A stretch of DNA of 64,000 bases from Acetobacter syzygii (lineage in GTDB: Bacteria > Pseudomonadota > Alphaproteobacteria > Acetobacterales > Acetobacteraceae): positions 124,001-188,000 of the forward strand of contig NZ_BAMZ01000008.1 of NCBI RefSeq assembly GCF_000964225.1, in the 5' to 3' direction. The translations under genes and the position numbers were made by a program. Below the pieces are notes generated by a model. The model did not search any database and had not been told where the DNA came from. It saw only the letters and a program-made list of their open reading frames with translations. This document shows, piece after piece, positions 1 to 64,000 of the stretch (position 1 is the first letter of the stretch; each line of letters starts with the position of its first letter).

Positions 1-1107
1 ACCATCAGCGCGATTGCCAGCAAATACACGACCGAAATCGGGAGTGAGACCTCAGCCGCCATTGCAACCTTCAAGAACGATGCCTCAACCCTGACATCGG
101 TCACCGCCCTGCTGAATGACAGCACCTCCCTGCAGGTTGTGCTGGGGGCGTATGGTCTGGGCTCCCTTGCCAGCGATACGGACGTGGTGAAAACCCTGCT
201 GACGCAGGACCCTGATTCGTCCACCTCGCTGGCCCAGACATCGGGCAATTCCTCGTGGCAGGCTTTTGCCGAAGCCTTCAAGGCGTGGGGGCAGAATGGT
301 GGCAAGGGGAGCATTCTCTCCACCAGTCTTGTGGCTACGATCTCTTCCAACTTTCAGGCCAACACCACCTCTTTGGTGGAGTCCGGGCTGAGCGCATTTT
401 CAAACTCGGCCAGTTCAATCACCACGGCCAGCGCGCTGCTGGCCAATAGCACCGTATTGCAGGTTGTAACCGGCGCTTACGGGCTGGATGCAGCCAGTAA
501 CGAAAAAACGCTGATCAACGCGCTGCTGACGCAGGACCCCACCTCCACCACATCGCTTGCCAGTGCATCGGGGAATTCCACGTGGCAGACTTTTGCCGAT
601 GCGTTTGAGGTCTGGGGCAAAAGTGGCGGCAGTGTCAGCGCTACGCCGTTCACGTCCGAAAAAATCCAGAGCATTGTGGACGACTACCAGCTACGGCAGT
701 ACGAGGCCTCCAAGAGTGTGAGTGATAACGGGGTGGGGAACGCCCTGTATTTTACCCGCACCATGAGCAGCATTACCTCCCTGTCGCAGCTTATGTCGGA
801 CCCGACCCTGCTCAAGGTGGTGGAAACGGTCTCCGGCTACGACCCGGACCAGTTTGGCGCGCTCGATTATGACCAGCAGGTCCGTCTGCTGGAAAAAAAG
901 GTGGATCTGACCAAACTGTCCACGTCCAAACAGATCCAGCAGTATGCCGAGCAGTATCTGGCCATGTTGCAGATCAACCCGCAAACGACCGATACCCCGG
1001 CCAGCCTGCTTGATCTGTTTGGTGGGGATGACAGTGATGACGGTATTCTCGCACTGTTTGGGGACAGCAGCGATTCCTCGGGCGATCTTTATTCCAGCCT
1101 GTTCTAG
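1..1107 (+). CDS. DUF1217 flagellar-associated protein (5' end missing)
   Basis: The reading frame is open from the first base of the window to a TAG at 1105-1107, so only the C-terminal part (about 368 residues) is seen. It holds two copies of a module of about 110 residues: each has a 'tLTsassLLaNStvLQVV.GAYGLd' stretch, then 'LLTQDP.StTSLA..SGNS.WQ.FA.AF..WG', at roughly 85-150 bp and 420-630 bp. This module is typical of DUF1217 proteins, which occur beside flagellar genes in alphaproteobacteria; their exact role is unknown to me. The C-terminus is acidic and Ser/Asp-rich. It lies 65 bp upstream of fliI in the same direction, so it is probably part of the flagellar operon. Family assignment is from pattern recognition only. 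Confidence 0.75.
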   Translation, partial: TISAIASKYTTEIGSETSAAIATFKNDASTLTSVTALLNDSTSLQVVLGAYGLGSLASDTDVVKTLLTQDPDSSTSLAQTSGNSSWQAFAEAFKAWGQNGGKGSILSTSLVATISSNFQANTTSLVESGLSAFSNSASSITTASALLANSTVLQVVTGAYGLDAASNEKTLINALLTQDPTSTTSLASASGNSTWQTFADAFEVWGKSGGSVSATPFTSEKIQSIVDDYQLRQYEASKSVSDNGVGNALYFTRTMSSITSLSQLMSDPTLLKVVETVSGYDPDQFGALDYDQQVRLLEKKVDLTKLSTSKQIQQYAEQYLAMLQINPQTTDTPASLLDLFGGDDSDDGILALFGDSSDSSGDLYSSLF

Positions 1108-1172
1108 GCAAGGTGGTCCCACCCTCCATGCGGGGTGGGGCAGCATAACCCCGTATCTGGTTTGTTGTTGAC

Positions 1173-2597
1173 GTGAGTTCGGACCCGCTTTCTTCCTCGC
1201 CTGTCGAGGCATCCGTTTCCGCCCTTTCTGGTGTGCTGGAGGCGGTGCGTGGTGCCATTGCCAGCCCCCGGCATGATGTGCCGGTGGGGGTGCTGGAAGG
1301 CCGCGTAACGGGTTTGTCCGGCCTTTCGGTCTCGTTGAGTGGCCTGCGTGACTTTACGGGGGTGGGGGACCGGGTGACCATTTATGGTCTGGACGGGCGG
1401 CAGACACAGGCCGAAATTGTAGCTTTTAATCAGGATATTGCCATTGCCATGCCCTTTGGCTCGCTGGAGGGGATTGGCTCAGGCTGCCGCGCCACCTTCC
1501 GGCTGTATGATCAGGAGCAGCGCCGCCGCAGGGCCGGGGGCACGCTTATGGTCAACGCCGCATGGCAGGGGCGGGTGGTGGACCCCATGGGCCGCCCGAT
1601 GGATGGCAAAGGCCCACTCCCGGGGGAGGGTACGGCCCAGCGGCTCCATGCCTCCCCACCTGAGGCCGCCATGCGTGGCCGCCTTGGCCCGCGCATAGAC
1701 CTTGGGGTGCGGGCACTCAACCTGTTTACCACCTGCCGCGAGGGGCAGCGCCTTGGCCTGTTTGCGGGGTCAGGCGTTGGCAAGTCCACCCTTATGGGAA
1801 TGCTCGCGCGGGATACCGCGTGTGATGTTGCGGTTATTGCGCTGGTGGGTGAGCGTGGGCGTGAAGTGCGCGAGTTTGTGGAGGATGATCTGGGGCCGGA
1901 GGGGCTGGCCAAATCTGTTGTGGTAGTGGCAACATCGGACACATCCCCCCTTATGCGGCGCGAGGCCGCCTATGCCGCCATGGCCGTGGCCGAGCACTTC
2001 CGCGATCAGGGCAAATCGGTGCTGATGCTGATGGATAGCGTAACCCGCTTTTGCCAGGCCCTGCGTGAGATTGGCCTGTCCTCGGGTGAGCCACCGGCCA
2101 CGCGCGGTTATCCGCCCAGCGTTTTTGCCGAACTCCCCCGCCTGCTGGAGCGTGCGGGACCGGGGCTGATGGATAAAAACGGGCACGCAGGGCAGATGAC
2201 CGCCATGTTCTCCGTACTGGTGGAAGGCGATGACCAGAACGAACCCGTGGCCGATGCCGTGCGGGGTATTCTGGATGGTCATGTGGTACTGGAGCGGCGC
2301 ATTGCGGAATCCGGGCGTTACCCGGCGGTCAATGTGCTGCGCTCGCTCTCCCGCACGGTGCCGGGATGCCTGACGGAGGAGGAGAACCAGCTTGTGCTGC
2401 AGGCGCGCTCCTGCCTGTCCACATGGGATGAAATGCAGGACATGGTGCGCCTTGGCGCGTACCGCCCCGGCAATGACCCACGGGTGGACGAGGCGATCCG
2501 GGTCGCTCCGGCGCTGGAGGAAATGCTGAAGCAGCGTAAAGGCGAGCGCGCAACCCTGCCAGAATGCTTTGATGCCCTGCGGGGCGCGCTCTCGTAG
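1173..2597 (+). CDS. fliI: Flagellum-specific ATPase FliI
   Basis: This is the cytoplasmic ATPase of the flagellar type III export apparatus, which works with FliH and FliJ to load axial subunits into the FlhA/FlhB export gate. The 474-residue protein has the usual length. Walker A (GSGVGKST) lies at about residues 199-206 and Walker B (VLMLMDSVTRF) at about 282-292. The F1-type 'GEPPATRGYPPSVF' segment follows and the C-terminus is helical. The start is a GTG at 1173, the first plausible start after the preceding stop. The next gene, fliJ, begins 10 bp after the stop, which fits a fliI-fliJ unit. No fliH is seen nearby in the window. Confidence 0.96.
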   Translation: MSSDPLSSSPVEASVSALSGVLEAVRGAIASPRHDVPVGVLEGRVTGLSGLSVSLSGLRDFTGVGDRVTIYGLDGRQTQAEIVAFNQDIAIAMPFGSLEGIGSGCRATFRLYDQEQRRRRAGGTLMVNAAWQGRVVDPMGRPMDGKGPLPGEGTAQRLHASPPEAAMRGRLGPRIDLGVRALNLFTTCREGQRLGLFAGSGVGKSTLMGMLARDTACDVAVIALVGERGREVREFVEDDLGPEGLAKSVVVVATSDTSPLMRREAAYAAMAVAEHFRDQGKSVLMLMDSVTRFCQALREIGLSSGEPPATRGYPPSVFAELPRLLERAGPGLMDKNGHAGQMTAMFSVLVEGDDQNEPVADAVRGILDGHVVLERRIAESGRYPAVNVLRSLSRTVPGCLTEEENQLVLQARSCLSTWDEMQDMVRLGAYRPGNDPRVDEAIRVAPALEEMLKQRKGERATLPECFDALRGALS

Positions 2598-2607
2598 CTG
2601 AACGTCT

Positions 2608-3033
2608 ATGAGCAGCGCCAGAATTCGCTCCCTGAACGCGCTTATTCGCCTGCGCAAAACAGAGGTGGACGAGGCCAAGGCCGGTATGGCCCGTGCCCTT
2701 GCGGCGGAAAACGCGGCCCTGACGGAACTGGACCGCCAGCTGACCCAGATCGAGGTGGAACGCGATGAGGCCGAGGGCGATGCCGGGCGAGAGTCCTTCA
2801 GGCTCTGGCTCCCCATTGCGCAGGAGAACGTGGCGCAGGCCGAGAAGGCTGTTTACAAAACCCGCCAGGATTCCATTCGGGTGCGCGAGGAGCTGATCCA
2901 CGCCAACGCGGCATTCAAGGCTGCCCAGACCCTGCTGGACAAGCGCGAGGAGGAGGAGCGCATCCTGCGCACCCGGCGCGAACAGGCGGAACTGGATGAC
3001 CTGTCCCGCCGGAGCCGCCCGTTTTTTATGTAA
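2608..3033 (+). CDS. fliJ: Flagellar export chaperone FliJ
   Basis: The product has 141 residues and is almost entirely charged helix (long runs of alternating E/R/K/A with leucine spacing), as expected for FliJ. FliJ is a coiled-coil protein that enters the FliI hexamer and escorts export chaperones. The gene lies directly after fliI with a 10 bp gap. Sequence conservation in FliJ is weak, so the call rests on length, coiled-coil character and position. The start is ATG at 2608, in a GC-rich context without a strong ribosome binding site, which suggests coupling to fliI translation. Confidence 0.85.
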   Translation: MSSARIRSLNALIRLRKTEVDEAKAGMARALAAENAALTELDRQLTQIEVERDEAEGDAGRESFRLWLPIAQENVAQAEKAVYKTRQDSIRVREELIHANAAFKAAQTLLDKREEEERILRTRREQAELDDLSRRSRPFFM

Positions 3034-3231
3034 GTTGGGCAAGGTTCCATCGTTTGGTGGCAATAAACCCCCTGACCGTGAAAAAACGGTGGCAAATGGT
3101 TCTTTTCTTTTGTTTGATCCTTGAGAAAGCGGAGTGCGCCCGCTATCGCTTACAGATCATAAGGGGCTGACAGTGATCGTGCACCATGCGACCCGTTTCT
3201 TCCCCACACTCGTGAGTGATTAGGAAAACGT

Positions 3232-3996
3232 ATGCAACAGACAGAGCAGCAACCCGCAAAAATTTTTATTGCGACCCCATGTTTTGGCGGCATGGTGACG
3301 CAGGAGTACATGGAATCCATTATTGCATGTGCCGGGGTGCTCCAGGTTCCCATGACGTTGTCCCTGTTGGGGGATGACGCCATGATCAGTCGCGCACGTA
3401 ATACCCTGACCCACAAGTTCCTGACTCTGTCTGACGCAACGCATCTTTTGTTCATTGACGCCGATATTGGTTTTCCTGCCGAGGCTCCCGCCCGCCTGCT
3501 GGCCGCAGGCAAGGATGTGGTGGCCGGGGCTTACCCGATCCGCGAATATTTCTGGGACAAAACCACGCAGACCAACATGCTGCATGGTGAAGCGCAGGAA
3601 ACGGCCTCCCTCCGCTATGTGGGCGAGACCGAGGCCATGCACCAGCAGATTGAAAAAGGCCCCATGGTGCGCACCCATTATGCAGGCACCGGCTTTATGC
3701 TTATCAGCCGTGGCGCGCTGGAACGGATGGTCAAGGCCTACCCCGAAACCGCCTACCGCCGCATAGATGCAGCCGATGGCGAGGCAGGCGGGACCGCCTA
3801 CGCCCTGTTTGATGGCAGCATTGACCCCGAAACCGGGACCTACCTGAGCGAGGACTTTACCTTCTGCCGCCGCTGGCGCGAAATTGGGGGCGAAGTCTGG
3901 CTGGATACCTCGATCAATCTGACACATGCAGGCCGTGCCGCGTTCCATGGCAAACCGGGCTGCCGTGTTGGCATGGTTCACCACAAGGGCGCCTAA
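3232..3996 (+). CDS. GT-A fold glycosyltransferase-like protein in the flagellar locus
   Basis: The product has 254 residues. It opens with 'KIFIATPCFGGMV', a Rossmann-like first strand, and has a metal-binding DxD-type motif in 'HLLFIDADIGF' at about residues 75-85. 'YAGTGFMLISR' and 'EDFTFCRRWR' follow, the latter resembling the ED motif of family 2 type transferases. No membrane segment or signal peptide is visible. The gene sits between fliJ and motB, with 198 bp upstream that may hold a separate promoter and 17 bp to motB. The position suggests a role in glycosylating a flagellar protein, but the acceptor and donor are not shown by sequence. It could also act on another surface polymer. 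Confidence 0.65.
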   Translation: MQQTEQQPAKIFIATPCFGGMVTQEYMESIIACAGVLQVPMTLSLLGDDAMISRARNTLTHKFLTLSDATHLLFIDADIGFPAEAPARLLAAGKDVVAGAYPIREYFWDKTTQTNMLHGEAQETASLRYVGETEAMHQQIEKGPMVRTHYAGTGFMLISRGALERMVKAYPETAYRRIDAADGEAGGTAYALFDGSIDPETGTYLSEDFTFCRRWREIGGEVWLDTSINLTHAGRAAFHGKPGCRVGMVHHKGA

Positions 3997-4013
3997 GGTC
4001 GCAGTAGCACCAC

Positions 4014-5357
4014 ATGCCAGATAACAAAAAACGCCCCATTATTATCAAACGTGGGGGTGATTCAGGCGAGCATGGCCATCACGGCGGCGCATGGAAGATT
4101 GCGTACGCTGACTTTATGACGGCCATGATGGCCTTCTTTCTGGTTATGTGGCTGCTGAACGCAACAACGGAAGAACAGCGCAAGGGTATTGCGCAGTTCT
4201 TTAACCCCATGGCGGAAAAAGATACCCGTCTGGGTTCTTCCAACGGGATGCTGGAAACATCGCCCTCCCCGCTGACCGCTGGCACAACCCTGCGCAAGGT
4301 CAAGGATGGGGATGCCCCGGATGATGATGGGGGCGAACAGCCCGGCGCCAAAGATGCTGCCCGTCGCTCGGAGGAAGGTGGCTCCCCCGATAATATCACC
4401 CGTGGCCTTAAAACGCACCTGACCCCGGCAACCCCGGCCATTATTCCCATTGGTGGGCCGGAAAGTGGCGGGGGTAAAAATCTGGGCAGCATAGGCGTGG
4501 ACAACCCTGTAGCTGCCGCAGCAGAGCAGACCAAGATCGACACCATGGTCAAGGGGCTGGAACAGGCCGTGGCCCAAAACCCGGATACGCAGGCTGCAAG
4601 TAGCAATATGTCCGTCTCCTTCGGGCGGGACGATATCCGGATTGAACTGCGCGACGCGAACAATACACCCATGTTCGATACGGCCTCCGCCACCCCCAAC
4701 GCTGCCGGGCGCAAAATGCTGGAGCAGATTGGTGCGTGGCTGGCCCCTATGCCAGAACAGCTTTCCATTGTGGGCTATACCGATGCCGACCAGTACCGCC
4801 CCAGCAAACGGGGTGGCATGTCCAACTGGACCCTGTCCGCACAGCGGGCGGATGGTGCGCGCGAAGTTCTGGTCCGGGCAGGGTACCCCGACCGGAATAT
4901 TCTGAGCGTATCTGGCCGGGCGGACCGTGATCTGGCTGTGCCATCTGACCCCGGTTCCGCCGCCAACCGGCGCGTGGTGCTGATTTTGCACCGCCGTTTT
5001 GTAAACCCGGACCAGTCCGGTGGGGCAATTGTACCCCTGCCTGCCCCCGCAGGTGCTCCGGCGGGGCAGGCTGCTCCCGCGGCACCGCCTGTGGCCCCAG
5101 CAGGGCAGACCGCACCTGCCGCACCTGTGGGCAATGGCGCACCACCCGCTCCTGCGCCCCAGTCCGGGGCTGTTCCGCCGCAAGCCCAGCCCGCCCCTGC
5201 TCCGGCACAGGCCCCTGCTGCCCCGCCCCGGCGGGTCAGGGGGGTACGCATAAGGGCATCAACACGGCCAAAAACAGAACCGGCACAGGCCCCGCCGCCC
5301 GCCGTGGACCAGCCTTTTCAGCCCGCGCAGGATACGTGGACACCCGCACCGCAGTAA
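4014..5357 (+). CDS. motB: Flagellar motor stator protein MotB
   Basis: MotB pairs with MotA to form the proton-conducting stator and anchors it to peptidoglycan. The single N-terminal membrane helix includes 'YADFMTAMMAFFLVMWLL', whose Asp (about residue 32) is the proton-binding residue. A plug/linker region follows. The OmpA-like peptidoglycan-binding domain spans about residues 200-330, with 'VGYTDAD', 'NWTLSAQRA' and 'SAANRRVVLIL'. The protein is long (447 residues) because of an added Pro/Ala-rich tail of about 115 residues. The start ATG at 4014 lies 17 bp after the glycosyltransferase gene; motA follows 82 bp downstream, so the order is motB-motA. Confidence 0.95.
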   Translation: MPDNKKRPIIIKRGGDSGEHGHHGGAWKIAYADFMTAMMAFFLVMWLLNATTEEQRKGIAQFFNPMAEKDTRLGSSNGMLETSPSPLTAGTTLRKVKDGDAPDDDGGEQPGAKDAARRSEEGGSPDNITRGLKTHLTPATPAIIPIGGPESGGGKNLGSIGVDNPVAAAAEQTKIDTMVKGLEQAVAQNPDTQAASSNMSVSFGRDDIRIELRDANNTPMFDTASATPNAAGRKMLEQIGAWLAPMPEQLSIVGYTDADQYRPSKRGGMSNWTLSAQRADGAREVLVRAGYPDRNILSVSGRADRDLAVPSDPGSAANRRVVLILHRRFVNPDQSGGAIVPLPAPAGAPAGQAAPAAPPVAPAGQTAPAAPVGNGAPPAPAPQSGAVPPQAQPAPAPAQAPAAPPRRVRGVRIRASTRPKTEPAQAPPPAVDQPFQPAQDTWTPAPQ

Positions 5358-5439
5358 CCCGCCCGTAAAACAGGATGATGATGCGCCGCTGGCAGTTGGT
5401 GCCAGCCCGGCGCAAGTAGATGGAAGTGGAGACCGTTAA

Positions 5440-6324
5440 ATGCTGTTCATCGGGGGGCTCATTTTTGCGCTGCTCTGCGTATTTGGTTCGTTTGTGGCAT
5501 CGGGGGGGGCGCTGGCACCCCTTATCATGTCCATGCCGTTCGAACTGCTGACCATTCTTGGGGCCGCGATTGGCATTTTTGTCATGTCCAATTCCAAGGA
5601 TGTGCTCAAGGAATTCCCGCACTATCTGCGCCGCACCATCAAGGGGCCACGCTACAACAAAGCCGCTTACACGGAACTGCTGGTGACGTTGTTCCGTTTT
5701 ATGCGGCTGGCGCAGGCCAAGGGCAACATGGCGCTTGAAGAGCATATTGAAAACCCGAACGACAGCAGCATTTTTGCCCTCTCCCCCAATGTGCGGGATG
5801 ATGTGGCGACCCGTAGCCTGATCTGCGATTATCTGCGTCTGGTCAGCCTGAACATGGATGACGCCTACCAGCTGGATGAGGTCATGGGCCGCGAGCTCAA
5901 AAAGAACCTGAGCGAGGAGCTGCATACGGCCGAAAGCCTGCAAAGCATTGCCGACGCCCTGCCAGCCCTTGGCATTGTGGCCGCCGTGCTGGGGGTGATC
6001 AAAACCATGGCCTCCATCAGCAAGCCGCCGGTCATTCTGGGTGAGATGATTGCAGGCGCACTTGTGGGCACCTTCCTTGGTGTGCTTTTGTCTTATGGTG
6101 TTGTGGCCCCGCTTTCGTCTAGAATGCGCGATGTGGTCATGCAGGACGCCCGTTACCAGGACCTGATCCGCACGGTATTTGTGGCGCATCTGCAAGGCAA
6201 TCCGCCGCAGATCTGTGCGGAAATCGGGCGTAAGGACATCCCCCATGCGTTTATGCCAACATTCGCAGAACTGGATTCCGCTTTGTCCGAAGCAAGTAAC
6301 CCCGGCGCTGCTGCCGCAGCCTGA
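5440..6324 (+). CDS. motA: Flagellar motor stator protein MotA
   Basis: MotA is the four-helix inner-membrane stator subunit that couples ion flow through MotB to torque on FliG. The 294-residue length is typical. Two hydrophobic segments lie at the N-terminus ('MLFIGGLIFALLCVFGSFVASGG' region and residues 27-50). A charged cytoplasmic loop follows, then the conserved 'ADALPALGIVAAVLGVIKTM' and 'GALVGTFLGVLLSYGVVAPL' membrane helices. The ATG at 5440 follows a purine-rich stretch. motA lies downstream of motB, which reverses the order in enterobacteria but is common in alphaproteobacteria. Confidence 0.95.
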   Translation: MLFIGGLIFALLCVFGSFVASGGALAPLIMSMPFELLTILGAAIGIFVMSNSKDVLKEFPHYLRRTIKGPRYNKAAYTELLVTLFRFMRLAQAKGNMALEEHIENPNDSSIFALSPNVRDDVATRSLICDYLRLVSLNMDDAYQLDEVMGRELKKNLSEELHTAESLQSIADALPALGIVAAVLGVIKTMASISKPPVILGEMIAGALVGTFLGVLLSYGVVAPLSSRMRDVVMQDARYQDLIRTVFVAHLQGNPPQICAEIGRKDIPHAFMPTFAELDSALSEASNPGAAAAA

Positions 6325-6372
6325 GGACCATAAAATCGCGGTGGCTGGCCTGCTGGCGGGACGGAGGATGTG

Positions 6373-8496
<2,124 letters not shown>

Positions 8497-8534
8497 CCCG
8501 GGCGCATGAGGCATACTGAGAAGGAAACGGGCGC

Positions 8535-9326
8535 ATGTCCACGACGTCACTGACGACCAACGAGTACACCCTGCTTTCGGCAGCGGAGTCGGCTGCCAAG
8601 AGTTCTGCCTCCACATCCAGCTCCACGTCTTCCACGTCGTCCTCCACCTCCTCCACGGCGGCTCTGTCCTCCCTGGCAGATAACTACACCACGTTCCTGA
8701 CCCTGCTGACCACGCAGCTCACCCACCAGGACCCCAGCAGCCCCATGAGCAGTGACTCGTTCACCAGCGAACTGGTGCAGTTGGCCGGGGTGGAACAGCA
8801 GGTGGAAACCAACAGCAAGCTCTCCTCGCTCATTTCGCTGAACGAGAGCGGGCAGCTGAGTGCGGACAGTGCGCTTGTGGGGTCGGAGGCTACGGCAACC
8901 TCTACCACCCTGCCATTGCAGAACAGCTCGGCTACGCTCAACTTTACTGGTTCTTCCGGCCAGACGGTGGCCATTGCGGTTGCCAACTCGGCTGGCACCA
9001 TTGTCAAGGACGATCTGGTAACCGCTACCAGCGGCACCAATACATGGACGTGGGACGGCACGGACAACAGTGGCAACCAGTTGTCCGATGGTGCTTACAA
9101 CGTGTCGGTCAAGACCATGGATTCGTCGGGCAATACGTCGGATGCGACCTTTACCGTTACGGGCACCATTACCGGTATTCAGACCGGCACGGACGATATG
9201 GAAGTCCAGATGGGCAGCGCTACCATCCCCATGAGCAAGGTGACCAAGGTGTCCACTTCAAGCAAGTCCACCTCCTCCTCATCTTCCTCCTCTTCAGACA
9301 CGTCCTCCTCTTCCACGGGGACTTGA
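8535..9326 (+). CDS. flgD: Flagellar hook capping/scaffold protein FlgD
   Basis: FlgD caps the growing hook and is required for FlgE polymerisation. The 263-residue protein has a Ser/Thr-rich start. The conserved N-terminal module is 'YTTFLTLLTTQLTHQDP', 'MSSDSFTSELVQLAGVEQQV' at about residues 53-95. The FlgD Ig-like half follows, with 'GTNTWTWDGTDNSGNQLSDGAYNVSV'. The tail is a run of Ser residues. The ATG at 8535 has a purine-rich GAGAAGGAAA upstream. It follows fliK by 38 bp, a common fliK-flgD pairing. Confidence 0.93.
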   Translation: MSTTSLTTNEYTLLSAAESAAKSSASTSSSTSSTSSSTSSTAALSSLADNYTTFLTLLTTQLTHQDPSSPMSSDSFTSELVQLAGVEQQVETNSKLSSLISLNESGQLSADSALVGSEATATSTTLPLQNSSATLNFTGSSGQTVAIAVANSAGTIVKDDLVTATSGTNTWTWDGTDNSGNQLSDGAYNVSVKTMDSSGNTSDATFTVTGTITGIQTGTDDMEVQMGSATIPMSKVTKVSTSSKSTSSSSSSSSDTSSSSTGT

Positions 9327-9334
9327 TGCCCGGC

Positions 9335-9358
9335 GGGGTATGGTGCGTGCCATACCCC
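9335..9358 (+). terminator. Hairpin after flgD, possible terminator
   Basis: Perfect 9-bp arms GGGGTATGG and CCATACCCC enclose a 6-base loop just after the flgD stop. No U tract follows, so it may stabilise the 3' end rather than stop transcription fully. Confidence 0.5.
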
Positions 9359-9421
9359 CTGTTATGGCATGGTCTGGCTGTTTCCTTTTCCACGCAGGTT
9401 AGAATAAAACCAACATATTAC

Positions 9422-9436
9422 TTAACATTAGATTGA
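9422..9436 (+). promoter_or_regulatory. Candidate CtrA-type box upstream of chemoreceptor
   Basis: TTAACATTAGATTGA fits TTAA-N7-TTGA, close to the CtrA consensus TTAA-N7-TTAA. It lies 62 bp before the chemoreceptor start in an AT-richer patch. CtrA controls motility genes in many alphaproteobacteria; binding here is an inference from the motif. Confidence 0.35.
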
Positions 9437-9497
9437 CGGACCGGGGGTGCAACCGGCTATGCCTTAATGCTGATCACTCGCAATAAGGCGGAAAAAT

Positions 9498-10976
9498 ATG
9501 CTGGCCTGGTTTACCGAAAAAGCGCCTTTGCGGCGGAAAATTTCTATCGTCATGGCCTGCTTGCAAGCCTACATGATTTTGCAGATTCTTGTGCAGCTTG
9601 TAAGCTCCGAGATGGATCTTCCGCTGGCGGTGCAGCGTTATCTGGGCCTTGGTGGCTTTGCCGTTAGCTCCGTTATGGTATTTTTGGCCCGCTGGGTGCT
9701 GATCAGCCGCGCAGCCGTACCGTTCGAGACCATTACCGCCCTGACCGAACGCATTGCATCGGGCAAGCTGGACGAGACCATTCCCTACACAGCATGGACG
9801 GATTGTGCCGGTCGTCTGGCCAAGGCGCTGACCACCTTCCGCACGGCTTTGGTCAAGCAGCTTGACCTGCAAAAAATTGCGCAGGACAGCGCGGCCGAGC
9901 AAAAACGGCTGAGCGACCTTACGCAAGAACGCGCCGTGGAGCAGAATGGTCTGATTGTTGAACTGGGCAAGGGGCTTAAAACGCTGGCGGACCGCAATCT
10001 GGCCTTCCAGTTTACCACACCGTTTGCTCCCGAGTTTGACGCCCTGCGCCGTGACTTTAACGAGGCCGTGGCCTCCCTGTCCGAAGCGATGGCCGATGTT
10101 GCGGCGGCTTCCGCCCTTATTCAGGGTGGGTCGATGGAAATTGCCGAAGCCTCGCAGGATTTTGCCCAGCGGACCGAACGGCAGGCTGCGGCTATGGGCC
10201 AGATGGCTGCGTCCATTACCAGTGTAAAAAATGGGGTGGACAACCAGTCCGAAGCTGCGCAGGAAGCCCGTGCAGCCGCCCAGAGCGCGCATGATGCCGT
10301 GCAGCGTTCCACCAAGGTCATGCTGTCTGCCATGTCGGCCATACAGGAGATTGCAACCTCCTCGGCCAAAATGTCGGCCATTATTGGTATTATTGACGAC
10401 ATAGCCTTCCAGACCAACCTGCTGGCCCTGAATGCCGGGGTGGAAGCCGCCCGCGCAGGGGATGCAGGGCGCGGGTTTGCTGTGGTTGCGACCGAAATCC
10501 GGGCACTGGCGCAACGGTCCTCCACCTCATCGCGCGATATTCGTAGCCTGATCGAAGTGTCCACCAAGCAGGTGACCGAGGGCGTGCGCCTTGTGGAGCA
10601 GACCGACCGCGAACTGAAGCTGGTGGTTGGTCAGGTGGATGCCATTACCCGCCATGTTGCAAACATTGCCACCGTGGCCCGCGAACAGGTGGGAAGTCTG
10701 GGTGAGGTCAATACCGCTGCAACCCATATTGATGCCACCACACAGCAGAATGCCGCCATGGTTGAACAGACCGCAGCGGCCGCCCATAACCTGACAAGTG
10801 AGGCCGTGAACCTTGTTAAGGTTGTTGGCCACTTTACCCTGCCCGGTCAGGGCAATGTGCTGGCGGCATCTGGTGGGGGGCGGTCGCGCCCGGCTCTGGC
10901 CAGCCCGGCGGCCCGGCTCCAGTCCGCTCCGCGGCAGTTGGTCAGCAGTGGGGCTGATGGCTGGTCGGATTTCTAG
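9498..10976 (+). CDS. Methyl-accepting chemotaxis protein with minimal periplasmic part
   Basis: This 492-residue chemoreceptor has two membrane helices at about residues 14-34 and 48-70, separated by only about 13 residues. It therefore has no periplasmic ligand-binding domain. A HAMP-like segment follows (about 71-125), then helical signalling domain. The CheA/CheW-contacting hairpin tip is 'IIDDIAFQTNLLALNAGVEAARAGDAGRGFAVVA' in two adjoining parts around residues 300-335. No C-terminal CheR-binding pentapeptide is seen. It probably senses a cytoplasmic or membrane-linked cue such as energy state. The start ATG at 9498 follows GGCGGAAAAAT. A terminator follows the gene. Confidence 0.92.
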   Translation: MLAWFTEKAPLRRKISIVMACLQAYMILQILVQLVSSEMDLPLAVQRYLGLGGFAVSSVMVFLARWVLISRAAVPFETITALTERIASGKLDETIPYTAWTDCAGRLAKALTTFRTALVKQLDLQKIAQDSAAEQKRLSDLTQERAVEQNGLIVELGKGLKTLADRNLAFQFTTPFAPEFDALRRDFNEAVASLSEAMADVAAASALIQGGSMEIAEASQDFAQRTERQAAAMGQMAASITSVKNGVDNQSEAAQEARAAAQSAHDAVQRSTKVMLSAMSAIQEIATSSAKMSAIIGIIDDIAFQTNLLALNAGVEAARAGDAGRGFAVVATEIRALAQRSSTSSRDIRSLIEVSTKQVTEGVRLVEQTDRELKLVVGQVDAITRHVANIATVAREQVGSLGEVNTAATHIDATTQQNAAMVEQTAAAAHNLTSEAVNLVKVVGHFTLPGQGNVLAASGGGRSRPALASPAARLQSAPRQLVSSGADGWSDF

Positions 10977-11013
10977 GCCCCCAATCCCCAGCCGGGGTTA
11001 GGGTGTTCTGCAA

Positions 11014-11045
11014 GGCCGGGTGCCCGCAAGGGGCCCGGCCTTTTT
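11014..11045 (+). terminator. Rho-independent terminator after the chemoreceptor
   Basis: Arms GGCCGGG and CCCGGCC with a loop of about 13 bases are followed by TTTTT. It lies 37 bp after the chemoreceptor stop and separates it from flaF. Confidence 0.85.
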
Positions 11046-11273
11046 GCTGCGCGTGGTGTGTGCTCACTCCGAGTTGTTGCAAAACGCGTTGGGCAGCGGT
11101 TGGGAATCCGCAAAAATATAGAAAATTTTTACGAATTCATGCCAACACTCGGCCTGTGGGTTCCGTTAGGTTGCTCTGGTCACGCACTGGTGCCGGGTGT
11201 AGAATGAATGACACAGACGTTGCTGGTTTTTGCCTGTTGGGTAGGAAGCAGCCGATAAAGATATGGTGTAATC

Positions 11274-11669
11274 ATGATCCATCCAGCAATGCGCGCCTAC
11301 CAGAATGTGGCCGGGTACTCCCTAACGGACCGACAGGCCGATGCAACCTGCTTCAGACTGCTGATAGAGGAGCTGGAAACGGCGGCAGCCAGTTCCGACC
11401 CTTCTGTTCGGCTTAAGGCGCTGACCAAGAACCAGCGCTTGTGGTCCATGATCATGAAGGCGAATTCGCTGGATTCGGGCGCCACGAATTATGAAGACAG
11501 GGAGCTGTTTGTAAGGCTGGCCTCGCAGGCACAGCGTTACGGCATTCGTGCCATTCTTGACACAAATCTGTCCCTCGCTCCCTTGATTGGAATTGCAGAA
11601 ACCGTTCTGGAAGGCTTGGAATCATCCGCAGGTCCCGAGCAGGGGTTTGATACCGACGCCATGCTCTGA
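11274..11669 (+). CDS. flaF: Flagellin synthesis regulator FlaF
   Basis: FlaF is an alphaproteobacterial protein needed for flagellin secretion or translation in Caulobacter, acting together with FlbT. The 131-residue product shows the family pattern: an N-terminal 'MRAYQNVAGYSLTDRQADATCFRLLIEEL', then 'ALTKNQRLWSMIM', then 'LFVRLASQAQRYGIRAI'. ATG 11274 gives the expected N-terminus. No flbT is seen in the window. A 230-bp stretch between the upstream terminator and this gene must hold its promoter. It contains AT-rich sequence at 11110-11135, but I cannot assign a clear -35/-10 pair. Confidence 0.88.
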   Translation: MIHPAMRAYQNVAGYSLTDRQADATCFRLLIEELETAAASSDPSVRLKALTKNQRLWSMIMKANSLDSGATNYEDRELFVRLASQAQRYGIRAILDTNLSLAPLIGIAETVLEGLESSAGPEQGFDTDAML

Positions 11670-11703
11670 ACGGTTGGGGAGCCAACATTAAGGTGGCTCG
11701 ACT

Positions 11704-13284
11704 ATGGAAAATTCGGATGTGCGCGCAGGCGGGTGGCAACCTGCATCAATAGCAGACAGACTGTCCTTTATGGGCATAGAACGGCGCGAGCGCGATGTGC
11801 TGGCCAGTATGCGCCCCGATATGGCGACAATTTTGGATGAGAGCCTGTCCGAATTTTATCAACGTGTGCATGACGTGCCCGAGCTGGCCCGGTTTTTCCC
11901 AACCGAGGCCACCACAACCAAAGCCCGCACCTTGCAGCAGATGCATTGGGAGACCATTTTGTCCGGCAAATTTGGGCCGGACTACGTTAGCGATGTTACC
12001 CGCATTGGCCATGCACACGCCCGCATAGGGCTGGAACCCCGCTGGTACATAGATGGTTATGCCGTTCTGCTCGATGCCATCTGCCGCCGCCTGATCCAGC
12101 AGGGGGTGGGGGCCATGCGAACAGGGCGGCGTTTTGGCCTTGGGCGCGGTGCAGCCGAGGCCGATGCGGGGGAAAAGCTGGGCCACCAGATCGGGGCCAT
12201 TATCAAAGCGGCTTTTCTGGACATGGATCTGGTTATTTCCACCTATCTGGCACGGCTGGAGGAAGAACGGCAGAAAGCGGCCTCCGAACGCTCCGCGCTG
12301 GAGCAGATCGCACAGGCACTCGAACGGGTGGCCGAGGGTGATCTGAGCGCGACCCTTGCGCAGGATGTGGCCGAACGTTCCCCCGTACTTGCGGCGGCTT
12401 TTGCCAAGCTCAAAACCGGGCTGAACACCGTTGTGTCCGACATACGCGAGGTTTCCACACAGGTGGAGGAGACCGCATCTTCCATCAGCCATTCCCATGC
12501 CCGGATTTTAAGCCAGAACGAGGCGCAGGTCGGGTCCATTCATCGGCTGACCAATGCCACGGCAACGCTAGAGGCATCGCTGGACGATGTTTCGGGGCAG
12601 ACCATTGCGGCCGAAAGTGCCGTGCGCAAATGTGTGGAAGCCGCAGCCCGTGGCAACACCAACATGCACGGTGTACGGGCCACCATGGCGGATATTCAGA
12701 CCGCGTGGAACACAATTTCCGACCTTGTGGGGTCTATTCAGAACATTGCCGCGCAGACCAACTTTTTGGCCCTGAATGCCAATGTGGAGGCAACGCGGGC
12801 GGGGGCCATGGGGCGTGGTTTTTCGGTTGTGGCCATGGCTATTCGTGACCTGTCGGTCAAAACATCCCACGCGGCGCGGCAGATTGCCGCCAGTGCGCAA
12901 AAAAGCGAGGCGGTTATTCGCAGCGGGGCGGAATCCGTGCAGCAGATGGTGGCTGACCTGTCCGATATTGGGGCAGGCATTGCTGTGGTGAACAACGCCA
13001 TCCGCAAAATTAACAAGGAAATGGGCGGCCAGCAGCAAAGTGTTAAAGGCACCCACCGTGAGGCAGCCGCTCTGCGGGACCTGACGGAAAAAACATCGTC
13101 CATGACCGAACATGCCTCCACAGACTGCCACAAACTGACCCGCCGCTCGGCCAAAATGGTCGATCTGGTGAGCAACTTTGTCCTCTCGGATTACGAGCAC
13201 GATTACGAGCAGGCCTATGGGCAGCCCTACGGGCAGGATTATGGACCGGATTACGAGGATGATTGCCCGGTTGCCGCAGAATAG
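11704..13284 (+). CDS. Globin-coupled (HemAT-like) soluble chemoreceptor
   Basis: The 526-residue protein has no membrane segment. Residues about 15-190 form a sensor globin: 'FYQRVHDVPELARFF' and 'HAHARIGLEPRWYIDGY', with His105 as the predicted proximal haem ligand. The MCP signalling domain follows, with its tip 'IAAQTNFLALNANVEATRAG' near residues 345-365. Proteins of this family bind haem and drive aerotaxis. The tip is less canonical than in the upstream receptor ('AMAIRDLSVKTSHAA' in place of the usual 'A.EVR.LA..S..A'). The C-terminus ends in an acidic Tyr-rich tail with repeated 'DYE'/'PYG' units (residues about 495-520). It lies 34 bp after flaF. Confidence 0.9.
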   Translation: MENSDVRAGGWQPASIADRLSFMGIERRERDVLASMRPDMATILDESLSEFYQRVHDVPELARFFPTEATTTKARTLQQMHWETILSGKFGPDYVSDVTRIGHAHARIGLEPRWYIDGYAVLLDAICRRLIQQGVGAMRTGRRFGLGRGAAEADAGEKLGHQIGAIIKAAFLDMDLVISTYLARLEEERQKAASERSALEQIAQALERVAEGDLSATLAQDVAERSPVLAAAFAKLKTGLNTVVSDIREVSTQVEETASSISHSHARILSQNEAQVGSIHRLTNATATLEASLDDVSGQTIAAESAVRKCVEAAARGNTNMHGVRATMADIQTAWNTISDLVGSIQNIAAQTNFLALNANVEATRAGAMGRGFSVVAMAIRDLSVKTSHAARQIAASAQKSEAVIRSGAESVQQMVADLSDIGAGIAVVNNAIRKINKEMGGQQQSVKGTHREAAALRDLTEKTSSMTEHASTDCHKLTRRSAKMVDLVSNFVLSDYEHDYEQAYGQPYGQDYGPDYEDDCPVAAE

Positions 13285-13292
13285 ACGGGCAT

Positions 13293-13323
13293 AAAAAAAC
13301 CGGCCTGCTGGGGAGCAGGCCGG
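13293..13323 (-). terminator. Terminator of flgE
   Basis: On the - strand, arms of 10 bp (CCGGCCTGCT/AGCAGGCCGG) with a 4-base loop are followed by seven Ts. It lies 29 bp beyond the flgE stop codon, between two convergent genes. Confidence 0.9.
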
Positions 13324-13351
13324 TGCACAGACGCTTTGGTTTAAAAGCGGT

Positions 13352-14713
13352 TTACTGCTTCATGGCGATGGTGGTTTGCAGGAGCTGGTCTGCCGTGGTC
13401 ACGATCTTGGTGTTGGCGGTGTAGGCTTCCTGCGCAACAATCAGGGCGGACAGGTCGCTGGTCAGGTCGGTGGTGGAAGATTCCACATAACCAACGGTCA
13501 GGGAGCCTGTTGCGTTATCGCCCACCAGCCCAGTCTTGGCGCTACCGGAGGAGGCTGTTGCGGTGTATGCCTGACCATCCACGGCCAGCAGACCGTTAAC
13601 GTTGGCAAAATTGCTGAGCGCGACCTTGCCAATAAGCTGCGTATCGCCGTTGTCAAACACAGCCATAACGGAGCCATCGCTCTCAATTTCCGCACTTTCA
13701 TACGTGCCGGAGGTCACGGTGTCATTGCTCAGGGCTACAGGTGTGGTGGCTGATGTAGAACTAAAGGTTACGCCGCCAGTACTGCCAATAGTTCCAAGGC
13801 TGATGTTAACAGACTGGGTGGTCTTGTTGGGGTACGTAACCTTGATGGGAATGGTGGCCGATGCACCGCTCAGGGTGGAAGTAACATTTTTAGCCGGGTT
13901 GCTGCTGTCTGTTACGGAAGCCAGCGTGCCATCTTTGGCAAAGGTTACGGTGTAAGGGCCTGTGTACCCTTTGGTGCTGTCATCACTATAGCCGACCGGG
14001 CTTGTTGTGGTGGACGCCGGGGTGATTGTCAGCGTTGCCGTGGTCGTGCCGTCCGTCGAACTTGTGGTGACGTTGGTCCAGCCCAATGTAATATCGGTTT
14101 GGTCGTTCGTCGGTGCGCTTTGATCATACCCGCCATCATGGACCGTCGTTGTAACCGATGTATCGCCAGAGAGGGTACCAGCGGCGCTGATCGTGGTGGT
14201 CTGGGTGGGGCGGAACGTAACGTCGGCAACGTTGATCTGGGTCAGCTTTGTGGTGTTCAGCGCACCTGTGGTGGAATCGACCATATAGCCATCAAGGTAA
14301 TAACCGCTGGTGTTGACCAGATAGCCGCTCTTGTCCTCATAGAATTCACCGTTGCGGGTGTAGTACTGGGTGCTCTGGAACTGGGTTGCCGTAGAGCTGA
14401 CAGCCCCTTCGGGTTTGGAGACGTTGAACAGCCCGTTGCCGGAGATGGACATGGCCAGTCCGTCCGTGCTGGAGGAGGCGGTGCCCTGGGAGTTCACGTG
14501 CTGCACGGTTACGGCAGAAACGGAGTTGGCAACACCCTGCGCAAACGACCCGGAGGTGGTGCCTGCACCGGCCACAAAGTCCTGAAAAGCGGTGGTGTCG
14601 GCCTTGTAGCCGACCGTCTGGCTGTTGGCGATGTTGTTACTGAGGTTGGTAAACGCGGTGGACTGAGCGTTAATCCCGCTGACAGCCGTGGTAAGGGAGT
14701 TAAAAATAGACAT
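13352..14713 (-). CDS. flgE: Flagellar hook protein FlgE
   Basis: FlgE polymerises to form the hook. The 453-residue protein has the axial-protein N-terminus 'MSIFNSLTTAVSGINAQSTAFTNLSNNIANSQTVGYK' (given here as two adjoining conserved parts, residues 1-18 and 19-37). The C-terminus has 'YVESSTTDLTSDLSALIVAQEAYTANTKIV', the hallmark of hook proteins. The middle is Ser/Thr-rich. The promoter must lie in 14714-14950, which has no other gene. The gene is separately terminated and faces the chemoreceptor gene. Confidence 0.95.
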   Translation of the reverse strand: MSIFNSLTTAVSGINAQSTAFTNLSNNIANSQTVGYKADTTAFQDFVAGAGTTSGSFAQGVANSVSAVTVQHVNSQGTASSSTDGLAMSISGNGLFNVSKPEGAVSSTATQFQSTQYYTRNGEFYEDKSGYLVNTSGYYLDGYMVDSTTGALNTTKLTQINVADVTFRPTQTTTISAAGTLSGDTSVTTTVHDGGYDQSAPTNDQTDITLGWTNVTTSSTDGTTTATLTITPASTTTSPVGYSDDSTKGYTGPYTVTFAKDGTLASVTDSSNPAKNVTSTLSGASATIPIKVTYPNKTTQSVNISLGTIGSTGGVTFSSTSATTPVALSNDTVTSGTYESAEIESDGSVMAVFDNGDTQLIGKVALSNFANVNGLLAVDGQAYTATASSGSAKTGLVGDNATGSLTVGYVESSTTDLTSDLSALIVAQEAYTANTKIVTTADQLLQTTIAMKQ

Positions 14714-14950
14714 GTGCCGTCCCTGCCTTGTGGATGCGCAGTTATATTACGCTGGCTGTCTGTGCCGGTTGGGCACGCGCATCAGCCACTGGGTTAATGG
14801 CTCCAGCCTTTGGCGGCGCACCACGGCCCACCACAACACTGTTGCCTGACATGCCCAACTGAGTAGCATGTAGGGCGTGGAACGCAAGGTTTTCCTGCAT
14901 GAAAGAAGTGTAAACCGCCTGCTCTGGCAGTGGGTGCCCGGTTGGCCGTA

Positions 14951-16036
14951 TTAGCGGGATGGAGGCACCACAGCGCGTGCGCCCGGCGTTTTGAGCTTGA
15001 GCACGTAGGCAATAATTGTGGCAACCGACTGGAAGTATTCGGATGGAATTTCAGAATCCAGTGGCAGGGTGTACAGCGCACGGGCCAGTGGCGGGTTGGG
15101 GACTATGGGCACGCGGGCTTCCTCCGCTGCTTCTCGCATACGGGCGGCCAGTTCATCCGTGCCTTTGGCAACAATTTTTGGGGCGCTGTGAATCCCGTTT
15201 TCGTATTGCAGGGCCACGGCGTAGTGGGTCGGATTGGTAATGACCACCGTGGCCTCCTTGGTGGCCTGGAGCATACGGCGGCGGCGGCGCATCCGAATCT
15301 GGCGCTGGCGCGCCTTGACCTTGGGGTCGCCGTCCATGTTCTTGGCTTCGTCTTTGATGTCCTGAAAACTCATGCGGAGCTGTTGCAGCCGGTTCCAGCG
15401 TGTCCACACATCGTCCAACACGGCAATGACCGCCTGTACCACCAGCACCACCAGTGTTGCGTACACAAACCACGATACAAGCTCACGCGTGAGGTGGGGC
15501 ACGCTCCACCGTTCGGAAACGGGGGCTACGCGCAGGGTCTCCTTGGCCACGCCCAGCAGAACAAAGCCAAAAACCACAAGTTTGATAATGCTCTTGGCGG
15601 TTTCGACCAGATTGTTCTTGCTGAACAGGCGCTTGATCCCCTTGGCGGGGGACAAGCGCATGATGTCGGGCATAATGGCGGCAGGGCGGAACAGGAACCC
15701 GGTTTGCAGCACACCAAAGCCCAGTGTGACCACCACACCCGTACACACCAGCGGAGCCGCCAGCCACATGCCCTCCAGCATGGCCTGTATGGTGGCGCGG
15801 TAGAGGGAGGCGCCATCAAAGGGAATGCTGTCAAAATGTGCCATAAGCCCATGCATGTGCCTGGCAAACTTGTAGGCGGACAGGCCGGTGCTGGTGGTAA
15901 AAACAATTAAGAACCCGCTCAGGATTACCAGAAGCTGCACCTCGCGCGACTGGGCAATATTACCTTCCTCACGCGCGCTTTCCAGCCGTTTGCCGGTTGG
16001 GGCTTGGCTCTTTTCGCCTGAACTGTCGTCCGCCAT
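14951..16036 (-). CDS. flhB: Flagellar type III export protein FlhB
   Basis: FlhB is the membrane component of the export gate that controls the switch from rod/hook to filament substrates. The 361-residue protein has a charged N-terminus 'DDSSGEKSQAPTGKRLESAR', four hydrophobic helices between about residues 30 and 210, and the cytoplasmic domain with the autocleavage motif NPTH at residues 268-271. It lies 12 bp after fliR, the last gene of the fliE-fliQ-fliR-flhB order on the - strand. In this species the partner hook-length protein is the fliK gene at 6373. Confidence 0.96.
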   Translation of the reverse strand: MADDSSGEKSQAPTGKRLESAREEGNIAQSREVQLLVILSGFLIVFTTSTGLSAYKFARHMHGLMAHFDSIPFDGASLYRATIQAMLEGMWLAAPLVCTGVVVTLGFGVLQTGFLFRPAAIMPDIMRLSPAKGIKRLFSKNNLVETAKSIIKLVVFGFVLLGVAKETLRVAPVSERWSVPHLTRELVSWFVYATLVVLVVQAVIAVLDDVWTRWNRLQQLRMSFQDIKDEAKNMDGDPKVKARQRQIRMRRRRRMLQATKEATVVITNPTHYAVALQYENGIHSAPKIVAKGTDELAARMREAAEEARVPIVPNPPLARALYTLPLDSEIPSEYFQSVATIIAYVLKLKTPGARAVVPPSR

Positions 16037-16048
16037 GGGGTCCGGCTC

Positions 16049-16861
16049 CTAGTGGCGCGCCGTGCTGGCGCCAATGCCGGGCAGACCCAGCAGCAGGTCG
16101 CCCGCGCGCTCCTGCCACACACCGGTAATGACCTGAATAAGGATGGCCAGCAGCAGCACGCCCCCCAGCAACTGGGCTGGCATGGCCATGGAATAGACCT
16201 GAATGGAGGGCAAAAGCCGGTTGAGAACCCCCAGCATGGCAGGCCATAACGTACCGATCAGTACAAACGGGGCAGAAAGCTGGAAGGCCAGCATAAAGGT
16301 CTGGGACGTAAGGAGCGCCACACTCCGCGCCATATCCCCGGTCATGGGCATGTGGCCGGGGGGGAAAACCGTGTAAGAGCCGGTCACTGCGGCCAGCGGC
16401 AGCGCATACAGGCCGGAGGATAGAAAAACGACCGGGACCAGAAAGGCCGCCATATGGCTGATGGCCGTGCTCCCCGCCCCCAGTTCCGCATCCGGCTGGA
16501 GCACGCTGGCCAGCCCCGTAAATGTTGCGATCAACTGCATGGAAATACTGAGCGCCAGCGAGATCAGCCGGGCCAGCCAGCCAATAAAAATGCCATACAG
16601 CAGTTCGCCTGCAATAATGGCAATGGCGCGGGCGGGCATGTGCAGGGCCTGACCGGATACGTCCTTGAGGCTCTGCTGCTCAAGCGGCAGAATGGCAATG
16701 GTAATGCACAGTGCAATGCCTGCACGGACGATCATGGGGGATGTGCTTTCCCCCAGTCCGGGGGAGGCCAGAACCAGCGCACTGACGCGGCAGAGTACCA
16801 GCAGGAACATGGCGGCAAGGACCTGTATGGACCCGCCGGGGAACAGCAGGTAATCGGTCAT
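16049..16861 (-). CDS. fliR: Flagellar export protein FliR
   Basis: FliR is an integral membrane component of the export gate with FliP and FliQ. I place the start at the ATG whose product begins 'MTDYLLFPGG' (16861), giving 270 residues and a small gap to fliQ. The longer frame to 16927 would overlap fliQ and adds an unlikely His/Arg-rich leader. Six hydrophobic segments are visible, including 'IQVLAAMFLLVLCRVSALVLASP' (in two parts) and 'MPAQLLGGVLLLAILIQVI' near the end. Confidence 0.93.
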   Translation of the reverse strand: MTDYLLFPGGSIQVLAAMFLLVLCRVSALVLASPGLGESTSPMIVRAGIALCITIAILPLEQQSLKDVSGQALHMPARAIAIIAGELLYGIFIGWLARLISLALSISMQLIATFTGLASVLQPDAELGAGSTAISHMAAFLVPVVFLSSGLYALPLAAVTGSYTVFPPGHMPMTGDMARSVALLTSQTFMLAFQLSAPFVLIGTLWPAMLGVLNRLLPSIQVYSMAMPAQLLGGVLLLAILIQVITGVWQERAGDLLLGLPGIGASTARH

Positions 16862-16895
16862 GCCCACGCGGTGGTGGTGGAGTGGGGTTGGCAGG

Positions 16896-17171
16896 TCATG
16901 ACCCGCCAACCATAATAATCTGGTCAAAAATGGTGCGGGCGTAGGTGTTCAGGGTCGAGGCCATGTAGGAGCCGGTCAGCAGCAGGGCTGCCATGGCCGC
17001 CACAAATTTTGGCACGAAGGACAGCGTGGCTTCGCTCACCTGCGTCATGGCCTGAAACAGCGAGACCATGACACCGGCAACCAGCGAGGCCAGCAGGGAG
17101 GGAGCGCCCAGCTTGACCGCCACAAACAGTGTCTGGCGCAGAATGTCATGGATGTCGACTGTATTGTGCAT
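16896..17171 (-). CDS. fliQ: Flagellar export protein FliQ
   Basis: The 91-residue product has two hydrophobic helices ('LLASLVAGVMVSLFQAMTQV' and 'FVAAMAALLLTGSYMASTL') and the FliQ pattern 'ATLSFVPKF'. It forms part of the FliPQR export gate. It lies between fliE (9 bp upstream) and fliR (34 bp downstream). fliP is not in this cluster and is not seen in the window. Confidence 0.93.
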   Translation of the reverse strand: MHNTVDIHDILRQTLFVAVKLGAPSLLASLVAGVMVSLFQAMTQVSEATLSFVPKFVAAMAALLLTGSYMASTLNTYARTIFDQIIMVGGS

Positions 17172-17180
17172 GACCGGGTC

Positions 17181-17519
17181 TTAGATCGACATTTTCATGA
17201 CGTCCTGATAGGCCTGCACAATGCGGTCACGCACGGTGGTCACGGTTTGCAGGGTCAGCTTGGCCTCTTCCACCGAGGTGGCAATATCGGTCATGTTGCC
17301 TTTGCCCGACAGACCGGTTGCGGTCTGGGTTTCTGCTGTTTTGCCGGTCTGGATGGCGCCTTTAAGGGCGTTGTCCAGCGCGGAGGTAAAGCCGGAAACA
17401 ATATCCGCCCCTCCGGTGGAACCCGTACCCTGTTCGTCCGTTGTGGACTGCATGCTCTGCTGGGTCTGCCCGTAGGCGTTCAGTGCGTCTAGGCTGCGTG
17501 TGGTAATGTCGCTGGTCAT
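17181..17519 (-). CDS. fliE: Hook-basal body protein FliE
   Basis: FliE joins the MS ring to the proximal rod. I chose the ATG at 17519 (product starts 'MTSDITTRSLDAL', 112 residues). The open frame reaches 17600, but those extra residues do not look like FliE. The C-terminus carries the family signature 'GNMTDIATSVEEAKLTLQTV' followed by 'TTVRDRIVQAYQDVMKM'. It is first in the fliE-fliQ-fliR-flhB unit; its promoter should lie in 17520-17654, where I see no strong motif. Confidence 0.9.
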   Translation of the reverse strand: MTSDITTRSLDALNAYGQTQQSMQSTTDEQGTGSTGGADIVSGFTSALDNALKGAIQTGKTAETQTATGLSGKGNMTDIATSVEEAKLTLQTVTTVRDRIVQAYQDVMKMSI

Positions 17520-17654
17520 TTTCGCCCTGTCTGGCGTGGATGGTGGGGCCTGCCCACCCCGCCACAAAGTGGTCTGGAATCTGGGGGCACTGTAATCCAT
17601 TTGGCCTGCGCAAGGCCAGTGGCTTTTGTGCCTGTGCGCCTAATCTTTGCGGTT

Positions 17655-18458
17655 TTACAGCACGTCCATCTTGGTCGCGGGGGAAATAACATTGATCCCG
17701 CGCGTAACGGGCAGACTGGTCTCGCGCGAGGCGGGGGTGCTGCTGGCGCTGTGTGCGTTCATGCGCGCACCAAGGGGGATAAAGGCCTGTTCGTTCAGCC
17801 GGTAGCCAATGCCCCATTGGGTCGTAAACGGGTCCTTTATGCCAAAATCGCGCATTTTCTTGCGGATCTTGCAGACCATCACATCAATAATCTTGCCGTG
17901 TGGTTCCTCCTGCCCGGCGTACAGGTTGTCCAGCAGGGCCTCTTTGCTCAGGACCTGATTTTTGCGCAGGGTCAGCAGTTCCACCACATCATACTCACGC
18001 GGGGTCAGGGCCAGGGGCTGGTTATCAATCTGGACCTGCCTGCGGTCCACATCAACCACCATGCGGCCAATGTGCAGGGTCAGGCTGTCATGGCCACCAG
18101 CGCGGCGGACAATGGCGCGCAGGCGGGCCAGCAGTTCCACCGGCTCGATGGAGGCGTTTACGCAGTCATCCGCCCCAATGGACAGGGCCTCCGCGACCTC
18201 CGCAGGGGTGCTGGCGCGTGCGATCATCATGATCGGGGTGGGAATGCGGCTGTTGCGGATGTGGCGTAAAAGCCGTGTATCGGGTCTGGCCTGCTGGATG
18301 ACCACAAGATCGTACTGTGAGCGGCGGAGTGTTTCCACCACGCCTTCGGGACCAGACATGGTGATGGAGACAACCCCCTCCACCGCAGCTTCGGCCAGAC
18401 CGTGGCATGGCCGGATATCACCATGCGTTGAATTGTCTCCGATACACAACAGGCGCAT
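17655..18458 (-). CDS. CtrA/FtcR-like winged-helix response regulator with degenerate receiver
   Basis: The 267-residue protein has an OmpR-fold receiver (about 1-118) and a winged-helix DNA-binding domain (about 125-230, 'LTPREYDVVELLTLRKNQV', 'IIDVMVCKIRKKM', 'WGIGYRL'), most like CtrA-family regulators. The receiver lacks key residues. The phosphoacceptor Asp is Gln55 in 'YDLVVIQQARPD', the conserved Lys is Ala102 in 'GADDCVNAS', and the acidic pair near the N-terminus is reduced to one Asp (GDN). It is therefore probably phosphorylation-independent, as in the Brucella flagellar regulator FtcR. Its position among flagellar genes suggests it controls them. A Ser-rich C-terminal tail follows the DNA-binding domain. 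Confidence 0.85.
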   Translation of the reverse strand: MRLLCIGDNSTHGDIRPCHGLAEAAVEGVVSITMSGPEGVVETLRRSQYDLVVIQQARPDTRLLRHIRNSRIPTPIMMIARASTPAEVAEALSIGADDCVNASIEPVELLARLRAIVRRAGGHDSLTLHIGRMVVDVDRRQVQIDNQPLALTPREYDVVELLTLRKNQVLSKEALLDNLYAGQEEPHGKIIDVMVCKIRKKMRDFGIKDPFTTQWGIGYRLNEQAFIPLGARMNAHSASSTPASRETSLPVTRGINVISPATKMDVL

Positions 18459-18734
18459 ATTTTTTCCGTACTACTGCTTCCGTGGCGTTTGCGTGGCATA
18501 GGGGCGTGGGAACAGCGCTGCGCCCCCATATTCCGCTGGCCAGTGCCGGGCATTGGCGGGGTATTTGGGGTGTGTTCAACGCAGCGCAAGCCCAGACTCC
18601 AAAAAACACCTTGGCTAAGGCATGACCATCCCATAATCTGAGAGCAAGATTTTTTTACTGGTTTGCATACGGCCCTGCCGTGCGGCATACCGGTTTTTTA
18701 TTTTTGTATGCCTATTATCCAAAGGGTCCATAAC

Positions 18735-18983
18735 ATGGCAGATACCACGGTTGCCGCTCAGCTTGCCTCCAGTATGCGTACCGCAACGGCAAACAGGGCT
18801 CAGGCAGCACATCGCGCGGTCCAGCCCGAGCATGTGGCCTCCAGCGCCCTCAAGGTGTCCTCCACCGCGCAGGATGGGTCCTCCACGTCCATGCAGTTTG
18901 ATTCAACAGGTCAGGTCGTGCCTTCGGGCAGCAGCCACAACAAACATTCCGGTACGGCCAGCTTTATTAACCTTCTGGCCTGA
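18735..18983 (+). CDS. Small uncharacterised protein in the flagellar locus
   Basis: This 82-residue reading frame starts at ATG 18735 ('MADTTVAAQLASSMRTATAN'). The open frame extends upstream to 18663, but that part has no protein-like character. The product is polar, rich in Ala, Ser, Thr and His, without membrane segments. I recognise no family. It lies between the divergent regulator gene and the large TPR-like gene. Right after it is an imperfect GC hairpin around 18991-19015 without a U tract. Confidence 0.5.
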   Translation: MADTTVAAQLASSMRTATANRAQAAHRAVQPEHVASSALKVSSTAQDGSSTSMQFDSTGQVVPSGSSHNKHSGTASFINLLA

Positions 18984-19191
18984 GTTCCCCAGCCCGGGCC
19001 GGGTTATCCCGCCCGGTTGCACGGCACGAGGCGGCGGTAAGGCGTATTTTTTACGCAGGATGCTTCAGGCTATTGGTGAGTGCGCGGCAATGGCGGTGCC
19101 CGCCCCCGTATTGACAGAAGAGTTCCGCCCCACGGCAGGGCTATTGTTCGTTCAGGATTAACGAGACGTGTATTTCAGCAGATCCGTTTGC

Positions 19192-21837
19192 ATGAGACGC
19201 TGCCTTCTTCCCATTGCCCTGCTTCTGTCCTGCTCCGCCATGACAACCGTGGCCGATGCAGCGCGCCGCCCCCATACCAACCGCACCCAGCAGGCCAAAC
19301 CGGCCGCTCCGGCTGCCGGGGTGCCACGTGCGGCAACGGCAGGTGCCGCTGCGGCTGCGGCTGGTGTGGCCGCAACAGCTGCGACCGCCGCTGGCACCAC
19401 ACCGGCTGCCCCGGCACCAGTGGACCCCAATGCCCCCGCGGCTGACCTGCTCAAGGGGCTGCCCGCGCCATGGACCGCGACCGTGCTGGACGTGCCCTTG
19501 CCCCCGCCCACACCGGCAGCTCCTGCCAAGGGTGGGCACAAGCCGGGGCAGAAGGCCGGGCAGCCGAATGCCCCGGGCTCTGTTGTCGGGGGGAATGGCG
19601 GTGGTGTGCCAGCCGTGCCCACGCCTTCGGTCAACCGTGTGCTTATTCCCATTTCCCCCCGCATGGGGCTGGCCGCCTTCCGTAGTGGCGACAGCTTTGT
19701 GATTGTGGTGGACAATGCCGAACCCATGGATACCAGTGCCCTGCATGGGGATGGTATTTTTTCCACCCTTACGGTTACCACCCTGCCGGGTGCCACCCTG
19801 TTGCAGATCAAACTGCCAGACACGCGCGAGTTCTTTTTGTCCCAGCAGGCAGAAGGCTGGGTCCTGGGGGACAAGCCCCCACCGGGTAACGTGTATGGTG
19901 ACCGGCGCGTGATCAACCCGATCGTGGCGGATGGCGGTATTCTCTACCCCATGCGCAAACCCGGCCGCGTGTTGACCATTGCGGACCCTGCATCGGGCAA
20001 AAAGCTGTTTGTGGGAACATCCACCACCGATGATGGGGGGATTCTCTCCTTCCGTCATGGGGATGGGTACGATGTATGGCCCACGACCGAGGGGGTGGTG
20101 GTGGCGGCCACATCGCCCGATGTCGGGCTAAGGTCCACGCCCGATGGCGCACTGCTGACCTCTGCCCAAAGCCCGCTGGCAGATACCAAGGTGGCCGTGT
20201 ACGCCAATACGGTTGATCTGGACTGGCTGGGCCTGCAAAAACTGCCCGATGAACAGCTGGAAGCCCGGCTGCACAAAGCCCTGCTGGCCGCAGCCGATTC
20301 CGACCCCGCACAACGCTTTGCCGCCCGGCTGGAGGAGGCCCGTGCCGCCTTTAGCGTAGGGGCATTTGTGGAAGCCCGCGGAATTTTGACCGTAGCGCTG
20401 GAAGATGACCCGGAGGAGGCCGTGCGGCCGGAGGTCAGCTTTCTGCTCGCAGCATCCGAACTGCTCAGCGGCAATATGGATGGCGCGTTCCTGCTGGAAG
20501 GCCCATGGCCGGATAACGAGCAGCGGGCAACACAGTTGTGGCGCGGCCTTTACCTTGCCAACAAAGGCGGGCACGAGTCCGAGGCCGCGCATCTGATGGC
20601 GCGTGACTTTACCCGTTTGAGCAATTACCCCACCAGCGTGCGCAACGTGCTGCTGCCCTTTGCCGCCGAGCAGATTGGCCGTTACGGCTCTGCGGAGGAT
20701 CTGGGGGCACTTGGCAAACTGCCCGATGGGTCGGTTTACAGGCTGGCGGCGGCCTTCCGCGACCTGCGGACCGGCAAGCGCCCACAGGCGTATGATGCGT
20801 TTAACGCGCTTGCGGTAGACCCGGACCCCGTGGTGGCGGAAAAAGCGCTGGAGCAGAAAATCTCGCTCGATATGTCCGATGGCAAGCTGACCCCCATTGC
20901 CGCGGCGGAAATGTTTAACAGCCTTATGCCCGATGCCCGTCTGGCCGGGCGCGAGGCCACGGTGCGGCTGTTGCAGGCCGATGCTTACATGCGTGCGCAC
21001 AAATGGGCGGAGGCACTGGCCACACTGGATCTGGTCAAGGATACGCCTGAGCAGGTGTCCGAACCTGTGTTGTCCCCCATGCTGTTCCAGACCCTTGCCG
21101 CCGTGGCGAGCGAGGTGGTCAAGGATACGGACCGGGATGCCATTTTGCATGGTGCGGCCATGTTGCGTGCGCATTTGTCCGCCCTGCAACCGGGGACCAA
21201 AAAAGGCGAAATCCTTATGGCCTACGGCAAAATGCTGCTTGGCCTTGGTCTGGCGGATGAGGCGCAGCAGGCGTTCTCGGATGCTGTGCCCATGCTGGAT
21301 TCCCCCGAACTCAAGGCTCTGGCCGGGCAGGGGCTGGCGGAAACCTACATTGCGCTCAAGGACCTGCCCGGTGCCATGGACGTGCTCCAGCGCACCGATG
21401 ACCCGGACCTGCCAGAAGACATGAAGGCCGCCCGCCGCCGCCTGCAGGCCAGAATTACGATGGCCAACGGCGACCAGACGGCAGCCCTGGGCCTGCTGAA
21501 CGGGGATAGTTTTTCCGATGCGCTGGATATGACAGCCCGCATCCACGAGAGCCGTGCCGAATGGCCAGCCGCCGTAGCCAGCGTGCGCAAAATGGTGGAG
21601 GCGGATATTCCCGCCGAAGGTCCGCTCACCCCGGCCCAGCAGACACTGGCGCTGCGTCTGGCCTCCGATGCCTCCCAGGCAGGGGATGCGGATACGCTGG
21701 CATGGCTGGCCAAACTGGTGGGGGATCGCGCCATGGATGGGGAGAGCGGGCGCGTGTTCCGCCTGCTAACGCAGGTGGGTGGGCCAAAAAGCACCGCAGC
21801 GCCCGCCAAACCTGCGGCAGGAACAACCAAGCTTTAA
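19192..21837 (+). CDS. Large exported TPR-like protein of the flagellar locus
   Basis: The product has about 881 residues. The start at ATG 19192 gives a clean signal peptide ('MRRCLLPIALLLSCSAMTTV' then ADAA). A GTG at 19168 in the same frame would add eight residues. An Ala/Pro-rich segment (about 25-145) precedes a beta-rich region (about 150-310) and a long helical region (about 340-870) with repeated Ala/Leu helix pairs typical of TPR-like folds. Large signal-peptide TPR proteins occur in alphaproteobacterial flagellar loci, but I cannot name a function. The C-terminus overlaps the convergent gene by 4 bp. Confidence 0.75.
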   Translation: MRRCLLPIALLLSCSAMTTVADAARRPHTNRTQQAKPAAPAAGVPRAATAGAAAAAAGVAATAATAAGTTPAAPAPVDPNAPAADLLKGLPAPWTATVLDVPLPPPTPAAPAKGGHKPGQKAGQPNAPGSVVGGNGGGVPAVPTPSVNRVLIPISPRMGLAAFRSGDSFVIVVDNAEPMDTSALHGDGIFSTLTVTTLPGATLLQIKLPDTREFFLSQQAEGWVLGDKPPPGNVYGDRRVINPIVADGGILYPMRKPGRVLTIADPASGKKLFVGTSTTDDGGILSFRHGDGYDVWPTTEGVVVAATSPDVGLRSTPDGALLTSAQSPLADTKVAVYANTVDLDWLGLQKLPDEQLEARLHKALLAAADSDPAQRFAARLEEARAAFSVGAFVEARGILTVALEDDPEEAVRPEVSFLLAASELLSGNMDGAFLLEGPWPDNEQRATQLWRGLYLANKGGHESEAAHLMARDFTRLSNYPTSVRNVLLPFAAEQIGRYGSAEDLGALGKLPDGSVYRLAAAFRDLRTGKRPQAYDAFNALAVDPDPVVAEKALEQKISLDMSDGKLTPIAAAEMFNSLMPDARLAGREATVRLLQADAYMRAHKWAEALATLDLVKDTPEQVSEPVLSPMLFQTLAAVASEVVKDTDRDAILHGAAMLRAHLSALQPGTKKGEILMAYGKMLLGLGLADEAQQAFSDAVPMLDSPELKALAGQGLAETYIALKDLPGAMDVLQRTDDPDLPEDMKAARRRLQARITMANGDQTAALGLLNGDSFSDALDMTARIHESRAEWPAAVASVRKMVEADIPAEGPLTPAQQTLALRLASDASQAGDADTLAWLAKLVGDRAMDGESGRVFRLLTQVGGPKSTAAPAKPAAGTTKL

Positions 21838-22640
21838 ACACCACCAAGCATAAAGCGCACCCAGTACGGCAGGTTGGGGCTGTTCTGGAGCAGAAAAACA
21901 AGCAGCAGCCCAAGGGCACAGGGTAGGGCGGTGGCATACCGCCAGACTGGCCGCGCGCCATACAGGGGAACGGTCTGGACCATAGGTAGGTGGGTGGTGC
22001 GCCGCAGTGCGCAAACACCCCATAACCCGCCCCCGGCAAAGAGCAGAAAAGCCCATAGCCCGCCCAGCCCGGTCCATGCCCCACAGGCACACAGCAACAG
22101 AACATCGGTCGCGGACATAAAATTGCCCCGCCGTTGAATGGACAGGCTAAACAGCCCCACACCCCCCAGCACCCACGCGGTAAAGGCTCCGGCAATGGCG
22201 CTGCTGGCATGGCCCATGGCCGCCCCCGCCAGTAACCCGCAAAGCAGGAGGGGCATAAGCAGGGCATTGGGCAGCCAGCCATTCCGCCAGTCAAACTGAA
22301 CAAGAAGGCTGGCAAGGTTAAGGGCTACTGCATCGGCCAGCGCCACGGCAGGCGGGGTGTAAATGAGCAGGGTTATGGCGCAGGCAGCGGTAAGCAGGCA
22401 GCTTGCCACAAGCTCGTTCTGCTGTTCGGCGGGAGCATCTTCCACATGGGCGCGCACACCGCTGGCAACAGGGAGCCAGCGCAGCACCGCTGCGTAAATG
22501 CGGACCGAGGCGGGGAACCACAGGGCAATGCACACCCCGGCAACACTGGCCAGCGTGGTGCGGGCCAGCAGGCTCCATGCCAGCATGGCCAGTGTTGCTC
22601 CGATCTGGAGGGTTGCGTCATTCATCCGGAGTGTGCGCAT
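21834..22640 (-). CDS. Prepilin-peptidase-like (A24) membrane protein
   Basis: The product has about 268 residues and at least six hydrophobic helices. Two segments resemble the two Asp-bearing motifs of A24 aspartic peptidases: 'FDWRNGWLPNALLMPLLLCG' and 'FMSATDVLLLCACGAWTGL' (usual form xGDVKLLAALGAW). The cytoplasmic zinc-finger loop of bacterial type is absent, so it is closer to the short peptidase form. Two ATGs, 22640 and 22625, are possible and neither has a strong ribosome binding site. The substrate is unknown; no pilin gene is in the window. It may serve a Tad/Flp pilus elsewhere. Confidence 0.6.
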   Translation of the reverse strand: MRTLRMNDATLQIGATLAMLAWSLLARTTLASVAGVCIALWFPASVRIYAAVLRWLPVASGVRAHVEDAPAEQQNELVASCLLTAACAITLLIYTPPAVALADAVALNLASLLVQFDWRNGWLPNALLMPLLLCGLLAGAAMGHASSAIAGAFTAWVLGGVGLFSLSIQRRGNFMSATDVLLLCACGAWTGLGGLWAFLLFAGGGLWGVCALRRTTHLPMVQTVPLYGARPVWRYATALPCALGLLLVFLLQNSPNLPYWVRFMLGGV

Positions 22641-22877
22641 GATTGGCTTACTTTGGCGGGGGCTGGTACGCAGGCTTTTGCCCAAGCCATAGCGCCGTGT
22701 GGGGGTTCTGTCATGGGGCCGGGCAGCCTCTTTTGGGGGGTGTGTTGGGGCGTGGTACCAATAAATCTGTAGCTATCGGGGGCAAGGGGCGCTATTTATG
22801 GCGCAGGTTGCCAGAGGGGAGCGGGCTTTTGCTACCCCGGAAGGGACTGCATACAACACAAGGGAGCTGGCATTTTC

Positions 22878-23294
22878 ATGCTGGAGGCACTGTCATCCCA
22901 GACCGCGCTGACCCATAGCGGAACTGACCTGCTGTCATTGGCTGAACGGCGCTTGCAGTGGCTGGAGTCGCGCCAGTCGGTTCTGGCAGGCAACGTGGCT
23001 AACGCCAATACGCCGGGTTATGTTTCCAAGGATGTGGCACCATTTGCGGGTGTGCTGCAAAACCAGATGACAATGGCGCTGGTCCAGACCGAACCGGGGC
23101 ACATGGCCGGGCCGGGCAATACGGCTGTGGCGCGCAAAACCACAGGTGGCAATACATCCATCGATGGGAACGAGGTCCGGCTGGAAGATGAGCTGGGCAA
23201 GATAGCCGACACCAACGACCAGCAGCGCTTTGCCACTACGGTTTATACCCGTTACATGGGCTTGTTCTCCACCGCGCTTGGCACCAGTTCGTAA
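22878..23294 (+). CDS. flgB: Flagellar basal-body rod protein FlgB
   Basis: FlgB is the proximal rod subunit. The 138-residue product contains the rod-protein signature 'RQSVLAGNVANANTPGYVSKDV' in two adjoining parts at about residues 34-56 and ends 'FATTVYTRYMGLFSTAL'. The ATG at 22878 is preceded by AAGGGAGCTGG. It begins a flgB-flgC pair 15 bp apart. Confidence 0.93.
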   Translation: MLEALSSQTALTHSGTDLLSLAERRLQWLESRQSVLAGNVANANTPGYVSKDVAPFAGVLQNQMTMALVQTEPGHMAGPGNTAVARKTTGGNTSIDGNEVRLEDELGKIADTNDQQRFATTVYTRYMGLFSTALGTSS

Positions 23295-23308
23295 GGACGG
23301 AACAGCAG

Positions 23309-23716
23309 ATGGACTTTACCAATACAATTGGCGTTTCCGCCGATGGGATGCGTGCTCAGGCCGAGCGCCTGCGCGTGTCGGCAGAAAACCTTGCCAACAA
23401 GGACACAACAGGCTCCACCCCCGGAGCAGACCCCTACCGCCGCAAGACCATTACCTTCCAGACCACGCTGGACCAGGCAACCGGGGCTTCCAGTGTTAAG
23501 GTCAAGTCCATTGGGCAGGACCACACACCGTTTGAAACACGCTACGACCCCTCCCACCCCGCGGCAGATGCCAAAGGATATGTGAAGGTGCCGAACGTGA
23601 ACACCATGGTCGAAATTATGGATACGCATGACGCCCAGCATTCGTACGAGGCGAACCTGAACACCATGCAGATCACCCGCTCCATGCTGACCCGTACCAT
23701 CAATCTGATGAAATAA
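23309..23716 (+). CDS. flgC: Flagellar basal-body rod protein FlgC
   Basis: FlgC is a rod subunit next to FlgB. The 135-residue protein has 'RAQAERLRVSAENLANKDTT' near the start and the C-terminal 'PNVNTMVEIMDTHDAQHSYEANL' region (two adjoining parts), then 'ITRSMLTRTINLMK', all diagnostic for FlgC. It follows flgB by 15 bp; a ribosome binding site AAGGACGG overlaps the flgB stop. In many bacteria fliE follows flgC, but here fliE is elsewhere, with fliQ-fliR-flhB. Confidence 0.94.
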   Translation: MDFTNTIGVSADGMRAQAERLRVSAENLANKDTTGSTPGADPYRRKTITFQTTLDQATGASSVKVKSIGQDHTPFETRYDPSHPAADAKGYVKVPNVNTMVEIMDTHDAQHSYEANLNTMQITRSMLTRTINLMK

Positions 23717-23824
23717 CGCCGGTAGGTGCAATTGCTGAGTGTTGTGTAAGGTTCCGTGCTTTGTAAGGCTATGGGTTCTGGCACTTTAGTATTGGACAAG
23801 GTCCGGCCATAGCCGAGCATAAAC

Positions 23825-25018
23825 ATGACGTCTTTTGGACTTTCCCCGCTGTTGCGGCAGGCCCTGCACGGGCAGGATATTACGCATTACCGGACAGAAC
23901 TGCTCCACAAGGCGGCGCAGGAGCCAAACGCGCAGACCCTGCTCGATCTGTCCCTGATTATGCAGTTAACCTTTGAGAATGATCAGGCAGAGGCCTTTTT
24001 GCAGGCGGCACTGGGGTTGCAGCAGACCTTTAATCTGACCCACGCAGGCAAGGACGCCCTGCGGCTGCTGGTGGTTAAAACCCCCGGCGACCTGACCGCC
24101 AACACCCCCATTGAGTGTATTCTGGAGAATGCACCAGTGCAGATGGATGTGGTGTACGTAAGCCCCGATCTGCTTTTGCCAAACCCGCTGCCCCCGCATG
24201 ACCTGCTGTTTGTGGCCGTGGGGGAGGGGGATACCCACCTTGCCGTTCTGGCGGAACTGGCCAGAGCACTGGCACACAGCACCACGCCAGTGCTGAACAA
24301 ACCCCAGTATATTCCCCAACTCTCCCGTTCTGCGGCCTTTGACCTGTTGCATACGGTGCCGGGGCTGGCCATGGCGCAAACCTACCGGCTGGACCGGGCC
24401 GTGCTGCAAGGGGTTGCCACCGGGCAGAACACGCTGGAGGCACTGGGGCTTAATCTGACTTATCCGTTTATTGTGCGCCCGCTGGGCCTGCATGGTGGCA
24501 TTGGCCTGAGCAGAATAGACCAGCCCCAGGACCTGAGCGCCTATCTGGCGCAGGTGGGGGCAGAGCTGTTCTTTGTTGCCAACTTTATAAACTATGCCTC
24601 GGACGACCAGCTTTTCCGCAAATATCGGGTGGTGCTGGTTGGGGGGCAGGCCTATCTGGCGCATATGGGCATTTCCGCGCACTGGATGGTCCATTACCCA
24701 TACAAGGAAATGAAGGCGTTTGCCTCCCGCCGGGCGGAGGAAGCCCATGCCATGCTCCGCTTTGATCAGGAATTTGGTCAAAGACACGCCGCCGCCCTGC
24801 AAGGGATTAATGATGCGGTCAAGCTGGACTATTTTGGCTTTGACTGTGCGGAAACCACAGATGGCAAACTACTGGTGTTTGAACTCTCTAACGCCCTGAT
24901 CATCCACGCTTGCGATGATGCGGCGATGTTCCCCTACAAGCTGCCACAGATGCGCAAGATTTTTGCAGCGTTCTACACCATGTTGCAAAACAAAGTGACA
25001 GCGGGCGTTGCTCCCTAG
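23825..25018 (+). CDS. ATP-grasp-like protein with N-terminal helical repeat region
   Basis: The 397-residue product has an all-helical N-terminus (about 1-75, TPR-like). An ATP-grasp-like part follows: 'YPFIVRPLGLHGGIGLSRID' resembles the glycine-rich ATP lid, and 'KLDYFGFDCAETTDGKLLVFELSNAL' (two adjoining parts) resembles the metal-binding Asp/Glu/Asn triad of RimK/glutathione synthetase types. Such enzymes ligate a carboxyl group to an amine or thiol using ATP. Lying directly upstream of the convergent flagellin gene, it may modify a flagellar or surface component; that is inference. Product starts at ATG 23825. Confidence 0.6.
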   Translation: MTSFGLSPLLRQALHGQDITHYRTELLHKAAQEPNAQTLLDLSLIMQLTFENDQAEAFLQAALGLQQTFNLTHAGKDALRLLVVKTPGDLTANTPIECILENAPVQMDVVYVSPDLLLPNPLPPHDLLFVAVGEGDTHLAVLAELARALAHSTTPVLNKPQYIPQLSRSAAFDLLHTVPGLAMAQTYRLDRAVLQGVATGQNTLEALGLNLTYPFIVRPLGLHGGIGLSRIDQPQDLSAYLAQVGAELFFVANFINYASDDQLFRKYRVVLVGGQAYLAHMGISAHWMVHYPYKEMKAFASRRAEEAHAMLRFDQEFGQRHAAALQGINDAVKLDYFGFDCAETTDGKLLVFELSNALIIHACDDAAMFPYKLPQMRKIFAAFYTMLQNKVTAGVAP

Positions 25019-25036
25019 CATTCCCCATGCGGGGTT

Positions 25037-25075
25037 GCTTGGTGCTTGGTGCTTGGTGCTTGGTGCTTGGTGCTT
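25037..25075 (+). repeat. Heptanucleotide tandem repeat GCTTGGT x5 in intergenic region
   Basis: Five perfect head-to-tail copies of GCTTGGT plus a partial sixth lie 19 bp after the ATP-grasp-like gene. They sit within the 361-bp gene-free stretch 25019-25379. The rest of this stretch holds a small CCCCATGCGGGG hairpin at 25023-25034, the flagellin terminator, and nothing else I can recognise. Confidence 0.95.
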
Positions 25076-25322
25076 TAGGCCAGATGGCCCTGTAAACGCC
25101 CCATAAGGGGCATACCGTTCCTTCTGCATGGGCAGGGGGAGCGGTTTTTTTTTGCGTTTGCGGTGTGGAGTGGGGGAGGAGCGGCAGGCACGCCATTGTG
25201 GTGCGCAAGTAGGCAGTACTGGGCGGTCATTGTGCTGTGATGGTTTGCCAGTCTTCGCTCAGGATCGTGCGAGGGGGAGAAGGCTGTTCCCCGCAGTCTG
25301 CGGCAAGCGAACCCGACAACGC

Positions 25323-25354
25323 AAAAAAAATACCCCCGGCTTTCGCCGAGGGCA
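25323..25354 (-). terminator. Flagellin terminator
   Basis: On the - strand, a stem of eight pairs (one G-T) with a GAAA tetraloop is followed by eight Ts. It lies 26 bp after the flagellin stop. Confidence 0.92.
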
Positions 25355-25379
25355 TTTTTCGTCAACTGTATCAGTAGGA

Positions 25380-26291
25380 TTACTGGAACAGGGACAGGAT
25401 GTTCTGGGACTGACCGTTGGCGATCGAGAGGGACTTGATAGCCAGGGACTGCTTGGTCTGCAGGGAGGTCAGCTTTGCGCTTTCTGCGGACATGTCAGCA
25501 TCGGTCAGGGCGCCAACGCCGGTCGTCAGGTTGTCGGTCACGCTCTGGCCGAAGGTGGTCAGGTTAGCGATCTGCTTGGTGTTGTTACCCAGCTGAGACG
25601 TGAAGTTCGTCATCGTGGTGATAGCAGCCTGGATCGTGGAGATCGCAGCCTGCAGCTGGGTTTCGGTCAGCGTACCAGCGGTGGTGATCGTGCCGGTTAC
25701 GGTGTTGGTGCCAGCAGCGCCGGTCTTGGCCAGGCCGAGCATGACGCTCAGGGAGGCATCGGCAGTTACGCTTGCGTTTGCGCTGAAGTTGGTAACGGTT
25801 GCGAGGGAGCCCTGCAGACCGGTTACATACTGCAGGCTGCTTGCGGTGATTGCCAGGCTGGAGTCGGTCTTGCCGGCCAGCAGGTTCACGCCGTTGGTGG
25901 TTGCGCCGTTAGCAATGGTGTCGATCTGGCCCAGGTAGCCGTTGATTTCGTCGTTGATCTGGGACAGGGACGTGGTGCTGCCGGAGTTGTTACCGATGCT
26001 GGTCACAGCGTTCTGGATTTCGGCCAGAACGGACAGGATCTGGTTGGAAGCGGTGTTGGTGGAGCTCACAACGGAAGAAGCATAGGACAGGCCGTCATTC
26101 ACAGCGCTCTGGCCGGAGATGTTGCCGTTCATCTGGGAAGCAATGCCGAAGGAAGCAGGGCCGTCGGAAGCGTTAGCAACTTTTTTACCGGTGGAAACAG
26201 CGTTTTCCGTGGCGCTCAGCTGGCTCTGGGTAGCGTTCAGGGTTTCCAGAGCAACCATTGAAGAGGTGTTGGTGTTAATAGAAAGGCTCAC
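25380..26291 (-). CDS. fliC: Flagellin
   Basis: This is the filament subunit, exported through the flagellar channel. The start is a GTG at 26291, giving 303 residues beginning 'MSLSINTNTSSMVALETLNA'. It has GGAG eight bases upstream; the open frame continues upstream but without flagellin-like sequence. N-terminal residues 1-130 and C-terminal residues 220-303 form the conserved D0/D1 helices ('NVSLSINTN', 'LTSLQTKQSLAIKSLSIANG', 'ILSLFQ' at the end). The central region is short and rich in Ser, Thr, Ala and Gly, offering many possible O-glycosylation sites. The gene has its own terminator and a candidate CtrA box. Confidence 0.96.
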   Translation of the reverse strand: MSLSINTNTSSMVALETLNATQSQLSATENAVSTGKKVANASDGPASFGIASQMNGNISGQSAVNDGLSYASSVVSSTNTASNQILSVLAEIQNAVTSIGNNSGSTTSLSQINDEINGYLGQIDTIANGATTNGVNLLAGKTDSSLAITASSLQYVTGLQGSLATVTNFSANASVTADASLSVMLGLAKTGAAGTNTVTGTITTAGTLTETQLQAAISTIQAAITTMTNFTSQLGNNTKQIANLTTFGQSVTDNLTTGVGALTDADMSAESAKLTSLQTKQSLAIKSLSIANGQSQNILSLFQ

Positions 26292-26355
26292 GTTGTGATC
26301 TCCATTTCGAGTGGGCGAGTGCCCTTGTTTCAAGAGTGAATAAACCCCCCAATGG

Positions 26356-26370
26356 CTAAGAGAAGGTTAA
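26356..26370 (-). promoter_or_regulatory. Candidate CtrA-type box upstream of flagellin
   Basis: On the - strand, TTAACCTTCTCTTAG fits TTAA-N7-TTAG, one base from the TTAA-N7-TTAA consensus. It lies 65-79 bp upstream of the flagellin start, a usual distance for activation. The rest of 26292-26506 is flagellin leader and A/T runs. Confidence 0.45.
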
Positions 26371-26506
26371 CGCGATCACTTTTTTTTGGGGTCGGGTCAA
26401 AAAAAACGCCAGCAGGCTTTTTGCCGGGGCGCTGCTGCTGAAGCCCGGAGATTAAAAATGCTTGGAAAACCGCCAGTTTCTGGAGCTTCCGAACTGGCGC
26501 GAGGCA

Positions 26507-26535
26507 TAAAAAACTCCTCCCTTGAGGGGGAGGAG
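26507..26535 (-). terminator. Terminator of the fliL-fliM-DUF6468 group
   Basis: On the - strand, arms CTCCTCCC and GGGAGGAG with a 6-base loop are followed by TTTTTT. It lies 57 bp after the DUF6468 stop and separates this unit from flagellin. A second hairpin (CGCCAGTT/AACTGGCG, 26471-26499) lies just beyond. Confidence 0.88.
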
Positions 26536-26591
26536 GTCTGGCCCTTTTTATGCAGGGGCTGCGGGAACCGTTAACGGTTGCGGCAAAAAGG

Positions 26592-27266
26592 TTAAGCGCT
26601 GGCGCGTTTTTCGTCCGTGCCGGAGGTCTTTTCCAGCGCCTTCAAATAAGGCCGCTCGCGGGTCAGTGTGGCGGGCATGGGCATGTCCAGCGTATCCGCA
26701 AACTGGGTTTTTGGGGGGGCTTCCTGCGGTTCCACAACGGCTGGCATCTGCTCTTCCACCGCTTTGGCCACGGCGTTCTGTGCGGCGGTGGCGTTTTCCA
26801 GCGCGGACTGGACCAGTTCCTGCGCTGTCTGCTGGGCAGTCTGGCTGGCCTGTTGCAGCTTTTCCAGTGTTTCTTCTATGGCAAGGCGCGCCTGCTCGGC
26901 TTGCTGGATCAGGCTTTCCATCCGCCGTTCCTGCGATGGCACCTGCGTAAGGACCGAATCCAGCCGGTCGGCAACCGAATCGGCTTTGGTGGCCATGTCG
27001 TCCAGCTCGGTGCCGGTTACCTTGGCCTGTTCGATCATCCGGCTCAGGGGGCGACCGCTGACCTCGCCTGCCACGCGGAGCTTGTCCACGCCTTCTTCAG
27101 CCTGATTGACGCTGCTTTCAAGCTTGTCCACCAGTTCCAGCAGGCTGGTGCGGTCGCGCTTGAGGTTGCCCAGCACCCGGCCAAGGTAAAAGCTGTAGAT
27201 AATCCCAAGGAACAAAAAGACGGAGAGAATGATCTCAATGATCATCTGGATCTGTGTGAACATCAT
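26592..27266 (-). CDS. DUF6468 flagellar-locus membrane coiled-coil protein
   Basis: The 224-residue product has one N-terminal membrane helix ('MIIEIILSVFLFLGIIYSFY', about residues 8-28). A long Glu/Gln/Ala-rich coiled coil follows (about 35-175), then a Pro-rich tail. This architecture and its place directly after fliM match DUF6468 proteins of alphaproteobacterial flagellar loci. Their function is unknown to me. It overlaps the fliM stop by 4 bp, which suggests translational coupling, and a terminator follows. Confidence 0.75.
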   Translation of the reverse strand: MMFTQIQMIIEIILSVFLFLGIIYSFYLGRVLGNLKRDRTSLLELVDKLESSVNQAEEGVDKLRVAGEVSGRPLSRMIEQAKVTGTELDDMATKADSVADRLDSVLTQVPSQERRMESLIQQAEQARLAIEETLEKLQQASQTAQQTAQELVQSALENATAAQNAVAKAVEEQMPAVVEPQEAPPKTQFADTLDMPMPATLTRERPYLKALEKTSGTDEKRASA

Positions 27267-28645
27267 TCAGGTGACCCTCCAGTCTGATCCGGGGTGGGCG
27301 GTGCAGCCTGAGGCTGCGGGTGTGGGGGCTGTGGCGGCACGCCCTGTGGAGGGGGCAGGTGGTGCTCCTCCGGGGGGACCAGCCTGCGCTGGATCTTGAC
27401 CGCATTTTTGTTGCCCAGCTTGCCCAGACGCCCTTCAAACAGGGGGGTCTGCCCGCATTGCAGACGAATGGGGAAGGGCGACCCACTTTTGTGCGGGAAG
27501 GTCATGAGGGACCCGATCTTGAGGTTGAGCACCTCGGAGAGCGGAACAATTTTTTCGTCAAACACAGCGGAAACCTGGGCGTCTGTTTCCAGAATTTCGG
27601 AAAACAGATGGTCTTCCCAGATCGAGTCGCGCCCGAATTTTTCCCCCATGAACTGTTGCGAAAGCTGGTCGCGCACCGGCTCCAGCGTGGCATAGGGGAT
27701 GATCAGGTCCATGTTGCCGCTGCGGTCCTCCATATCAATATGGAGTTTGGCCAGCACCACGGCGTTGGATGCACGGGCGATTGCAGCAAAGCGGGAGCTG
27801 ACTTCCAGCCGCTCAAACGCAAGGTCCACGTTACAGACCGGGTTAAAGGCGGAAGAGAGGTCGCTGAGGGTAAGGGTGATCAGCTTTTCAATCAACGCGC
27901 GTTCAATGGCGGTGTGGGGGCGTGTTTCCACCCCTGCGTGCCCAACGCCGCGCGGCCCACCCATAAGAATGTCGATAATGGAGTAGGACATGGCCGAATC
28001 CACAACGACCAGCCCGTAGTTGTCCCACTGAACGGCTTTGAAGACGGCAAACATGGAGGAGGATGGCACAGCCCCCATGTAGTCCCCAAAGCGCAGGGAG
28101 CGGATACCCTCGATCGTGATTTCCACGTTATCGTTGGTGAAGTTGCGCAAGGTCGCGGACAGGATGCGCACAAGCCGGTCAAACACGATCTCCAGCATGG
28201 GCAGGCGTTCGTAGGCCACAAACCCGGCCTTGATAACGCGCTCCATGCCGGTTTCTTCCGGCTCTTCAAACCCGCCAAATGTGTGGCCGAGCAGATTGTC
28301 AATTTCCGACTGGTCAAGCAGGTGGCTGCCAAACGGGTCTTCATCCGGTGTGGGGGTGTGCTCCCCCTGCTCGGCGGTGGCTGCGTGCTCGTCCGGGCTG
28401 GCGGGCGGCGTGGTGTTATGCCCGTCCTGCGTTGCAGTCTGGCCATCCGGCTCTGGTGTTGTGCCGTCTGGTCCGGTGCCGTCGTGGGGGGCATCTGGCG
28501 TGGCATTGCCTTCAGCAGGGGCGGCCTGTGGCGTTTGCTCCTGCGCGGCGTCGTGCGCCTCCTCCGTATGCGGGGCGTCCGGTGCTGCGTCTGTTCCGGG
28601 CTCGTGGTTCCCGGACCCTGCTGCTGTGTCGTCTACATCCTGCAT
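27263..28645 (-). CDS. fliM: Flagellar motor switch protein FliM with long N-terminal extension
   Basis: FliM is the C-ring protein that binds CheY-P. The middle domain shows 'EIVFDRLVRILSATLRNF' and 'GPRGVGHAGVETRPHTAIE', and the C-terminal SpoA-like part has 'SGSPFPIRLQCGQTPLFEG'. The CheY-binding motif 'LLDQSEIDNLLG' usually sits at the very N-terminus but here lies at residues 109-120. It is preceded by about 105 residues rich in Asp, Glu, Pro, Thr, His and Gly. Total length is 460 against a usual 320-370. No start codon nearer the motif gives a normal-length protein, so the extension seems real. fliL lies 62 bp upstream. Confidence 0.95.
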   Translation of the reverse strand: MQDVDDTAAGSGNHEPGTDAAPDAPHTEEAHDAAQEQTPQAAPAEGNATPDAPHDGTGPDGTTPEPDGQTATQDGHNTTPPASPDEHAATAEQGEHTPTPDEDPFGSHLLDQSEIDNLLGHTFGGFEEPEETGMERVIKAGFVAYERLPMLEIVFDRLVRILSATLRNFTNDNVEITIEGIRSLRFGDYMGAVPSSSMFAVFKAVQWDNYGLVVVDSAMSYSIIDILMGGPRGVGHAGVETRPHTAIERALIEKLITLTLSDLSSAFNPVCNVDLAFERLEVSSRFAAIARASNAVVLAKLHIDMEDRSGNMDLIIPYATLEPVRDQLSQQFMGEKFGRDSIWEDHLFSEILETDAQVSAVFDEKIVPLSEVLNLKIGSLMTFPHKSGSPFPIRLQCGQTPLFEGRLGKLGNKNAVKIQRRLVPPEEHHLPPPQGVPPQPPHPQPQAAPPTPDQTGGSPE

Positions 28646-28707
28646 GTGGTTGTCGCTACGGTTCCTGAAGGGTGTCGGTTTGAACGGATGTCAGAAGCCG
28701 GAGAGCT

Positions 28708-29220
28708 TTACTGGACAAGGAATTCGACAAGATACAGGTTTGTCACCTGCAAGGGGGCAAGCTGTGCACGCAGGCGGCGCAGAATGGATTCGCGCAGCCT
28801 GTAAATGCCGTTGCCCCGAATATCCTGCGGCCGGGTTTCATGCAGGTAGGTCTGGAACACGTCCTGAATTTCCGCAATCCGGTCCTGTAGCGCGGCCTCG
28901 TTTGGTACACCGCTGATTTCCACCTTGGCGGTCAGCTTGACGTAAACCGGATGCCCGCCCGACGTATCCAGATTGGAGACCATGGGGGGAATACCCAGCA
29001 GAATGGGCGGGTGCATGGCGGCAGCAGCCTTGTTGCCCATGTCCCGCTTGAGCTTGGACGTAAAGATTTTATCCTTTTCCCAGTAAACCCCACCACCGAC
29101 AAGGAGAACAAGACCGGCAGCGCCCGCCATAATCAGTTTCCGCTTGGACTTGGGGGCGTCTGCTCTGGGAACTGCGTCGGCAGCATTTGCTTCTTTTGCG
29201 CCGGTTACAGTCTCGCTCAT
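28708..29220 (-). CDS. fliL: Flagellar basal-body protein FliL
   Basis: FliL is a single-span inner-membrane protein that surrounds the stator units. The 170-residue product has a short cytoplasmic N-terminus, one membrane helix ('LIMAGAAGLVLLVGGGVYW', about residues 30-48), and a periplasmic domain with 'HPVYVKLTAKVEISG' and 'YLHETRPQDIRGNGIYRLRE'. It is the first gene of the fliL-fliM-DUF6468 unit on the - strand. Confidence 0.92.
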   Translation of the reverse strand: MSETVTGAKEANAADAVPRADAPKSKRKLIMAGAAGLVLLVGGGVYWEKDKIFTSKLKRDMGNKAAAAMHPPILLGIPPMVSNLDTSGGHPVYVKLTAKVEISGVPNEAALQDRIAEIQDVFQTYLHETRPQDIRGNGIYRLRESILRRLRAQLAPLQVTNLYLVEFLVQ

Positions 29221-29418
29221 GTCTGGTGGGCTCCGGAATGGTTAATCTAATGCACCTATTACCAGCTTAACCGCTGGCGCGCACCTACTCAATGGGCGGG
29301 TAAGGACGGATATGCGCGCTTCTGCCTTTTTTGGCCGGGGCGCGCTGTGGGGCATGGGAGCCGGTGGGGGGGCAAAGGGGGCTTGGCGCATCAGGGGGCC
29401 GCAGCGCGTCAGGTGCTC

Positions 29419-29475
29419 CGACCAGCCTGCCGGTCTGGTCGGGTTGTGCCGCTGCCAGTCGCTCTGACTGGCAGC
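29419..29475 (-). terminator. Double hairpin after the FkbM gene
   Basis: Two hairpins follow the FkbM stop: a perfect 10-bp stem GCTGCCAGTC/GACTGGCAGC (29451-29475) and CGACCAG/CTGGTCG (29419-29441). Neither has a U tract. They probably end or stabilise the sugar-operon transcript. Confidence 0.5.
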
Positions 29476-29481
29476 CGCCGC

Positions 29482-30558
29482 CTAGCCGATTGAACGGTGC
29501 GTGGGGGCACAGTACAGCACGGTCTCTTCCGTATGAATGGTATAGTGGCCAATATAAAGGGAGTAAAAATCAAAATTCGATTTTATATAGTTGATTATTT
29601 CAAAAATATCATTCGGTTTGTGGTACAGTGAAATGGCCATTTTGGGGCGGAAGCGCCGAATACTGGCTTCTGCTCCTTTAAGGGTTGCCATTTCTGCCCC
29701 TTCTACGTCCAGTTTGATGAAGTCAATCTGTTTGATCTCATCGCGCGCAACAAGACGATCAAGCGAAGTAAGCGGAACAGTCTGCTCCTCGTGCGAGAAG
29801 CCGGGTGCATAGTGCTCGTTCACCAAGAGCGGTGCCCTGACCTCGTGATCAGAGAGACCATACGGCATGGGCACAACATTGGCATAAGGGAACTGTTTGG
29901 TATTGTAGGTCAGAATATCAAAATGTTCCTGAACGGGGTCAAAGGAATAAACTTTGCCGCCAGCCCCTACCGCGTTGGAAAAAACCAGAGCGGTATCCCC
30001 TGTGCAGGCGCCACCATCAATAACCGTATCGCCCTGTTCGGGTCTTATGCGGATGCCATCTTGATCATAAAAATACTGTTTGCGGTGCAGGTAATATTCA
30101 AAACCAAGGCAGTCTGCAATGTATCTTTCTCCGTCAAAAACAAAGTCAAAATGCTTTAGTTTTCCAATGGTGCCAGCAAGCGGGTAAGTGCTGTCGGCCG
30201 TACCAGCAAGCGCGTAATAGGATTGCAGGTCATCCTGCCGTGCACGAAATTCCAAGGGTAACTGAAAACACAGATGGCCGACCATGCGGTATATGATCAG
30301 GCAGAGGTAGAGCAGCTTTGAATGCTCGCCCGATAGGGCCATATAGCTTTGGAAGAGTGATTCCTTGTTGAAAAAGAACCATGTAAAATAAAAAACTCTT
30401 TTATTGGGGTCGAAATCCTGTGAATGGTCTGTTCCATCAGTATTAAAACGCTCTGCATCAAAATTATCCTGAAAATGGTTATCTTTCAGGCTGGTGAGAG
30501 CAATGTGCATAATCGTGCTGTAAAATGAATCAAGGTTGTCTGGTAAGGTATTGGACAT
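29482..30558 (-). CDS. FkbM-family SAM-dependent methyltransferase
   Basis: The 358-residue product has a C-terminal Rossmann methyltransferase domain from about residue 165. Motif I is 'DTVIDGGACTGDTALVF', then 'GKVYSFDPVQEHFDIL', 'IDFIKLDVEGAEMATLKGAE' and 'MAISLYHKPNDIF'. FkbM enzymes methylate hydroxyls of sugars and polyketides. The first 160 residues are helical and of no recognised family. It is the last gene of the acyl-sugar operon, 125 bp after the Rieske gene. That gap holds a hairpin at 30642-30665 and an AT-rich leader that could carry an extra promoter. It probably O-methylates the sugar. Confidence 0.85.
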   Translation of the reverse strand: MSNTLPDNLDSFYSTIMHIALTSLKDNHFQDNFDAERFNTDGTDHSQDFDPNKRVFYFTWFFFNKESLFQSYMALSGEHSKLLYLCLIIYRMVGHLCFQLPLEFRARQDDLQSYYALAGTADSTYPLAGTIGKLKHFDFVFDGERYIADCLGFEYYLHRKQYFYDQDGIRIRPEQGDTVIDGGACTGDTALVFSNAVGAGGKVYSFDPVQEHFDILTYNTKQFPYANVVPMPYGLSDHEVRAPLLVNEHYAPGFSHEEQTVPLTSLDRLVARDEIKQIDFIKLDVEGAEMATLKGAEASIRRFRPKMAISLYHKPNDIFEIINYIKSNFDFYSLYIGHYTIHTEETVLYCAPTHRSIG

Positions 30559-30683
30559 GATGAATATAATCCTGATCTGGAAGAAAAGTGGTTAATTTCT
30601 GGAAAAATCAAAAATTAAAGTATTTTTGAGGAGATTTCCTGCGCATGGTCCAGGCAGACCATGCGTCGGCTGGTGTGGGGTGT

Positions 30684-31730
30684 TTACGCGGATGTGCCGT
30701 GTGCCTGCCTTCTGGCATCCACCTCTTCCACACATTTACGGAAATGCAGGATTTTCTCTTCCGTGTTTGAGAGAATGCTGTTGTGGGAAGTGAGCGGAAA
30801 ATCCGGGGCAATGCGTTTGCAGATTTCAAAGTCTTCCTTAAAAACCGTTTCATTGACCTGTTCAACGGAGTCAAGAAAAGGCTTTATAATTTCTCTATTT
30901 TTCTCTGCATTGACCAGTCTGGAGTGGAACATGCGTGTGGTAAAATACGTTTTCTGTTTTTCACCAGATGGCAGAAAATTCTGTAAGGAATAGGTGTAAC
31001 CATATGTGCTGGAGAGGAACGAAAATGGGAAAATATAAATTGCTGTATAGGTTTTCTGGCTATGGGGGACATCAAAAAAGCGGGCAATCCTGTTCAGACC
31101 GCGTGTTATGGTCTCGTTCCCAATCGAGGCGTTCAGTACGGAATTATAAGTGTAGTAGGAGTTCCGGCCTGCATGGAGGTGCAGCAGGTTGAGCGTGTTG
31201 GTGTGCACAAGGGGCACGTGGTCTGGTTCCAGCGCGTTTTCCACTGCAACCTGCCACTGGCATTCATAAGGGTAGTCAATCCGTGCGTGCCGCTGGGTTA
31301 TATCGTGCGACATCCCTGCCAGAATATCCGCCAGCCCCCCAAGCTGGGTGGGCAGGTCTGTAAGGGGGGTTATGGCAACAAATAAAAAATCTCCACACCA
31401 TGCGGTATGGTAGCTGTTCAGGCGTACACGTTCCAGATCGCAGGGTTTGTAGTTTTCCGGTTTGGGAATGCGGAGCTTGCCCCCCCTGTACCCCCAGCCA
31501 TGGTATGCGCAGGAGAGCGGCTGGTTGCCGTCCCTGCCCAGCAAAAACCGGGCACCGCGGTGGGGGCATATATTATCGAATGCGACAAAGGTTCCCTTGT
31601 CGTTGTAAATAACAAGATCGCCCAAAATCCATTCAAAGCGTAAAAAATCCCGGTCATTGGGCAATTCGCTGCGGTGCGCAATGCAATGCCAGAAATTGCG
31701 GGCCAGATACTGGTCAAGGGCTTGGGGCAT
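30684..31730 (-). CDS. Rieske non-haem iron oxygenase
   Basis: The 348-residue product is an oxygenase of the ring-hydroxylating alpha-subunit type. The Rieske [2Fe-2S] ligands are Cys55/His57 ('ICPHRG') and Cys74/His77 ('SCAYHGWGY'). The mononuclear iron ligands are His171 and His176 in 'EPDHVPLVHTNTL'. The family includes aromatic dioxygenases but also single-component monooxygenases acting on lipids and natural products. In this cluster of sugar and acyl-chain genes, an aromatic substrate is unlikely; oxidation of the sugar or its acyl group is inferred. It follows the acyltransferase by 4 bp. Its electron-transfer partner is not in the window. Confidence 0.88.
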   Translation of the reverse strand: MPQALDQYLARNFWHCIAHRSELPNDRDFLRFEWILGDLVIYNDKGTFVAFDNICPHRGARFLLGRDGNQPLSCAYHGWGYRGGKLRIPKPENYKPCDLERVRLNSYHTAWCGDFLFVAITPLTDLPTQLGGLADILAGMSHDITQRHARIDYPYECQWQVAVENALEPDHVPLVHTNTLNLLHLHAGRNSYYTYNSVLNASIGNETITRGLNRIARFFDVPHSQKTYTAIYIFPFSFLSSTYGYTYSLQNFLPSGEKQKTYFTTRMFHSRLVNAEKNREIIKPFLDSVEQVNETVFKEDFEICKRIAPDFPLTSHNSILSNTEEKILHFRKCVEEVDARRQAHGTSA

Positions 31731-31734
31731 GGGT

Positions 31735-32358
31735 TTACAGCTTGCGGGCAGGGGGGGTGTACATGGTCACATTGTTCTGGGTGGAGCGTACAACAACCGC
31801 CCCCGCCCCAATGGTGCAGTGTTCGCCTACATGCACATGGGGCAGAACCCGCGCACCGGAGCCTACAAAAGACCCTTTGCCAACAGTGCTGTTGCCGGTC
31901 AGGTCCACATAACCAGAGATCGTGGCAAATGGCCCCAATGTGGCATCGTGCCCAACGCTGCCGTAGCCGTTGACCGTAGCAAATTCACCCACGGTGGCAT
32001 TGGCCGAAATATCGGCAAAAACACCAACAATGGCCCCTTGGTGGATGGTGGAAGAGGCAGAAACCCATGCCGTAGGGTGGATAAGCGTTGCAAACTGTTC
32101 CGGGCCAAGCAGGCCAACAATTTTCTGCTTCCCGGCGGGGGAGCCAATAGCCATGACCAGCCTGTGGTCCGGGCTGGCAGGTTTGTACCCGGCAATGGTG
32201 CCAAGTTGGGGCAGGGGGTGGTTGTAAGCCCGCAGGGGGTCAGCGCCATCGTCCAGATAGCCAATAAAGCGGCTCCCCGATGCGGTCAGGGATGGTGTAA
32301 ACCAGTCGTATAATTCGCGCGCAAAGCCGCCGCCGCCAACCAGAATATACTCAGCCAT
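31735..32358 (-). CDS. NeuD/PglD-like sugar O/N-acyltransferase
   Basis: The 207-residue product starts 'MAEYILVGGGGFARELYDW', the N-terminal nucleotide-sugar-binding fold of NeuD/PglD proteins, and then has left-handed beta-helix repeats ('TIHQGAIVGVFADISANATV', 'ATVNGYGSVGHDATLGPFAT', 'HVGEHCTIGAGAVVVRST'). Relatives transfer an acyl group from CoA or ACP to the amino group of UDP/dTDP-4-amino sugars. With an acyl carrier protein in the same operon, an acyl-ACP donor is plausible. It lies 6 bp after the SDR gene. Confidence 0.85.
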   Translation of the reverse strand: MAEYILVGGGGFARELYDWFTPSLTASGSRFIGYLDDGADPLRAYNHPLPQLGTIAGYKPASPDHRLVMAIGSPAGKQKIVGLLGPEQFATLIHPTAWVSASSTIHQGAIVGVFADISANATVGEFATVNGYGSVGHDATLGPFATISGYVDLTGNSTVGKGSFVGSGARVLPHVHVGEHCTIGAGAVVVRSTQNNVTMYTPPARKL

Positions 32359-32364
32359 GCGCCA

Positions 32365-33120
32365 TTACCCCGCTGTGTAGCCGCCATCCACAGGCCAGAC
32401 GGCCCCCGTTACCCAGGCCGTAGCCGGGGATAGTAAAAAGACTGCCGTTGTTGCCACATCTTCCGGTTTGCCAAAGCCCAGAACATGAGCGTGCTCGTAA
32501 TCTGCGGTGGATTGCTCCGACAGGCCATTCAGCAGGCGGCTGTGCATTTCCGTTTCCACCCCACCGGCGGCAATGGCGTTCACACGGATGGAGCGCAACT
32601 CCCACGCAAGCGAGCGGGTCAGCCCCTCAATGCCAGCCTTGGCGGCGGAGTAGGTGCTTAACCCCTGCTGCCCACGGTGTGCCGCAGCGGAGGACATGAA
32701 CACAATGGAACTCCCCGTGCGAAAAACATCGCGCTTGCCCGCAGCGGCCGCAATGCCAATGGCCCCAAAAAGAGCGGCATTAAAAACGGCGTCAATCTGT
32801 TTTTGTTTAACAAGGCGGGCCGGGCGGCTGAGTTCTATGCCTGCGGAGTGAAAAACGCCGTCCAGACCATTAGCCTCCCGAGCAGCATCCACAATTAGTG
32901 CCGTGGTTTCTTCCGCAGTGTTCAGGTCCGCCACCACCATTTTATGCCCTGTGCCGGGCAGGGTGGAGAGTGTGGCTGCCAGCCGCTCCTCGTTACGGCC
33001 GGTTGCCACCACATGGCCACCACACCGGGCAATAAGCAGTGCCGTGGCACGCCCCAGACCGGAGGATGCCCCGGTCACCAGAATGGTACGCCCCTCAAGG
33101 GCTGTGGGGGTGAAAATCAT
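32365..33120 (-). CDS. Short-chain dehydrogenase/reductase (FabG-like)
   Basis: The 251-residue SDR has the NAD(P)-binding '[17 protein letters not shown]' (TGxxxGxG, about residues 15-30), 'FHSAGIE' (NAG-type), the catalytic Ser in '[11 protein letters not shown]' and 'YSAAKAG' (YxxxK), and ends '[15 protein letters not shown]' as in FabG. The start at ATG 33120 overlaps the synthase stop by 4 bp; an upstream in-frame start would overlap more. Next to a KAS III and an ACP, it likely reduces the 3-oxoacyl-ACP to 3-hydroxyacyl-ACP. A sugar oxidoreductase role is a weaker alternative. Confidence 0.85.
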
Positions 33121-34136
33121 ACAGTGATCACCGACGCACACTGGAGCTGAACATCCTTGAACAGCGCAGCCCCCCAGGACAGACCAACGCCAAAACCTGC
33201 CATAAGCATGGTCGTGGGGGTGGTGGTGATCTGCTCCACCCTGTCCGCGCAGAGCAGCAGGGGAATGGAGGCGGAACTGGTGTTGCCAAACTGGTCAATG
33301 TTAATGGGCAACTGCTCGGGGGTCAGGCTCAGCTTTTTGCCAATGTGGCGCAGAATAAAGCGGTTGGCCTGATGCAGGGCAAACAGGTCCACCTGATCCT
33401 TTGTGGTGCTGGCCTGTTCCAGCGTGGCTTTGATCAGTTTGGGAACGGTGCCAATGGTAAAGCCAAAAACCGAGCTGCCATCCATGTGTAGGTAATTGGC
33501 ATCGGTCGCCTGTGGGTCAACCGGACGGAACCCGCCGCCTGCAACGGTCAGGAAGTTGGCCCCCTTGCCATCCGTGCCAAGGTCAAAATAGCACAGCGGC
33601 GCGTTGGCATCATATTCAAATGCCGTGGCGGAGCCTGCATCTCCGAACAGTAGGGCGGTGCTGCGGTCGTTCGGGTCGACCATACGGCTGCTGGTATCGC
33701 CCGCCAGCAGCAGCACGCGGCGCAGGCCAATGGCCATAAGGGCAGAGACCAGCCACGCCCCATAAACGTACCCGGAGCAGCCAAGCCCCACATCAAACGC
33801 CTGGCAGTGCGGGGCAAGGCCAAGGCGACCATGCAGGATGCAGGCCGTGGCAGGCATACGCTGGTCAGGGGTCTGGGAGACAAAAATAACGGCGTCCACG
33901 CTCTCACGCGGCCAGTTCAGGTCTTCCAGCAGGCGGTCGGCTGCGGCAAAGCACAGGTCCGATGCGGTCTGCTCGGGAGCGGCCATATAGCGGGTGGAAA
34001 CCCCGGTCAGCTCCGTAACGTCTTTAATTGTTTTTTCATCAAAACGCCCCGTAAAATAATCATTTTCCACGCGGTGCTGGGGAAGAGCGCAAACAACACC
34101 GCGTAGTGTGATGCCTTTGACGGAGCATTGAGACAT
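33117..34136 (-). CDS. 3-oxoacyl-ACP synthase III (FabH-like)
   Basis: The 339-residue product carries the KAS III triad: Cys120 ('LGCSGYVYG'), His in '[12 protein letters not shown]', and Asn in '[13 protein letters not shown]'. FabH-type enzymes condense an acyl-CoA with malonyl-ACP. Here, with a dedicated ACP and a FabG-like reductase, it would make a short 3-hydroxyacyl-ACP for acylating an amino sugar, as proposed for viosamine-type flagellin glycan islands of Pseudomonas. It lies 11 bp after the ACP gene. It is probably not the housekeeping FabH because of its cluster. Confidence 0.88.
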
Positions 34137-34147
34137 GGAAAAAACCC

Positions 34148-34381
34148 TTATCCTGCGGTGGCTGTGGGGATAAGTTTCTGAATATCAGCCACGGATGTGC
34201 ATTTGACCAGTTCCGAACCGGAGACGATATGCCCGAATTCCTCGTCGATCAGGGCCACGCAGGAGATCACTGCCATTGAGTCCCAGTTATGCTCGGAGAG
34301 ACTGAAAGACGGTGTAATCTGCTCCACAGGCACTTCCAGAATTTCGGCAAGACCTGCATAAAAATTTTGCATAACATTCAC
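34148..34381 (-). CDS. Acyl carrier protein of the sugar-acylation operon
   Basis: The 77-residue acidic protein has four helices and the phosphopantetheine site Ser35 in 'NWDSMAVIS' (the usual DSL is DSM). It would carry the acyl chain built by the neighbouring KAS III and SDR. It is the first gene of its operon, 36 bp downstream of the -10 of a strong promoter. AT content upstream is high relative to the rest of the window. Confidence 0.88.
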   Translation of the reverse strand: MNVMQNFYAGLAEILEVPVEQITPSFSLSEHNWDSMAVISCVALIDEEFGHIVSGSELVKCTSVADIQKLIPTATAG

Positions 34382-34416
34382 TCTGGGTTGGATTGTTAAT
34401 TATAAAAGGTTCTGTA

Positions 34417-34446
34417 ATTTTAAAGATAAATTTTTAAATTTGTCAA
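34417..34446 (-). promoter_or_regulatory. Sigma70-type promoter of the acyl-sugar operon
   Basis: On the - strand, TTGACA (consensus -35) and TAAAAT (near-consensus -10) are 18 bp apart. The -10 ends 36 bases before the ACP start codon. The AT-rich block 34395-34446 stands out in this GC-rich genome. A hairpin (GGGCGG/CCGCCC, 34512-34527) lies between the glycosyltransferase stop and this promoter. Confidence 0.8.
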
Positions 34447-34553
34447 CCATTCCTTTCGGTTGCCCCCGTGCCTGTGGCGGGTGCAGGCAACCGGGTGCCC
34501 TGCTGGTAACGGGGCGGAAAACCGCCCTTTGCCACGCCATGGTGTGGCCAGCA

Positions 34554-35771
34554 TCAGCGATAGAGCATGGAAGGGGGGACGGCGTTTTCAAACGCATTGG
34601 CTGTATGAATTTCTTTGGCGATTTCAAGTAATGATTCCATGAATTTTGCACAATTAAAATTCTGGGCAATGTAATCAACGCCAACCTGTGTTTCGGCCGT
34701 GTAATCTTTCTGGCTATGGTACAGCGTGTGGAACTGGTCCGCGAGTGTGGGGTCCGTTGTATCAAAACCATAAAACGTGGGAATATGTTTAAGGTTTTCG
34801 CGCGTAAAGCTGTTCTGGTCTGAGACCACAACGCAGCGTGAATCTAGACCCTGCCCCACACGTTCATGAAAATTGGATGCGATATTGGGTGATGTATTCA
34901 AAAGGAACTGCGTGCTCGCATACACGCTGGAAAGATGCGTGGCATCAAATGCGGAATGGAATTTGGCCTGTGTGGCAAGGGGTGCCAGATGGTCCCACCC
35001 GCGCCCGTAAATGTTAACGGGCAGGTCCAGCAGGGCGCGGACCACCACGTTCATGCGGTATTCGCGCACATACAGGTCGAGTTCGTGCAAAAGACCATGA
35101 AAAATCTCAACCCTGTGCTCGGTCGAGAGGTTGTGGCTTGCGCAGGCGTTAACAAAAATATCGGTAATGTCCCCCGTAGGCAGGTTCACGGCAACGCTGC
35201 TGGCGTCCTCCATCACGTTGCGCCAGCGTGCGGGCAGGTTTTTCCAGCTCTGGCGGCGTTGCTCCGGGTTGCCGCCGGTCTTGATCATCACCATACGCTG
35301 CGGCCGGTCCCGCCAGGGTATGGCGTCGCGCTTGGTGTTGGGCGTAATGCCCAGATGCGGAATGAGCGTGGACAACTGGGGGGATTTGATAAAGCGGTTC
35401 TGGACCTGCAACCACTCGGAAAAAACATAGGCGTTTGCCACATACCGCGAGCGGATAAAGTGGTTGCGCACACACCAGCTTGGCGGGTCCGCCAGAACGG
35501 AAACAAAAGGGATTTTAAGAGTATCCCAGATGATTTCGTTATTATTTTCCAGCAGGGCGGCAATGCCCGCGTGGGACCACGCCATGGCAATCCCTTCGTC
35601 CGAAAGTTTGCCAAACTGCGTAATCCAGTCCGGGTCATACAGGTTGATCACATGGGTGCTGAACCGGGCCGGGTCCAGAAAGCTCATGAAGTCGAGGCTG
35701 AACTGGCGGAGAATATTGTTTTCGTTCTGACCGACAAAGGCGACAATATTGCGAGGGGTGGTCATGGTCAT
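34554..35771 (-). CDS. CgeB-like glycosyltransferase
   Basis: The 405-residue product resembles GT-B fold transferases of the CgeB / glycosyl transferase group 1 type. Its C-terminal part has 'VNIYGRGWDHL', 'YASTQFLLNTSPNIASNFHERVGQGLDSRCVVVSD', here cited as adjoining segments, where the HER/E region contacts the nucleotide sugar. No signal peptide or membrane helix is seen. It lies 58 bp after the aminotransferase. It could attach the modified sugar to flagellin or to a growing glycan; the acceptor is not shown by sequence. Confidence 0.7.
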   Translation of the reverse strand: MTMTTPRNIVAFVGQNENNILRQFSLDFMSFLDPARFSTHVINLYDPDWITQFGKLSDEGIAMAWSHAGIAALLENNNEIIWDTLKIPFVSVLADPPSWCVRNHFIRSRYVANAYVFSEWLQVQNRFIKSPQLSTLIPHLGITPNTKRDAIPWRDRPQRMVMIKTGGNPEQRRQSWKNLPARWRNVMEDASSVAVNLPTGDITDIFVNACASHNLSTEHRVEIFHGLLHELDLYVREYRMNVVVRALLDLPVNIYGRGWDHLAPLATQAKFHSAFDATHLSSVYASTQFLLNTSPNIASNFHERVGQGLDSRCVVVSDQNSFTRENLKHIPTFYGFDTTDPTLADQFHTLYHSQKDYTAETQVGVDYIAQNFNCAKFMESLLEIAKEIHTANAFENAVPPSMLYR

Positions 35772-35829
35772 GGGGCCTGTTCAGCAAATATGGGGAGAGG
35801 GCTTTGTGCAGGCCGTCAGCCTGCTCCCG

Positions 35830-37098
35830 CTAGGACCCTTCGTTCAGCAGGGCGCATACGCGGGTAATCTGCCCGGCTGTCAGGTCCTGCCAGAAGGGCA
35901 GGCCAATGGAGCGCTGGCCATAGGTCCGGGTTACAGGCAGCGGCTCGCTGGGGCAGTTGGCGTAGGCGGGTTGTGTGTGGCAGCCCGTCCCCCACCACGA
36001 TACGGTCTGTACGCCATGGGCTGCAAGGTGCTGTATGGCGTCCTGCGCATCCGTGGGGGTAATAACGGTCAGTGTGGCGGATACCCAGCCATTCCCAAAA
36101 TCGGGAGGGAGCATCATGCTGGCGGGGAGTGCCTGCCGGTATAGGTCTGTAATGTGTTGCCACCGTGCGCGGGTTTCATCCCAGCAATCCAGCCCGGCCA
36201 GTCCAACGGCCGCCGTGTATTCAGAAATTTTGGCATTCATGGAAGGGAAGAGCGAGGACCGGCTACCACAAAAACCAAAGCGGGCCAGAGTGCGCACATG
36301 TTCGGCCAGAGCCGGGTCGTGCGTTAGCACGGCACCGCCCTCGCCAATGCCAAAAATCTTGGTGGCGTGCAGGCTGACCACAACTGTGCTGCGGCCCGGC
36401 CGCATTGGGCCATTGTGGCGGAGTGTGTCAAACGCTGCGGCGGCATCAATAATAACAGGCCGCCCCGTGCGTTCGGCCACGCCATCCCACAGGGCAAGAT
36501 CCAGCGGTGCGCCAAACGGGGCAACAATAAAAATTGCCCCTACGTCTTCCGCCTGAGCAAGCTGTTCAATCTGTGCGGGGTCGGGCACCCACGTAGTGGG
36601 GCATACATCCACAAAATGGGGGACCAGATTGGCCCCCATAACGGCCGCCGCACTGGCCGTAAAGGTCCATGATGGCATAAGGCAGCGGGTGCCGGGGCGA
36701 ATATTATGTGCCTGCAAGGCCAGTGTAAGCCCCGTGGTGGCGTTGGTCACCAGTGCAACCTGCATGGCATCCAGCCCCCAGAACGCGCCAAGCCGCTGCT
36801 GGAGCGCATTACACAGCGGACCCTGGTTTGTGTACCAGCGGTTCTCGTCTATCTGGCGCAGATAGGGGGCGATCCGGTCGGTTGTGGGTAGGCGGGGGAA
36901 GGCAACGGGGAGCGTAACGTCCGGTTTACGGTCTACCGCCAGATTATGCAGGTTTTTTGGGGCTGTCTGGGGGGCTGACTTGTCTGTTCCAAAGTCAAGA
37001 GGCTGCGTGACCAAGGCCAATTTTCTTTCGCAAATATCGGGCCTGGCAGATTGTCCGCTTGTGGCCCCCAACAGGTTACATTCAGGCTTACAAAGCAA
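35830..37098 (-). CDS. DegT/VioA-like PLP-dependent sugar aminotransferase
   Basis: The product matches the DegT/DnrJ/EryC1/StrS family: 'NRWYTNQGPLCNALQQRLG', 'TNATTGLTLAL', 'PFGAPLDLALWD', the PLP Asp in 'VIIDAAAAFD', and the Schiff-base Lys in 'VSLHATKIFGIGEGG'. Family members aminate NDP-4-keto-6-deoxy sugars. No ATG lies in frame before the family domain. A TTG at 37098 (422 residues) is the longest option, and a TTG near residue 27 is a shorter one, so the N-terminus is uncertain. It is the first gene of the cluster. No rmlA/rmlB gene is nearby, so the 4-keto sugar must come from elsewhere. Confidence 0.85.
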   Translation of the reverse strand: MLCKPECNLLGATSGQSARPDICERKLALVTQPLDFGTDKSAPQTAPKNLHNLAVDRKPDVTLPVAFPRLPTTDRIAPYLRQIDENRWYTNQGPLCNALQQRLGAFWGLDAMQVALVTNATTGLTLALQAHNIRPGTRCLMPSWTFTASAAAVMGANLVPHFVDVCPTTWVPDPAQIEQLAQAEDVGAIFIVAPFGAPLDLALWDGVAERTGRPVIIDAAAAFDTLRHNGPMRPGRSTVVVSLHATKIFGIGEGGAVLTHDPALAEHVRTLARFGFCGSRSSLFPSMNAKISEYTAAVGLAGLDCWDETRARWQHITDLYRQALPASMMLPPDFGNGWVSATLTVITPTDAQDAIQHLAAHGVQTVSWWGTGCHTQPAYANCPSEPLPVTRTYGQRSIGLPFWQDLTAGQITRVCALLNEGS

Positions 37099-37391
37099 TG
37101 CTACAGTGATGTACCAGACATTCTGGAAAAGTATTTTGCAAATGACTGCTCACAATCCCCGTGAGCATAAGGTCTTAGGCTGTATCGTGCAACAGCCTTT
37201 GGCCCTCTTTGGCCCCGTTGGTCACGGCCTTTTCTGCTGGTGTGCGGCACTCTGGCGCGGGCATGGCGCGGCCCATGCGTGGGTTATGGGCCCAGCCGAT
37301 GGGGCCGTGCGTTGCCCATGTGGCCGGGGCCGGGGTGCGTTGTGCCCGGCCCATGGCCCTTTGCTGCCAGCCGGGGGTGGCGCCCCTGTGG
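37099..37391 (-). promoter_or_regulatory. Upstream region of the sugar cluster with perfect inverted repeat
   Basis: This 293-bp gene-free stretch lies between the Mla lipoprotein stop and the aminotransferase start. It contains a perfect inverted repeat TGCTCAC-N7-GTGAGCA at 37147-37167, about 50 bp upstream of the aminotransferase. This could be an operator or a hairpin. A weak TTGCAA element lies between it and the gene. The remaining part, 37190-37391, is GC-rich with GGCC repeats and no clear signal. Confidence 0.4.
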
Positions 37392-37988
37392 TTAATGCAC
37401 GGCGGGGATGGTGGTGTTCACCCTGTCCGCCAGCCGAATAACCAGTTCACGCATTAGGGCGGCAACATCCGCATCTGTGCTGACCGACCCGTTGGCAACA
37501 AGGTGTGCGCGTTCACGCGTAAGGGGCAGGTTGGGGTCACGCGGGAGCACGGCCCATGTGGCGTCCAGCGTGGCCACGCCATTGGCGGCCACATCAAAGC
37601 GGGAAATATCGATCTGCACACGCATGGTGGCCACATCGGCCAGTGGCTGGTCGGTAATCAGCTCCGTGGGGCGTTTGTTGGACAGCTCGTTGGTCAGCAG
37701 GTCCGTAACCCCAAGGGACAGGCGCGAAGCCCAGCGCGCGCGTGAACTACGCAGGATTTCCTCCCCCTGTCGGGTAATAATATCCTGCGAGTCCAGATAG
37801 TCGGGCAGGATAACACGGCTGATGGCAATGGTGGCCGTGCGGGAGGAGAGGTGCGGCTCCGTTACGTTGGCATCGGGTGGTACACCCAGCGTGTACAGCC
37901 GCAGCGGCGGGGAGGCGCAGCCTGCGAGGGAGAGGAGCGAGCAGCAGGCTATAACGGCCAGCAGGGTGCGGCGTGGCGCGCAGGTCAT
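37392..37988 (-). CDS. ABC transporter auxiliary lipoprotein (PqiC/YmbA-like)
   Basis: The 198-residue product has a lipoprotein signal ending in the lipobox 'LSLAGC' (Cys about residue 24). The domain shows 'LRLYTLGVPP', 'TATIAISRVILPDYLDSQDI', 'RQGEEILRSSRARWASRL' and 'MRVQIDISRFD', typical of PqiC/ABC-type transport auxiliary lipoproteins. It probably is the outer-membrane or periplasmic partner of the MCE transporter encoded upstream. It overlaps the MCE gene by 4 bp and is the last gene of the operon. Confidence 0.87.
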   Translation of the reverse strand: MTCAPRRTLLAVIACCSLLSLAGCASPPLRLYTLGVPPDANVTEPHLSSRTATIAISRVILPDYLDSQDIITRQGEEILRSSRARWASRLSLGVTDLLTNELSNKRPTELITDQPLADVATMRVQIDISRFDVAANGVATLDATWAVLPRDPNLPLTRERAHLVANGSVSTDADVAALMRELVIRLADRVNTTIPAVH

Positions 37989-38941
37989 GGGCGGCGTCCC
38001 ATCAGCAGGAGTTGCGGGTTGCGTTCAACATCGGAGGAAAAACCCCGCAGGGATGCAGCCGTGGCCGCAATATCGCGCAGGGCGGCGTCCAGGTTGGCAC
38101 GGTCCGTGGAGCGGGGGGAGAGAATATCCTGCAACGAATCCAGCGTTCTGGTGGCCGAGGCCAGTGTTGCGTGCAGGTCCGCACCCCGCGCGTTAAGCTG
38201 GGTGTTCCCCGTTTCCATCAGCCTGTCCATTTTGGTCAGTGTAACGTCCAGCTTGGCCTGAAGGTCTTTTATGGCGGCGGTTGCGGCCTCTATGGTCTCA
38301 TGCGAGCGGTCGGCAGTTTCCCTGGCGCTCATCAGCAGGGGGGGCAGGTCCCTGTTCAGGCTCTCACTAAGCTGGGTCACGGACAGCAGTGCTGCATCCG
38401 CATGGTGGCTGATCTCCTTTATGGGGATCTGGCCCAGCGAATCCTTCAGCTTTTCCACGGCGGACATACGTACGGGAATTTCGGGCAGGTCGGTAATGCG
38501 CGGGTGCAGAACGGGGGGGACGGAGCGGTCAAAATCCAGCTCGATGTTGGACTGGCCGGTTACAAAGCTGAGCAGGTTCAGCTCCGCCCGCAGGCCAATG
38601 CTGATCAGTTCCTGAATACTGACCTTTTTGCCCCCCGGTACGTCCTTGACCACATGGATCTGGTCCGGCTCCAGCGTCAGCACCACGGGGATGTAGGCTT
38701 TGTGGTCGGCGGGGTCAAAGCGCAGGGTAATGCTTTTGACCGTACCCACCTTGACCCCACGGAAGTTGACCGGCGCCCCAACGGACAGGCCGGTAATGGA
38801 GTTCTGGAATACCACCACCGCCTCGCGCGAAGGGGCGAGGAAGCTCATGTGCCCAAAGGCCATAACAATGAACAGGGCCAAAAAGCCGCCAAACAGCACG
38901 AAGGCTCCGATAACGGTTTTGCGGTTTGTGCTCTCAGACAT
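37985..38941 (-). CDS. mlaD: MCE-domain lipid-binding protein MlaD-type
   Basis: The 318-residue product has one N-terminal membrane helix ('TVIGAFVLFGGFLALFIVM'). The MCE domain is at about residues 38-125 ('ITGLSVGAPVNFRGVKVGTV', 'VHVVKDVPGGKKVSIQELIS'), followed by a long helical tail (about 130-318). MCE proteins form hexameric tubes that carry phospholipids between membranes. The long tail is like PqiB/YebT-type or alphaproteobacterial Mce proteins rather than short E. coli MlaD. The start overlaps the ATPase stop by 8 bp. Confidence 0.9.
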   Translation of the reverse strand: MSESTNRKTVIGAFVLFGGFLALFIVMAFGHMSFLAPSREAVVVFQNSITGLSVGAPVNFRGVKVGTVKSITLRFDPADHKAYIPVVLTLEPDQIHVVKDVPGGKKVSIQELISIGLRAELNLLSFVTGQSNIELDFDRSVPPVLHPRITDLPEIPVRMSAVEKLKDSLGQIPIKEISHHADAALLSVTQLSESLNRDLPPLLMSARETADRSHETIEAATAAIKDLQAKLDVTLTKMDRLMETGNTQLNARGADLHATLASATRTLDSLQDILSPRSTDRANLDAALRDIAATAASLRGFSSDVERNPQLLLMGRRP

Positions 38942-39728
38942 GCCGGTCAGCCTTTGTCTCGTCTGTCGGGGGGATGGTGGAGGAGCGGTTCATGAATGCC
39001 ATGACTTCCGGTATGGTGCTGGTATCGCGCAGGGTTCGTGGGGAGCCGTGGGCAATGGGTTTGTGGGTTTTGGCATCCAGAAAAATGCCATCATCGGCAA
39101 TGGCGAACAGGCTTGGCAGCTCGTGGCTGACAATCACAATGGTCGCGCCCAGTCCATCGCGCAGGGTCAGGATCAGGTCGTCCAGCCGGGCGGAGGTAAT
39201 GGGGTCCAGCCCGGCGGAGGGTTCATCAAAAAACAGAATATCGGGGTCGAGGGCTATGGCACGCGCCAGCCCCGCGCGCTTGCGCATCCCGCCCGAAATT
39301 TCGGACGGGAACAGGTCAATCGCCTGCTCCATGCCCACAAGCCCCAGTTTAAGCTCCACCAGCTTGCGCACCACATCGGGCGGCTGGGAGGTAAACATTT
39401 CCATGGGCAGGGCTACGTTCTCGCCCACGGTCATGGAACTCCACAGTGCGCCGGACTGGAACAGAACGCCAAAGCGGTGGTTGATCTGGGTGCGGCGCTG
39501 CTCGTTCTGTGCCCAGTAATCCTCCCCGCCGACCATAATCCGCCCCGTGGTGGGGGGCAGCAGGCCGATCAGGCTTTTGAGCAGCGTGCTCTTGCCGCAG
39601 CCAGACCCGCCCATGACCGCAAAAATGGAGCCCCGCTTGAGGTCGAACGATACGTTCTGCTGGATAATCTTGGGACCAAAGGACAGTTCAACATCCCGCA
39701 CGGAAATAAGGGTATCGGTTTCCGCCAT
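38934..39728 (-). CDS. mlaF: ABC transporter ATPase MlaF-type
   Basis: The 264-residue ATPase has Walker A 'GGSGCGKSTLL' (about residues 36-46), the signature 'EISGGMRKRAGLARAIALDP', Walker B 'ILFFDEPSAGLDP', and the switch His in 'TIVIVSHELPS'. It powers phospholipid transport with the MlaE permease, which lies 3 bp upstream. The sequence class is the Mla/Mkl family. Confidence 0.94.
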   Translation of the reverse strand: MAETDTLISVRDVELSFGPKIIQQNVSFDLKRGSIFAVMGGSGCGKSTLLKSLIGLLPPTTGRIMVGGEDYWAQNEQRRTQINHRFGVLFQSGALWSSMTVGENVALPMEMFTSQPPDVVRKLVELKLGLVGMEQAIDLFPSEISGGMRKRAGLARAIALDPDILFFDEPSAGLDPITSARLDDLILTLRDGLGATIVIVSHELPSLFAIADDGIFLDAKTHKPIAHGSPRTLRDTSTIPEVMAFMNRSSTIPPTDETKADRHV

Positions 39729-39731
39729 GTC

Positions 39732-40919
39732 TTAAATTCCCAGCGCGTTGGCCATAACGGCAAACACGGCGTCCATGGCAATAATGCCAACAATGCCAAT
39801 AACCACCGCCCGGGTTGCGGCAATGCCCACATCGGCGGCACTCCGCCCGGCCATAAGCCCTACGCGGCAGGCGGCAAGGGCAATAAAGCTGCCAAAAAAG
39901 AAGGCTTTGACAAACCCGAACCCGAACTCCTTCAGCTCCACACCGTTAATGGTGGAAATCCAGTACCCTACGGGGGAGACATCCATCATGCTCATGCTCA
40001 CCACAAACCCGCCCAGAATGCCAATGAGCGTGCCGTACAGGTAGAGCAGGGGCATCATCAGGGAGAGGGAGAGAATGGCAGGCAGCAGAATATAGCCCGA
40101 AATGGGGATGCCAAAGACCTGGAGTGCGTCAATTTCCTCATTCCCCAGCATGGTGGAAATGCGCGCCGCATAAGCGCCCCCGGTGCGCCCGGCCATGATG
40201 ATGGCGGTCATAATGGCCGAAATCTCACGCGCGCAGGCAATGCCCACCAGATTGGTCACATAAATTTCTGCGGCAAAGCGGCGCAGCTCCACCAGCCCCA
40301 CAAAGGCCAGAATGGCCCCGATCAAAAAATTGACCACACCCACGATCAGCAGCGCGTTGGGGCCTGCGTTCCACAGGTCGGTTATCAGGTCCTTGGTGCG
40401 CATCCGGCTTTTGCCGTGCAGCGCATGGACCGCGCCCAGTGTGGTTTCCGCCGCAAGGGAGGTGGCAATGCCGGTTTCGGTCAGGGCGCTTAAGGTCAGG
40501 TCGCCGGTTTTTTCCAGCAGGTTCTGTTTGTGGCTGTCGTGGCGGGCGGCGGGCGCTGGCTTGGGGGGCAGTAGCGCCAGCAGGCGTTGTGCCGGGGCGG
40601 GCAGGCCGTTCTGGTCAAAGGCCAGCCCGGTGCTGGCTGCCGCCTGTTTGACCTCCCACAGGAAGGAAATAAAGGAGGAATCCCACGCCGCAAGAGCCGT
40701 TGTGTCCACGCTGAGTGTGGTGGAGCCTGAGGGCGGGGTGGGAATATCCTGCCCTGCAAATGGCATGACCCCGCCGTTGGGCACGGTCCATGCTCCCTGC
40801 ACGCTCAGGCATGGGCCGTGTGGTCCGGTCCGCACGGACCACGTTGGCCGCGCGGCATGGTCTGCCGTGGCGGTGGGGGGGAGGGGGTCTGTTTGCTGGG
40901 TCATTGTTTGTGACGACAT
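39732..40919 (-). CDS. mlaE: ABC transporter permease MlaE-type with N-terminal STAS-like domain
   Basis: The C-terminal 260 residues form an MlaE permease: 'LRRFAAEIYVTNLVGIACAREIS', 'MTAIIMAGRTGGAYAARIST', 'GNEEIDALQVFGIPISGYIL' and 'VFAVMANALGI'. Residues 20-125 before it are soluble and resemble the STAS-type domain often fused to this permease in alphaproteobacteria ('LSVDTTALAAWDSSFISFLW'), like MlaB fused to MlaE. I used ATG 40919; ATG 40955 is also possible. It is the first gene of the mlaE-mlaF-mlaD-lipoprotein operon. Confidence 0.88.
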   Translation of the reverse strand: MSSQTMTQQTDPLPPTATADHAARPTWSVRTGPHGPCLSVQGAWTVPNGGVMPFAGQDIPTPPSGSTTLSVDTTALAAWDSSFISFLWEVKQAAASTGLAFDQNGLPAPAQRLLALLPPKPAPAARHDSHKQNLLEKTGDLTLSALTETGIATSLAAETTLGAVHALHGKSRMRTKDLITDLWNAGPNALLIVGVVNFLIGAILAFVGLVELRRFAAEIYVTNLVGIACAREISAIMTAIIMAGRTGGAYAARISTMLGNEEIDALQVFGIPISGYILLPAILSLSLMMPLLYLYGTLIGILGGFVVSMSMMDVSPVGYWISTINGVELKEFGFGFVKAFFFGSFIALAACRVGLMAGRSAADVGIAATRAVVIGIVGIIAMDAVFAVMANALGI

Positions 40920-41190
40920 TAAGACACGCCATGCCCGGCTGGCTAGTCCCGACATGGTGAAGGTGGGCCCGGCCCCGCCTGACCGGGGGCGGGCCGGGGC
41001 GTGCAGGTCTTGAGTTTGCTAATAATTTCCATGGTCAGGCATTTTCATCAGCCCAGCATTGCAGGCGCGCATTGCAGGGGGGCGCGGCCTCGGCTAGATG
41101 CAGCGCTTTGGCTGGCGCCGGGTTTTCCCCCGGTGGTGGCGGTCGGGGGTGTGCGGGCAACCACATGCTGCCGCGCAAACGGGAGTTACT

Positions 41191-42105
41191 ATGCGACGCA
41201 GACGTGGGCGGCCACTTAATGGCTGGCTGATAGTGGACAAGCCTTCCGGTATGACCTCAACACAGGTGGTGGGGCGTGCCAAGCGGCTGTTCGACGCACA
41301 GAAGGTGGGGCACGGCGGTACGCTGGACCCGCTGGCGACCGGGCTTTTGCCGCTGGCGTTTGGCACCGCCACCAAAACGGTGCCGTATGTTATGGACGGC
41401 ACAAAAATCTACCAGTTTACCCTGCGTATGGGGGAAGCGCGCGATAGCGATGATGCCGATGGCGCAGTGACCGCCACATCCGATGTGCGCCCAACGGACG
41501 AGCAGCTACGCGCAGCCCTGCCCGCGTTAACGGGGGACATTATGCAGGTGCCCCCGGTCTATTCCGCCCTTAAGGTTGCGGGGGAGCGGGCGTATGACAT
41601 GGCGCGAGACGGCCGCCCGCCGGAACTGCCGCCCCGCCCCGCCCGCGTGGACCGTTTTGAGCTGATTGCCCGCCCGGATGCGGACACGGCGGTGTTCGAG
41701 GTCGAATCCGGAAAGGGGGTGTACATGCGCGCCCTTGCGCGCGATGTGGCGCTGGCGTGCGGCACTGTTGGCCATATTGCCGTGCTGCGCCGCCTGCGCG
41801 TGGGGCCTTTTACCGAGGCCGATGCAATTATGCTGGACAAACTGACGCCAAACGACGACAACGCCCATGCTTCTGCGGAACTGCTTCTTCCGGTCGAGAC
41901 CGCGCTGGCCGACATCCCGGCGCTGGCCCTGACTGAGGAGGAGGCGGCTCTTCTGCGCCACGGGCGGACCTTGAGCCTTCTGGATCTGATGGGACGTATC
42001 CCCCAGACCGATGCTTCAGGGACTGTGCGTGTCATGGACGCAGGGCGTGTGCTGGGTCTTGGTCGCCTTGAAGACGGGGTGCTCAGGCCCGTACGGATTC
42101 TATGA
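41191..42105 (+). CDS. truB: tRNA pseudouridine-55 synthase TruB
   Basis: TruB makes pseudouridine 55 in the T-loop of tRNAs. The ATG at 41191 (304 residues, 'MRRRRGRPLNGWLIVDKPSG') has GGGAG upstream; the open frame begins at 41098 but the extra residues are not TruB-like. The catalytic Asp46 is in 'GHGGTLDPLATGLLPLAFG'. 'TGDIMQVPPVYSALKVAGER' and 'VGHIAVLRRLRVGPF' follow. It lies just upstream of rpsO and pnp, the usual rbfA-truB-rpsO-pnp order. Confidence 0.96.
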   Translation: MRRRRGRPLNGWLIVDKPSGMTSTQVVGRAKRLFDAQKVGHGGTLDPLATGLLPLAFGTATKTVPYVMDGTKIYQFTLRMGEARDSDDADGAVTATSDVRPTDEQLRAALPALTGDIMQVPPVYSALKVAGERAYDMARDGRPPELPPRPARVDRFELIARPDADTAVFEVESGKGVYMRALARDVALACGTVGHIAVLRRLRVGPFTEADAIMLDKLTPNDDNAHASAELLLPVETALADIPALALTEEEAALLRHGRTLSLLDLMGRIPQTDASGTVRVMDAGRVLGLGRLEDGVLRPVRIL

Positions 42106-42128
42106 CATTTTTCTGATGGAGACATGTG

Positions 42129-42398
42129 ATGTCGATTACAGCTGAACGCCGCACGGCGCTGATTTCCGAATACCAGACCGCTCAGGGCGATACGGGTTCG
42201 CCCGAAGTGCAGGTTGCAATCCTGACCGAGCGCATCAACAACCTGACCGACCACCTCAAGACCCACGCCAAGGACTTCCACTCCCGTCGTGGTCTGCTGA
42301 TCATGGTTGGCCGTCGTCGCAGCCTGCTGGACTACCTGCGTGGTAAAAGCCAGAGCCGCTACGAAGCGCTGATCGCACGTCTGGGTCTGCGTCGCTAA
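42129..42398 (+). CDS. rpsO: 30S ribosomal protein S15
   Basis: The 89-residue protein is S15, which binds 16S rRNA helices 20-22. It shows '[20 protein letters not shown]', '[22 protein letters not shown]' (two adjoining parts) and '[10 protein letters not shown]'. ATG 42129 follows GGAGACATGTG; a GTG directly before it is not needed. It lies 23 bp after truB. Confidence 0.98.
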
Positions 42399-42460
42399 TC
42401 CAGTTATTTTGCTGGCAGGTTTGGCTCTGGGCCGGGCCTGCTGGCTGACTGGGCAGGTTT

Positions 42461-42502
42461 ATGGGGGTTTTTGTGCTGGTCATATGGCCAGCAAACCCCC
42501 AT
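42461..42502 (+). promoter_or_regulatory. Long bulged hairpin in the rpsO-pnp leader (RNase III-type site)
   Basis: Ten base pairs ATGGGGGTTT/AAACCCCCAT (42461-42470 with 42493-42502) continue after a 4-base bulge into GCTGG/CCAGC (42475-42479 with 42488-42492), closing an 8-base loop. No U tract follows, so it is not a terminator. In E. coli a similar stem in the pnp leader is cut by RNase III for PNPase autoregulation. TATAAT at 42502-42507 may be a separate pnp -10. The other parts of the 304-bp gap 42399-42702 show nothing I recognise. Confidence 0.65.
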
Positions 42503-42702
42503 ATAATCCTCTATACGCCACAGGCTTGGCACGCGGGCATTGACGATCCGGGTAAGGCCACGGCGTTTCCGACCACATGGCGCCTGGGCGGTGCTGCCGC
42601 CAGTCACCATGCCGTCCGAGGCGCTGTCTGCCATTCGGTTCTGTCCCGCTGTTTGCCGTGGTTTTGAACAAAGACTCTGTAAACAGAAGATGAGACGACA
42701 GA

Positions 42703-44853
42703 ATGTTTAACTATTTCCGTAAAGAAATTGAGTGGGCCGGTCGCCCGCTGGTGCTGGAAACAGGCAAGGTTGCCCGTCAGGCCGATGGTGCAGTGCTGGT
42801 AACCTACGGCGAAACCGTGGTCCTGTGTACCGCCGTTGGTGCGCGTGACGTAAAGCCCGGTCAGGACTTTTTTCCCCTGACCGTCAATTATCAGGAAAAA
42901 GCCTACGCAGCAGGCAAGATCCCCGGCGGCTTCTTCAAGCGTGAAGGCCGTCCTTCCGAGAACGAAACGCTGGTCTCCCGCCTGATCGACCGCCCCATTC
43001 GTCCGCTGTTCCCCGAAGGGTTCCGCAACGAAGTGCAGGTCATTGCCACGGTGCTGACCCACGACATGGAAAACGATCCGAGCATTCCCGCCCTGATCGG
43101 CTGCTCCGCAGCACTGACCCTGTCTGGCATTCCGTTCTTTGGCCCCGTTGGCGCTGCGCGCGTTGGCTTCAAGGATGGCGCGTTCATCCTCAACCCCACG
43201 CTGGAACAGAGCAAGGACACCGATCTGGATCTGGTTGTGGCTGGCACCGCCGAAGGCGTGCTGATGGTGGAATCCGAAGCCTCCGAACTGTCCGAAGATG
43301 TCATGCTGGAAGCAGTGACCTTTGGCCACACGGCTTTCCAGCCGGTGCTGGACGCCATTATCTCCCTCGCTGAACACGCCGCCAAGGAACCTTGGGACCT
43401 GCCGCGTGAAAGCAAGGAAGAAGCCGCTCTGCGCAAGCAGGTGGACAAGCTGGGCCGCAAGCTGATTGCCGATGCCTACAAGGAAAAGCAGAAGCAGGTC
43501 CGCTACGAAAAGCTCAAGGCCGCGCGCGACGCCATTGTGGAAAAGCTGACCGCTGCCGAACTGGACGTGGCTGCCGCCAAGCCCATGATCAAGGACCTCG
43601 AAGCAGACGTGGTCCGCACCTCCGTGCTCAAGACCAGCAAGCGTATTGACGGGCGCGACCTTGTGACCGTGCGTCCGATTGTGCCGGAAGTGGGCGTGCT
43701 GCCGCGCGTGCATGGGTCCGCCCTGTTTACCCGTGGCGAAACGCAGGCGCTGGTTGTGACCACGCTGGGCACCGGGCAGGACGAACAGGTGATTGATGCG
43801 CTGGAAGGCGAATACCGCACCAACTTCCTGCTGCACTACAACTTCCCTCCCTACTCTGTTGGTGAGTGCGGTCGTGTTGGCTCCCCCGGCCGGCGCGAAA
43901 TCGGGCATGGCAAGCTGGCATGGCGCGCCCTGCACCCGCTGATGCCCAACCGCAAGGAATTCCCCTACACGGTGCGTGTTGTGTCCGAAATTACGGAAAG
44001 CAACGGCTCCTCCTCCATGGCGACCGTTTGCGGTAGCTCGCTGGCCCTGATGGATGCCGGTGTGCCCCTCAAGCGCCCTGTGGCCGGTATTGCCATGGGT
44101 CTGATCAAGGAAGGCGACAAGTTTGCCGTTCTGTCCGACATTCTGGGTGATGAAGATCATCTGGGTGACATGGACTTCAAGGTCGCCGGGACCGAAGCCG
44201 GTGTGACCGCCTTGCAGATGGACATTAAAATTACGTCCATCACGCCAGAAATCATGAAGATCGCACTGGGTCAGGCGCGCGATGGCCGCCTGCACATTCT
44301 GGGCGAAATGAGCAAGGCCCTGACCGAAAACCGCACAACCGTTGCCACCACGGCACCGCGCATTACCACCCTTAAGGTGCCGCGTGAAAAAATCCGTGAT
44401 GTCATTGGTTCGGGTGGCAAGGTTATCCGCGAAATCGTGGAATATTCGGGTGCGAAGGTGGATATTGGTGACGATGGCACCATTACCATTGCCGCCACGG
44501 CCGAAGACCAGACCAAAAAGGCACTGGAGCGGATTAACGGCATTGTTGCCGAACCCGAACTGGGCCGCATTTACGATGGTAAGGTTGTTAAAACCGCTGA
44601 CTTTGGCGCGTTTGTTAACTTCCTTGGCGCGCGTGATGGTCTGGTGCACATTTCCGAACTGGCGCAGGGCCGCGTTGGCCGCACCACGGATGTGGTCAAG
44701 GATGGCGATGCCGTTAAGGTCAAGGTGATTGGCTTTGATGATCGCGGTAAGGTTAAACTGTCCATGCGGGTTGTGGATCAGGCTACGGGTGCCGACATTA
44801 CGGAAACCGTGGGTGAAAAACCTGCCCGCGCACCGCGCCGGGACGCCGAATAA
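42703..44853 (+). CDS. pnp: Polynucleotide phosphorylase
   Basis: PNPase is a 3'-5' phosphorolytic exoribonuclease of the RNA degradosome. The 716-residue protein has two RNase PH domains (about residues 5-140 and 315-460, '[20 protein letters not shown]' region in the second reads '[20 protein letters not shown]'), a KH domain with '[15 protein letters not shown]' (about 564-578), and an S1 domain ('[20 protein letters not shown]', about 620-690). Translation starts at ATG 42703 behind AGATGAGACGA. Its long leader carries the hairpin described above. Confidence 0.98.
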
Positions 44854-44952
44854 GGCAGTCCCACACGCAGGATGAGGGGGTGGGGCCAGCCCCGCCTTCT
44901 CCCCCGCGTGGCGGAGCAGACACGGTTATCTAGAAGAAACGACAGGATAGTC

Positions 44953-46371
44953 ATGAAGGCGATTAACACGCTTCGCATGGGGGGGACGGATGTCCTGCCG
45001 CTGGTAGAAGGCGGTAAGGGTGTTGCTGTTTCCACAGGTGTATCGGCCGGGGCCTGGGCTGCTGCGGGGGGTGCTGGTACGATCTCCATCGTCAATGCGG
45101 ACAGCTATGACGAGCAGGGGCGTCCGGTTCCGCAGGTTTATCATGGCCGCACCCGCCGTGAGCGGCATGAGGAGCTGGTGGACTACGCCATTCGTGGCGG
45201 CATTGCGCAGGCCCGCATTGCGCACGAGATTTCGGGCGGGAAAGGTCGTATCCACGCCAATATCCTGTGGGAAATGGCAGCCTCCGAACGGGTGATTACC
45301 GGCGTGCTGGAAGGGGCCAAAGGGCTGATCCACGGCCTGACCTGCGGTGCAGGTATGCCCTACCGGCTGGCGGACATAGCTGCGCGCTTTGGTGTGCACT
45401 ACTATCCTATTGTTTCCTCCGCACGGGCGTTCAATGCGCTGTGGAAGCGGTCTTACAGCAAGTCATCCGACCTGCTGGGCGGCGTTGTGTACGAGGACCC
45501 GTGGCGTGCAGGCGGGCATAACGGCCTGTCCAACACGGAAAACCCTTTTGCGCCTGAAGACCCCTACCCGCGCGTGCTGGCCCTGCGGCAGGCCATGCGT
45601 GGTTTTGGGCTGGATAATACCCCCATTATCATGGCGGGTGGCGTATGGTGGCTGGAAGAATGGCAGGACTGGATTGACAGTGAGGAACTGGGGCCGATTG
45701 CGTTCCAGTTTGGCACGCGCCCGCTCCTGACCAGGGAAAGCCCGATCCCCGATGCGTGGAAGCGCCGGTTGCTCACCCTGAAAAAGGGCGATGTGTACCT
45801 CAACCGTTTTTCACCCACCGGGTTTTATTCCTCTGCCGTTAACAATGGCTTTTTGCACGAACTGCGCCAGCGGGCCGAGCATCAGGTGCCATTTGCCACG
45901 GAAGCTACGGAAGAACTGAGTGCTGCTTACGGCGTAGGCCCCCGCAAGCGTGAGGTGTTCCTGAAGCCCGAAGACGTGGCGCGCGTGCAGCAGTGGGAAA
46001 GCGAAGGGTTTGTTGAACCCCTGCGCACCCCCGATTCCACGCTGATTTTTGTAACCCCCGACCGGGCACGCCTGATTGTGGCGGACCAGACGGACTGCAT
46101 GGGTTGCCTGTCCGAGTGCAAGTTCTCCAACTGGAGCCAGCGCGGACCCAAATACAGCACAGGCCACCGGGCTGACCCGCGGTCGTTCTGTATTCAAAAA
46201 ACGCTTCAGGCTGTGGCCCATGCCTCTGGCCCGGAAGCGGAGCATATTATGGATGACAATCTGATGTTTGGCGGCACCAACGCGTGGCGCTTTGGCACGG
46301 ACCCGTTCTATGCCAATGGGTTTGTGCCAACGACCCAGCAACTGATTGACCGGATTATGACCGGCAAATAA
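44953..46371 (+). CDS. Nitronate monooxygenase-like flavin oxidoreductase
   Basis: The 472-residue product has the TIM-barrel pattern of the 2-nitropropane dioxygenase/YrpB group: 'GVAVSTGVSAGAWAAAGGAG' at the N-terminus, 'YPIVSSARAFNAL', 'PIIMAGGVWWLEEW' and 'IAFQFGTRPLLT' for FMN binding. The C-terminal third adds about 130 residues with a Cys pair in 'DQTDCMGCLSECKFSNW', not usual for nitronate monooxygenase, which might bind a metal. ATG 44953 is preferred because AGGA lies before it. The open frame to 44872 has no protein-like extension. The physiological substrate is unknown. Confidence 0.75.
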   Translation: MKAINTLRMGGTDVLPLVEGGKGVAVSTGVSAGAWAAAGGAGTISIVNADSYDEQGRPVPQVYHGRTRRERHEELVDYAIRGGIAQARIAHEISGGKGRIHANILWEMAASERVITGVLEGAKGLIHGLTCGAGMPYRLADIAARFGVHYYPIVSSARAFNALWKRSYSKSSDLLGGVVYEDPWRAGGHNGLSNTENPFAPEDPYPRVLALRQAMRGFGLDNTPIIMAGGVWWLEEWQDWIDSEELGPIAFQFGTRPLLTRESPIPDAWKRRLLTLKKGDVYLNRFSPTGFYSSAVNNGFLHELRQRAEHQVPFATEATEELSAAYGVGPRKREVFLKPEDVARVQQWESEGFVEPLRTPDSTLIFVTPDRARLIVADQTDCMGCLSECKFSNWSQRGPKYSTGHRADPRSFCIQKTLQAVAHASGPEAEHIMDDNLMFGGTNAWRFGTDPFYANGFVPTTQQLIDRIMTGK

Positions 46372-46436
46372 CCGGTTCCTGCCTTGCACCATCTGCTCGG
46401 TTTATGGGCGCTCTGGTGGTGCAGAAAGGTCAAAAA

Positions 46437-46470
46437 GGCGGCGCTCCGGGTAGGGAGCGCCGCCTTTTTT
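46437..46470. terminator. Bidirectional terminator
   Basis: Perfect 11-bp arms GGCGGCGCTCC and GGAGCGCCGCC with a 6-base loop are flanked by AAAAA on the left and TTTTTT on the right. It can end transcripts from both convergent genes. Confidence 0.93.
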
Positions 46471-46518
46471 GTTGCTGCTGGGCCATGTGGTGCGGCCATT
46501 TGCGGTGTTGACCGCCGC

Positions 46519-46716
46519 TCAGGTGCGCGATGAACTGCGGATGCGGGCGATCTTCTGGTCGGTGGTGTACTGGCTGAGCGCATAGACCGACCAGATGGCT
46601 GCCGGAATCCAGCCAATAAGGGTGACCTGCAAGACAAGGCACACAATGCCTGCCACGGGGCGGCCAATGGTAAAGAACTGAAGCCACGGCACAAGCAGGG
46701 CAAGTATAAGGCGCAT
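46519..46716 (-). CDS. YqaE/Pmp3-family small membrane protein
   Basis: The 65-residue product is almost wholly two membrane helices ('MRLILALLVPWLQFFTIGR' and 'IVCLVLQVTLIGWIPAAIWS'), with the family's 'IGWIPAAIWSVYAL' ending. Pmp3/YqaE proteins are linked to membrane potential and stress tolerance. AAGGAG lies 10 bases upstream of the ATG. It is convergent with the flavin oxidoreductase gene and shares the terminator. Confidence 0.9.
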   Translation of the reverse strand: MRLILALLVPWLQFFTIGRPVAGIVCLVLQVTLIGWIPAAIWSVYALSQYTTDQKIARIRSSSRT

Positions 46717-46951
46717 AACTCATAAACTCCTTGGGTTATGGGCCATGATGGCCACAGTGCGCAGCGCAGGGCAAGAAAACAGGTGCGATCATGGGTTTAT
46801 ACCCACCAAAAACCCGGCCAGCGCTAGGAGGTTGCGGGGGTTGTGTGCTAGAAAATACCCAGCACCGTGGCAACCGGTGTTCAGGTGGATTTGGCGCGGC
46901 GTGCAGGGACAACCCTCCCAGCCCCGCGCAGCATGACAGAACGGATGAACC

Positions 46952-49762
46952 TTGACCGAGATTTCTGACCAGACCGGATCACCGCAGCCTTCAGACCTTC
47001 TGCCCGTGACCATTGAGGAGGAAATGCGCTCCTCCTATCTCGCGTATGCGATGTCGGTAATTGTCAGCCGTGCGTTGCCCGATGTGCGCGATGGTCTTAA
47101 GCCGGTGCACCGGCGCATCCTGTATGCCATGCACGAGAGCGGCTTTACGCACGACAAGCCTTACCGCAAGTCTGCCCGTGCAGTGGGTGAGGTCATGGGT
47201 AAATATCACCCCCATGGCGACAGCTCGATTTACGAGGCCATGGTGCGTATGGCGCAGTCGTGGTCCATGCGGGTCAAACTGATTGACGGGCAGGGGAACT
47301 TTGGCTCGGTCGATGGGGATAGCCCGGCCGCCATGCGTTATACGGAAGCGCGTCTGGCCAAGGCCTCCACCTTCCTGCTGGGTGACATTGACCGCGACAC
47401 GGTCGATTTTCAGCCCAACTACGATGAGAGCGAGAGCGAACCAACGGTTCTGCCCGCGGCATTCCCCAACCTGCTGATCAATGGCGCAACCGGCATTGCG
47501 GTGGGGATGGCAACCAACATTCCCACCCACAACCCCGGCGAGGTGGTGGATGCCACGCTGGCGCTGATTGCCAGACCGGATATGACGCTCGAAGAGCTGA
47601 TGGAGATTGTGCCGGGGCCGGACTTCCCCACAGGTGGCACTATTCTGGGCCGTTCGGGTATTCGCAGCGCGTTTGCCACAGGGCGTGGCTCGGTGATCAT
47701 TCGCGCCAAGGCCGAGATTGAGGAAATCCGCAAGGACCGCAAGGCCATTGTGGTGACCGAGATCCCGTATCAGGTCAACAAGGCCACCTTGCAGGAACGC
47801 ATTGCCGATCTGGTGCGCTCCAAGCAGGTGGAAGGCATTGCCGACATCCGCGACGAATCCGATCGGTCGGGGATGCGCGTGGTTATTGAGATCAAGCGCG
47901 ATGCCACGCCCGAAGTGGTGCTGAACCAGCTTTACCGCTTTACCCAGCTCCAGACCTCCTTTGGTGTGAACATGCTGGCTCTGGATGGGGGTAAACCCCG
48001 CCTTATGGGCCTGAAGGATGTGCTGGAGGCATTTATTGCCTTCCGTGAGGAAGTTATTCTGCGCCGCTCGCGCCATGACCTGAACAAAGCGCGCGACCGG
48101 GCCCACATTCTGGTCGGTCTGGTTATTGCCGTAGCCAATATTGATGCGGTCATAGCCCTGATCCGCGCCGCCCCGGATGCCGCAACCGCACGCGAGGCCC
48201 TTATGGCCGCCCAGTGGGATGCCGCAGATGTGGAACCGCTGCTGGCCTTGATCCATGATGAAGGCAACGTGGTGGTGGACGGCAAGGTCCGCCTGACCGA
48301 AGCGCAGGCCCGTGGTATTCTGGAACTGCGCCTGCAACGCCTGACCGGGCTTGAGCGTGATAAAATCCAGTCCGAACTGTCCGAAGTGGCGGTGCGTATT
48401 AATGAACTGCTGGAAATTATCAGCAGCCGCCCCCGCCGTATGGAAGTGCTGTGCGAGGAACTCTCCCGCGCCCGCGCCGAGCTGGTAACCCCCCGCGTAA
48501 CCGACATTACCGACTATGACGGCGATCAGGATGATGAAAGCCTGATCGAACCCGGTCAGATGGTTGTGACCATTACGCGTGAAGGCTTTATTAAGCGCAC
48601 CCCGCTTGATGTGTTCCGTGCCCAGAACCGGGGTGGCCGTGGCCGCACCGGGGCAGGAACACGCGGGGACGATATTGTGGTGCGCTCCTTTAATGCGCAT
48701 ACGCACCAGTGGGTCATGTTCTTCTCCTCCGGGGGTAAGGTGTACCGCCAGAAGGTCTGGCGTCTGCCAGAGGCCGGGCCAGCCGCCAAGGGCCGCGCAC
48801 TGGTCAACCTGCTGCCCGACCTTGGAACGGATACCATTACCGCCGTGCTCCCCCTGCCGCAGGATGAGGAACTATGGGAAAGCCTGCACCTGATCTTTGC
48901 CACAGCCAGTGGCGGGGTGCGGCGTAACCGGCTGAGCGACTTCCGCAACATCCGCGTATCCGGCATGATCGCCATGAAGCTTGATGAAGGCGATAGCCTG
49001 ATTGGCGTTGCCACCTGCCGCGAAGGGCAGGATGTGTTCCTTGCAACCCGCAAGGCCCGCTGCATCCGCTTCCAGATTACGGATGATACGGTGCGTGTGT
49101 TTGCCGGGCGCGGGTCGTCTGGTGTGCGTGGGATCCGTCTGGCCGAAGGCGACCGGGTGATCAGCCTTGCCGTGCTGAACCATGTTGAGGCCACGGTGGA
49201 AGAGCGCGCGGCCTACCTGCGCATGGCCAATGCCAAACGCCGGGCCGAAAACGCCGCCGACACCGAGGATGATGCAGAAACACCCGTGGTTGACACCGAT
49301 GAGGACGAAGCCGCAACCGGCACCGAAGCCCTGACCCCCGAACGCTTTGCCCAGCTTGAAGCGGCGGAAGAGGTGCTGCTGATTGTGAGCGATGGCGGGT
49401 TTGGCCGCCGGTCCTCCGCCTATGACTACCGCGTAAGCGGGCGTGGCGGGCAGGGGATTACCAATATGACCTTCTCTGCCAACAAGCGGGGTACGGAGGT
49501 GGCGGCAACGCTGCCCGTGCTGCCGGGTACGGATGTTATGCTGGTAACCGATGCGGGCCGACTGATCCGTGTGCCGGTTGATCAGGTGCGCATTATGGCC
49601 CGCCAGGCCAGTGGTGTAACCCTGCTGCGGCTCAATGATGCGGAGCGCATTACCAGTGTGTTCCCGGTCATGGACGATGGGGAGGATGATGCGGGTGAGG
49701 CGGAAGATGCCGCCAATTCTGCACCGCAGCCCCCCACCGATGGTGCCGGTTCCGCTCTATGA
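46952..49762 (+). CDS. gyrA: DNA gyrase subunit A
   Basis: GyrA is the DNA-cleaving subunit. The 936-residue protein starts at TTG 46952, since an in-frame stop lies two codons before and no ATG precedes '[12 protein letters not shown]'. The catalytic Tyr130 is in '[13 protein letters not shown]'. In the quinolone region, Ser91 and Glu95 ('[12 protein letters not shown]') take the places of E. coli Ser83 and Asp87, so no resistance change is seen. The GyrA box is 'QNRGGRG'. The C-terminal beta-pinwheel has an acidic insertion (about residues 765-800). coaD overlaps the stop by 4 bp. Confidence 0.97.
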
Positions 49763-50286
49763 GCAGCTCTGCTGCCGCTCCCAGACGTGTCGGGCTTTAT
49801 GCTGGCACGTTTGACCCGGTAACAGTCGGCCATCTGGATGTTATTGAGCGGGCCAGCCGGTTGGTGGACCGGCTGATTATCGGGGTGGCGCACAACCCCG
49901 GCAAAAGCCCGCTTATGCCGCTGGAAGAGCGGATGGAGTGTGTACGCGAGGCGCTGCCTGCCATTAAGGCCCGCACAGGGGGGGACATGGCGGTGGTTTC
50001 TTTCCATTCCCTGCTGGTGGAGGCTGTGCGGGCCAATGGTGCAACACTGATCTTCCGTGGTCTGCGCGTTCTGTCCGACTTTGATTACGAAGTGCAGATG
50101 ACGGGCGTGAACCGCAGGCTTGATAGCGGGATAGAAACCGTGTTCCTTATGGCATCCGAGCGTACGCAGTTTATTTCTTCCCGGATGGTGAAGGAAATTG
50201 CCAGTTATAGTGGCGATATTTCGGAGTTTGTAACACCCTACACGCAGGCGCGGCTGCTGGCCCGTCTGGCTGAACGCACGGGCTGA
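49759..50286 (+). CDS. coaD: Phosphopantetheine adenylyltransferase
   Basis: CoaD converts 4'-phosphopantetheine and ATP to dephospho-CoA. The 175-residue protein carries '[20 protein letters not shown]' (GTFDP and TxGH nucleotidyltransferase motif), '[20 protein letters not shown]' and '[18 protein letters not shown]'. It starts inside the gyrA stop (ATGA overlap), an unusual but known pairing in acetic acid bacteria relatives. It is followed by a cyclophilin gene after 44 bp. Confidence 0.97.
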
Positions 50287-50330
50287 ACCGCACGTTTGCC
50301 CTGGGTGTTGCCTTAACAGGAGAGTTTCTG

Positions 50331-50822
50331 ATGTCCACAGAAGATAAAAAAGACCTGATTTATATGGATGTGCCCGCAGGCCGCGTGGTTATTCGCCTGC
50401 GCCCTGATCTGGCCCCCAAGGCCGCCGAACGCCTGCGCACGCTGGCCGAGCAGGGCTTTTACGATAACGTGGCCTTCCACCGCGTTATTCCGGGCTTTAT
50501 GGCCCAAGGTGGCGACCCCACGGGCACGGGTATGCACGGTTCCGACCTGCCGGACCTGCCCGCCGAATTTACCAACAAGGCCAAGTTTGAACGCGGCACC
50601 ATTGGCATGGCCCGTACATCCGACCCGAACAGCGCAAACAGCCAGTTCTTTATTATGTTCGAACCCTCCCCCCATCTGGATGGGCAGTACACCATTGTGG
50701 GTGAGGTGATTGAGGGCATGGAGAACGTGGACAAGATCAAACGCGGTTCGGGCATGTCTGGCGTGGTGAACGACCCCGACCGGATTGCCAAGATGGTCCC
50801 TGCGGACAAGGCGGAAGCCTAA
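50331..50822 (+). CDS. Cyclophilin-type peptidyl-prolyl isomerase
   Basis: The 163-residue protein is a cytoplasmic cyclophilin (no signal peptide). 'FHRVIPGFMAQGGDPTGTG' holds the catalytic Arg and substrate loop, and 'GTIGMARTSDPNSANSQFFI' is the family core. It speeds cis-trans isomerisation of Xaa-Pro bonds. AGGAG precedes the ATG at 50331. It ends the gyrA-coaD-ppi run and is followed by a clear terminator. Confidence 0.96.
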   Translation: MSTEDKKDLIYMDVPAGRVVIRLRPDLAPKAAERLRTLAEQGFYDNVAFHRVIPGFMAQGGDPTGTGMHGSDLPDLPAEFTNKAKFERGTIGMARTSDPNSANSQFFIMFEPSPHLDGQYTIVGEVIEGMENVDKIKRGSGMSGVVNDPDRIAKMVPADKAEA

Positions 50823-50834
50823 GCATTGCACAAG

Positions 50835-50863
50835 CGGCCCGCCCTACCCGGCGGGCCGTTTTT
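50835..50863 (+). terminator. Rho-independent terminator after the cyclophilin gene
   Basis: Arms CGGCCCGCC and GGCGGGCCG, 9 bp each with a 6-base loop, are followed by TTTTT. It lies 12 bp after the stop. Confidence 0.93.
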
Positions 50864-50896
50864 GTATGGGCAGGGCGGAAAAATGCCTTTCTGCGC

Positions 50897-50925
50897 TTGA
50901 CGCAAGGGGTTAATCCGGTTAGGAA
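50897..50925 (+). promoter_or_regulatory. Predicted promoter of tRNA-Lys
   Basis: TTGACG (-35) is followed after 17 bp by TAGGAA (-10), 46 bp upstream of the tRNA 5' end. Confidence 0.6.
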
Positions 50926-50971
50926 CAGCCCCATCGCGCACGGATGACTGATCCCGCGTGATCTTGTGTGT

Positions 50972-51047
50972 GAGCCGGTAGCTCAGTCGGTAGAGCATTC
51001 GACTTTTAATCGAATGGTCGAGGGTTCGAGTCCCTCCCGGCTCACCA
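50972..51047 (+). tRNA. tRNA-Lys (anticodon UUU)
   Basis: The 76-base gene folds as a cloverleaf. The acceptor stem is GAGCCGG/CCGGCTC, the D-loop contains AGCTCAGTCGGTAGAGC, the anticodon stem TTCGA/TCGAA encloses loop CTTTTAA, and the T-arm is GAGGGTTCGAGTCCCTC. CCA is encoded at 51045-51047. The next recognisable features are prophage genes, so its 3' end is the likely integration target. Confidence 0.97.
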
Positions 51048-51361
51048 TTCCTTCCAGAAAATCGCTAAAAACTGCCAATCCGCTCAGGGTTATCAAACAG
51101 AGTTATATAATTATTTTTGCTCTGTGGCATGGCTCTGGCATCTTCGGCGGGTTTTTGCCGTTAGGGTTGCTGGGGGTCACCTGCTGTTTCCACAACGGGT
51201 CAGTGGCGTGCGACCGTTGCGATGGGGGCGGAAAGCCGCTTGCCCATCCGGCCTTGGTGGGAGCTGGTTGATGGTGGGTGCGTTGCTGTGGGGTGGGCGG
51301 AACCGCGTGATCTTGCAATTTGTGTTGAACCGCCGCATATCGCCGCGTGGAGACAGCAGGA
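51048..51361. other. Gene-free stretch after tRNA-Lys
   Basis: These 314 bp hold no reading frame with protein-like character. AT-rich sequence at 51095-51120 could carry a promoter. A prophage left attachment site would begin in the tRNA 3' end, but the matching right copy is outside the window. Confidence 0.4.
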
Positions 51362-51862
51362 ATGACTGACGATAAAGACTTTGCCCTATGGCTTGCCAAA
51401 GAAAAAAAGGCGCTGGCAGATGCAGGTTACCGCGAGGTCGCCCGTGCGTTCCATAGGGTTAAGGGGTGCCTGGCATCGGCGCTTGTTCTGACTGTTACCC
51501 TGACCAGCGCTTCTGTGGCGGGGGCGTGTTCGCAGCGGGAGTATTCTCTGGTCTGTGGGTTTCTGGCGCTGGGGTTTGCCATAACGGGTGGCCTGTGTGC
51601 CGTGGGGCTTTATTCGGGTCCGCTCCTGTCCAAAAATGTAGGGCCGGAAGGGGTGGATACCATTCTGTCCGATGTGCCCACGCGGGATGAGGCACAGGCC
51701 AGCCTGTGGCTGGCCTATACGGTGTTCTTTATTACGGGGGAAAACAGCAAACTGCTGGGTAAAGGGCGGCGCTGGCTTAGGGCTGCGTGGATCTCCCTTA
51801 GCCTTACACCCCCTGTGGCGTTTGTGCTGGCTGTGGCTTGTGGTGCGTGGAGCGCGTTTTAA
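51362..51862 (+). CDS. Uncharacterised membrane protein at the prophage left end
   Basis: The 166-residue product starts at ATG 51362 behind CAGCAGGA. It has a charged N-terminus, then three hydrophobic segments (about residues 32-52, 58-80, 140-160), and a soluble stretch with 'DVPTRDEAQASLWLAY'. I recognise no family. Its place at the prophage edge makes a moron or superinfection-exclusion role possible, but nothing in the sequence proves this. Confidence 0.55.
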   Translation: MTDDKDFALWLAKEKKALADAGYREVARAFHRVKGCLASALVLTVTLTSASVAGACSQREYSLVCGFLALGFAITGGLCAVGLYSGPLLSKNVGPEGVDTILSDVPTRDEAQASLWLAYTVFFITGENSKLLGKGRRWLRAAWISLSLTPPVAFVLAVACGAWSAF

Positions 51863-52110
51863 GGTTTGCTGGCCCATGGTGCTTCTGGTGTAAAATGGCA
51901 TAGGCCCTGCGGGGGTGTTGCGGTGGTTCGTGTGCATGATGTGCCAGTCTTGAACCCTGTATAAAAATCCCTTGTACCTGCGCGCAGTTTGTGGCATGGG
52001 GGAAGGTATCGTCGCCAGTGTTGCACCCAATCCGATGTGGTGCATCGCCTTCTGCCAGAAGTGCTGCGGCTTTTCCTCCCGATCATTCTGTTAAAAACCC
52101 TAGCCTGAAT

Positions 52111-52139
52111 ATGCTCCTTTTTTGGGAGCATTTTTTTTT
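52111..52139 (+). terminator. Strong terminator in gene-free stretch 51863-52264
   Basis: Arms ATGCTCC and GGAGCAT with a 7-base loop are followed by nine Ts (52131-52139). It lies 249 bp after the preceding gene, far for that gene's own end. The 402-bp gap also holds TATAAA at about 51960 and no protein-like frame, so a small RNA could end here. Confidence 0.88.
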
Positions 52140-52264
52140 GCAGGGTGTGTGCGTAGCGTGTGCAGGGGTGTGCCTGCACGGGCGGGGGATTGGCTGATCT
52201 GGGCTTCTGTTTTGCAGTGTGGGGGCTGGTAAACGCTCAACCATGAATAATGGAGGTTTTGAGT

Positions 52265-52651
52265 ATGGCCAATACAGGCCAGAACGCACCTGCTGCGGGT
52301 GCCATAACGTGTAACACTGCCAAGGTTGCGGCTATTGTTGCTTTTATTCCCTCGTTCTTTGCCATGCTTCCCCAGAACGTGGCTCTGGCTATCTGTGCTG
52401 GTATGGTAACCTGTGCCGCCATAACGGCAGCCGTACCAGCCCCTGCACATAGCCGGGTTCTGGTCGTGCTGTATCAGATTGTGCGTGTTGCAGGGCTTGG
52501 GGTGCAGTACGCAGTGCCGTACATGGCAACGCATCTGGCCAAGGGTAGTCTTGCTGGCGCTGGAGCAGCGACCAGTGGTGCGGCCAGTGTGGCCGAGGGC
52601 CAGCCTGCTACCCCGGCCACAAGCCAGCCGCCGGGGGCTCCGCTGGCATAA
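52265..52651 (+). CDS. Small phage membrane protein, holin-like
   Basis: The 128-residue product starts at ATG 52265 behind GGAGG. It has two or three hydrophobic segments ('VAAIVAFIPSFFAMLP', 'VALAICAGMVTCAAITAAV', 'VLVVLYQIVRVAGLGVQYAV') and a Pro/Ala/Ser-rich tail. Size, membrane character and position before a lipoprotein and other small genes suggest a holin or related lysis gene; no endolysin is seen next to it. The function is tentative. Confidence 0.5.
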   Translation: MANTGQNAPAAGAITCNTAKVAAIVAFIPSFFAMLPQNVALAICAGMVTCAAITAAVPAPAHSRVLVVLYQIVRVAGLGVQYAVPYMATHLAKGSLAGAGAATSGAASVAEGQPATPATSQPPGAPLA

Positions 52652-52898
52652 CTGCCAAGGTCTGTTCCGGTACATCAAAGCTTATATCTACAGGGATTTC
52701 CACTGGTGCATCTACAGGTGCATCCTCTGGCGTATCGCTTGGTGCATCAGCCAGAAGCACCAATCGGTATGGCTCCCCCCCGGCACCATGCCAGTTGGCG
52801 TGTGTGTGGCGGATGCCGCGGCCAGTACCTTGGCAACCGGGGCTGGTGTTGTGCGGCGCAGCACCACACTACGCTCATCATTCTTCCTGACAGGATAA
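52638..52898 (+). pseudogene. Possible frameshifted small phage gene
   Basis: Between the holin-like gene and the lipoprotein gene, two frames look protein-like. One gives 'STGISTGASTGASSGVSLG' and ends in 'NRYGSPP'. It meets, at a run of seven Cs (52775-52781), a second frame giving 'GTMPVGVCVADAAASTLATG' up to a TAA at 52896-52898. A one-base change in the C run would join them. It may be a decayed gene, a sequencing error, or chance. Confidence 0.3.
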
Positions 52899-52904
52899 AA
52901 TAAT

Positions 52905-53363
52905 ATGAAAAAAACTGCTGTAGCAGGCAGCCTTGCGGCACTGTGCCTGCTGTGCTCCTGCGCGCAAACCGCACAGGGCAAATTGCGGCAGGCTGTGTAC
53001 GATACGGCCAGTGCGTACCATTTACTTGCCAGCCCCATGCCCGATGTTATGGCCGACCGTGTGCCGGGTGTGCACCTGAATACCGTGCAGAAAAATCTGG
53101 CCCGGCAAACCAGCCAGACCGTGCTGGATGCCCTGACCAACCTTGAACACGCCATTCAGACCAACAGCACGGTAACAGAAACGGCTGTGGCGGCACTTCA
53201 GGCAGATTTTGCCCGGTTTTCCACCTGCTGGGCAGGGCTTAGGGCGGGGGGTGCTGCACCGGCAGGCTGCACGGCATCCACCAGTGTGCCGTCTGCTGCG
53301 GCAGCCTCCCCATCTGCGCTGCCCACCACAACAACAGCATCCGTAACAACTGGAAAGAACTGA
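52905..53363 (+). CDS. Phage lipoprotein, possible spanin-type
   Basis: The 152-residue product has a lipoprotein signal 'MKKTAVAGSLAALCLLCSC' with lipidated Cys at residue 19. A helical part with 'VLDALTNLEHAIQTNSTVTE' and a Ser/Thr/Pro-rich C-terminus follow. Small lipoproteins in the lysis region can be outer-membrane spanins, but this one is longer than usual Rz1. AGGAT lies before the ATG. The next gene starts 3 bp after the stop, so they are cotranscribed. Confidence 0.6.
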   Translation: MKKTAVAGSLAALCLLCSCAQTAQGKLRQAVYDTASAYHLLASPMPDVMADRVPGVHLNTVQKNLARQTSQTVLDALTNLEHAIQTNSTVTETAVAALQADFARFSTCWAGLRAGGAAPAGCTASTSVPSAAAASPSALPTTTTASVTTGKN

Positions 53364-53366
53364 ACC

Positions 53367-53567
53367 ATGACCGCAGCAGAAATAAGCGCCATATTGGGTG
53401 TGGTCGGGACTGTTGTCTCGCTGGCCGAAAAATATGGACCACAGGCGTACGACACGGTTTTGAACGCGATTGAACAGAGCAAAAACGGCACAGGCCCGAC
53501 CGATGCAGATATTGCCGCGATTTTTGCCAAATGTCAGGCCGACAATGCCGCCATTCAGTCAGCCTGA
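53367..53567 (+). CDS. Small phage protein of unknown function
   Basis: The 66-residue product begins with a hydrophobic segment ('ISAILGVVGTVVSLAEKYGP') and continues with a soluble helical part ('DADIAAIFAKCQADNAAIQS'). It follows the lipoprotein gene by 3 bp. No family is recognised. It is followed by a very small frame after 21 bp. Confidence 0.6.
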   Translation: MTAAEISAILGVVGTVVSLAEKYGPQAYDTVLNAIEQSKNGTGPTDADIAAIFAKCQADNAAIQSA

Positions 53568-53588
53568 CCCCGTAGGATACGCGCGGCT

Positions 53589-53711
53589 ATGACTGTGGAT
53601 TTTGAATGCGGTATGGTGCTGGGCGGGAGTGTGGTTGGGCTTGTAGGGGTGGCGCTGGCTGTGGCGCTGCGCCTGCTTGCCCGGCACCAGGGGAGCTGGC
53701 CGGGGGACTGA
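53589..53711 (+). CDS. Very small membrane protein
   Basis: This 40-residue frame (ATG 53589 to TGA 53709-53711) encodes one membrane helix ('MVLGGSVVGLVGVALAVALR') with a charged C-terminal end. It lies 21 bp after the preceding small gene in the same direction. Length and a lone helix fit a phage lysis accessory protein, but the frame is short enough to be chance. Confidence 0.4.
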   Translation: MTVDFECGMVLGGSVVGLVGVALAVALRLLARHQGSWPGD

Positions 53712-53751
53712 AGCAAACACAGCCCCCGTTCCCGGGGCGGGCGGCTGGCGC

Positions 53752-54081
53752 TCAGGGGCGCAAGGCGGCCCGTTGTGCCTGTATGTGGCGCTCCAGCAGG
53801 TCGCGCACGGTCTGGACGATCTCGCCTATGCTTTCCTCGCAGTAATGGTGTTGGGTTCTGGCAAAGGCGGCATCGGAATAACAGGGCCATTGCAGGCTGT
53901 GGCTGGCAGCGCGCAGGTGCCGTATGGCCTGTTCGTACCGGGTGAGTTCCTCTGCCGTGGCGCTGGGCAGGGTGTCGGTGCTGAACAGGCCGCGCAGGGC
54001 AGCTTGGGTGTAGGCATCGGCCTGCGCTGGGGGTGGGTTAAAACAGGTCGTATGCGGTTCCAAAGTGCTCTCCCTCAACAT
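53752..54081 (-). CDS. Small prophage protein under likely repressor control
   Basis: The 109-residue product (ATG 54081) is soluble, with polar helices and several His and Cys residues ('QHHYCEESIGEIVQTVRDLL'). No family is recognised. It lies on the - strand downstream of the repressor gene. A 19-bp repressor-type operator (54095-54113) lies 14 bp upstream of the start, so it is probably controlled by the repressor. Confidence 0.55.
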   Translation of the reverse strand: MLRESTLEPHTTCFNPPPAQADAYTQAALRGLFSTDTLPSATAEELTRYEQAIRHLRAASHSLQWPCYSDAAFARTQHHYCEESIGEIVQTVRDLLERHIQAQRAALRP

Positions 54082-54094
54082 CGTGCGGCCAGTA

Positions 54095-54113
54095 TGTGCA
54101 TAATAAACGCACA
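54095..54113 (-). promoter_or_regulatory. Predicted repressor operator 1
   Basis: TGTGCATAATAAACGCACA (+ strand) has TGTGC/GCACA arms around nine bases. It shares positions 1-4, 7 and 13-19 with the two operators at 55013 and 55035. It lies directly upstream of the - strand gene 53752-54081. Confidence 0.7.
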
Positions 54114-54172
54114 ACGCAAGCTCTGCTTACACGCAGATGTGTGGTGGAGGGGGGCTCAGGTTGCGGGTGTGG

Positions 54173-54955
54173 TTACTTCCATGTCCATTTTCCAACAACC
54201 CGGCCGTTAATGCTGATTTCATCCAGTGTCAGCTCGTAGGTGGAATAGGCGGGGTTAATGCTCATAATCCGCACCCGGCGCGGTTCTTCCATACCGGGGA
54301 TCAGCTCCAGCCGTTTGAGCACAAGGCCAAACCCATCCCACAGCACATAAACACCGGGGGGGGAGGGAATGCGGTGTGCGGTATCCACCAGCACCCGGTC
54401 CCCGGACTGGTAGTCCGGCTCCATGCTGTCCCCCGCTACGCGCACAATGGCCAGCATGTCTGGCGTTTCGGAAAAAGCGGCAACGTAGCCGCGCGGCAGG
54501 GTCCAGTGTTCTACCGGGCGCAGGCCATCCTGCGGGGCGCAGAGTATGGGCACGCAGCCCGGCCCGGCGGAGGTGATCACATCGTATTCAGGTATGGCAA
54601 TCCGGTTGGAGCCAGCAGGGGGCAGGGCTTCCGTTGCGGGCTTGGGCGGCGGGGGCGCCGGGCGGGGTGTGACCCTGGCGACCAGCCCGGATTCGCCCGC
54701 GCTGACCCCGGCAAGGTTCCAGACCTCGTTGGGGGTAATGGGCGGCTCGCCCCGGCCACTGAGCAGCGGCACCATGGCCTTGACCATGGGCAGGGGCAAC
54801 ACGTCTTTTTTATACGTGGTTTCGTACATGCGGTAGGAGGAAAACTTCTCTCCGTACCCCAGTGTGCGCGCGAACTCGCGAACCGTGTAACCGGCGCGCT
54901 CGCGCAGGGTTTTAAGCCTGTCAGTGATCCGATTCTGGTCCATGTTCTGTGTCAT
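54173..54955 (-). CDS. Prophage CI/LexA-like repressor (HTH + S24 peptidase)
   Basis: The 260-residue protein has an N-terminal helix-turn-helix of XRE type ('RLKTLRERAGYTVREFARTL'), a Pro-rich linker (about 97-115) and a C-terminal S24 domain. The predicted nucleophile Ser177 ('VAGDSMEPDYQSGD') and general base Lys214 ('GLVLKRLELI') are 37 residues apart, as in LexA. Ala130-Gly131 in 'ITSAGPG' is a candidate self-cleavage site. It is thus an SOS-inducible type lysogeny repressor. I used ATG 54955; ATG 54985 is also in frame. It is divergent from the DUF1376 gene with operators between them. Confidence 0.88.
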   Translation of the reverse strand: MTQNMDQNRITDRLKTLRERAGYTVREFARTLGYGEKFSSYRMYETTYKKDVLPLPMVKAMVPLLSGRGEPPITPNEVWNLAGVSAGESGLVARVTPRPAPPPPKPATEALPPAGSNRIAIPEYDVITSAGPGCVPILCAPQDGLRPVEHWTLPRGYVAAFSETPDMLAIVRVAGDSMEPDYQSGDRVLVDTAHRIPSPPGVYVLWDGFGLVLKRLELIPGMEEPRRVRIMSINPAYSTYELTLDEISINGRVVGKWTWK

Positions 54956-55012
54956 GCCTGCATTGTGGGCAAAAGTGTCGTGCATGTCAGTGCGTAAAAA
55001 CCGCTTGCAGTT

Positions 55013-55031
55013 TGTGTTTTTAGTACGCACA
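55013..55031. promoter_or_regulatory. Predicted repressor operator 2
   Basis: TGTGTTTTTAGTACGCACA keeps the TGTG and ACGCACA ends of operator 1 with the same 19-bp length. It lies between the divergent repressor and DUF1376 genes. Confidence 0.65.
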
Positions 55032-55034
55032 TTG

Positions 55035-55053
55035 TGTGCATGAACAACGCACA
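55035..55053. promoter_or_regulatory. Predicted repressor operator 3, over the DUF1376 start codon
   Basis: TGTGCATGAACAACGCACA matches operator 1 at 16 of 19 positions and lies 3 bp after operator 2. It overlaps the ATG at 55040, so binding would block both transcription and, in effect, early gene expression. Confidence 0.7.
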
Positions 55054-55879
55054 TACCAGCCTGCCGGATGCGGCGCAAGAGCCGTACGGGGCGCTTCCCC
55101 CGCCATTAACCCCGCCGCAGAGCGACCTGCGGGGGTTACCCTTTATGCCGCTCGATACCTGCCGCCTGCTCGATAGTGACCTGTTTGCCCTGAGCACGGG
55201 CGATGGGTTCAAATGTGCTGTAGCGTTGTGGTGCAAGGCATGGCAGCAGGTGCCTGCGGGCAGCCTGCCACATAACGACCGGGTTCTGGCCCATTTGTCT
55301 GGTGCGGGTGGGCGCTGGGCGGCTTTGCGGCCGGTGGCGCTGCATGGCTGGCTGGTCTGCTCGGACGGGCGGTTGTACCACCCCGTTATTGCCGAAAAAG
55401 CCAATCAGGCATGGAAGGCCCGTCTGGCCCAGCGGGCGCGTGCGGCCCGCCGCTGGGCGCGCGCGCCCGAAGCAGATGACCAGCCCGCAGCAGGGCAGGC
55501 CACACCATGCCATGGCATTGCCAGCGCACATGCAAGGGAGAGGGAGAGAGAGACTCACTCACTGCGTTCGCGGCAGGAGGAGTGTTCTCCCTTTGTGCGT
55601 AAATCTGCCACGCGGGGTAAGGGTCAGCCGCGTGCAGGCCGGGGTGCGGGGCGTGCCCCCCATCCGCTGGAGGAGCAGGCGGCGCGTCTGCTCCAGCGCA
55701 CGGCAGGGCTGGCCCCCGGTGGTGCGGCAAACACCCATGCGGCGGAGGGTGGCGGAGCGGCTGGCTCCGTGCAGGATTACTCACAGGCACAGGCACAGGC
55801 ACAGGCACCGCAGGCACCACAGGCCGCACAGGGGCGGGCCATACAGGCAGGGGTCAAAGGTGGGGGGGAAGAGGCATGA
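55040..55879 (+). CDS. DUF1376-like prophage early protein
   Basis: The 279-residue product has a domain at about residues 28-120 ('FMPLDTCRLLDSDLFALSTG', 'ALWCKAWQQVPAGSLPHND') that resembles DUF1376/YdaU-type proteins, which lie in phage replication regions. The rest is basic and low in complexity, ending in a CACAGG-type repeat that encodes Ala-Gln pairs (55786-55810). ATG 55040 is preferred over GTG 55034. As the first gene to the right of the repressor, it is the lead gene of the early operon. Confidence 0.65.
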   Translation: MNNAHTSLPDAAQEPYGALPPPLTPPQSDLRGLPFMPLDTCRLLDSDLFALSTGDGFKCAVALWCKAWQQVPAGSLPHNDRVLAHLSGAGGRWAALRPVALHGWLVCSDGRLYHPVIAEKANQAWKARLAQRARAARRWARAPEADDQPAAGQATPCHGIASAHARERERETHSLRSRQEECSPFVRKSATRGKGQPRAGRGAGRAPHPLEEQAARLLQRTAGLAPGGAANTHAAEGGGAAGSVQDYSQAQAQAQAPQAPQAAQGRAIQAGVKGGGEEA

Positions 55880-56463
55880 GCACACCGCACCATGCACCCA
55901 GCCCTGTGCCCGCGCTCAGCCCGGCATTGGCCGGAATGCTGGAAGGCTTCCGCCCCGGTGGGTTTGCCCCTGCACCCAGTCTGGAGCAGGAGGCGCGCGC
56001 GGCGTTGCCAGCCTATGCCCGTGCGCTGGCCCCTTTACCCCATGCAGAACTCGCCCGTGTTATAGAGGAGTTTGCCGAAATGCTGAATGCAGGCGTTGCC
56101 AACCCGCTGCCCGGTGTGGCGCTGCAACTGCGGTGTGTTGCCCTTGTGGCCGCCTGTGCTGGGGTGCCTGCGCTGGCATGGCGTGGCCCTGCGGTGCACC
56201 GCGCGCTGGTGGCGTTTACGTTTTTTCCATCTGCGGCGCAGCTGGTTGCATTGCTGGAGGCGCAGTGTGGTCTGGCCCGTGTGACTTATGGTCGGCTGAA
56301 GCTGCTTGTGGCTGAAGCAGATACCCGGCAGGCCCGCGCGCAGGCGCAGGCTGTGCGTTGGGCACAGTGGGAGCGGCTTTCCGCCACGCGGCCTGTGTAC
56401 AACTCTGTGGATAATGTGGATTATTCAAAAATCCGCCCTGAATCAGACCATAATCACAAATAA
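55876..56463 (+). CDS. Uncharacterised prophage early protein
   Basis: The 195-residue product overlaps the DUF1376 gene by 4 bp (ATGA), so the two are coupled. It is helical and Ala-rich, with 'ARVIEEFAEMLNAGVANPLP' and a C-terminal 'LLVAEADTRQARAQAQAVRWAQWE' region in two adjoining parts. No family is recognised. Its position suggests a replication accessory role. Confidence 0.6.
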   Translation: MSTPHHAPSPVPALSPALAGMLEGFRPGGFAPAPSLEQEARAALPAYARALAPLPHAELARVIEEFAEMLNAGVANPLPGVALQLRCVALVAACAGVPALAWRGPAVHRALVAFTFFPSAAQLVALLEAQCGLARVTYGRLKLLVAEADTRQARAQAQAVRWAQWERLSATRPVYNSVDNVDYSKIRPESDHNHK

Positions 56464-56528
56464 TTGAGCAATTTTGGCCCGCTCCCCGTTGTGGTGTGGC
56501 AGCAGGCCCATGCAAGGATTTTATATAA

Positions 56529-57140
56529 ATGAGCACATCCTGCACACAGGTTTCCAAAAAACAGGGTCACGCACTCCCCGCCGGATTGCTGCCCATACCC
56601 GTAGGGGAAGGGCCTACGCCTGAGCGGATGGAAAAATCCGTATTTGCACAGGAACATTCCATAGCCGGTGCGCCTTTGCGCGTGCTGGGTACGGTGCAGG
56701 CGTTACTGAATGCGCGCGACATAACGCAAGATGCCGCCAATGCGGCAGAACGTTGGTATAGGGACTGGGTGTTTGCCTACGTGGGGCATATTGAATACCC
56801 CGCAAATCACACCCCCAATACCACAACCCGGCATGATGATGTGTCGTGGCAGATCACGCGTGCACATGCGGCCGGGCGGCTGGCGGATGTGCGGCACGCG
56901 TTGGGGGCCTGTGCGGAGGTCAGATTGAAGCTGATGTTAGTGGATGAGATGTCATTCATGCAGATCGGACGAATTATTTTTCCGCATTTGTCAGATGCGC
57001 GGGCGCGGCTCAAGGTTTCGGCCCAGTGCGCCATGCTTCTGGAGCAGTTGGAGGGGTTTTATGCTGCCATGCGCCGGAGTGCCAAAGCACGCACAATAGC
57101 GCACAAGGCAGGGAATCCTGCGGAACAGGTTGGTAAATAG
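56529..57140 (+). CDS. Uncharacterised prophage protein, possibly DUF6456-like
   Basis: The 203-residue product starts at ATG 56529. The segments 'AANAAERWYRDWVFAYVGH', 'ALGACAEVRLKLMLVDEMSF' and 'ARLKVSAQCAMLLEQLEGFY' recall, in order and spacing, the DUF6456 pattern of alphaproteobacterial DNA-binding-type proteins. The likeness is weak and not checked. It lies last in the early region before a terminator, where phages often keep late-gene regulators. Confidence 0.5.
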   Translation: MSTSCTQVSKKQGHALPAGLLPIPVGEGPTPERMEKSVFAQEHSIAGAPLRVLGTVQALLNARDITQDAANAAERWYRDWVFAYVGHIEYPANHTPNTTTRHDDVSWQITRAHAAGRLADVRHALGACAEVRLKLMLVDEMSFMQIGRIIFPHLSDARARLKVSAQCAMLLEQLEGFYAAMRRSAKARTIAHKAGNPAEQVGK

Positions 57141-57262
57141 GGTGGTGTGTTAAAAGGATATTATAAAAAAAATCTGATTTGTCTGATTTTTTTCCTTGCC
57201 CTGTGCGCGCGGCTTTTGTATGTAAATACCTACATTGGAATTATTGCGCCAGCCCGGTCAGG

Positions 57263-57288
57263 CCGCCCCATTCGGGCGGCTTTTTTTA
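57263..57288 (+). terminator. Terminator between early and packaging genes
   Basis: Arms GCCGCCC and GGGCGGC with a 5-base loop are followed by seven Ts. It separates the early operon from the MazF-like and terminase genes. Confidence 0.9.
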
Positions 57289-57342
57289 TGGCCCGTGCGG
57301 TGTGCGCAGCACAGACCGACTTCCATGTTTTTTGGAAAAATC

Positions 57343-57762
57343 ATGACAAGATCAATCAGCTATGCCGATGTGGTGCGCCTGCACCGCACGGATGCCGTGT
57401 GCGTTGGTGTACACGCAGGGCAGGCGTTGCTCTGCTTTTTGGTACCTTCAGCCGAAACAACACGCCACAGGGCCGATATTTCCCTTTCCTGGTGCGAAAG
57501 CGCACAGGCCAACCTGCCACCAGAGGCGCGTGTGCGCTGTGTTGTGCAGGAGCGGTCCGTGCGTGGCCCGGTTGTGGGGCAGCTCCCCCCGGAGGCCATG
57601 CAGCGTATCCGCACTATGATCATGCGCGAGCAGACCAGCCAGACGGCGGAAGGGGGCTGGCCGCACCAGATGACCCCACGCAACAAGAGCCACGCCCATG
57701 CCTGCCAGCAAAAAAACAGCGGTTTCCGCAGCAGAACTCCCCGTTCCATCCATTACGCCTGA
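57343..57762 (+). CDS. MazF/PemK-like prophage protein
   Basis: The 139-residue product (ATG 57343) has an order of strands and helices like MazF/PemK toxins: 'GQALLCFLVPSA', 'ANLPPEARVRCVVQERSVRG', 'PVVGQLPPEAMQRIRTMI'. The usual N-terminal 'GDI...' strand is not clear. No antitoxin gene lies directly upstream. It overlaps the terminase small subunit gene by 65 bp in another frame. It may be a true ribonuclease toxin or a phage protein with the same fold. Confidence 0.5.
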   Translation: MTRSISYADVVRLHRTDAVCVGVHAGQALLCFLVPSAETTRHRADISLSWCESAQANLPPEARVRCVVQERSVRGPVVGQLPPEAMQRIRTMIMREQTSQTAEGGWPHQMTPRNKSHAHACQQKNSGFRSRTPRSIHYA

Positions 57763-58159
57763 GCAGTGGGAGCAGGTTTTTGCTCTGGTGGAGGAGGGGC
57801 AGACCCTGCGCCAGATCAGCACCCAGCCGGACATGCCCACATGGGTGCTTATGCGCCAGACCCTGCGGGCCAGCCCGGCACTGGCCAGCCGGTATGGCCG
57901 GGCCCGGATGCTGGCGGCCGAAGCATTTGAGGACCGGCTTTTGCAGGAAGTCCACAGTATTGGCGGGGATGATACGGCGGCCATGCGCCTGCGGATTGAT
58001 ACGCTCAAGTGGATTATGTCCAAACGCGCGCCTGCCCGCTACGGCGAAAAAACCGGGACCGAAAGTCAGGCCGAACCCCCCGCGCAGGAGCAGGGCAGGC
58101 CACGCACCATTCGCCGCGTGATTGTGGACCCCACCCCGCTGGTGGAAAAGGAAAAATGA
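57698..58159 (+). CDS. Terminase small subunit
   Basis: The 153-residue product has an N-terminal HTH-like region ('QWEQVFALVEEGQTLRQIST', 'PTWVLMRQTL') and 'DTLKWIMSKRAPARYGEKT', the ending typical of phage small terminases. It would recognise the packaging site on phage DNA. It overlaps the preceding gene by 65 bp and the large subunit by 4 bp. Confidence 0.85.
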   Translation: MPASKKTAVSAAELPVPSITPEQWEQVFALVEEGQTLRQISTQPDMPTWVLMRQTLRASPALASRYGRARMLAAEAFEDRLLQEVHSIGGDDTAAMRLRIDTLKWIMSKRAPARYGEKTGTESQAEPPAQEQGRPRTIRRVIVDPTPLVEKEK

Positions 58160-59409
58160 GCAGACCAAGCCTTAAAATTCCCACGGCAAGGGTTTTTGCC
58201 CCCTTGCTGGCACCATGCCGCTACAAAGGGGCATATGGGGGGCGTGGGTCGGGCAAGTCGCACTTTTTTGGTGAATGTGTGGTGGAGGAGCACCTGCGCC
58301 TTGCAGGGCATAGAACGGTGTGTATCCGTGAGGTGCAAAAATCCACCCAGCTATCATCCCGCCAGTTAATTATTGATAAAATCAACCAGTTTAACCTGCA
58401 ACGCTACTTTGATGTGCAGGATCGGGCCATTCGCACTCCGGGGGACGGGTTAATCGTTTTTCAGGGGATGCAGAACCATACGGCGGAAAGCCTGAAATCG
58501 CTCGAAGGGTTTGACCGGGCATGGGTGGAGGAGGCGCAGTCCATTTCTGCGGCAAGCTGGCGTATGTTGCGCCCGACCTTACGGAAAAAAGGGGCGGAAA
58601 TCTGGGCATCGTGGAACCCGTGCAACCCAACGGATGCCGTGGATGCGTTTTTCCGGGGGGTGGGGTCCGACCGGGCGGACCTTGTGGCCGTGCGGGCCAA
58701 CTGGTCGGATAACCCGTGGTTTGACCAGGGCCCCCTGCCCACCGAACGGCAGGAGGACCAGCGCAGCCGCCCGGAAGATTACGGCCATGTGTGGGAGGGA
58801 GATTACCAGAACTTTGCCGATGCCCAGATTCTTAAAGGCAAGGTAGAGGTCACAGCATTTACCGCGCCGGAGGATGCACGGTTTTATTATGGTGTGGACT
58901 GGGGGTTTGCCAAAGACCCGCTGGCTGCCCTGCGCTGCTGCATTGTGGGCAATGTGCTTTATGTGGATTACGAGGCCGGGGGCGTTGGCGTGGAACTGGA
59001 TGCCATACCCGCCATACTGGAGCAGATCCCCCAGGCCAGACAATGGCCGTGGAAGGCCGATGGCGCACGGCCGGAAACCATAAGTTTTTTGGCCCGCATT
59101 TATGGTTTTCGCATGAGTGCTGCCAAAAAATGGCCCGGTAGTGTGGAAGATGGCATAGCCCGGCTCAAGGCGTTCGAGCGCATTGTGGTGCACCCGCGCT
59201 GCAAGCATCTGGTGCAGGAATGTCGTTTGTATTCCTACAGGGTTGATAAGGATACGGGGGATGTTCTGCCCATTGTGGAGGATGCGCACAACCACTGGAT
59301 AGATGCCCTGCGCTATGCGCTGGACGGCGTTATTCACCACCGGCGCGGAATGCCCCGTTTTAATGCGGGCACTGTTCGGACCATTCTTTATCCCAGTAAG
59401 GGCGGATAA
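58156..59409 (+). CDS. Terminase large subunit (PBSX family)
   Basis: The 417-residue motor-nuclease has Walker A 'GGRGSGKS' (residues 28-35), an acidic Walker B-like 'FDRAWVEEAQSIS', and the RNase H-like nuclease part starting 'YYGVDWGFAKDPLAALRC', ending 'VEDAHNHWIDALRYALDGV'. This is the PBSX/SPP1-like type that packages DNA from a pac or headful mechanism. ATG 58156 overlaps the small subunit stop; the open frame starting at 58009 is a shadow. Confidence 0.93.
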   Translation: MSRPSLKIPTARVFAPLLAPCRYKGAYGGRGSGKSHFFGECVVEEHLRLAGHRTVCIREVQKSTQLSSRQLIIDKINQFNLQRYFDVQDRAIRTPGDGLIVFQGMQNHTAESLKSLEGFDRAWVEEAQSISAASWRMLRPTLRKKGAEIWASWNPCNPTDAVDAFFRGVGSDRADLVAVRANWSDNPWFDQGPLPTERQEDQRSRPEDYGHVWEGDYQNFADAQILKGKVEVTAFTAPEDARFYYGVDWGFAKDPLAALRCCIVGNVLYVDYEAGGVGVELDAIPAILEQIPQARQWPWKADGARPETISFLARIYGFRMSAAKKWPGSVEDGIARLKAFERIVVHPRCKHLVQECRLYSYRVDKDTGDVLPIVEDAHNHWIDALRYALDGVIHHRRGMPRFNAGTVRTILYPSKGG

Positions 59410-59415
59410 CACGCA

Positions 59416-61044
59416 ATGACAAACTGGTTGGCCCGCCTGCGCGGGTGTTTTGGCGCATCCACGCTGCATGGCGGGGGTGTGGCGCGGACTCTCACCCCCC
59501 ATGGGGGCGCACGCAGGGAGCCGGTTCTGCCGCGCACTTTGCAGCAGACGGACCATAAAACCGGCAGGCTGGGTAAAAAACGTTCAGGTCTGGGTGCGGT
59601 TTTTGGCTGGGCGGTGCAGGCTGGTGGGGCTGCGGCCTATGCGCCTTCCACCATGCAGGAGCGGGCGGACCACCTGTTCCAGCCTTACCAGCCACCGCGT
59701 GGCGTGCGTGGGGCAGGGGGGAGCGCGCTGGCTATGGATGCGGCTTTGGGGGCCTATGCCGCCGGGCAGTATGGCATGGCCTCCAGCTTTGTGGAGCAGG
59801 GGCTTGCCTTTAAGGGCTACCCCACGCTGGCCGCCATGATGCTGCGTGCCGAGTTTAGAAAACCCGTGGAAATTATTGCGCGCGAGGCCACGCGGGCGTG
59901 GGTGCGCTTCCGCTGCAATGGTGTGGGGGCGGATGCCGCGCAGACCGCAGCGCGCCTGCGTGCGGTGGAGGCGGAATTTTTGCGCCTGCATGTGCGCGAT
60001 GTGGTGCGCCGGCAGATTGTGCATGGTCTGGGCTTTGGCATTGGCCATATCTGGATTGGTCTGCGCGGTGTACCACTGAACGATGCGGGGCAGGCGGTGC
60101 CCCTGCGGGCAACACCGCATGGTCTGGCGCGTGGGCAGCTTGAACGGCTGGTGAACATAGACCCCATATGGACCACGCCCAACAGCTACAATGCGGATAA
60201 TCCACTCCGGGCGGATTACTACCGCCCGGTGGACTGGTGGGTGCAGGGGGTGCTGGTCAACAGTTCCAGACTTTTGGGGATTGTGCCTTACGAGGTGCCG
60301 GACATTCTCAAACCCGCATTTAACTTTGGTGGTCTGGCCCTGCCGCAGATGCTGGAAACCTATGTGCACAATTTTTTGCGCACGCGGCAGTCTGTGTCGG
60401 ATATGGTGAGCAACTATGCCACCAAGATTTTAAAAACCGACATGAGCGCCACCATGCAGTCCGATGGTAGCGCACAGTATGGGGATATTGACGCACAAAG
60501 TGTTACCGCCCGCGTTGCCGCCATGAACGCGTGGCAGAGCAACAATGGCACGTTTGTGCTCGACCGCGAGAGCGAGGATTTTGACATTAAATCCGCCCCG
60601 CTCAGCGGCCTTGCCGAGCTACAGGCCCAGTCGCAGGAGTTTATGGCCGGTATTCCGGGTATTCCGCTGGTCAAGCTGTTTGGCATCCAGCCGCAGGGGC
60701 TTAATGCCTCCTCGCAAGGGGAGATCAGGGTTTTTTATGATGAGATCGCCGCTTTTCAGGAGGCGCACATGGCCCCCGTTCTGCGCAGTCTGTTCCAGCT
60801 TGTGCAGTTGAACCTGTGGGGAAGCATAGACCCGGATCTGGACTTCGAATTTGTGCCCCTGTGGCAGATGTCCGAGCAGGAGGCCGCAGCGGTGGAAAAA
60901 ACAAAAACCGATATGGATACAGCCAATATCCAGTCTGGAAAAATAACCCCGCACGAGGCCCGCGCGCGTGAGGCTGCGGATGCACACAGCCTGTACCGCA
61001 CCGCAGGTCTGGCACAGCCCATGCTGGGCCGTACCACGGCATAG
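59416..61044 (+). CDS. Portal protein (DUF1073 type)
   Basis: The 542-residue product starts 6 bp after TerL. The portal core has '[20 protein letters not shown]', '[19 protein letters not shown]', '[19 protein letters not shown]' and '[20 protein letters not shown]', the pattern of DUF1073 phage portals. It forms the dodecameric DNA gate of the head. In some databases this family is named after the anti-CBASS protein Acb1, but I see no paired HxT phosphoesterase motifs here, so a portal is the better call. Confidence 0.87.
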
Positions 61045-61094
61045 CCACCAACAGTTCCGGGCAGAATGCGCAAGGGCAAACAGAGCAGAACAGC

Positions 61095-62312
61095 ATGAAA
61101 AACATATTGGCGCAGGACCGCATGGGGTCGGTCCGCATGACGGATGAGGATGGTCGCCTGTACGTGGCCGCCACCCCCATAAGCAAGGCCACGGTCAACG
61201 CCTATTACGGGCGCGAAATACCGGGGGCGCAGAGCCTTGGCCTTGACCCGGACAGGCTCTACCACCTGCTGCGCGACCCGGAGGAACTGGCGCGTGCAGC
61301 CCCGACCTTTAACGCCCTGCCGGTTCTGGCCGAACATGCCCATGTGACCGCGCAGGCACCAAGAGCGGAGCTGGTGGTGGGGACCACGGGTACAAACGCC
61401 ACCTTTACCAGCCCGTATCTGACCAATTCCCTGGCAATCTGGAATGCCGGGGCCATTCACAACATCCGCTCGGGCGCGCAGCGCGAACTCTCCTGCGCGT
61501 ACCGCTACACGCCGGTCATGGAGGCAGGGCAATTTGAAGGCCAGCCGTATGACGGGCGTATGACCAACATCCGCGGCAACCATGTGGCCCTTGTGCCCAG
61601 TGGGCGCGCCGGACCGGATGTGCTGGTGGCGGATGCCAAACCAAAGGATATTGCTATGGTTCAAGAACACGCAGCCCCCACGGCCGGGCAGGTCTTTGCC
61701 CGCCTTGGCACGGCGTTTGCCTCTGGCGCACTGGCCATGACCGCCAGCATGGCCGAGCTGGGGGCATGGTTTAAGCACAATGGGGTGCCGGTTGCGCCCG
61801 TGCCGCAGGACCCCGCGGAAGAACCGCCCCGCCTGCCCACAAGCCAGCCGGTGGCCGGGGCCAAAAGCGGCACGGCTGCTGGTGCGGCCACAGGTGCCAC
61901 CGCAGCCCCCCCCGCCTGTGGCGCACCCGCGGGCAGGGAGGGCCAAACCCCGCCCCCCGCAACCGCGCAGGATGCCGCAGTGCACAGTGCGGTGGCCGCA
62001 GCCCTTGCCGCCGAGCGGCAGCGTAACCAGCACACGCAGGAGGCCCGCACCCTTGTGCGCCCGCTGGTGGGCGATGTGCTGGGCATGGACAGTGCAGCCG
62101 ATATTCTGCGCTACGCCCTGACCGAACAGGGGGTGCAGACCGAAGGTGTGAACGAGCCGGGGCTTAAAGCGCTGGTGCTGGCCTGCCTTGGGGCCGGGGC
62201 AACGGGTGGTGTGTCCGGGGGTGGCGGTGTGTCTGGTGGTGTTGTGGGTGCGGCCGATCATGCGGCCTGTGTTGCAACCCGCTTTGGCGTTCATGCGCCA
62301 CGCAAACTTTAA
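61095..62312 (+). CDS. DUF2213 phage head maturation protein
   Basis: The 405-residue product shows '[20 protein letters not shown]', '[18 protein letters not shown]', '[20 protein letters not shown]' and '[20 protein letters not shown]', as in DUF2213 proteins. These sit between portal and capsid genes and are thought to be prohead proteases (the conserved His of 'GNHVALV' and Ser of 'ELSCAY' fit). The C-terminal 220 residues are Ala/Pro-rich and could be a scaffold. Gly-rich repeats ([12 protein letters not shown]) lie near the end. Confidence 0.85.
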
Positions 62313-62330
62313 AAGAAGGAGGCAGAGGCA

Positions 62331-62873
62331 ATGCCTTTTCCCAATACAGTCCATTATGGCTGGCCTGCCGGGTTCCCCGGTGCATGGGCCAGCCAGAACC
62401 CCCAGCGCATGGTTGTGCCGGGGCAGAACGGGTTTTGCGCCGGTGCGGGTGGGGTTGCGGTTGCCGCCTTCGCCTGGGTGCAGGCGGATGGCACAACCGT
62501 GCTGAACACGCCCGATGCCGCCAGCCCCAAGGCTGTTCCCACCGGGTTTGTTGTGCGTGCGCAGCAGGGGCAGGCCACGCAGTACCTCCAGCAAAACACC
62601 ATGACCATTGCACAGGGTTTTATGGTTGGTCTGGCGCAGGGGGGCGATGTGTTTGCCCTTGCCAGCACGGACGCCACGGTGGGGCAGGCTGTTTATGCCT
62701 CCACCATCAACGGCACGCTCCAGTGTGCTGCCGGGGGGAGCGCACCAACCGGCACGGTGGATACGGGCTGGTCCGTGGCGCAGGGCGGGGCCGCCGGGCT
62801 GCCCATTATTATTACAGGCCCGCTGGCAGGGGCGCGGAGCACAACCGCCACATCATCTGGCACAGGGAACTAA
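62331..62873 (+). CDS. Phage head decoration/cement-like protein
   Basis: The 180-residue product is beta-rich and small, with 'FCAGAGGVAVAAFAWVQADG' and 'GDVFALASTDATVGQAVYAS'. Its place between the maturation protein and the capsid gene matches structural cement proteins (Gp24-like) of related phages. No catalytic motif is seen. GGAGG precedes the ATG. The call rests on position and size. Confidence 0.65.
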   Translation: MPFPNTVHYGWPAGFPGAWASQNPQRMVVPGQNGFCAGAGGVAVAAFAWVQADGTTVLNTPDAASPKAVPTGFVVRAQQGQATQYLQQNTMTIAQGFMVGLAQGGDVFALASTDATVGQAVYASTINGTLQCAAGGSAPTGTVDTGWSVAQGGAAGLPIIITGPLAGARSTTATSSGTGN

Positions 62874-62879
62874 GGGATC

Positions 62880-63941
62880 ATGAACACATTTTTCCGCCAG
62901 GATGCACCCGCCCTTGAACGGGACTGGGGTATTCATCTGAGTGGTGTCAGCCGGTATTTTTCCGAACTGGCGCAGGATGCAGCCTTGCCTGCCAGTAGTG
63001 CTGTAACCGCACCCAACAGCGGCATTCCCGCTCTGTTTACCACCTACACGGACCCGGTGGTTATTCGCGCGCTGGTCACACCCACCCGCTCGGAGGCCAT
63101 TTACGGCACTGCCCGCAAAGGCGACTGGACAACCGATACCGCGCAGTTCCCGGTTGTGGAACTCTCCGGTTATGCCGCAGCGTATGATGATTACAGCCCC
63201 GCTGGCACGGTAGAATCCAACGCCAACTGGGTACAGCGCCAGTCGTTTTATTACCAGACATGGACGCGCTGGGGCGAACGCGAGGTCGAGCGCATGGGGG
63301 CTGCCAGAATTGACTGGGTGAACCAGAAGAACCTTGCCTCCGCCTCCGTGCTGAACAGGAACCAGAACCAGATCAACCTGTTTGGTATTGCCGGGCTGGA
63401 ACTGTATGGCGCACTGAACGACCCCAACCTGCCCCCCGCCATTGCCCCTACACCCAAATTTGCGGCCACTGGCACGGCAGCGGCAGGCAACACATGGGCG
63501 GATACAACAGACCCGGTTCAGATTTATGCTGATATTCTCAAGGCTTTTGGGGTTCTGTCCGCACAGATGGGGGGGAACCTCACGCTTGAAGCACCGCTCA
63601 CGCTGGTTATTCCCACCGAGCGGCAGCAGTGCCTGCTGTACACCAACAGCTATCAGGTCGCGCTGAGTGATCTGTTGAAGAAGAACCTGCCCAACCTGAG
63701 CATTCAAACCCTGCCAGAAGCAGGGGCCACATTAAGCGGTGGTCAGGCGACAACCACGTTAATGCAGCTTTTTGTGCGCGAGGTGGAAGGCCAGCAGTCC
63801 GTAACCACCGCCTTTACCGAAAAACTGCGCGCCCATGCCGTGGAGCGGTATTCTTCCAGCTTCCGGCAGAAAAAATCGCAGGGTACGTGGGGGACCATCT
63901 GGTTCTACCCGCAGGCCTGTGTGACCATGGCAGGGATTTAA
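62880..63941 (+). CDS. Major capsid protein (DUF2184 type)
   Basis: The 353-residue product shows 'ARKGDWTTDTAQFPVVELSG', 'NWVQRQSFYYQTWTRWGERE', 'FGIAGLELYGALNDPNLPP' and 'FRQKKSQGTWGTIWFYPQAC', as in the DUF2184 capsid family (HK97 fold inferred). It lies 6 bp after the cement-like gene. Confidence 0.87.
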   Translation: MNTFFRQDAPALERDWGIHLSGVSRYFSELAQDAALPASSAVTAPNSGIPALFTTYTDPVVIRALVTPTRSEAIYGTARKGDWTTDTAQFPVVELSGYAAAYDDYSPAGTVESNANWVQRQSFYYQTWTRWGEREVERMGAARIDWVNQKNLASASVLNRNQNQINLFGIAGLELYGALNDPNLPPAIAPTPKFAATGTAAAGNTWADTTDPVQIYADILKAFGVLSAQMGGNLTLEAPLTLVIPTERQQCLLYTNSYQVALSDLLKKNLPNLSIQTLPEAGATLSGGQATTTLMQLFVREVEGQQSVTTAFTEKLRAHAVERYSSSFRQKKSQGTWGTIWFYPQACVTMAGI

Positions 63942-63946
63942 AGCAT

Positions 63947-64000
63947 ATGGCAGCAGCACCCAATACCCCCCGGACCAGTGCCACGGTTACGGTTATCTGC
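63947..64000 (+). CDS. Start of next phage structural gene (cut by window end)
   Basis: An ATG at 63947, 5 bp after the capsid stop, opens a frame beginning 'MAAAPNTPRTSATVTVIC' that runs past the window end. Its position fits a head-tail connector gene, but too little is visible to name it. Confidence 0.5.
   Translation, partial: MAAAPNTPRTSATVTVIC

Follow-up and report, generated by a model that had tools for sequence, protein, structure and literature searches.

The window, by which is meant the whole 64,000-nucleotide stretch of Acetobacter syzygii DNA analysed, contains eight minus-strand genes between positions 29482 and 37098. All eight reading frames were open at these coordinates, confirming the genes of the first-pass annotation as real, and their spacing is operon-like, with gaps of 4 to 172 nt and an overlap of the KAS III and SDR genes. 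The cassette encodes a DegT/DnrJ/EryC1 aminotransferase (35830..37098), probably a dTDP-4-keto-6-deoxyglucose 4-aminotransferase of the VioA/DesI type as judged from Pfam, NCBIfam and solved relatives, a putative glycosyltransferase of 405 aa (34554..35771), an acyl carrier protein (ACP; 34148..34381), a FabH-like KAS III (33117..34136), an SDR presumed to be a FabG-like 3-oxoacyl-ACP reductase (32365..33141), a NeuD/VioB-like hexapeptide N-acyltransferase (31735..32358), a Rieske non-haem iron oxygenase (30684..31730) and an FkbM-type methyltransferase (29482..30558). Above the Pfam cut-offs were the DegT aminotransferase, ACP (PP-binding), KAS III, SDR, hexapeptide transferase, the Rieske and ring-hydroxylase catalytic domains and FkbM, the last with 71.3 bits against a cut-off of 22.7, from which a methyltransferase is predicted. 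The eight identities first proposed were thus borne out by Pfam and NCBIfam, that of the glycosyltransferase through a weak Glyco_trans_1_2 match only (E 0.0072).

The best NCBIfam match of the aminotransferase was DesI, at 169 bits far under the cut-off of 650. This protein is 59-61% identical in three other genomes of the genus and 31% identical to VioA of Burkholderia glumae, and its start is uncertain, being a TTG, with alignments of relatives opening at residue 40-61. The glycosyltransferase is 55-57% conserved adjoining the same genes in the three genomes; a search for a solved relative of it found none, and a profile search found no TPR, so that it is not of the large or TPR-containing VioT-like type, which is taken here as a variable, non-defining part of viosamine-type islands. 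The ACP is conserved in relatives, and KAS III residues C120, H255 and N285, presumably the Cys-His-Asn catalytic triad, are invariant in five aligned rows. For the SDR, 76-80% conserved in the three genomes, all NCBIfam scores among the matches listed were below cut-off. The acyltransferase reached 155.9 bits with the NeuD/PglB/VioB model (cut-off 160.8), and its best solved match was VioB 7txp (E 3.8e-20). In the oxygenase C55, H57, C74 and H77, presumably the ligands of the Rieske [2Fe-2S] cluster, are conserved together with H171, H176 and D300, presumably the 2-His-1-carboxylate mononuclear site. Its best solved match was carnitine monooxygenase (E 4.5e-13), and no reductase or ferredoxin partner was found within the cassette. 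The co-location of aminotransferase, ACP, KAS III, SDR and acyltransferase supports the likeness to viosamine-type islands that had been suggested, and Pfam and NCBIfam found no PseB, PseC, PseI or PseG among the eight genes, which are not a pseudaminic acid island. Promoter and terminator scans gave no excess over the shuffled level. A plasmid search at the DNA level returned only short patches in three records, and the glycosyltransferase gave one weak plasmid match.

The cassette forms the edge of a flagellar block. On one side lie fliL (28708..29220), fliM (27263..28645), a DUF6468 gene (26592..27266), all three by Pfam, and the flagellin gene fliC (25380..26291), about 3 kb beyond the fliL side of the cassette and encoding the probable acceptor. 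On the other side lie a Mla-type lipid transporter operon of four ORFs (37392..40955), truB, pnp and gyrA; the flanking features with coordinates are likewise on the minus strand. The cassette had been placed inside the flagellar locus, which holds in that it adjoins fliL but not on its other side, where the Mla-type operon begins. PF00669 scored over the cut-off at G000:C87:149869-150279, and the flagellin start was set by comparison with a near relative (G006), the ORF reaching 26333. The flagellin and Mla ORFs of the window were identified by sequence and by comparison with relatives, annotated or searched, rather than by a Pfam scan of the ORFs themselves.

fliL and the Mla operon, the latter also from the matching border of near relatives, are the constant left and right borders of a variable slot, which was occupied by glycan genes in 8/8 near relatives (window included) with four pathway types. 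In G006 it holds pseudaminic-acid genes (PseB, PseC, PseI and PseG) with their own ACP, KAS III, SDR and Rieske gene. The cassette beside the flagellin genes is swappable and probably makes a decorated flagellar sugar. A fixed flagellin-side slot that is filled, across eight related genomes, by sugar pathways of four kinds offers a natural series for studies of flagellar-surface variation. A supply of dTDP-4-keto-6-deoxyglucose is indicated by RmlB, found over the cut-off by profile search in the window genome, and by RmlA, assigned by resemblance only. The rml locus, in which a model identified RmlB and resemblance the other genes, lies beside ABC-export-like genes about 120 kb from the cassette.

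All eight genes were found together in 4/49 genomes of the genus, the window genome and G002, G018 and G031. The set without FkbM shows 55-80% amino-acid identity in these three other genomes, at other loci, and because it is conserved to this degree its association is more than chance. FkbM homologues (64-66%) occurred in exactly the same three of the 49 genomes, unlinked to the remaining seven genes; linkage was found in the window only. RmlB was over the cut-off in all four cassette carriers and not in the Pse-type G006. The first-pass annotation had named copies far from flagellar genes and beside lipopolysaccharide genes as evidence against its proposal. Three of the four copies in the genus do lie away from flagellar genes, adjacency being seen in the window alone, but inspection of ORF starts around these three showed nothing recognisable as an O-antigen exporter or polymerase gene. 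Flagellin was present in 5/5 KAS III carriers versus 29/49 genomes of the genus, a difference without statistical significance (P 0.06). Among 14 other genomes of the class with a close KAS III, a Rieske gene lay within 15 kb in 6 (expected 0.48) and flagellin in 5 (expected 0.34), the excess being computed with rounded genome sizes and drawn from related genomes of families f60, f51 and f115 only. Two genome scans, one of them feeding these class-level figures, scored at most five candidates per genome, and the counts there are lower bounds.

Among the nearest known counterparts is B. glumae BGR1 (NZ_DQ996271), with the order flagellin-fliD-fliT-TPR-vioA-KAS III-ACP-SDR-acyltransferase-Rieske. 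As in the window, vioA, KAS III, ACP, SDR, acyltransferase and Rieske genes are gathered, here in 7 kb adjoining flagellin, and its Rieske protein is 45% identical to that of the window and in the same tree group (99-100%). It differs in having two KAS III genes and a large TPR protein in place of the 405-aa transferase, and its listing contains no FkbM. In Xanthomonas, XCV2000-XCV2013 likewise combine aminotransferase, ACP, KAS III, SDR, acetyltransferase, Rieske and glycosyltransferase in a flagellar locus (PMC3826837 Table 5), the Rieske gene being listed in a printed table for 12/15 genomes (PMC3826837). This island, likened by gene kinds and not by sequence, has two SDRs, fliE/fleQ neighbours and no FkbM named. 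Exactly ten of these genes were scored present in X. oryzae PXO99A (PMC3826837 Table 5), and we infer that they are GigX, the ten-gene island reported to determine flagellin glycosylation in X. oryzae pv. oryzae (PMC6859632). Because the Xanthomonas table (PMC3826837) and B. glumae BGR1 carry a Rieske gene, the earlier statement that no flagellin glycan island with one had been described fails. The original interpretation stands in part: gene identities, viosamine likeness and flagellin glycan are retained, Rieske novelty is not.

Pse islands with a Rieske gene (G006, Azospirillum brasilense Sp7 p3, G403, G325, G223 and G319) share KAS III, ACP, SDR and Rieske with the window and have flagellin at most 15 kb from KAS III. 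In them the Pse pathway and a GNAT/PseH-like acyltransferase replace the dTDP-amino-sugar pathway and NeuD, and their Rieske proteins are only 17-28% identical to that of the window. The vioA, vioM, vioT, vioS, vioB, vioR and acp genes of Pseudomonas syringae pv. tabaci 6605 follow the same pathway idea, and their product was shown on flagellin. This island is reported to have seven genes, no Rieske and a VioT of 1,173 aa (PMC3927599); the likeness to it is one of gene kinds.

In a first Rieske tree of 44 rows, all 21 rows labelled as cluster-borne formed one clade (100/97). In a second, with six rows added and four dropped (G099b_frag, G223b_fla, o_L031 and o_L021), the single clade was lost, at least three label changes were forced, and the unlabelled G237 and G163c were placed among the cluster rows. 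A single origin of the cluster Rieskes was accordingly rejected. G237 has catabolic-looking surroundings, with KAS III and ACP absent nearby. Retained was the grouping of the window with G002, G018, G031 and B. glumae (99/100). The cluster surroundings of a Massilia row were borne out on inspection, and in G195 the Rieske gene shares a 3.4-kb contig with PseG, KAS III being on a different contig.

The eight genes are interpreted as a viosamine-type flagellin glycosylation island with the Rieske enzyme acting on the acyl arm, at a probability of roughly 0.6. RmlA and RmlB, encoded elsewhere, would provide dTDP-4-keto-6-deoxyglucose for conversion by the aminotransferase to dTDP-4-amino-4,6-dideoxyglucose. 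KAS III, ACP and SDR would build a short 3-hydroxyacyl-ACP, probably 3-hydroxybutyryl, and the NeuD/VioB-like enzyme would transfer the acyl group to the 4-amino group. The Rieske enzyme would hydroxylate the N-acyl arm. O-methylation of the product by FkbM may follow, and the sugar would be attached to flagellin by the transferase of 405 aa. This interpretation, and with it a flagellin glycan as the likely product, as originally proposed, is supported by the seven genes kept together in three genomes with FkbM in exactly those, RmlB in all carriers, glycan genes in every slot, the flagellin-adjoining Rieske sets of B. glumae BGR1 and A. brasilense Sp7, Xanthomonas and GigX, and the class-level Rieske and flagellin excess near KAS III. 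Against the interpretation count the three genus copies off flagellar genes, the P of 0.06, a transferase not of the large TPR type, a cassette without reductase partner, a class excess from three families, Rieskes not in one clade, and G237 without KAS III and ACP.

Within the same flagellin island the Rieske enzyme might instead oxidise the sugar, on its 6-methyl or on a carbon of the ring, or act as a demethylase, which is considered rather unlikely. Rieske enzymes are versatile, and both sugar types associated with them are 4-amino-6-deoxy sugars at the acylation step, so a common sugar site exists. The sugars and nucleotides nevertheless differ between the two cluster types, whereas ACP, KAS III and SDR are common to both. 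The Rieske gene recurs with two sugar pathways that have the acyl module in common and would therefore encode a hydroxylase of the acyl arm, the better guess from gene company. It is improbable that the cassette makes a sugar for a cell-surface polysaccharide, LPS or glycolipid and adjoins fliL by chance, even with its location in G002, G018 and G031, the lipid-related Mla operon next to it and the occurrence in some neighbours' slots of GT25 and Glf, genes that LPS loci often contain: clusters of this sort adjoin flagellin in several families as well as in B. glumae and A. brasilense, the eight genes include no flippase, polymerase or exporter, and the rml locus with its ABC-export-like genes is separate. 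A small secondary-metabolite or fatty-acid cluster, suggested by KAS III, ACP and SDR and by the similar B. pseudomallei genes BPSL3323-3329, termed fatty acid biosynthesis in PMC4855414, is very improbable, as aminotransferase, NeuD-like enzyme and transferase share the operon and BPSL3323-3329 stand in a table of raised genes with fliA and flhF (PMC4855414).

In several bacterial groups the Rieske gene seems to be a component of such cassettes that keeps recurring yet has been overlooked. Its presence in Xanthomonas flagellar loci was already known (PMC3826837); its recurrence with two sugar pathways having the acyl module in common adds something, placing the known yet unremarked Rieske genes in the flagellar loci of Xanthomonas and Burkholderia within a single gene company, which recurs across alpha- and other proteobacteria and with two sugar pathways that are unrelated. 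Tentatively, and with slightly less than even confidence, these enzymes may be portable tailoring components of islands for flagellin glycans, hydroxylating a short N-acyl arm built by ACP, KAS III and SDR regardless of whether the sugar is a dideoxyhexose or pseudaminic acid, and exchange of entire pathways at the flagellin-side slot may make the filament surface differ from one sister species to another. The B. pseudomallei flagellin glycan has a mass of 291.1 Da, with acetyl, formic-acid and perhaps acetamidino features according to a review (PMC3958885). A trihydroxyhexanoyl-amino-dideoxyhexose (computed 291.13) fits this mass, but so would many formulae, and given the features in the review it was rejected. 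For the window, portable Rieske hydroxylation would raise the residue from 231.1 Da to 247.1 Da, and to 261.1 Da when O-methylated (all computed), a prediction testable by removal of one gene.

The eight minus-strand ORFs that the first-pass annotation claimed at 29482..37098 were all open and in the order it gave (aminotransferase, 405-aa transferase, ACP, KAS III, SDR, acyltransferase, Rieske oxygenase and FkbM methyltransferase), and seven of them had Pfam matches above the cut-offs. The match of the 405-aa protein to Glyco_trans_1_2 is weak; it has one weak relative on a plasmid and is 55-57% conserved in three other genomes, where the same genes adjoin it. Alignment showed that C120, H255 and N285 are retained in KAS III and that the metal-site ligands are retained at both sites of the Rieske protein. 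VioB is the nearest solved relative of the acyltransferase, and DesI is the top NCBIfam match for the aminotransferase, with a score under the cut-off. Just upstream of the ACP gene (34446-34417, minus strand), a promoter-like sequence agrees with the consensus at 11 of 12 bases, such sites occurring at chance number in the region.

In the direction of transcription the order is Mla-type operon, cassette, FkbM, fliL, fliM, a DUF6468 gene and flagellin, which places the cassette at the margin of the flagellar genes, with flagellin about 3 kb away. GC content is 46-50% in FkbM, Rieske and ACP, 53% in the 405-aa transferase and 59-61% in the remaining four cassette genes, against 57-64% in a comparison set of eight flanking and housekeeping genes, and part of the cassette may be a recent import. 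The flagellar block also encodes a fusion of a protoglobin with an MCP domain for chemotaxis signalling (11704-13284, plus strand); this protein is probably a chemoreceptor that senses oxygen. Adjoining flagellin is a 397-aa protein (23825-25018, plus strand) that is 84% conserved in G006, a near relative, and has neither a Pfam family nor a solved relative. Model-based annotation was confined to the first 50 kb of the window.

In all eight near genomes (those of the 49 genus genomes searched with FliL identity of at least 91%, the window included), glycan genes occupied the slot that runs from fliL to the Mla-type operon, and none of the eight slots was empty. In G006 this slot holds PseB, PseC, PseI and PseG, all over their cut-offs, together with a cytidylyltransferase. 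UDP-galactopyranose mutase was found in four (G014 by model, G025 just under the NCBIfam cut-off, G005 and G020 by sequence resemblance), with transferases seen in G014, G005 and G020, and CDP-glucose pathway genes were found in G022 (3/3 scanned) and G065 (one). Relatives of the window's acyl-module and Rieske proteins are present in its own slot and in that of G006, two slots out of eight; the two clusters have ACP, KAS III, SDR and Rieske in common, with unlike sugar pathways and 28% identity between the Rieske proteins. The G006 cluster ends in a 674-aa candidate sugar transferase (L056, 17892-19916, plus strand), whose only match is a sub-threshold polysialyltransferase.

Strong homologues of the Rieske were present in 4 of the 61 genomes examined, each of the four a member of the genus. 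KAS III had strong homologues in those four out of 49, and a more remote one in G006. Seven genes stay clustered in the other three carriers (G002, G018 and G031), the aminotransferase and transferase being inverted in two. None of the window's flagellar genes was found near these cassettes in the 34-35 kb read; unrelated neighbours go unnamed, since many neighbour calls were made by tblastn with window or G006 proteins. The flagellins of the three lie on different contigs or about 500 kb off. RmlB passed the cut-off in all four carriers and did not in the pseudaminic-acid-type G006; in G031, genes resembling RmlB (by model) and RmlA adjoin the cassette. FkbM had strong homologues (64-66%) in exactly the four carriers of 49 and one weak match (29%) in a fifth genome; were the genomes independent, which they are not, a coincidence of the same four would have a probability of 5e-6. 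In the three other cassette genomes the lone FkbM orthologue (L136, 9013-10089; L137, 9497-10564; L138, 9010-10077) sits among apparent housekeeping genes, so that FkbM and cassette are co-distributed and there unlinked. One TGA was reported in the search match in L136, where the ORF is nonetheless open (358 aa).

Across the class, KAS III was found at E<=1e-70 in at least 15 of 385 genomes, our own included. Within 15 kb of it in the other 14, Rieske was present in 6 (expected 0.48) and flagellin in 5 (expected 0.34), an excess contributed by just three families. Among 398 genomes drawn from across the phylum, at least seven carried a matching Rieske: our own, G163 and five more. Four of these five cluster with KAS III, ACP and SDR, two of the four with flagellin within the same 20 kb; around the Rieske of G237 neither KAS III nor ACP was found in 20 kb. 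FkbM-like stretches, some of just 80-100 residues, were seen in such clusters of G403, a Massilia MAG, G604 and G755. At least two Rieske genes per glycan cluster were observed in L090 (9389-11586), L100 (1007-3899) and L092, from G403, G163 and G099, hinting that a sugar may be oxidised more than once.

This kind of island is already known. The first-pass annotation was aware of no described flagellin glycan island with a Rieske gene, a claim of novelty that falls on cases from Xanthomonas and Burkholderia. The Xanthomonas fliE-fleQ interval contains a glycosyltransferase, Rieske, acetyltransferase, two SDRs, KAS III, ACP and aminotransferase, the Rieske being scored as present, by an ortholog or a putative one, in 12 of the 15 genomes compared (PMC3826837). 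B. pseudomallei BPSL3323-3329 (transferase, two KAS, SDR and Rieske) is tabulated with fliA and flhF and labelled fatty acid biosynthesis (PMC4855414). In X. oryzae, flagellin glycosylation is determined by a ten-gene island under RpoN2/FleQ (PMC6859632, PMC8657755). A literature search pairing Rieske with glycosylation island or pseudaminic acid returned nothing, and the text examined in the papers above gives the Rieske protein no role. B. glumae BGR1 is a named example of Rieske accompanying acyl-module genes; L103 (NZ_DQ996271), recorded as B. glumae plasmid pBGF3 with flagellar and chemotaxis genes, may be a cloned chromosomal stretch. A. brasilense Sp7 p3 carries pseG, KAS III, Rieske and pseI, on to a second KAS III adjoining flagellin. 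Two further Azospirillum plasmids have Rieske, KAS III, SDR and GNAT in about 15 kb with many other genes interspersed, and no flagellin among the genes in their incomplete listing.

The cassette most likely specifies a route to a flagellin glycan, in which dTDP-4-keto-6-deoxyglucose would be aminated and would then receive a short 3-hydroxyacyl group, the Rieske oxygenase would hydroxylate the acylated sugar, FkbM would perhaps methylate the product, and the finished sugar would be transferred to flagellin. Solely from the company that the Rieske gene keeps, we infer that its oxygen goes to the acyl arm. The seven-gene island of P. syringae, which has no Rieske, gives a demethylated residue of 231 (PMC3927599); computed from this residue, one added oxygen gives 247.1 and a further methyl 261.1.
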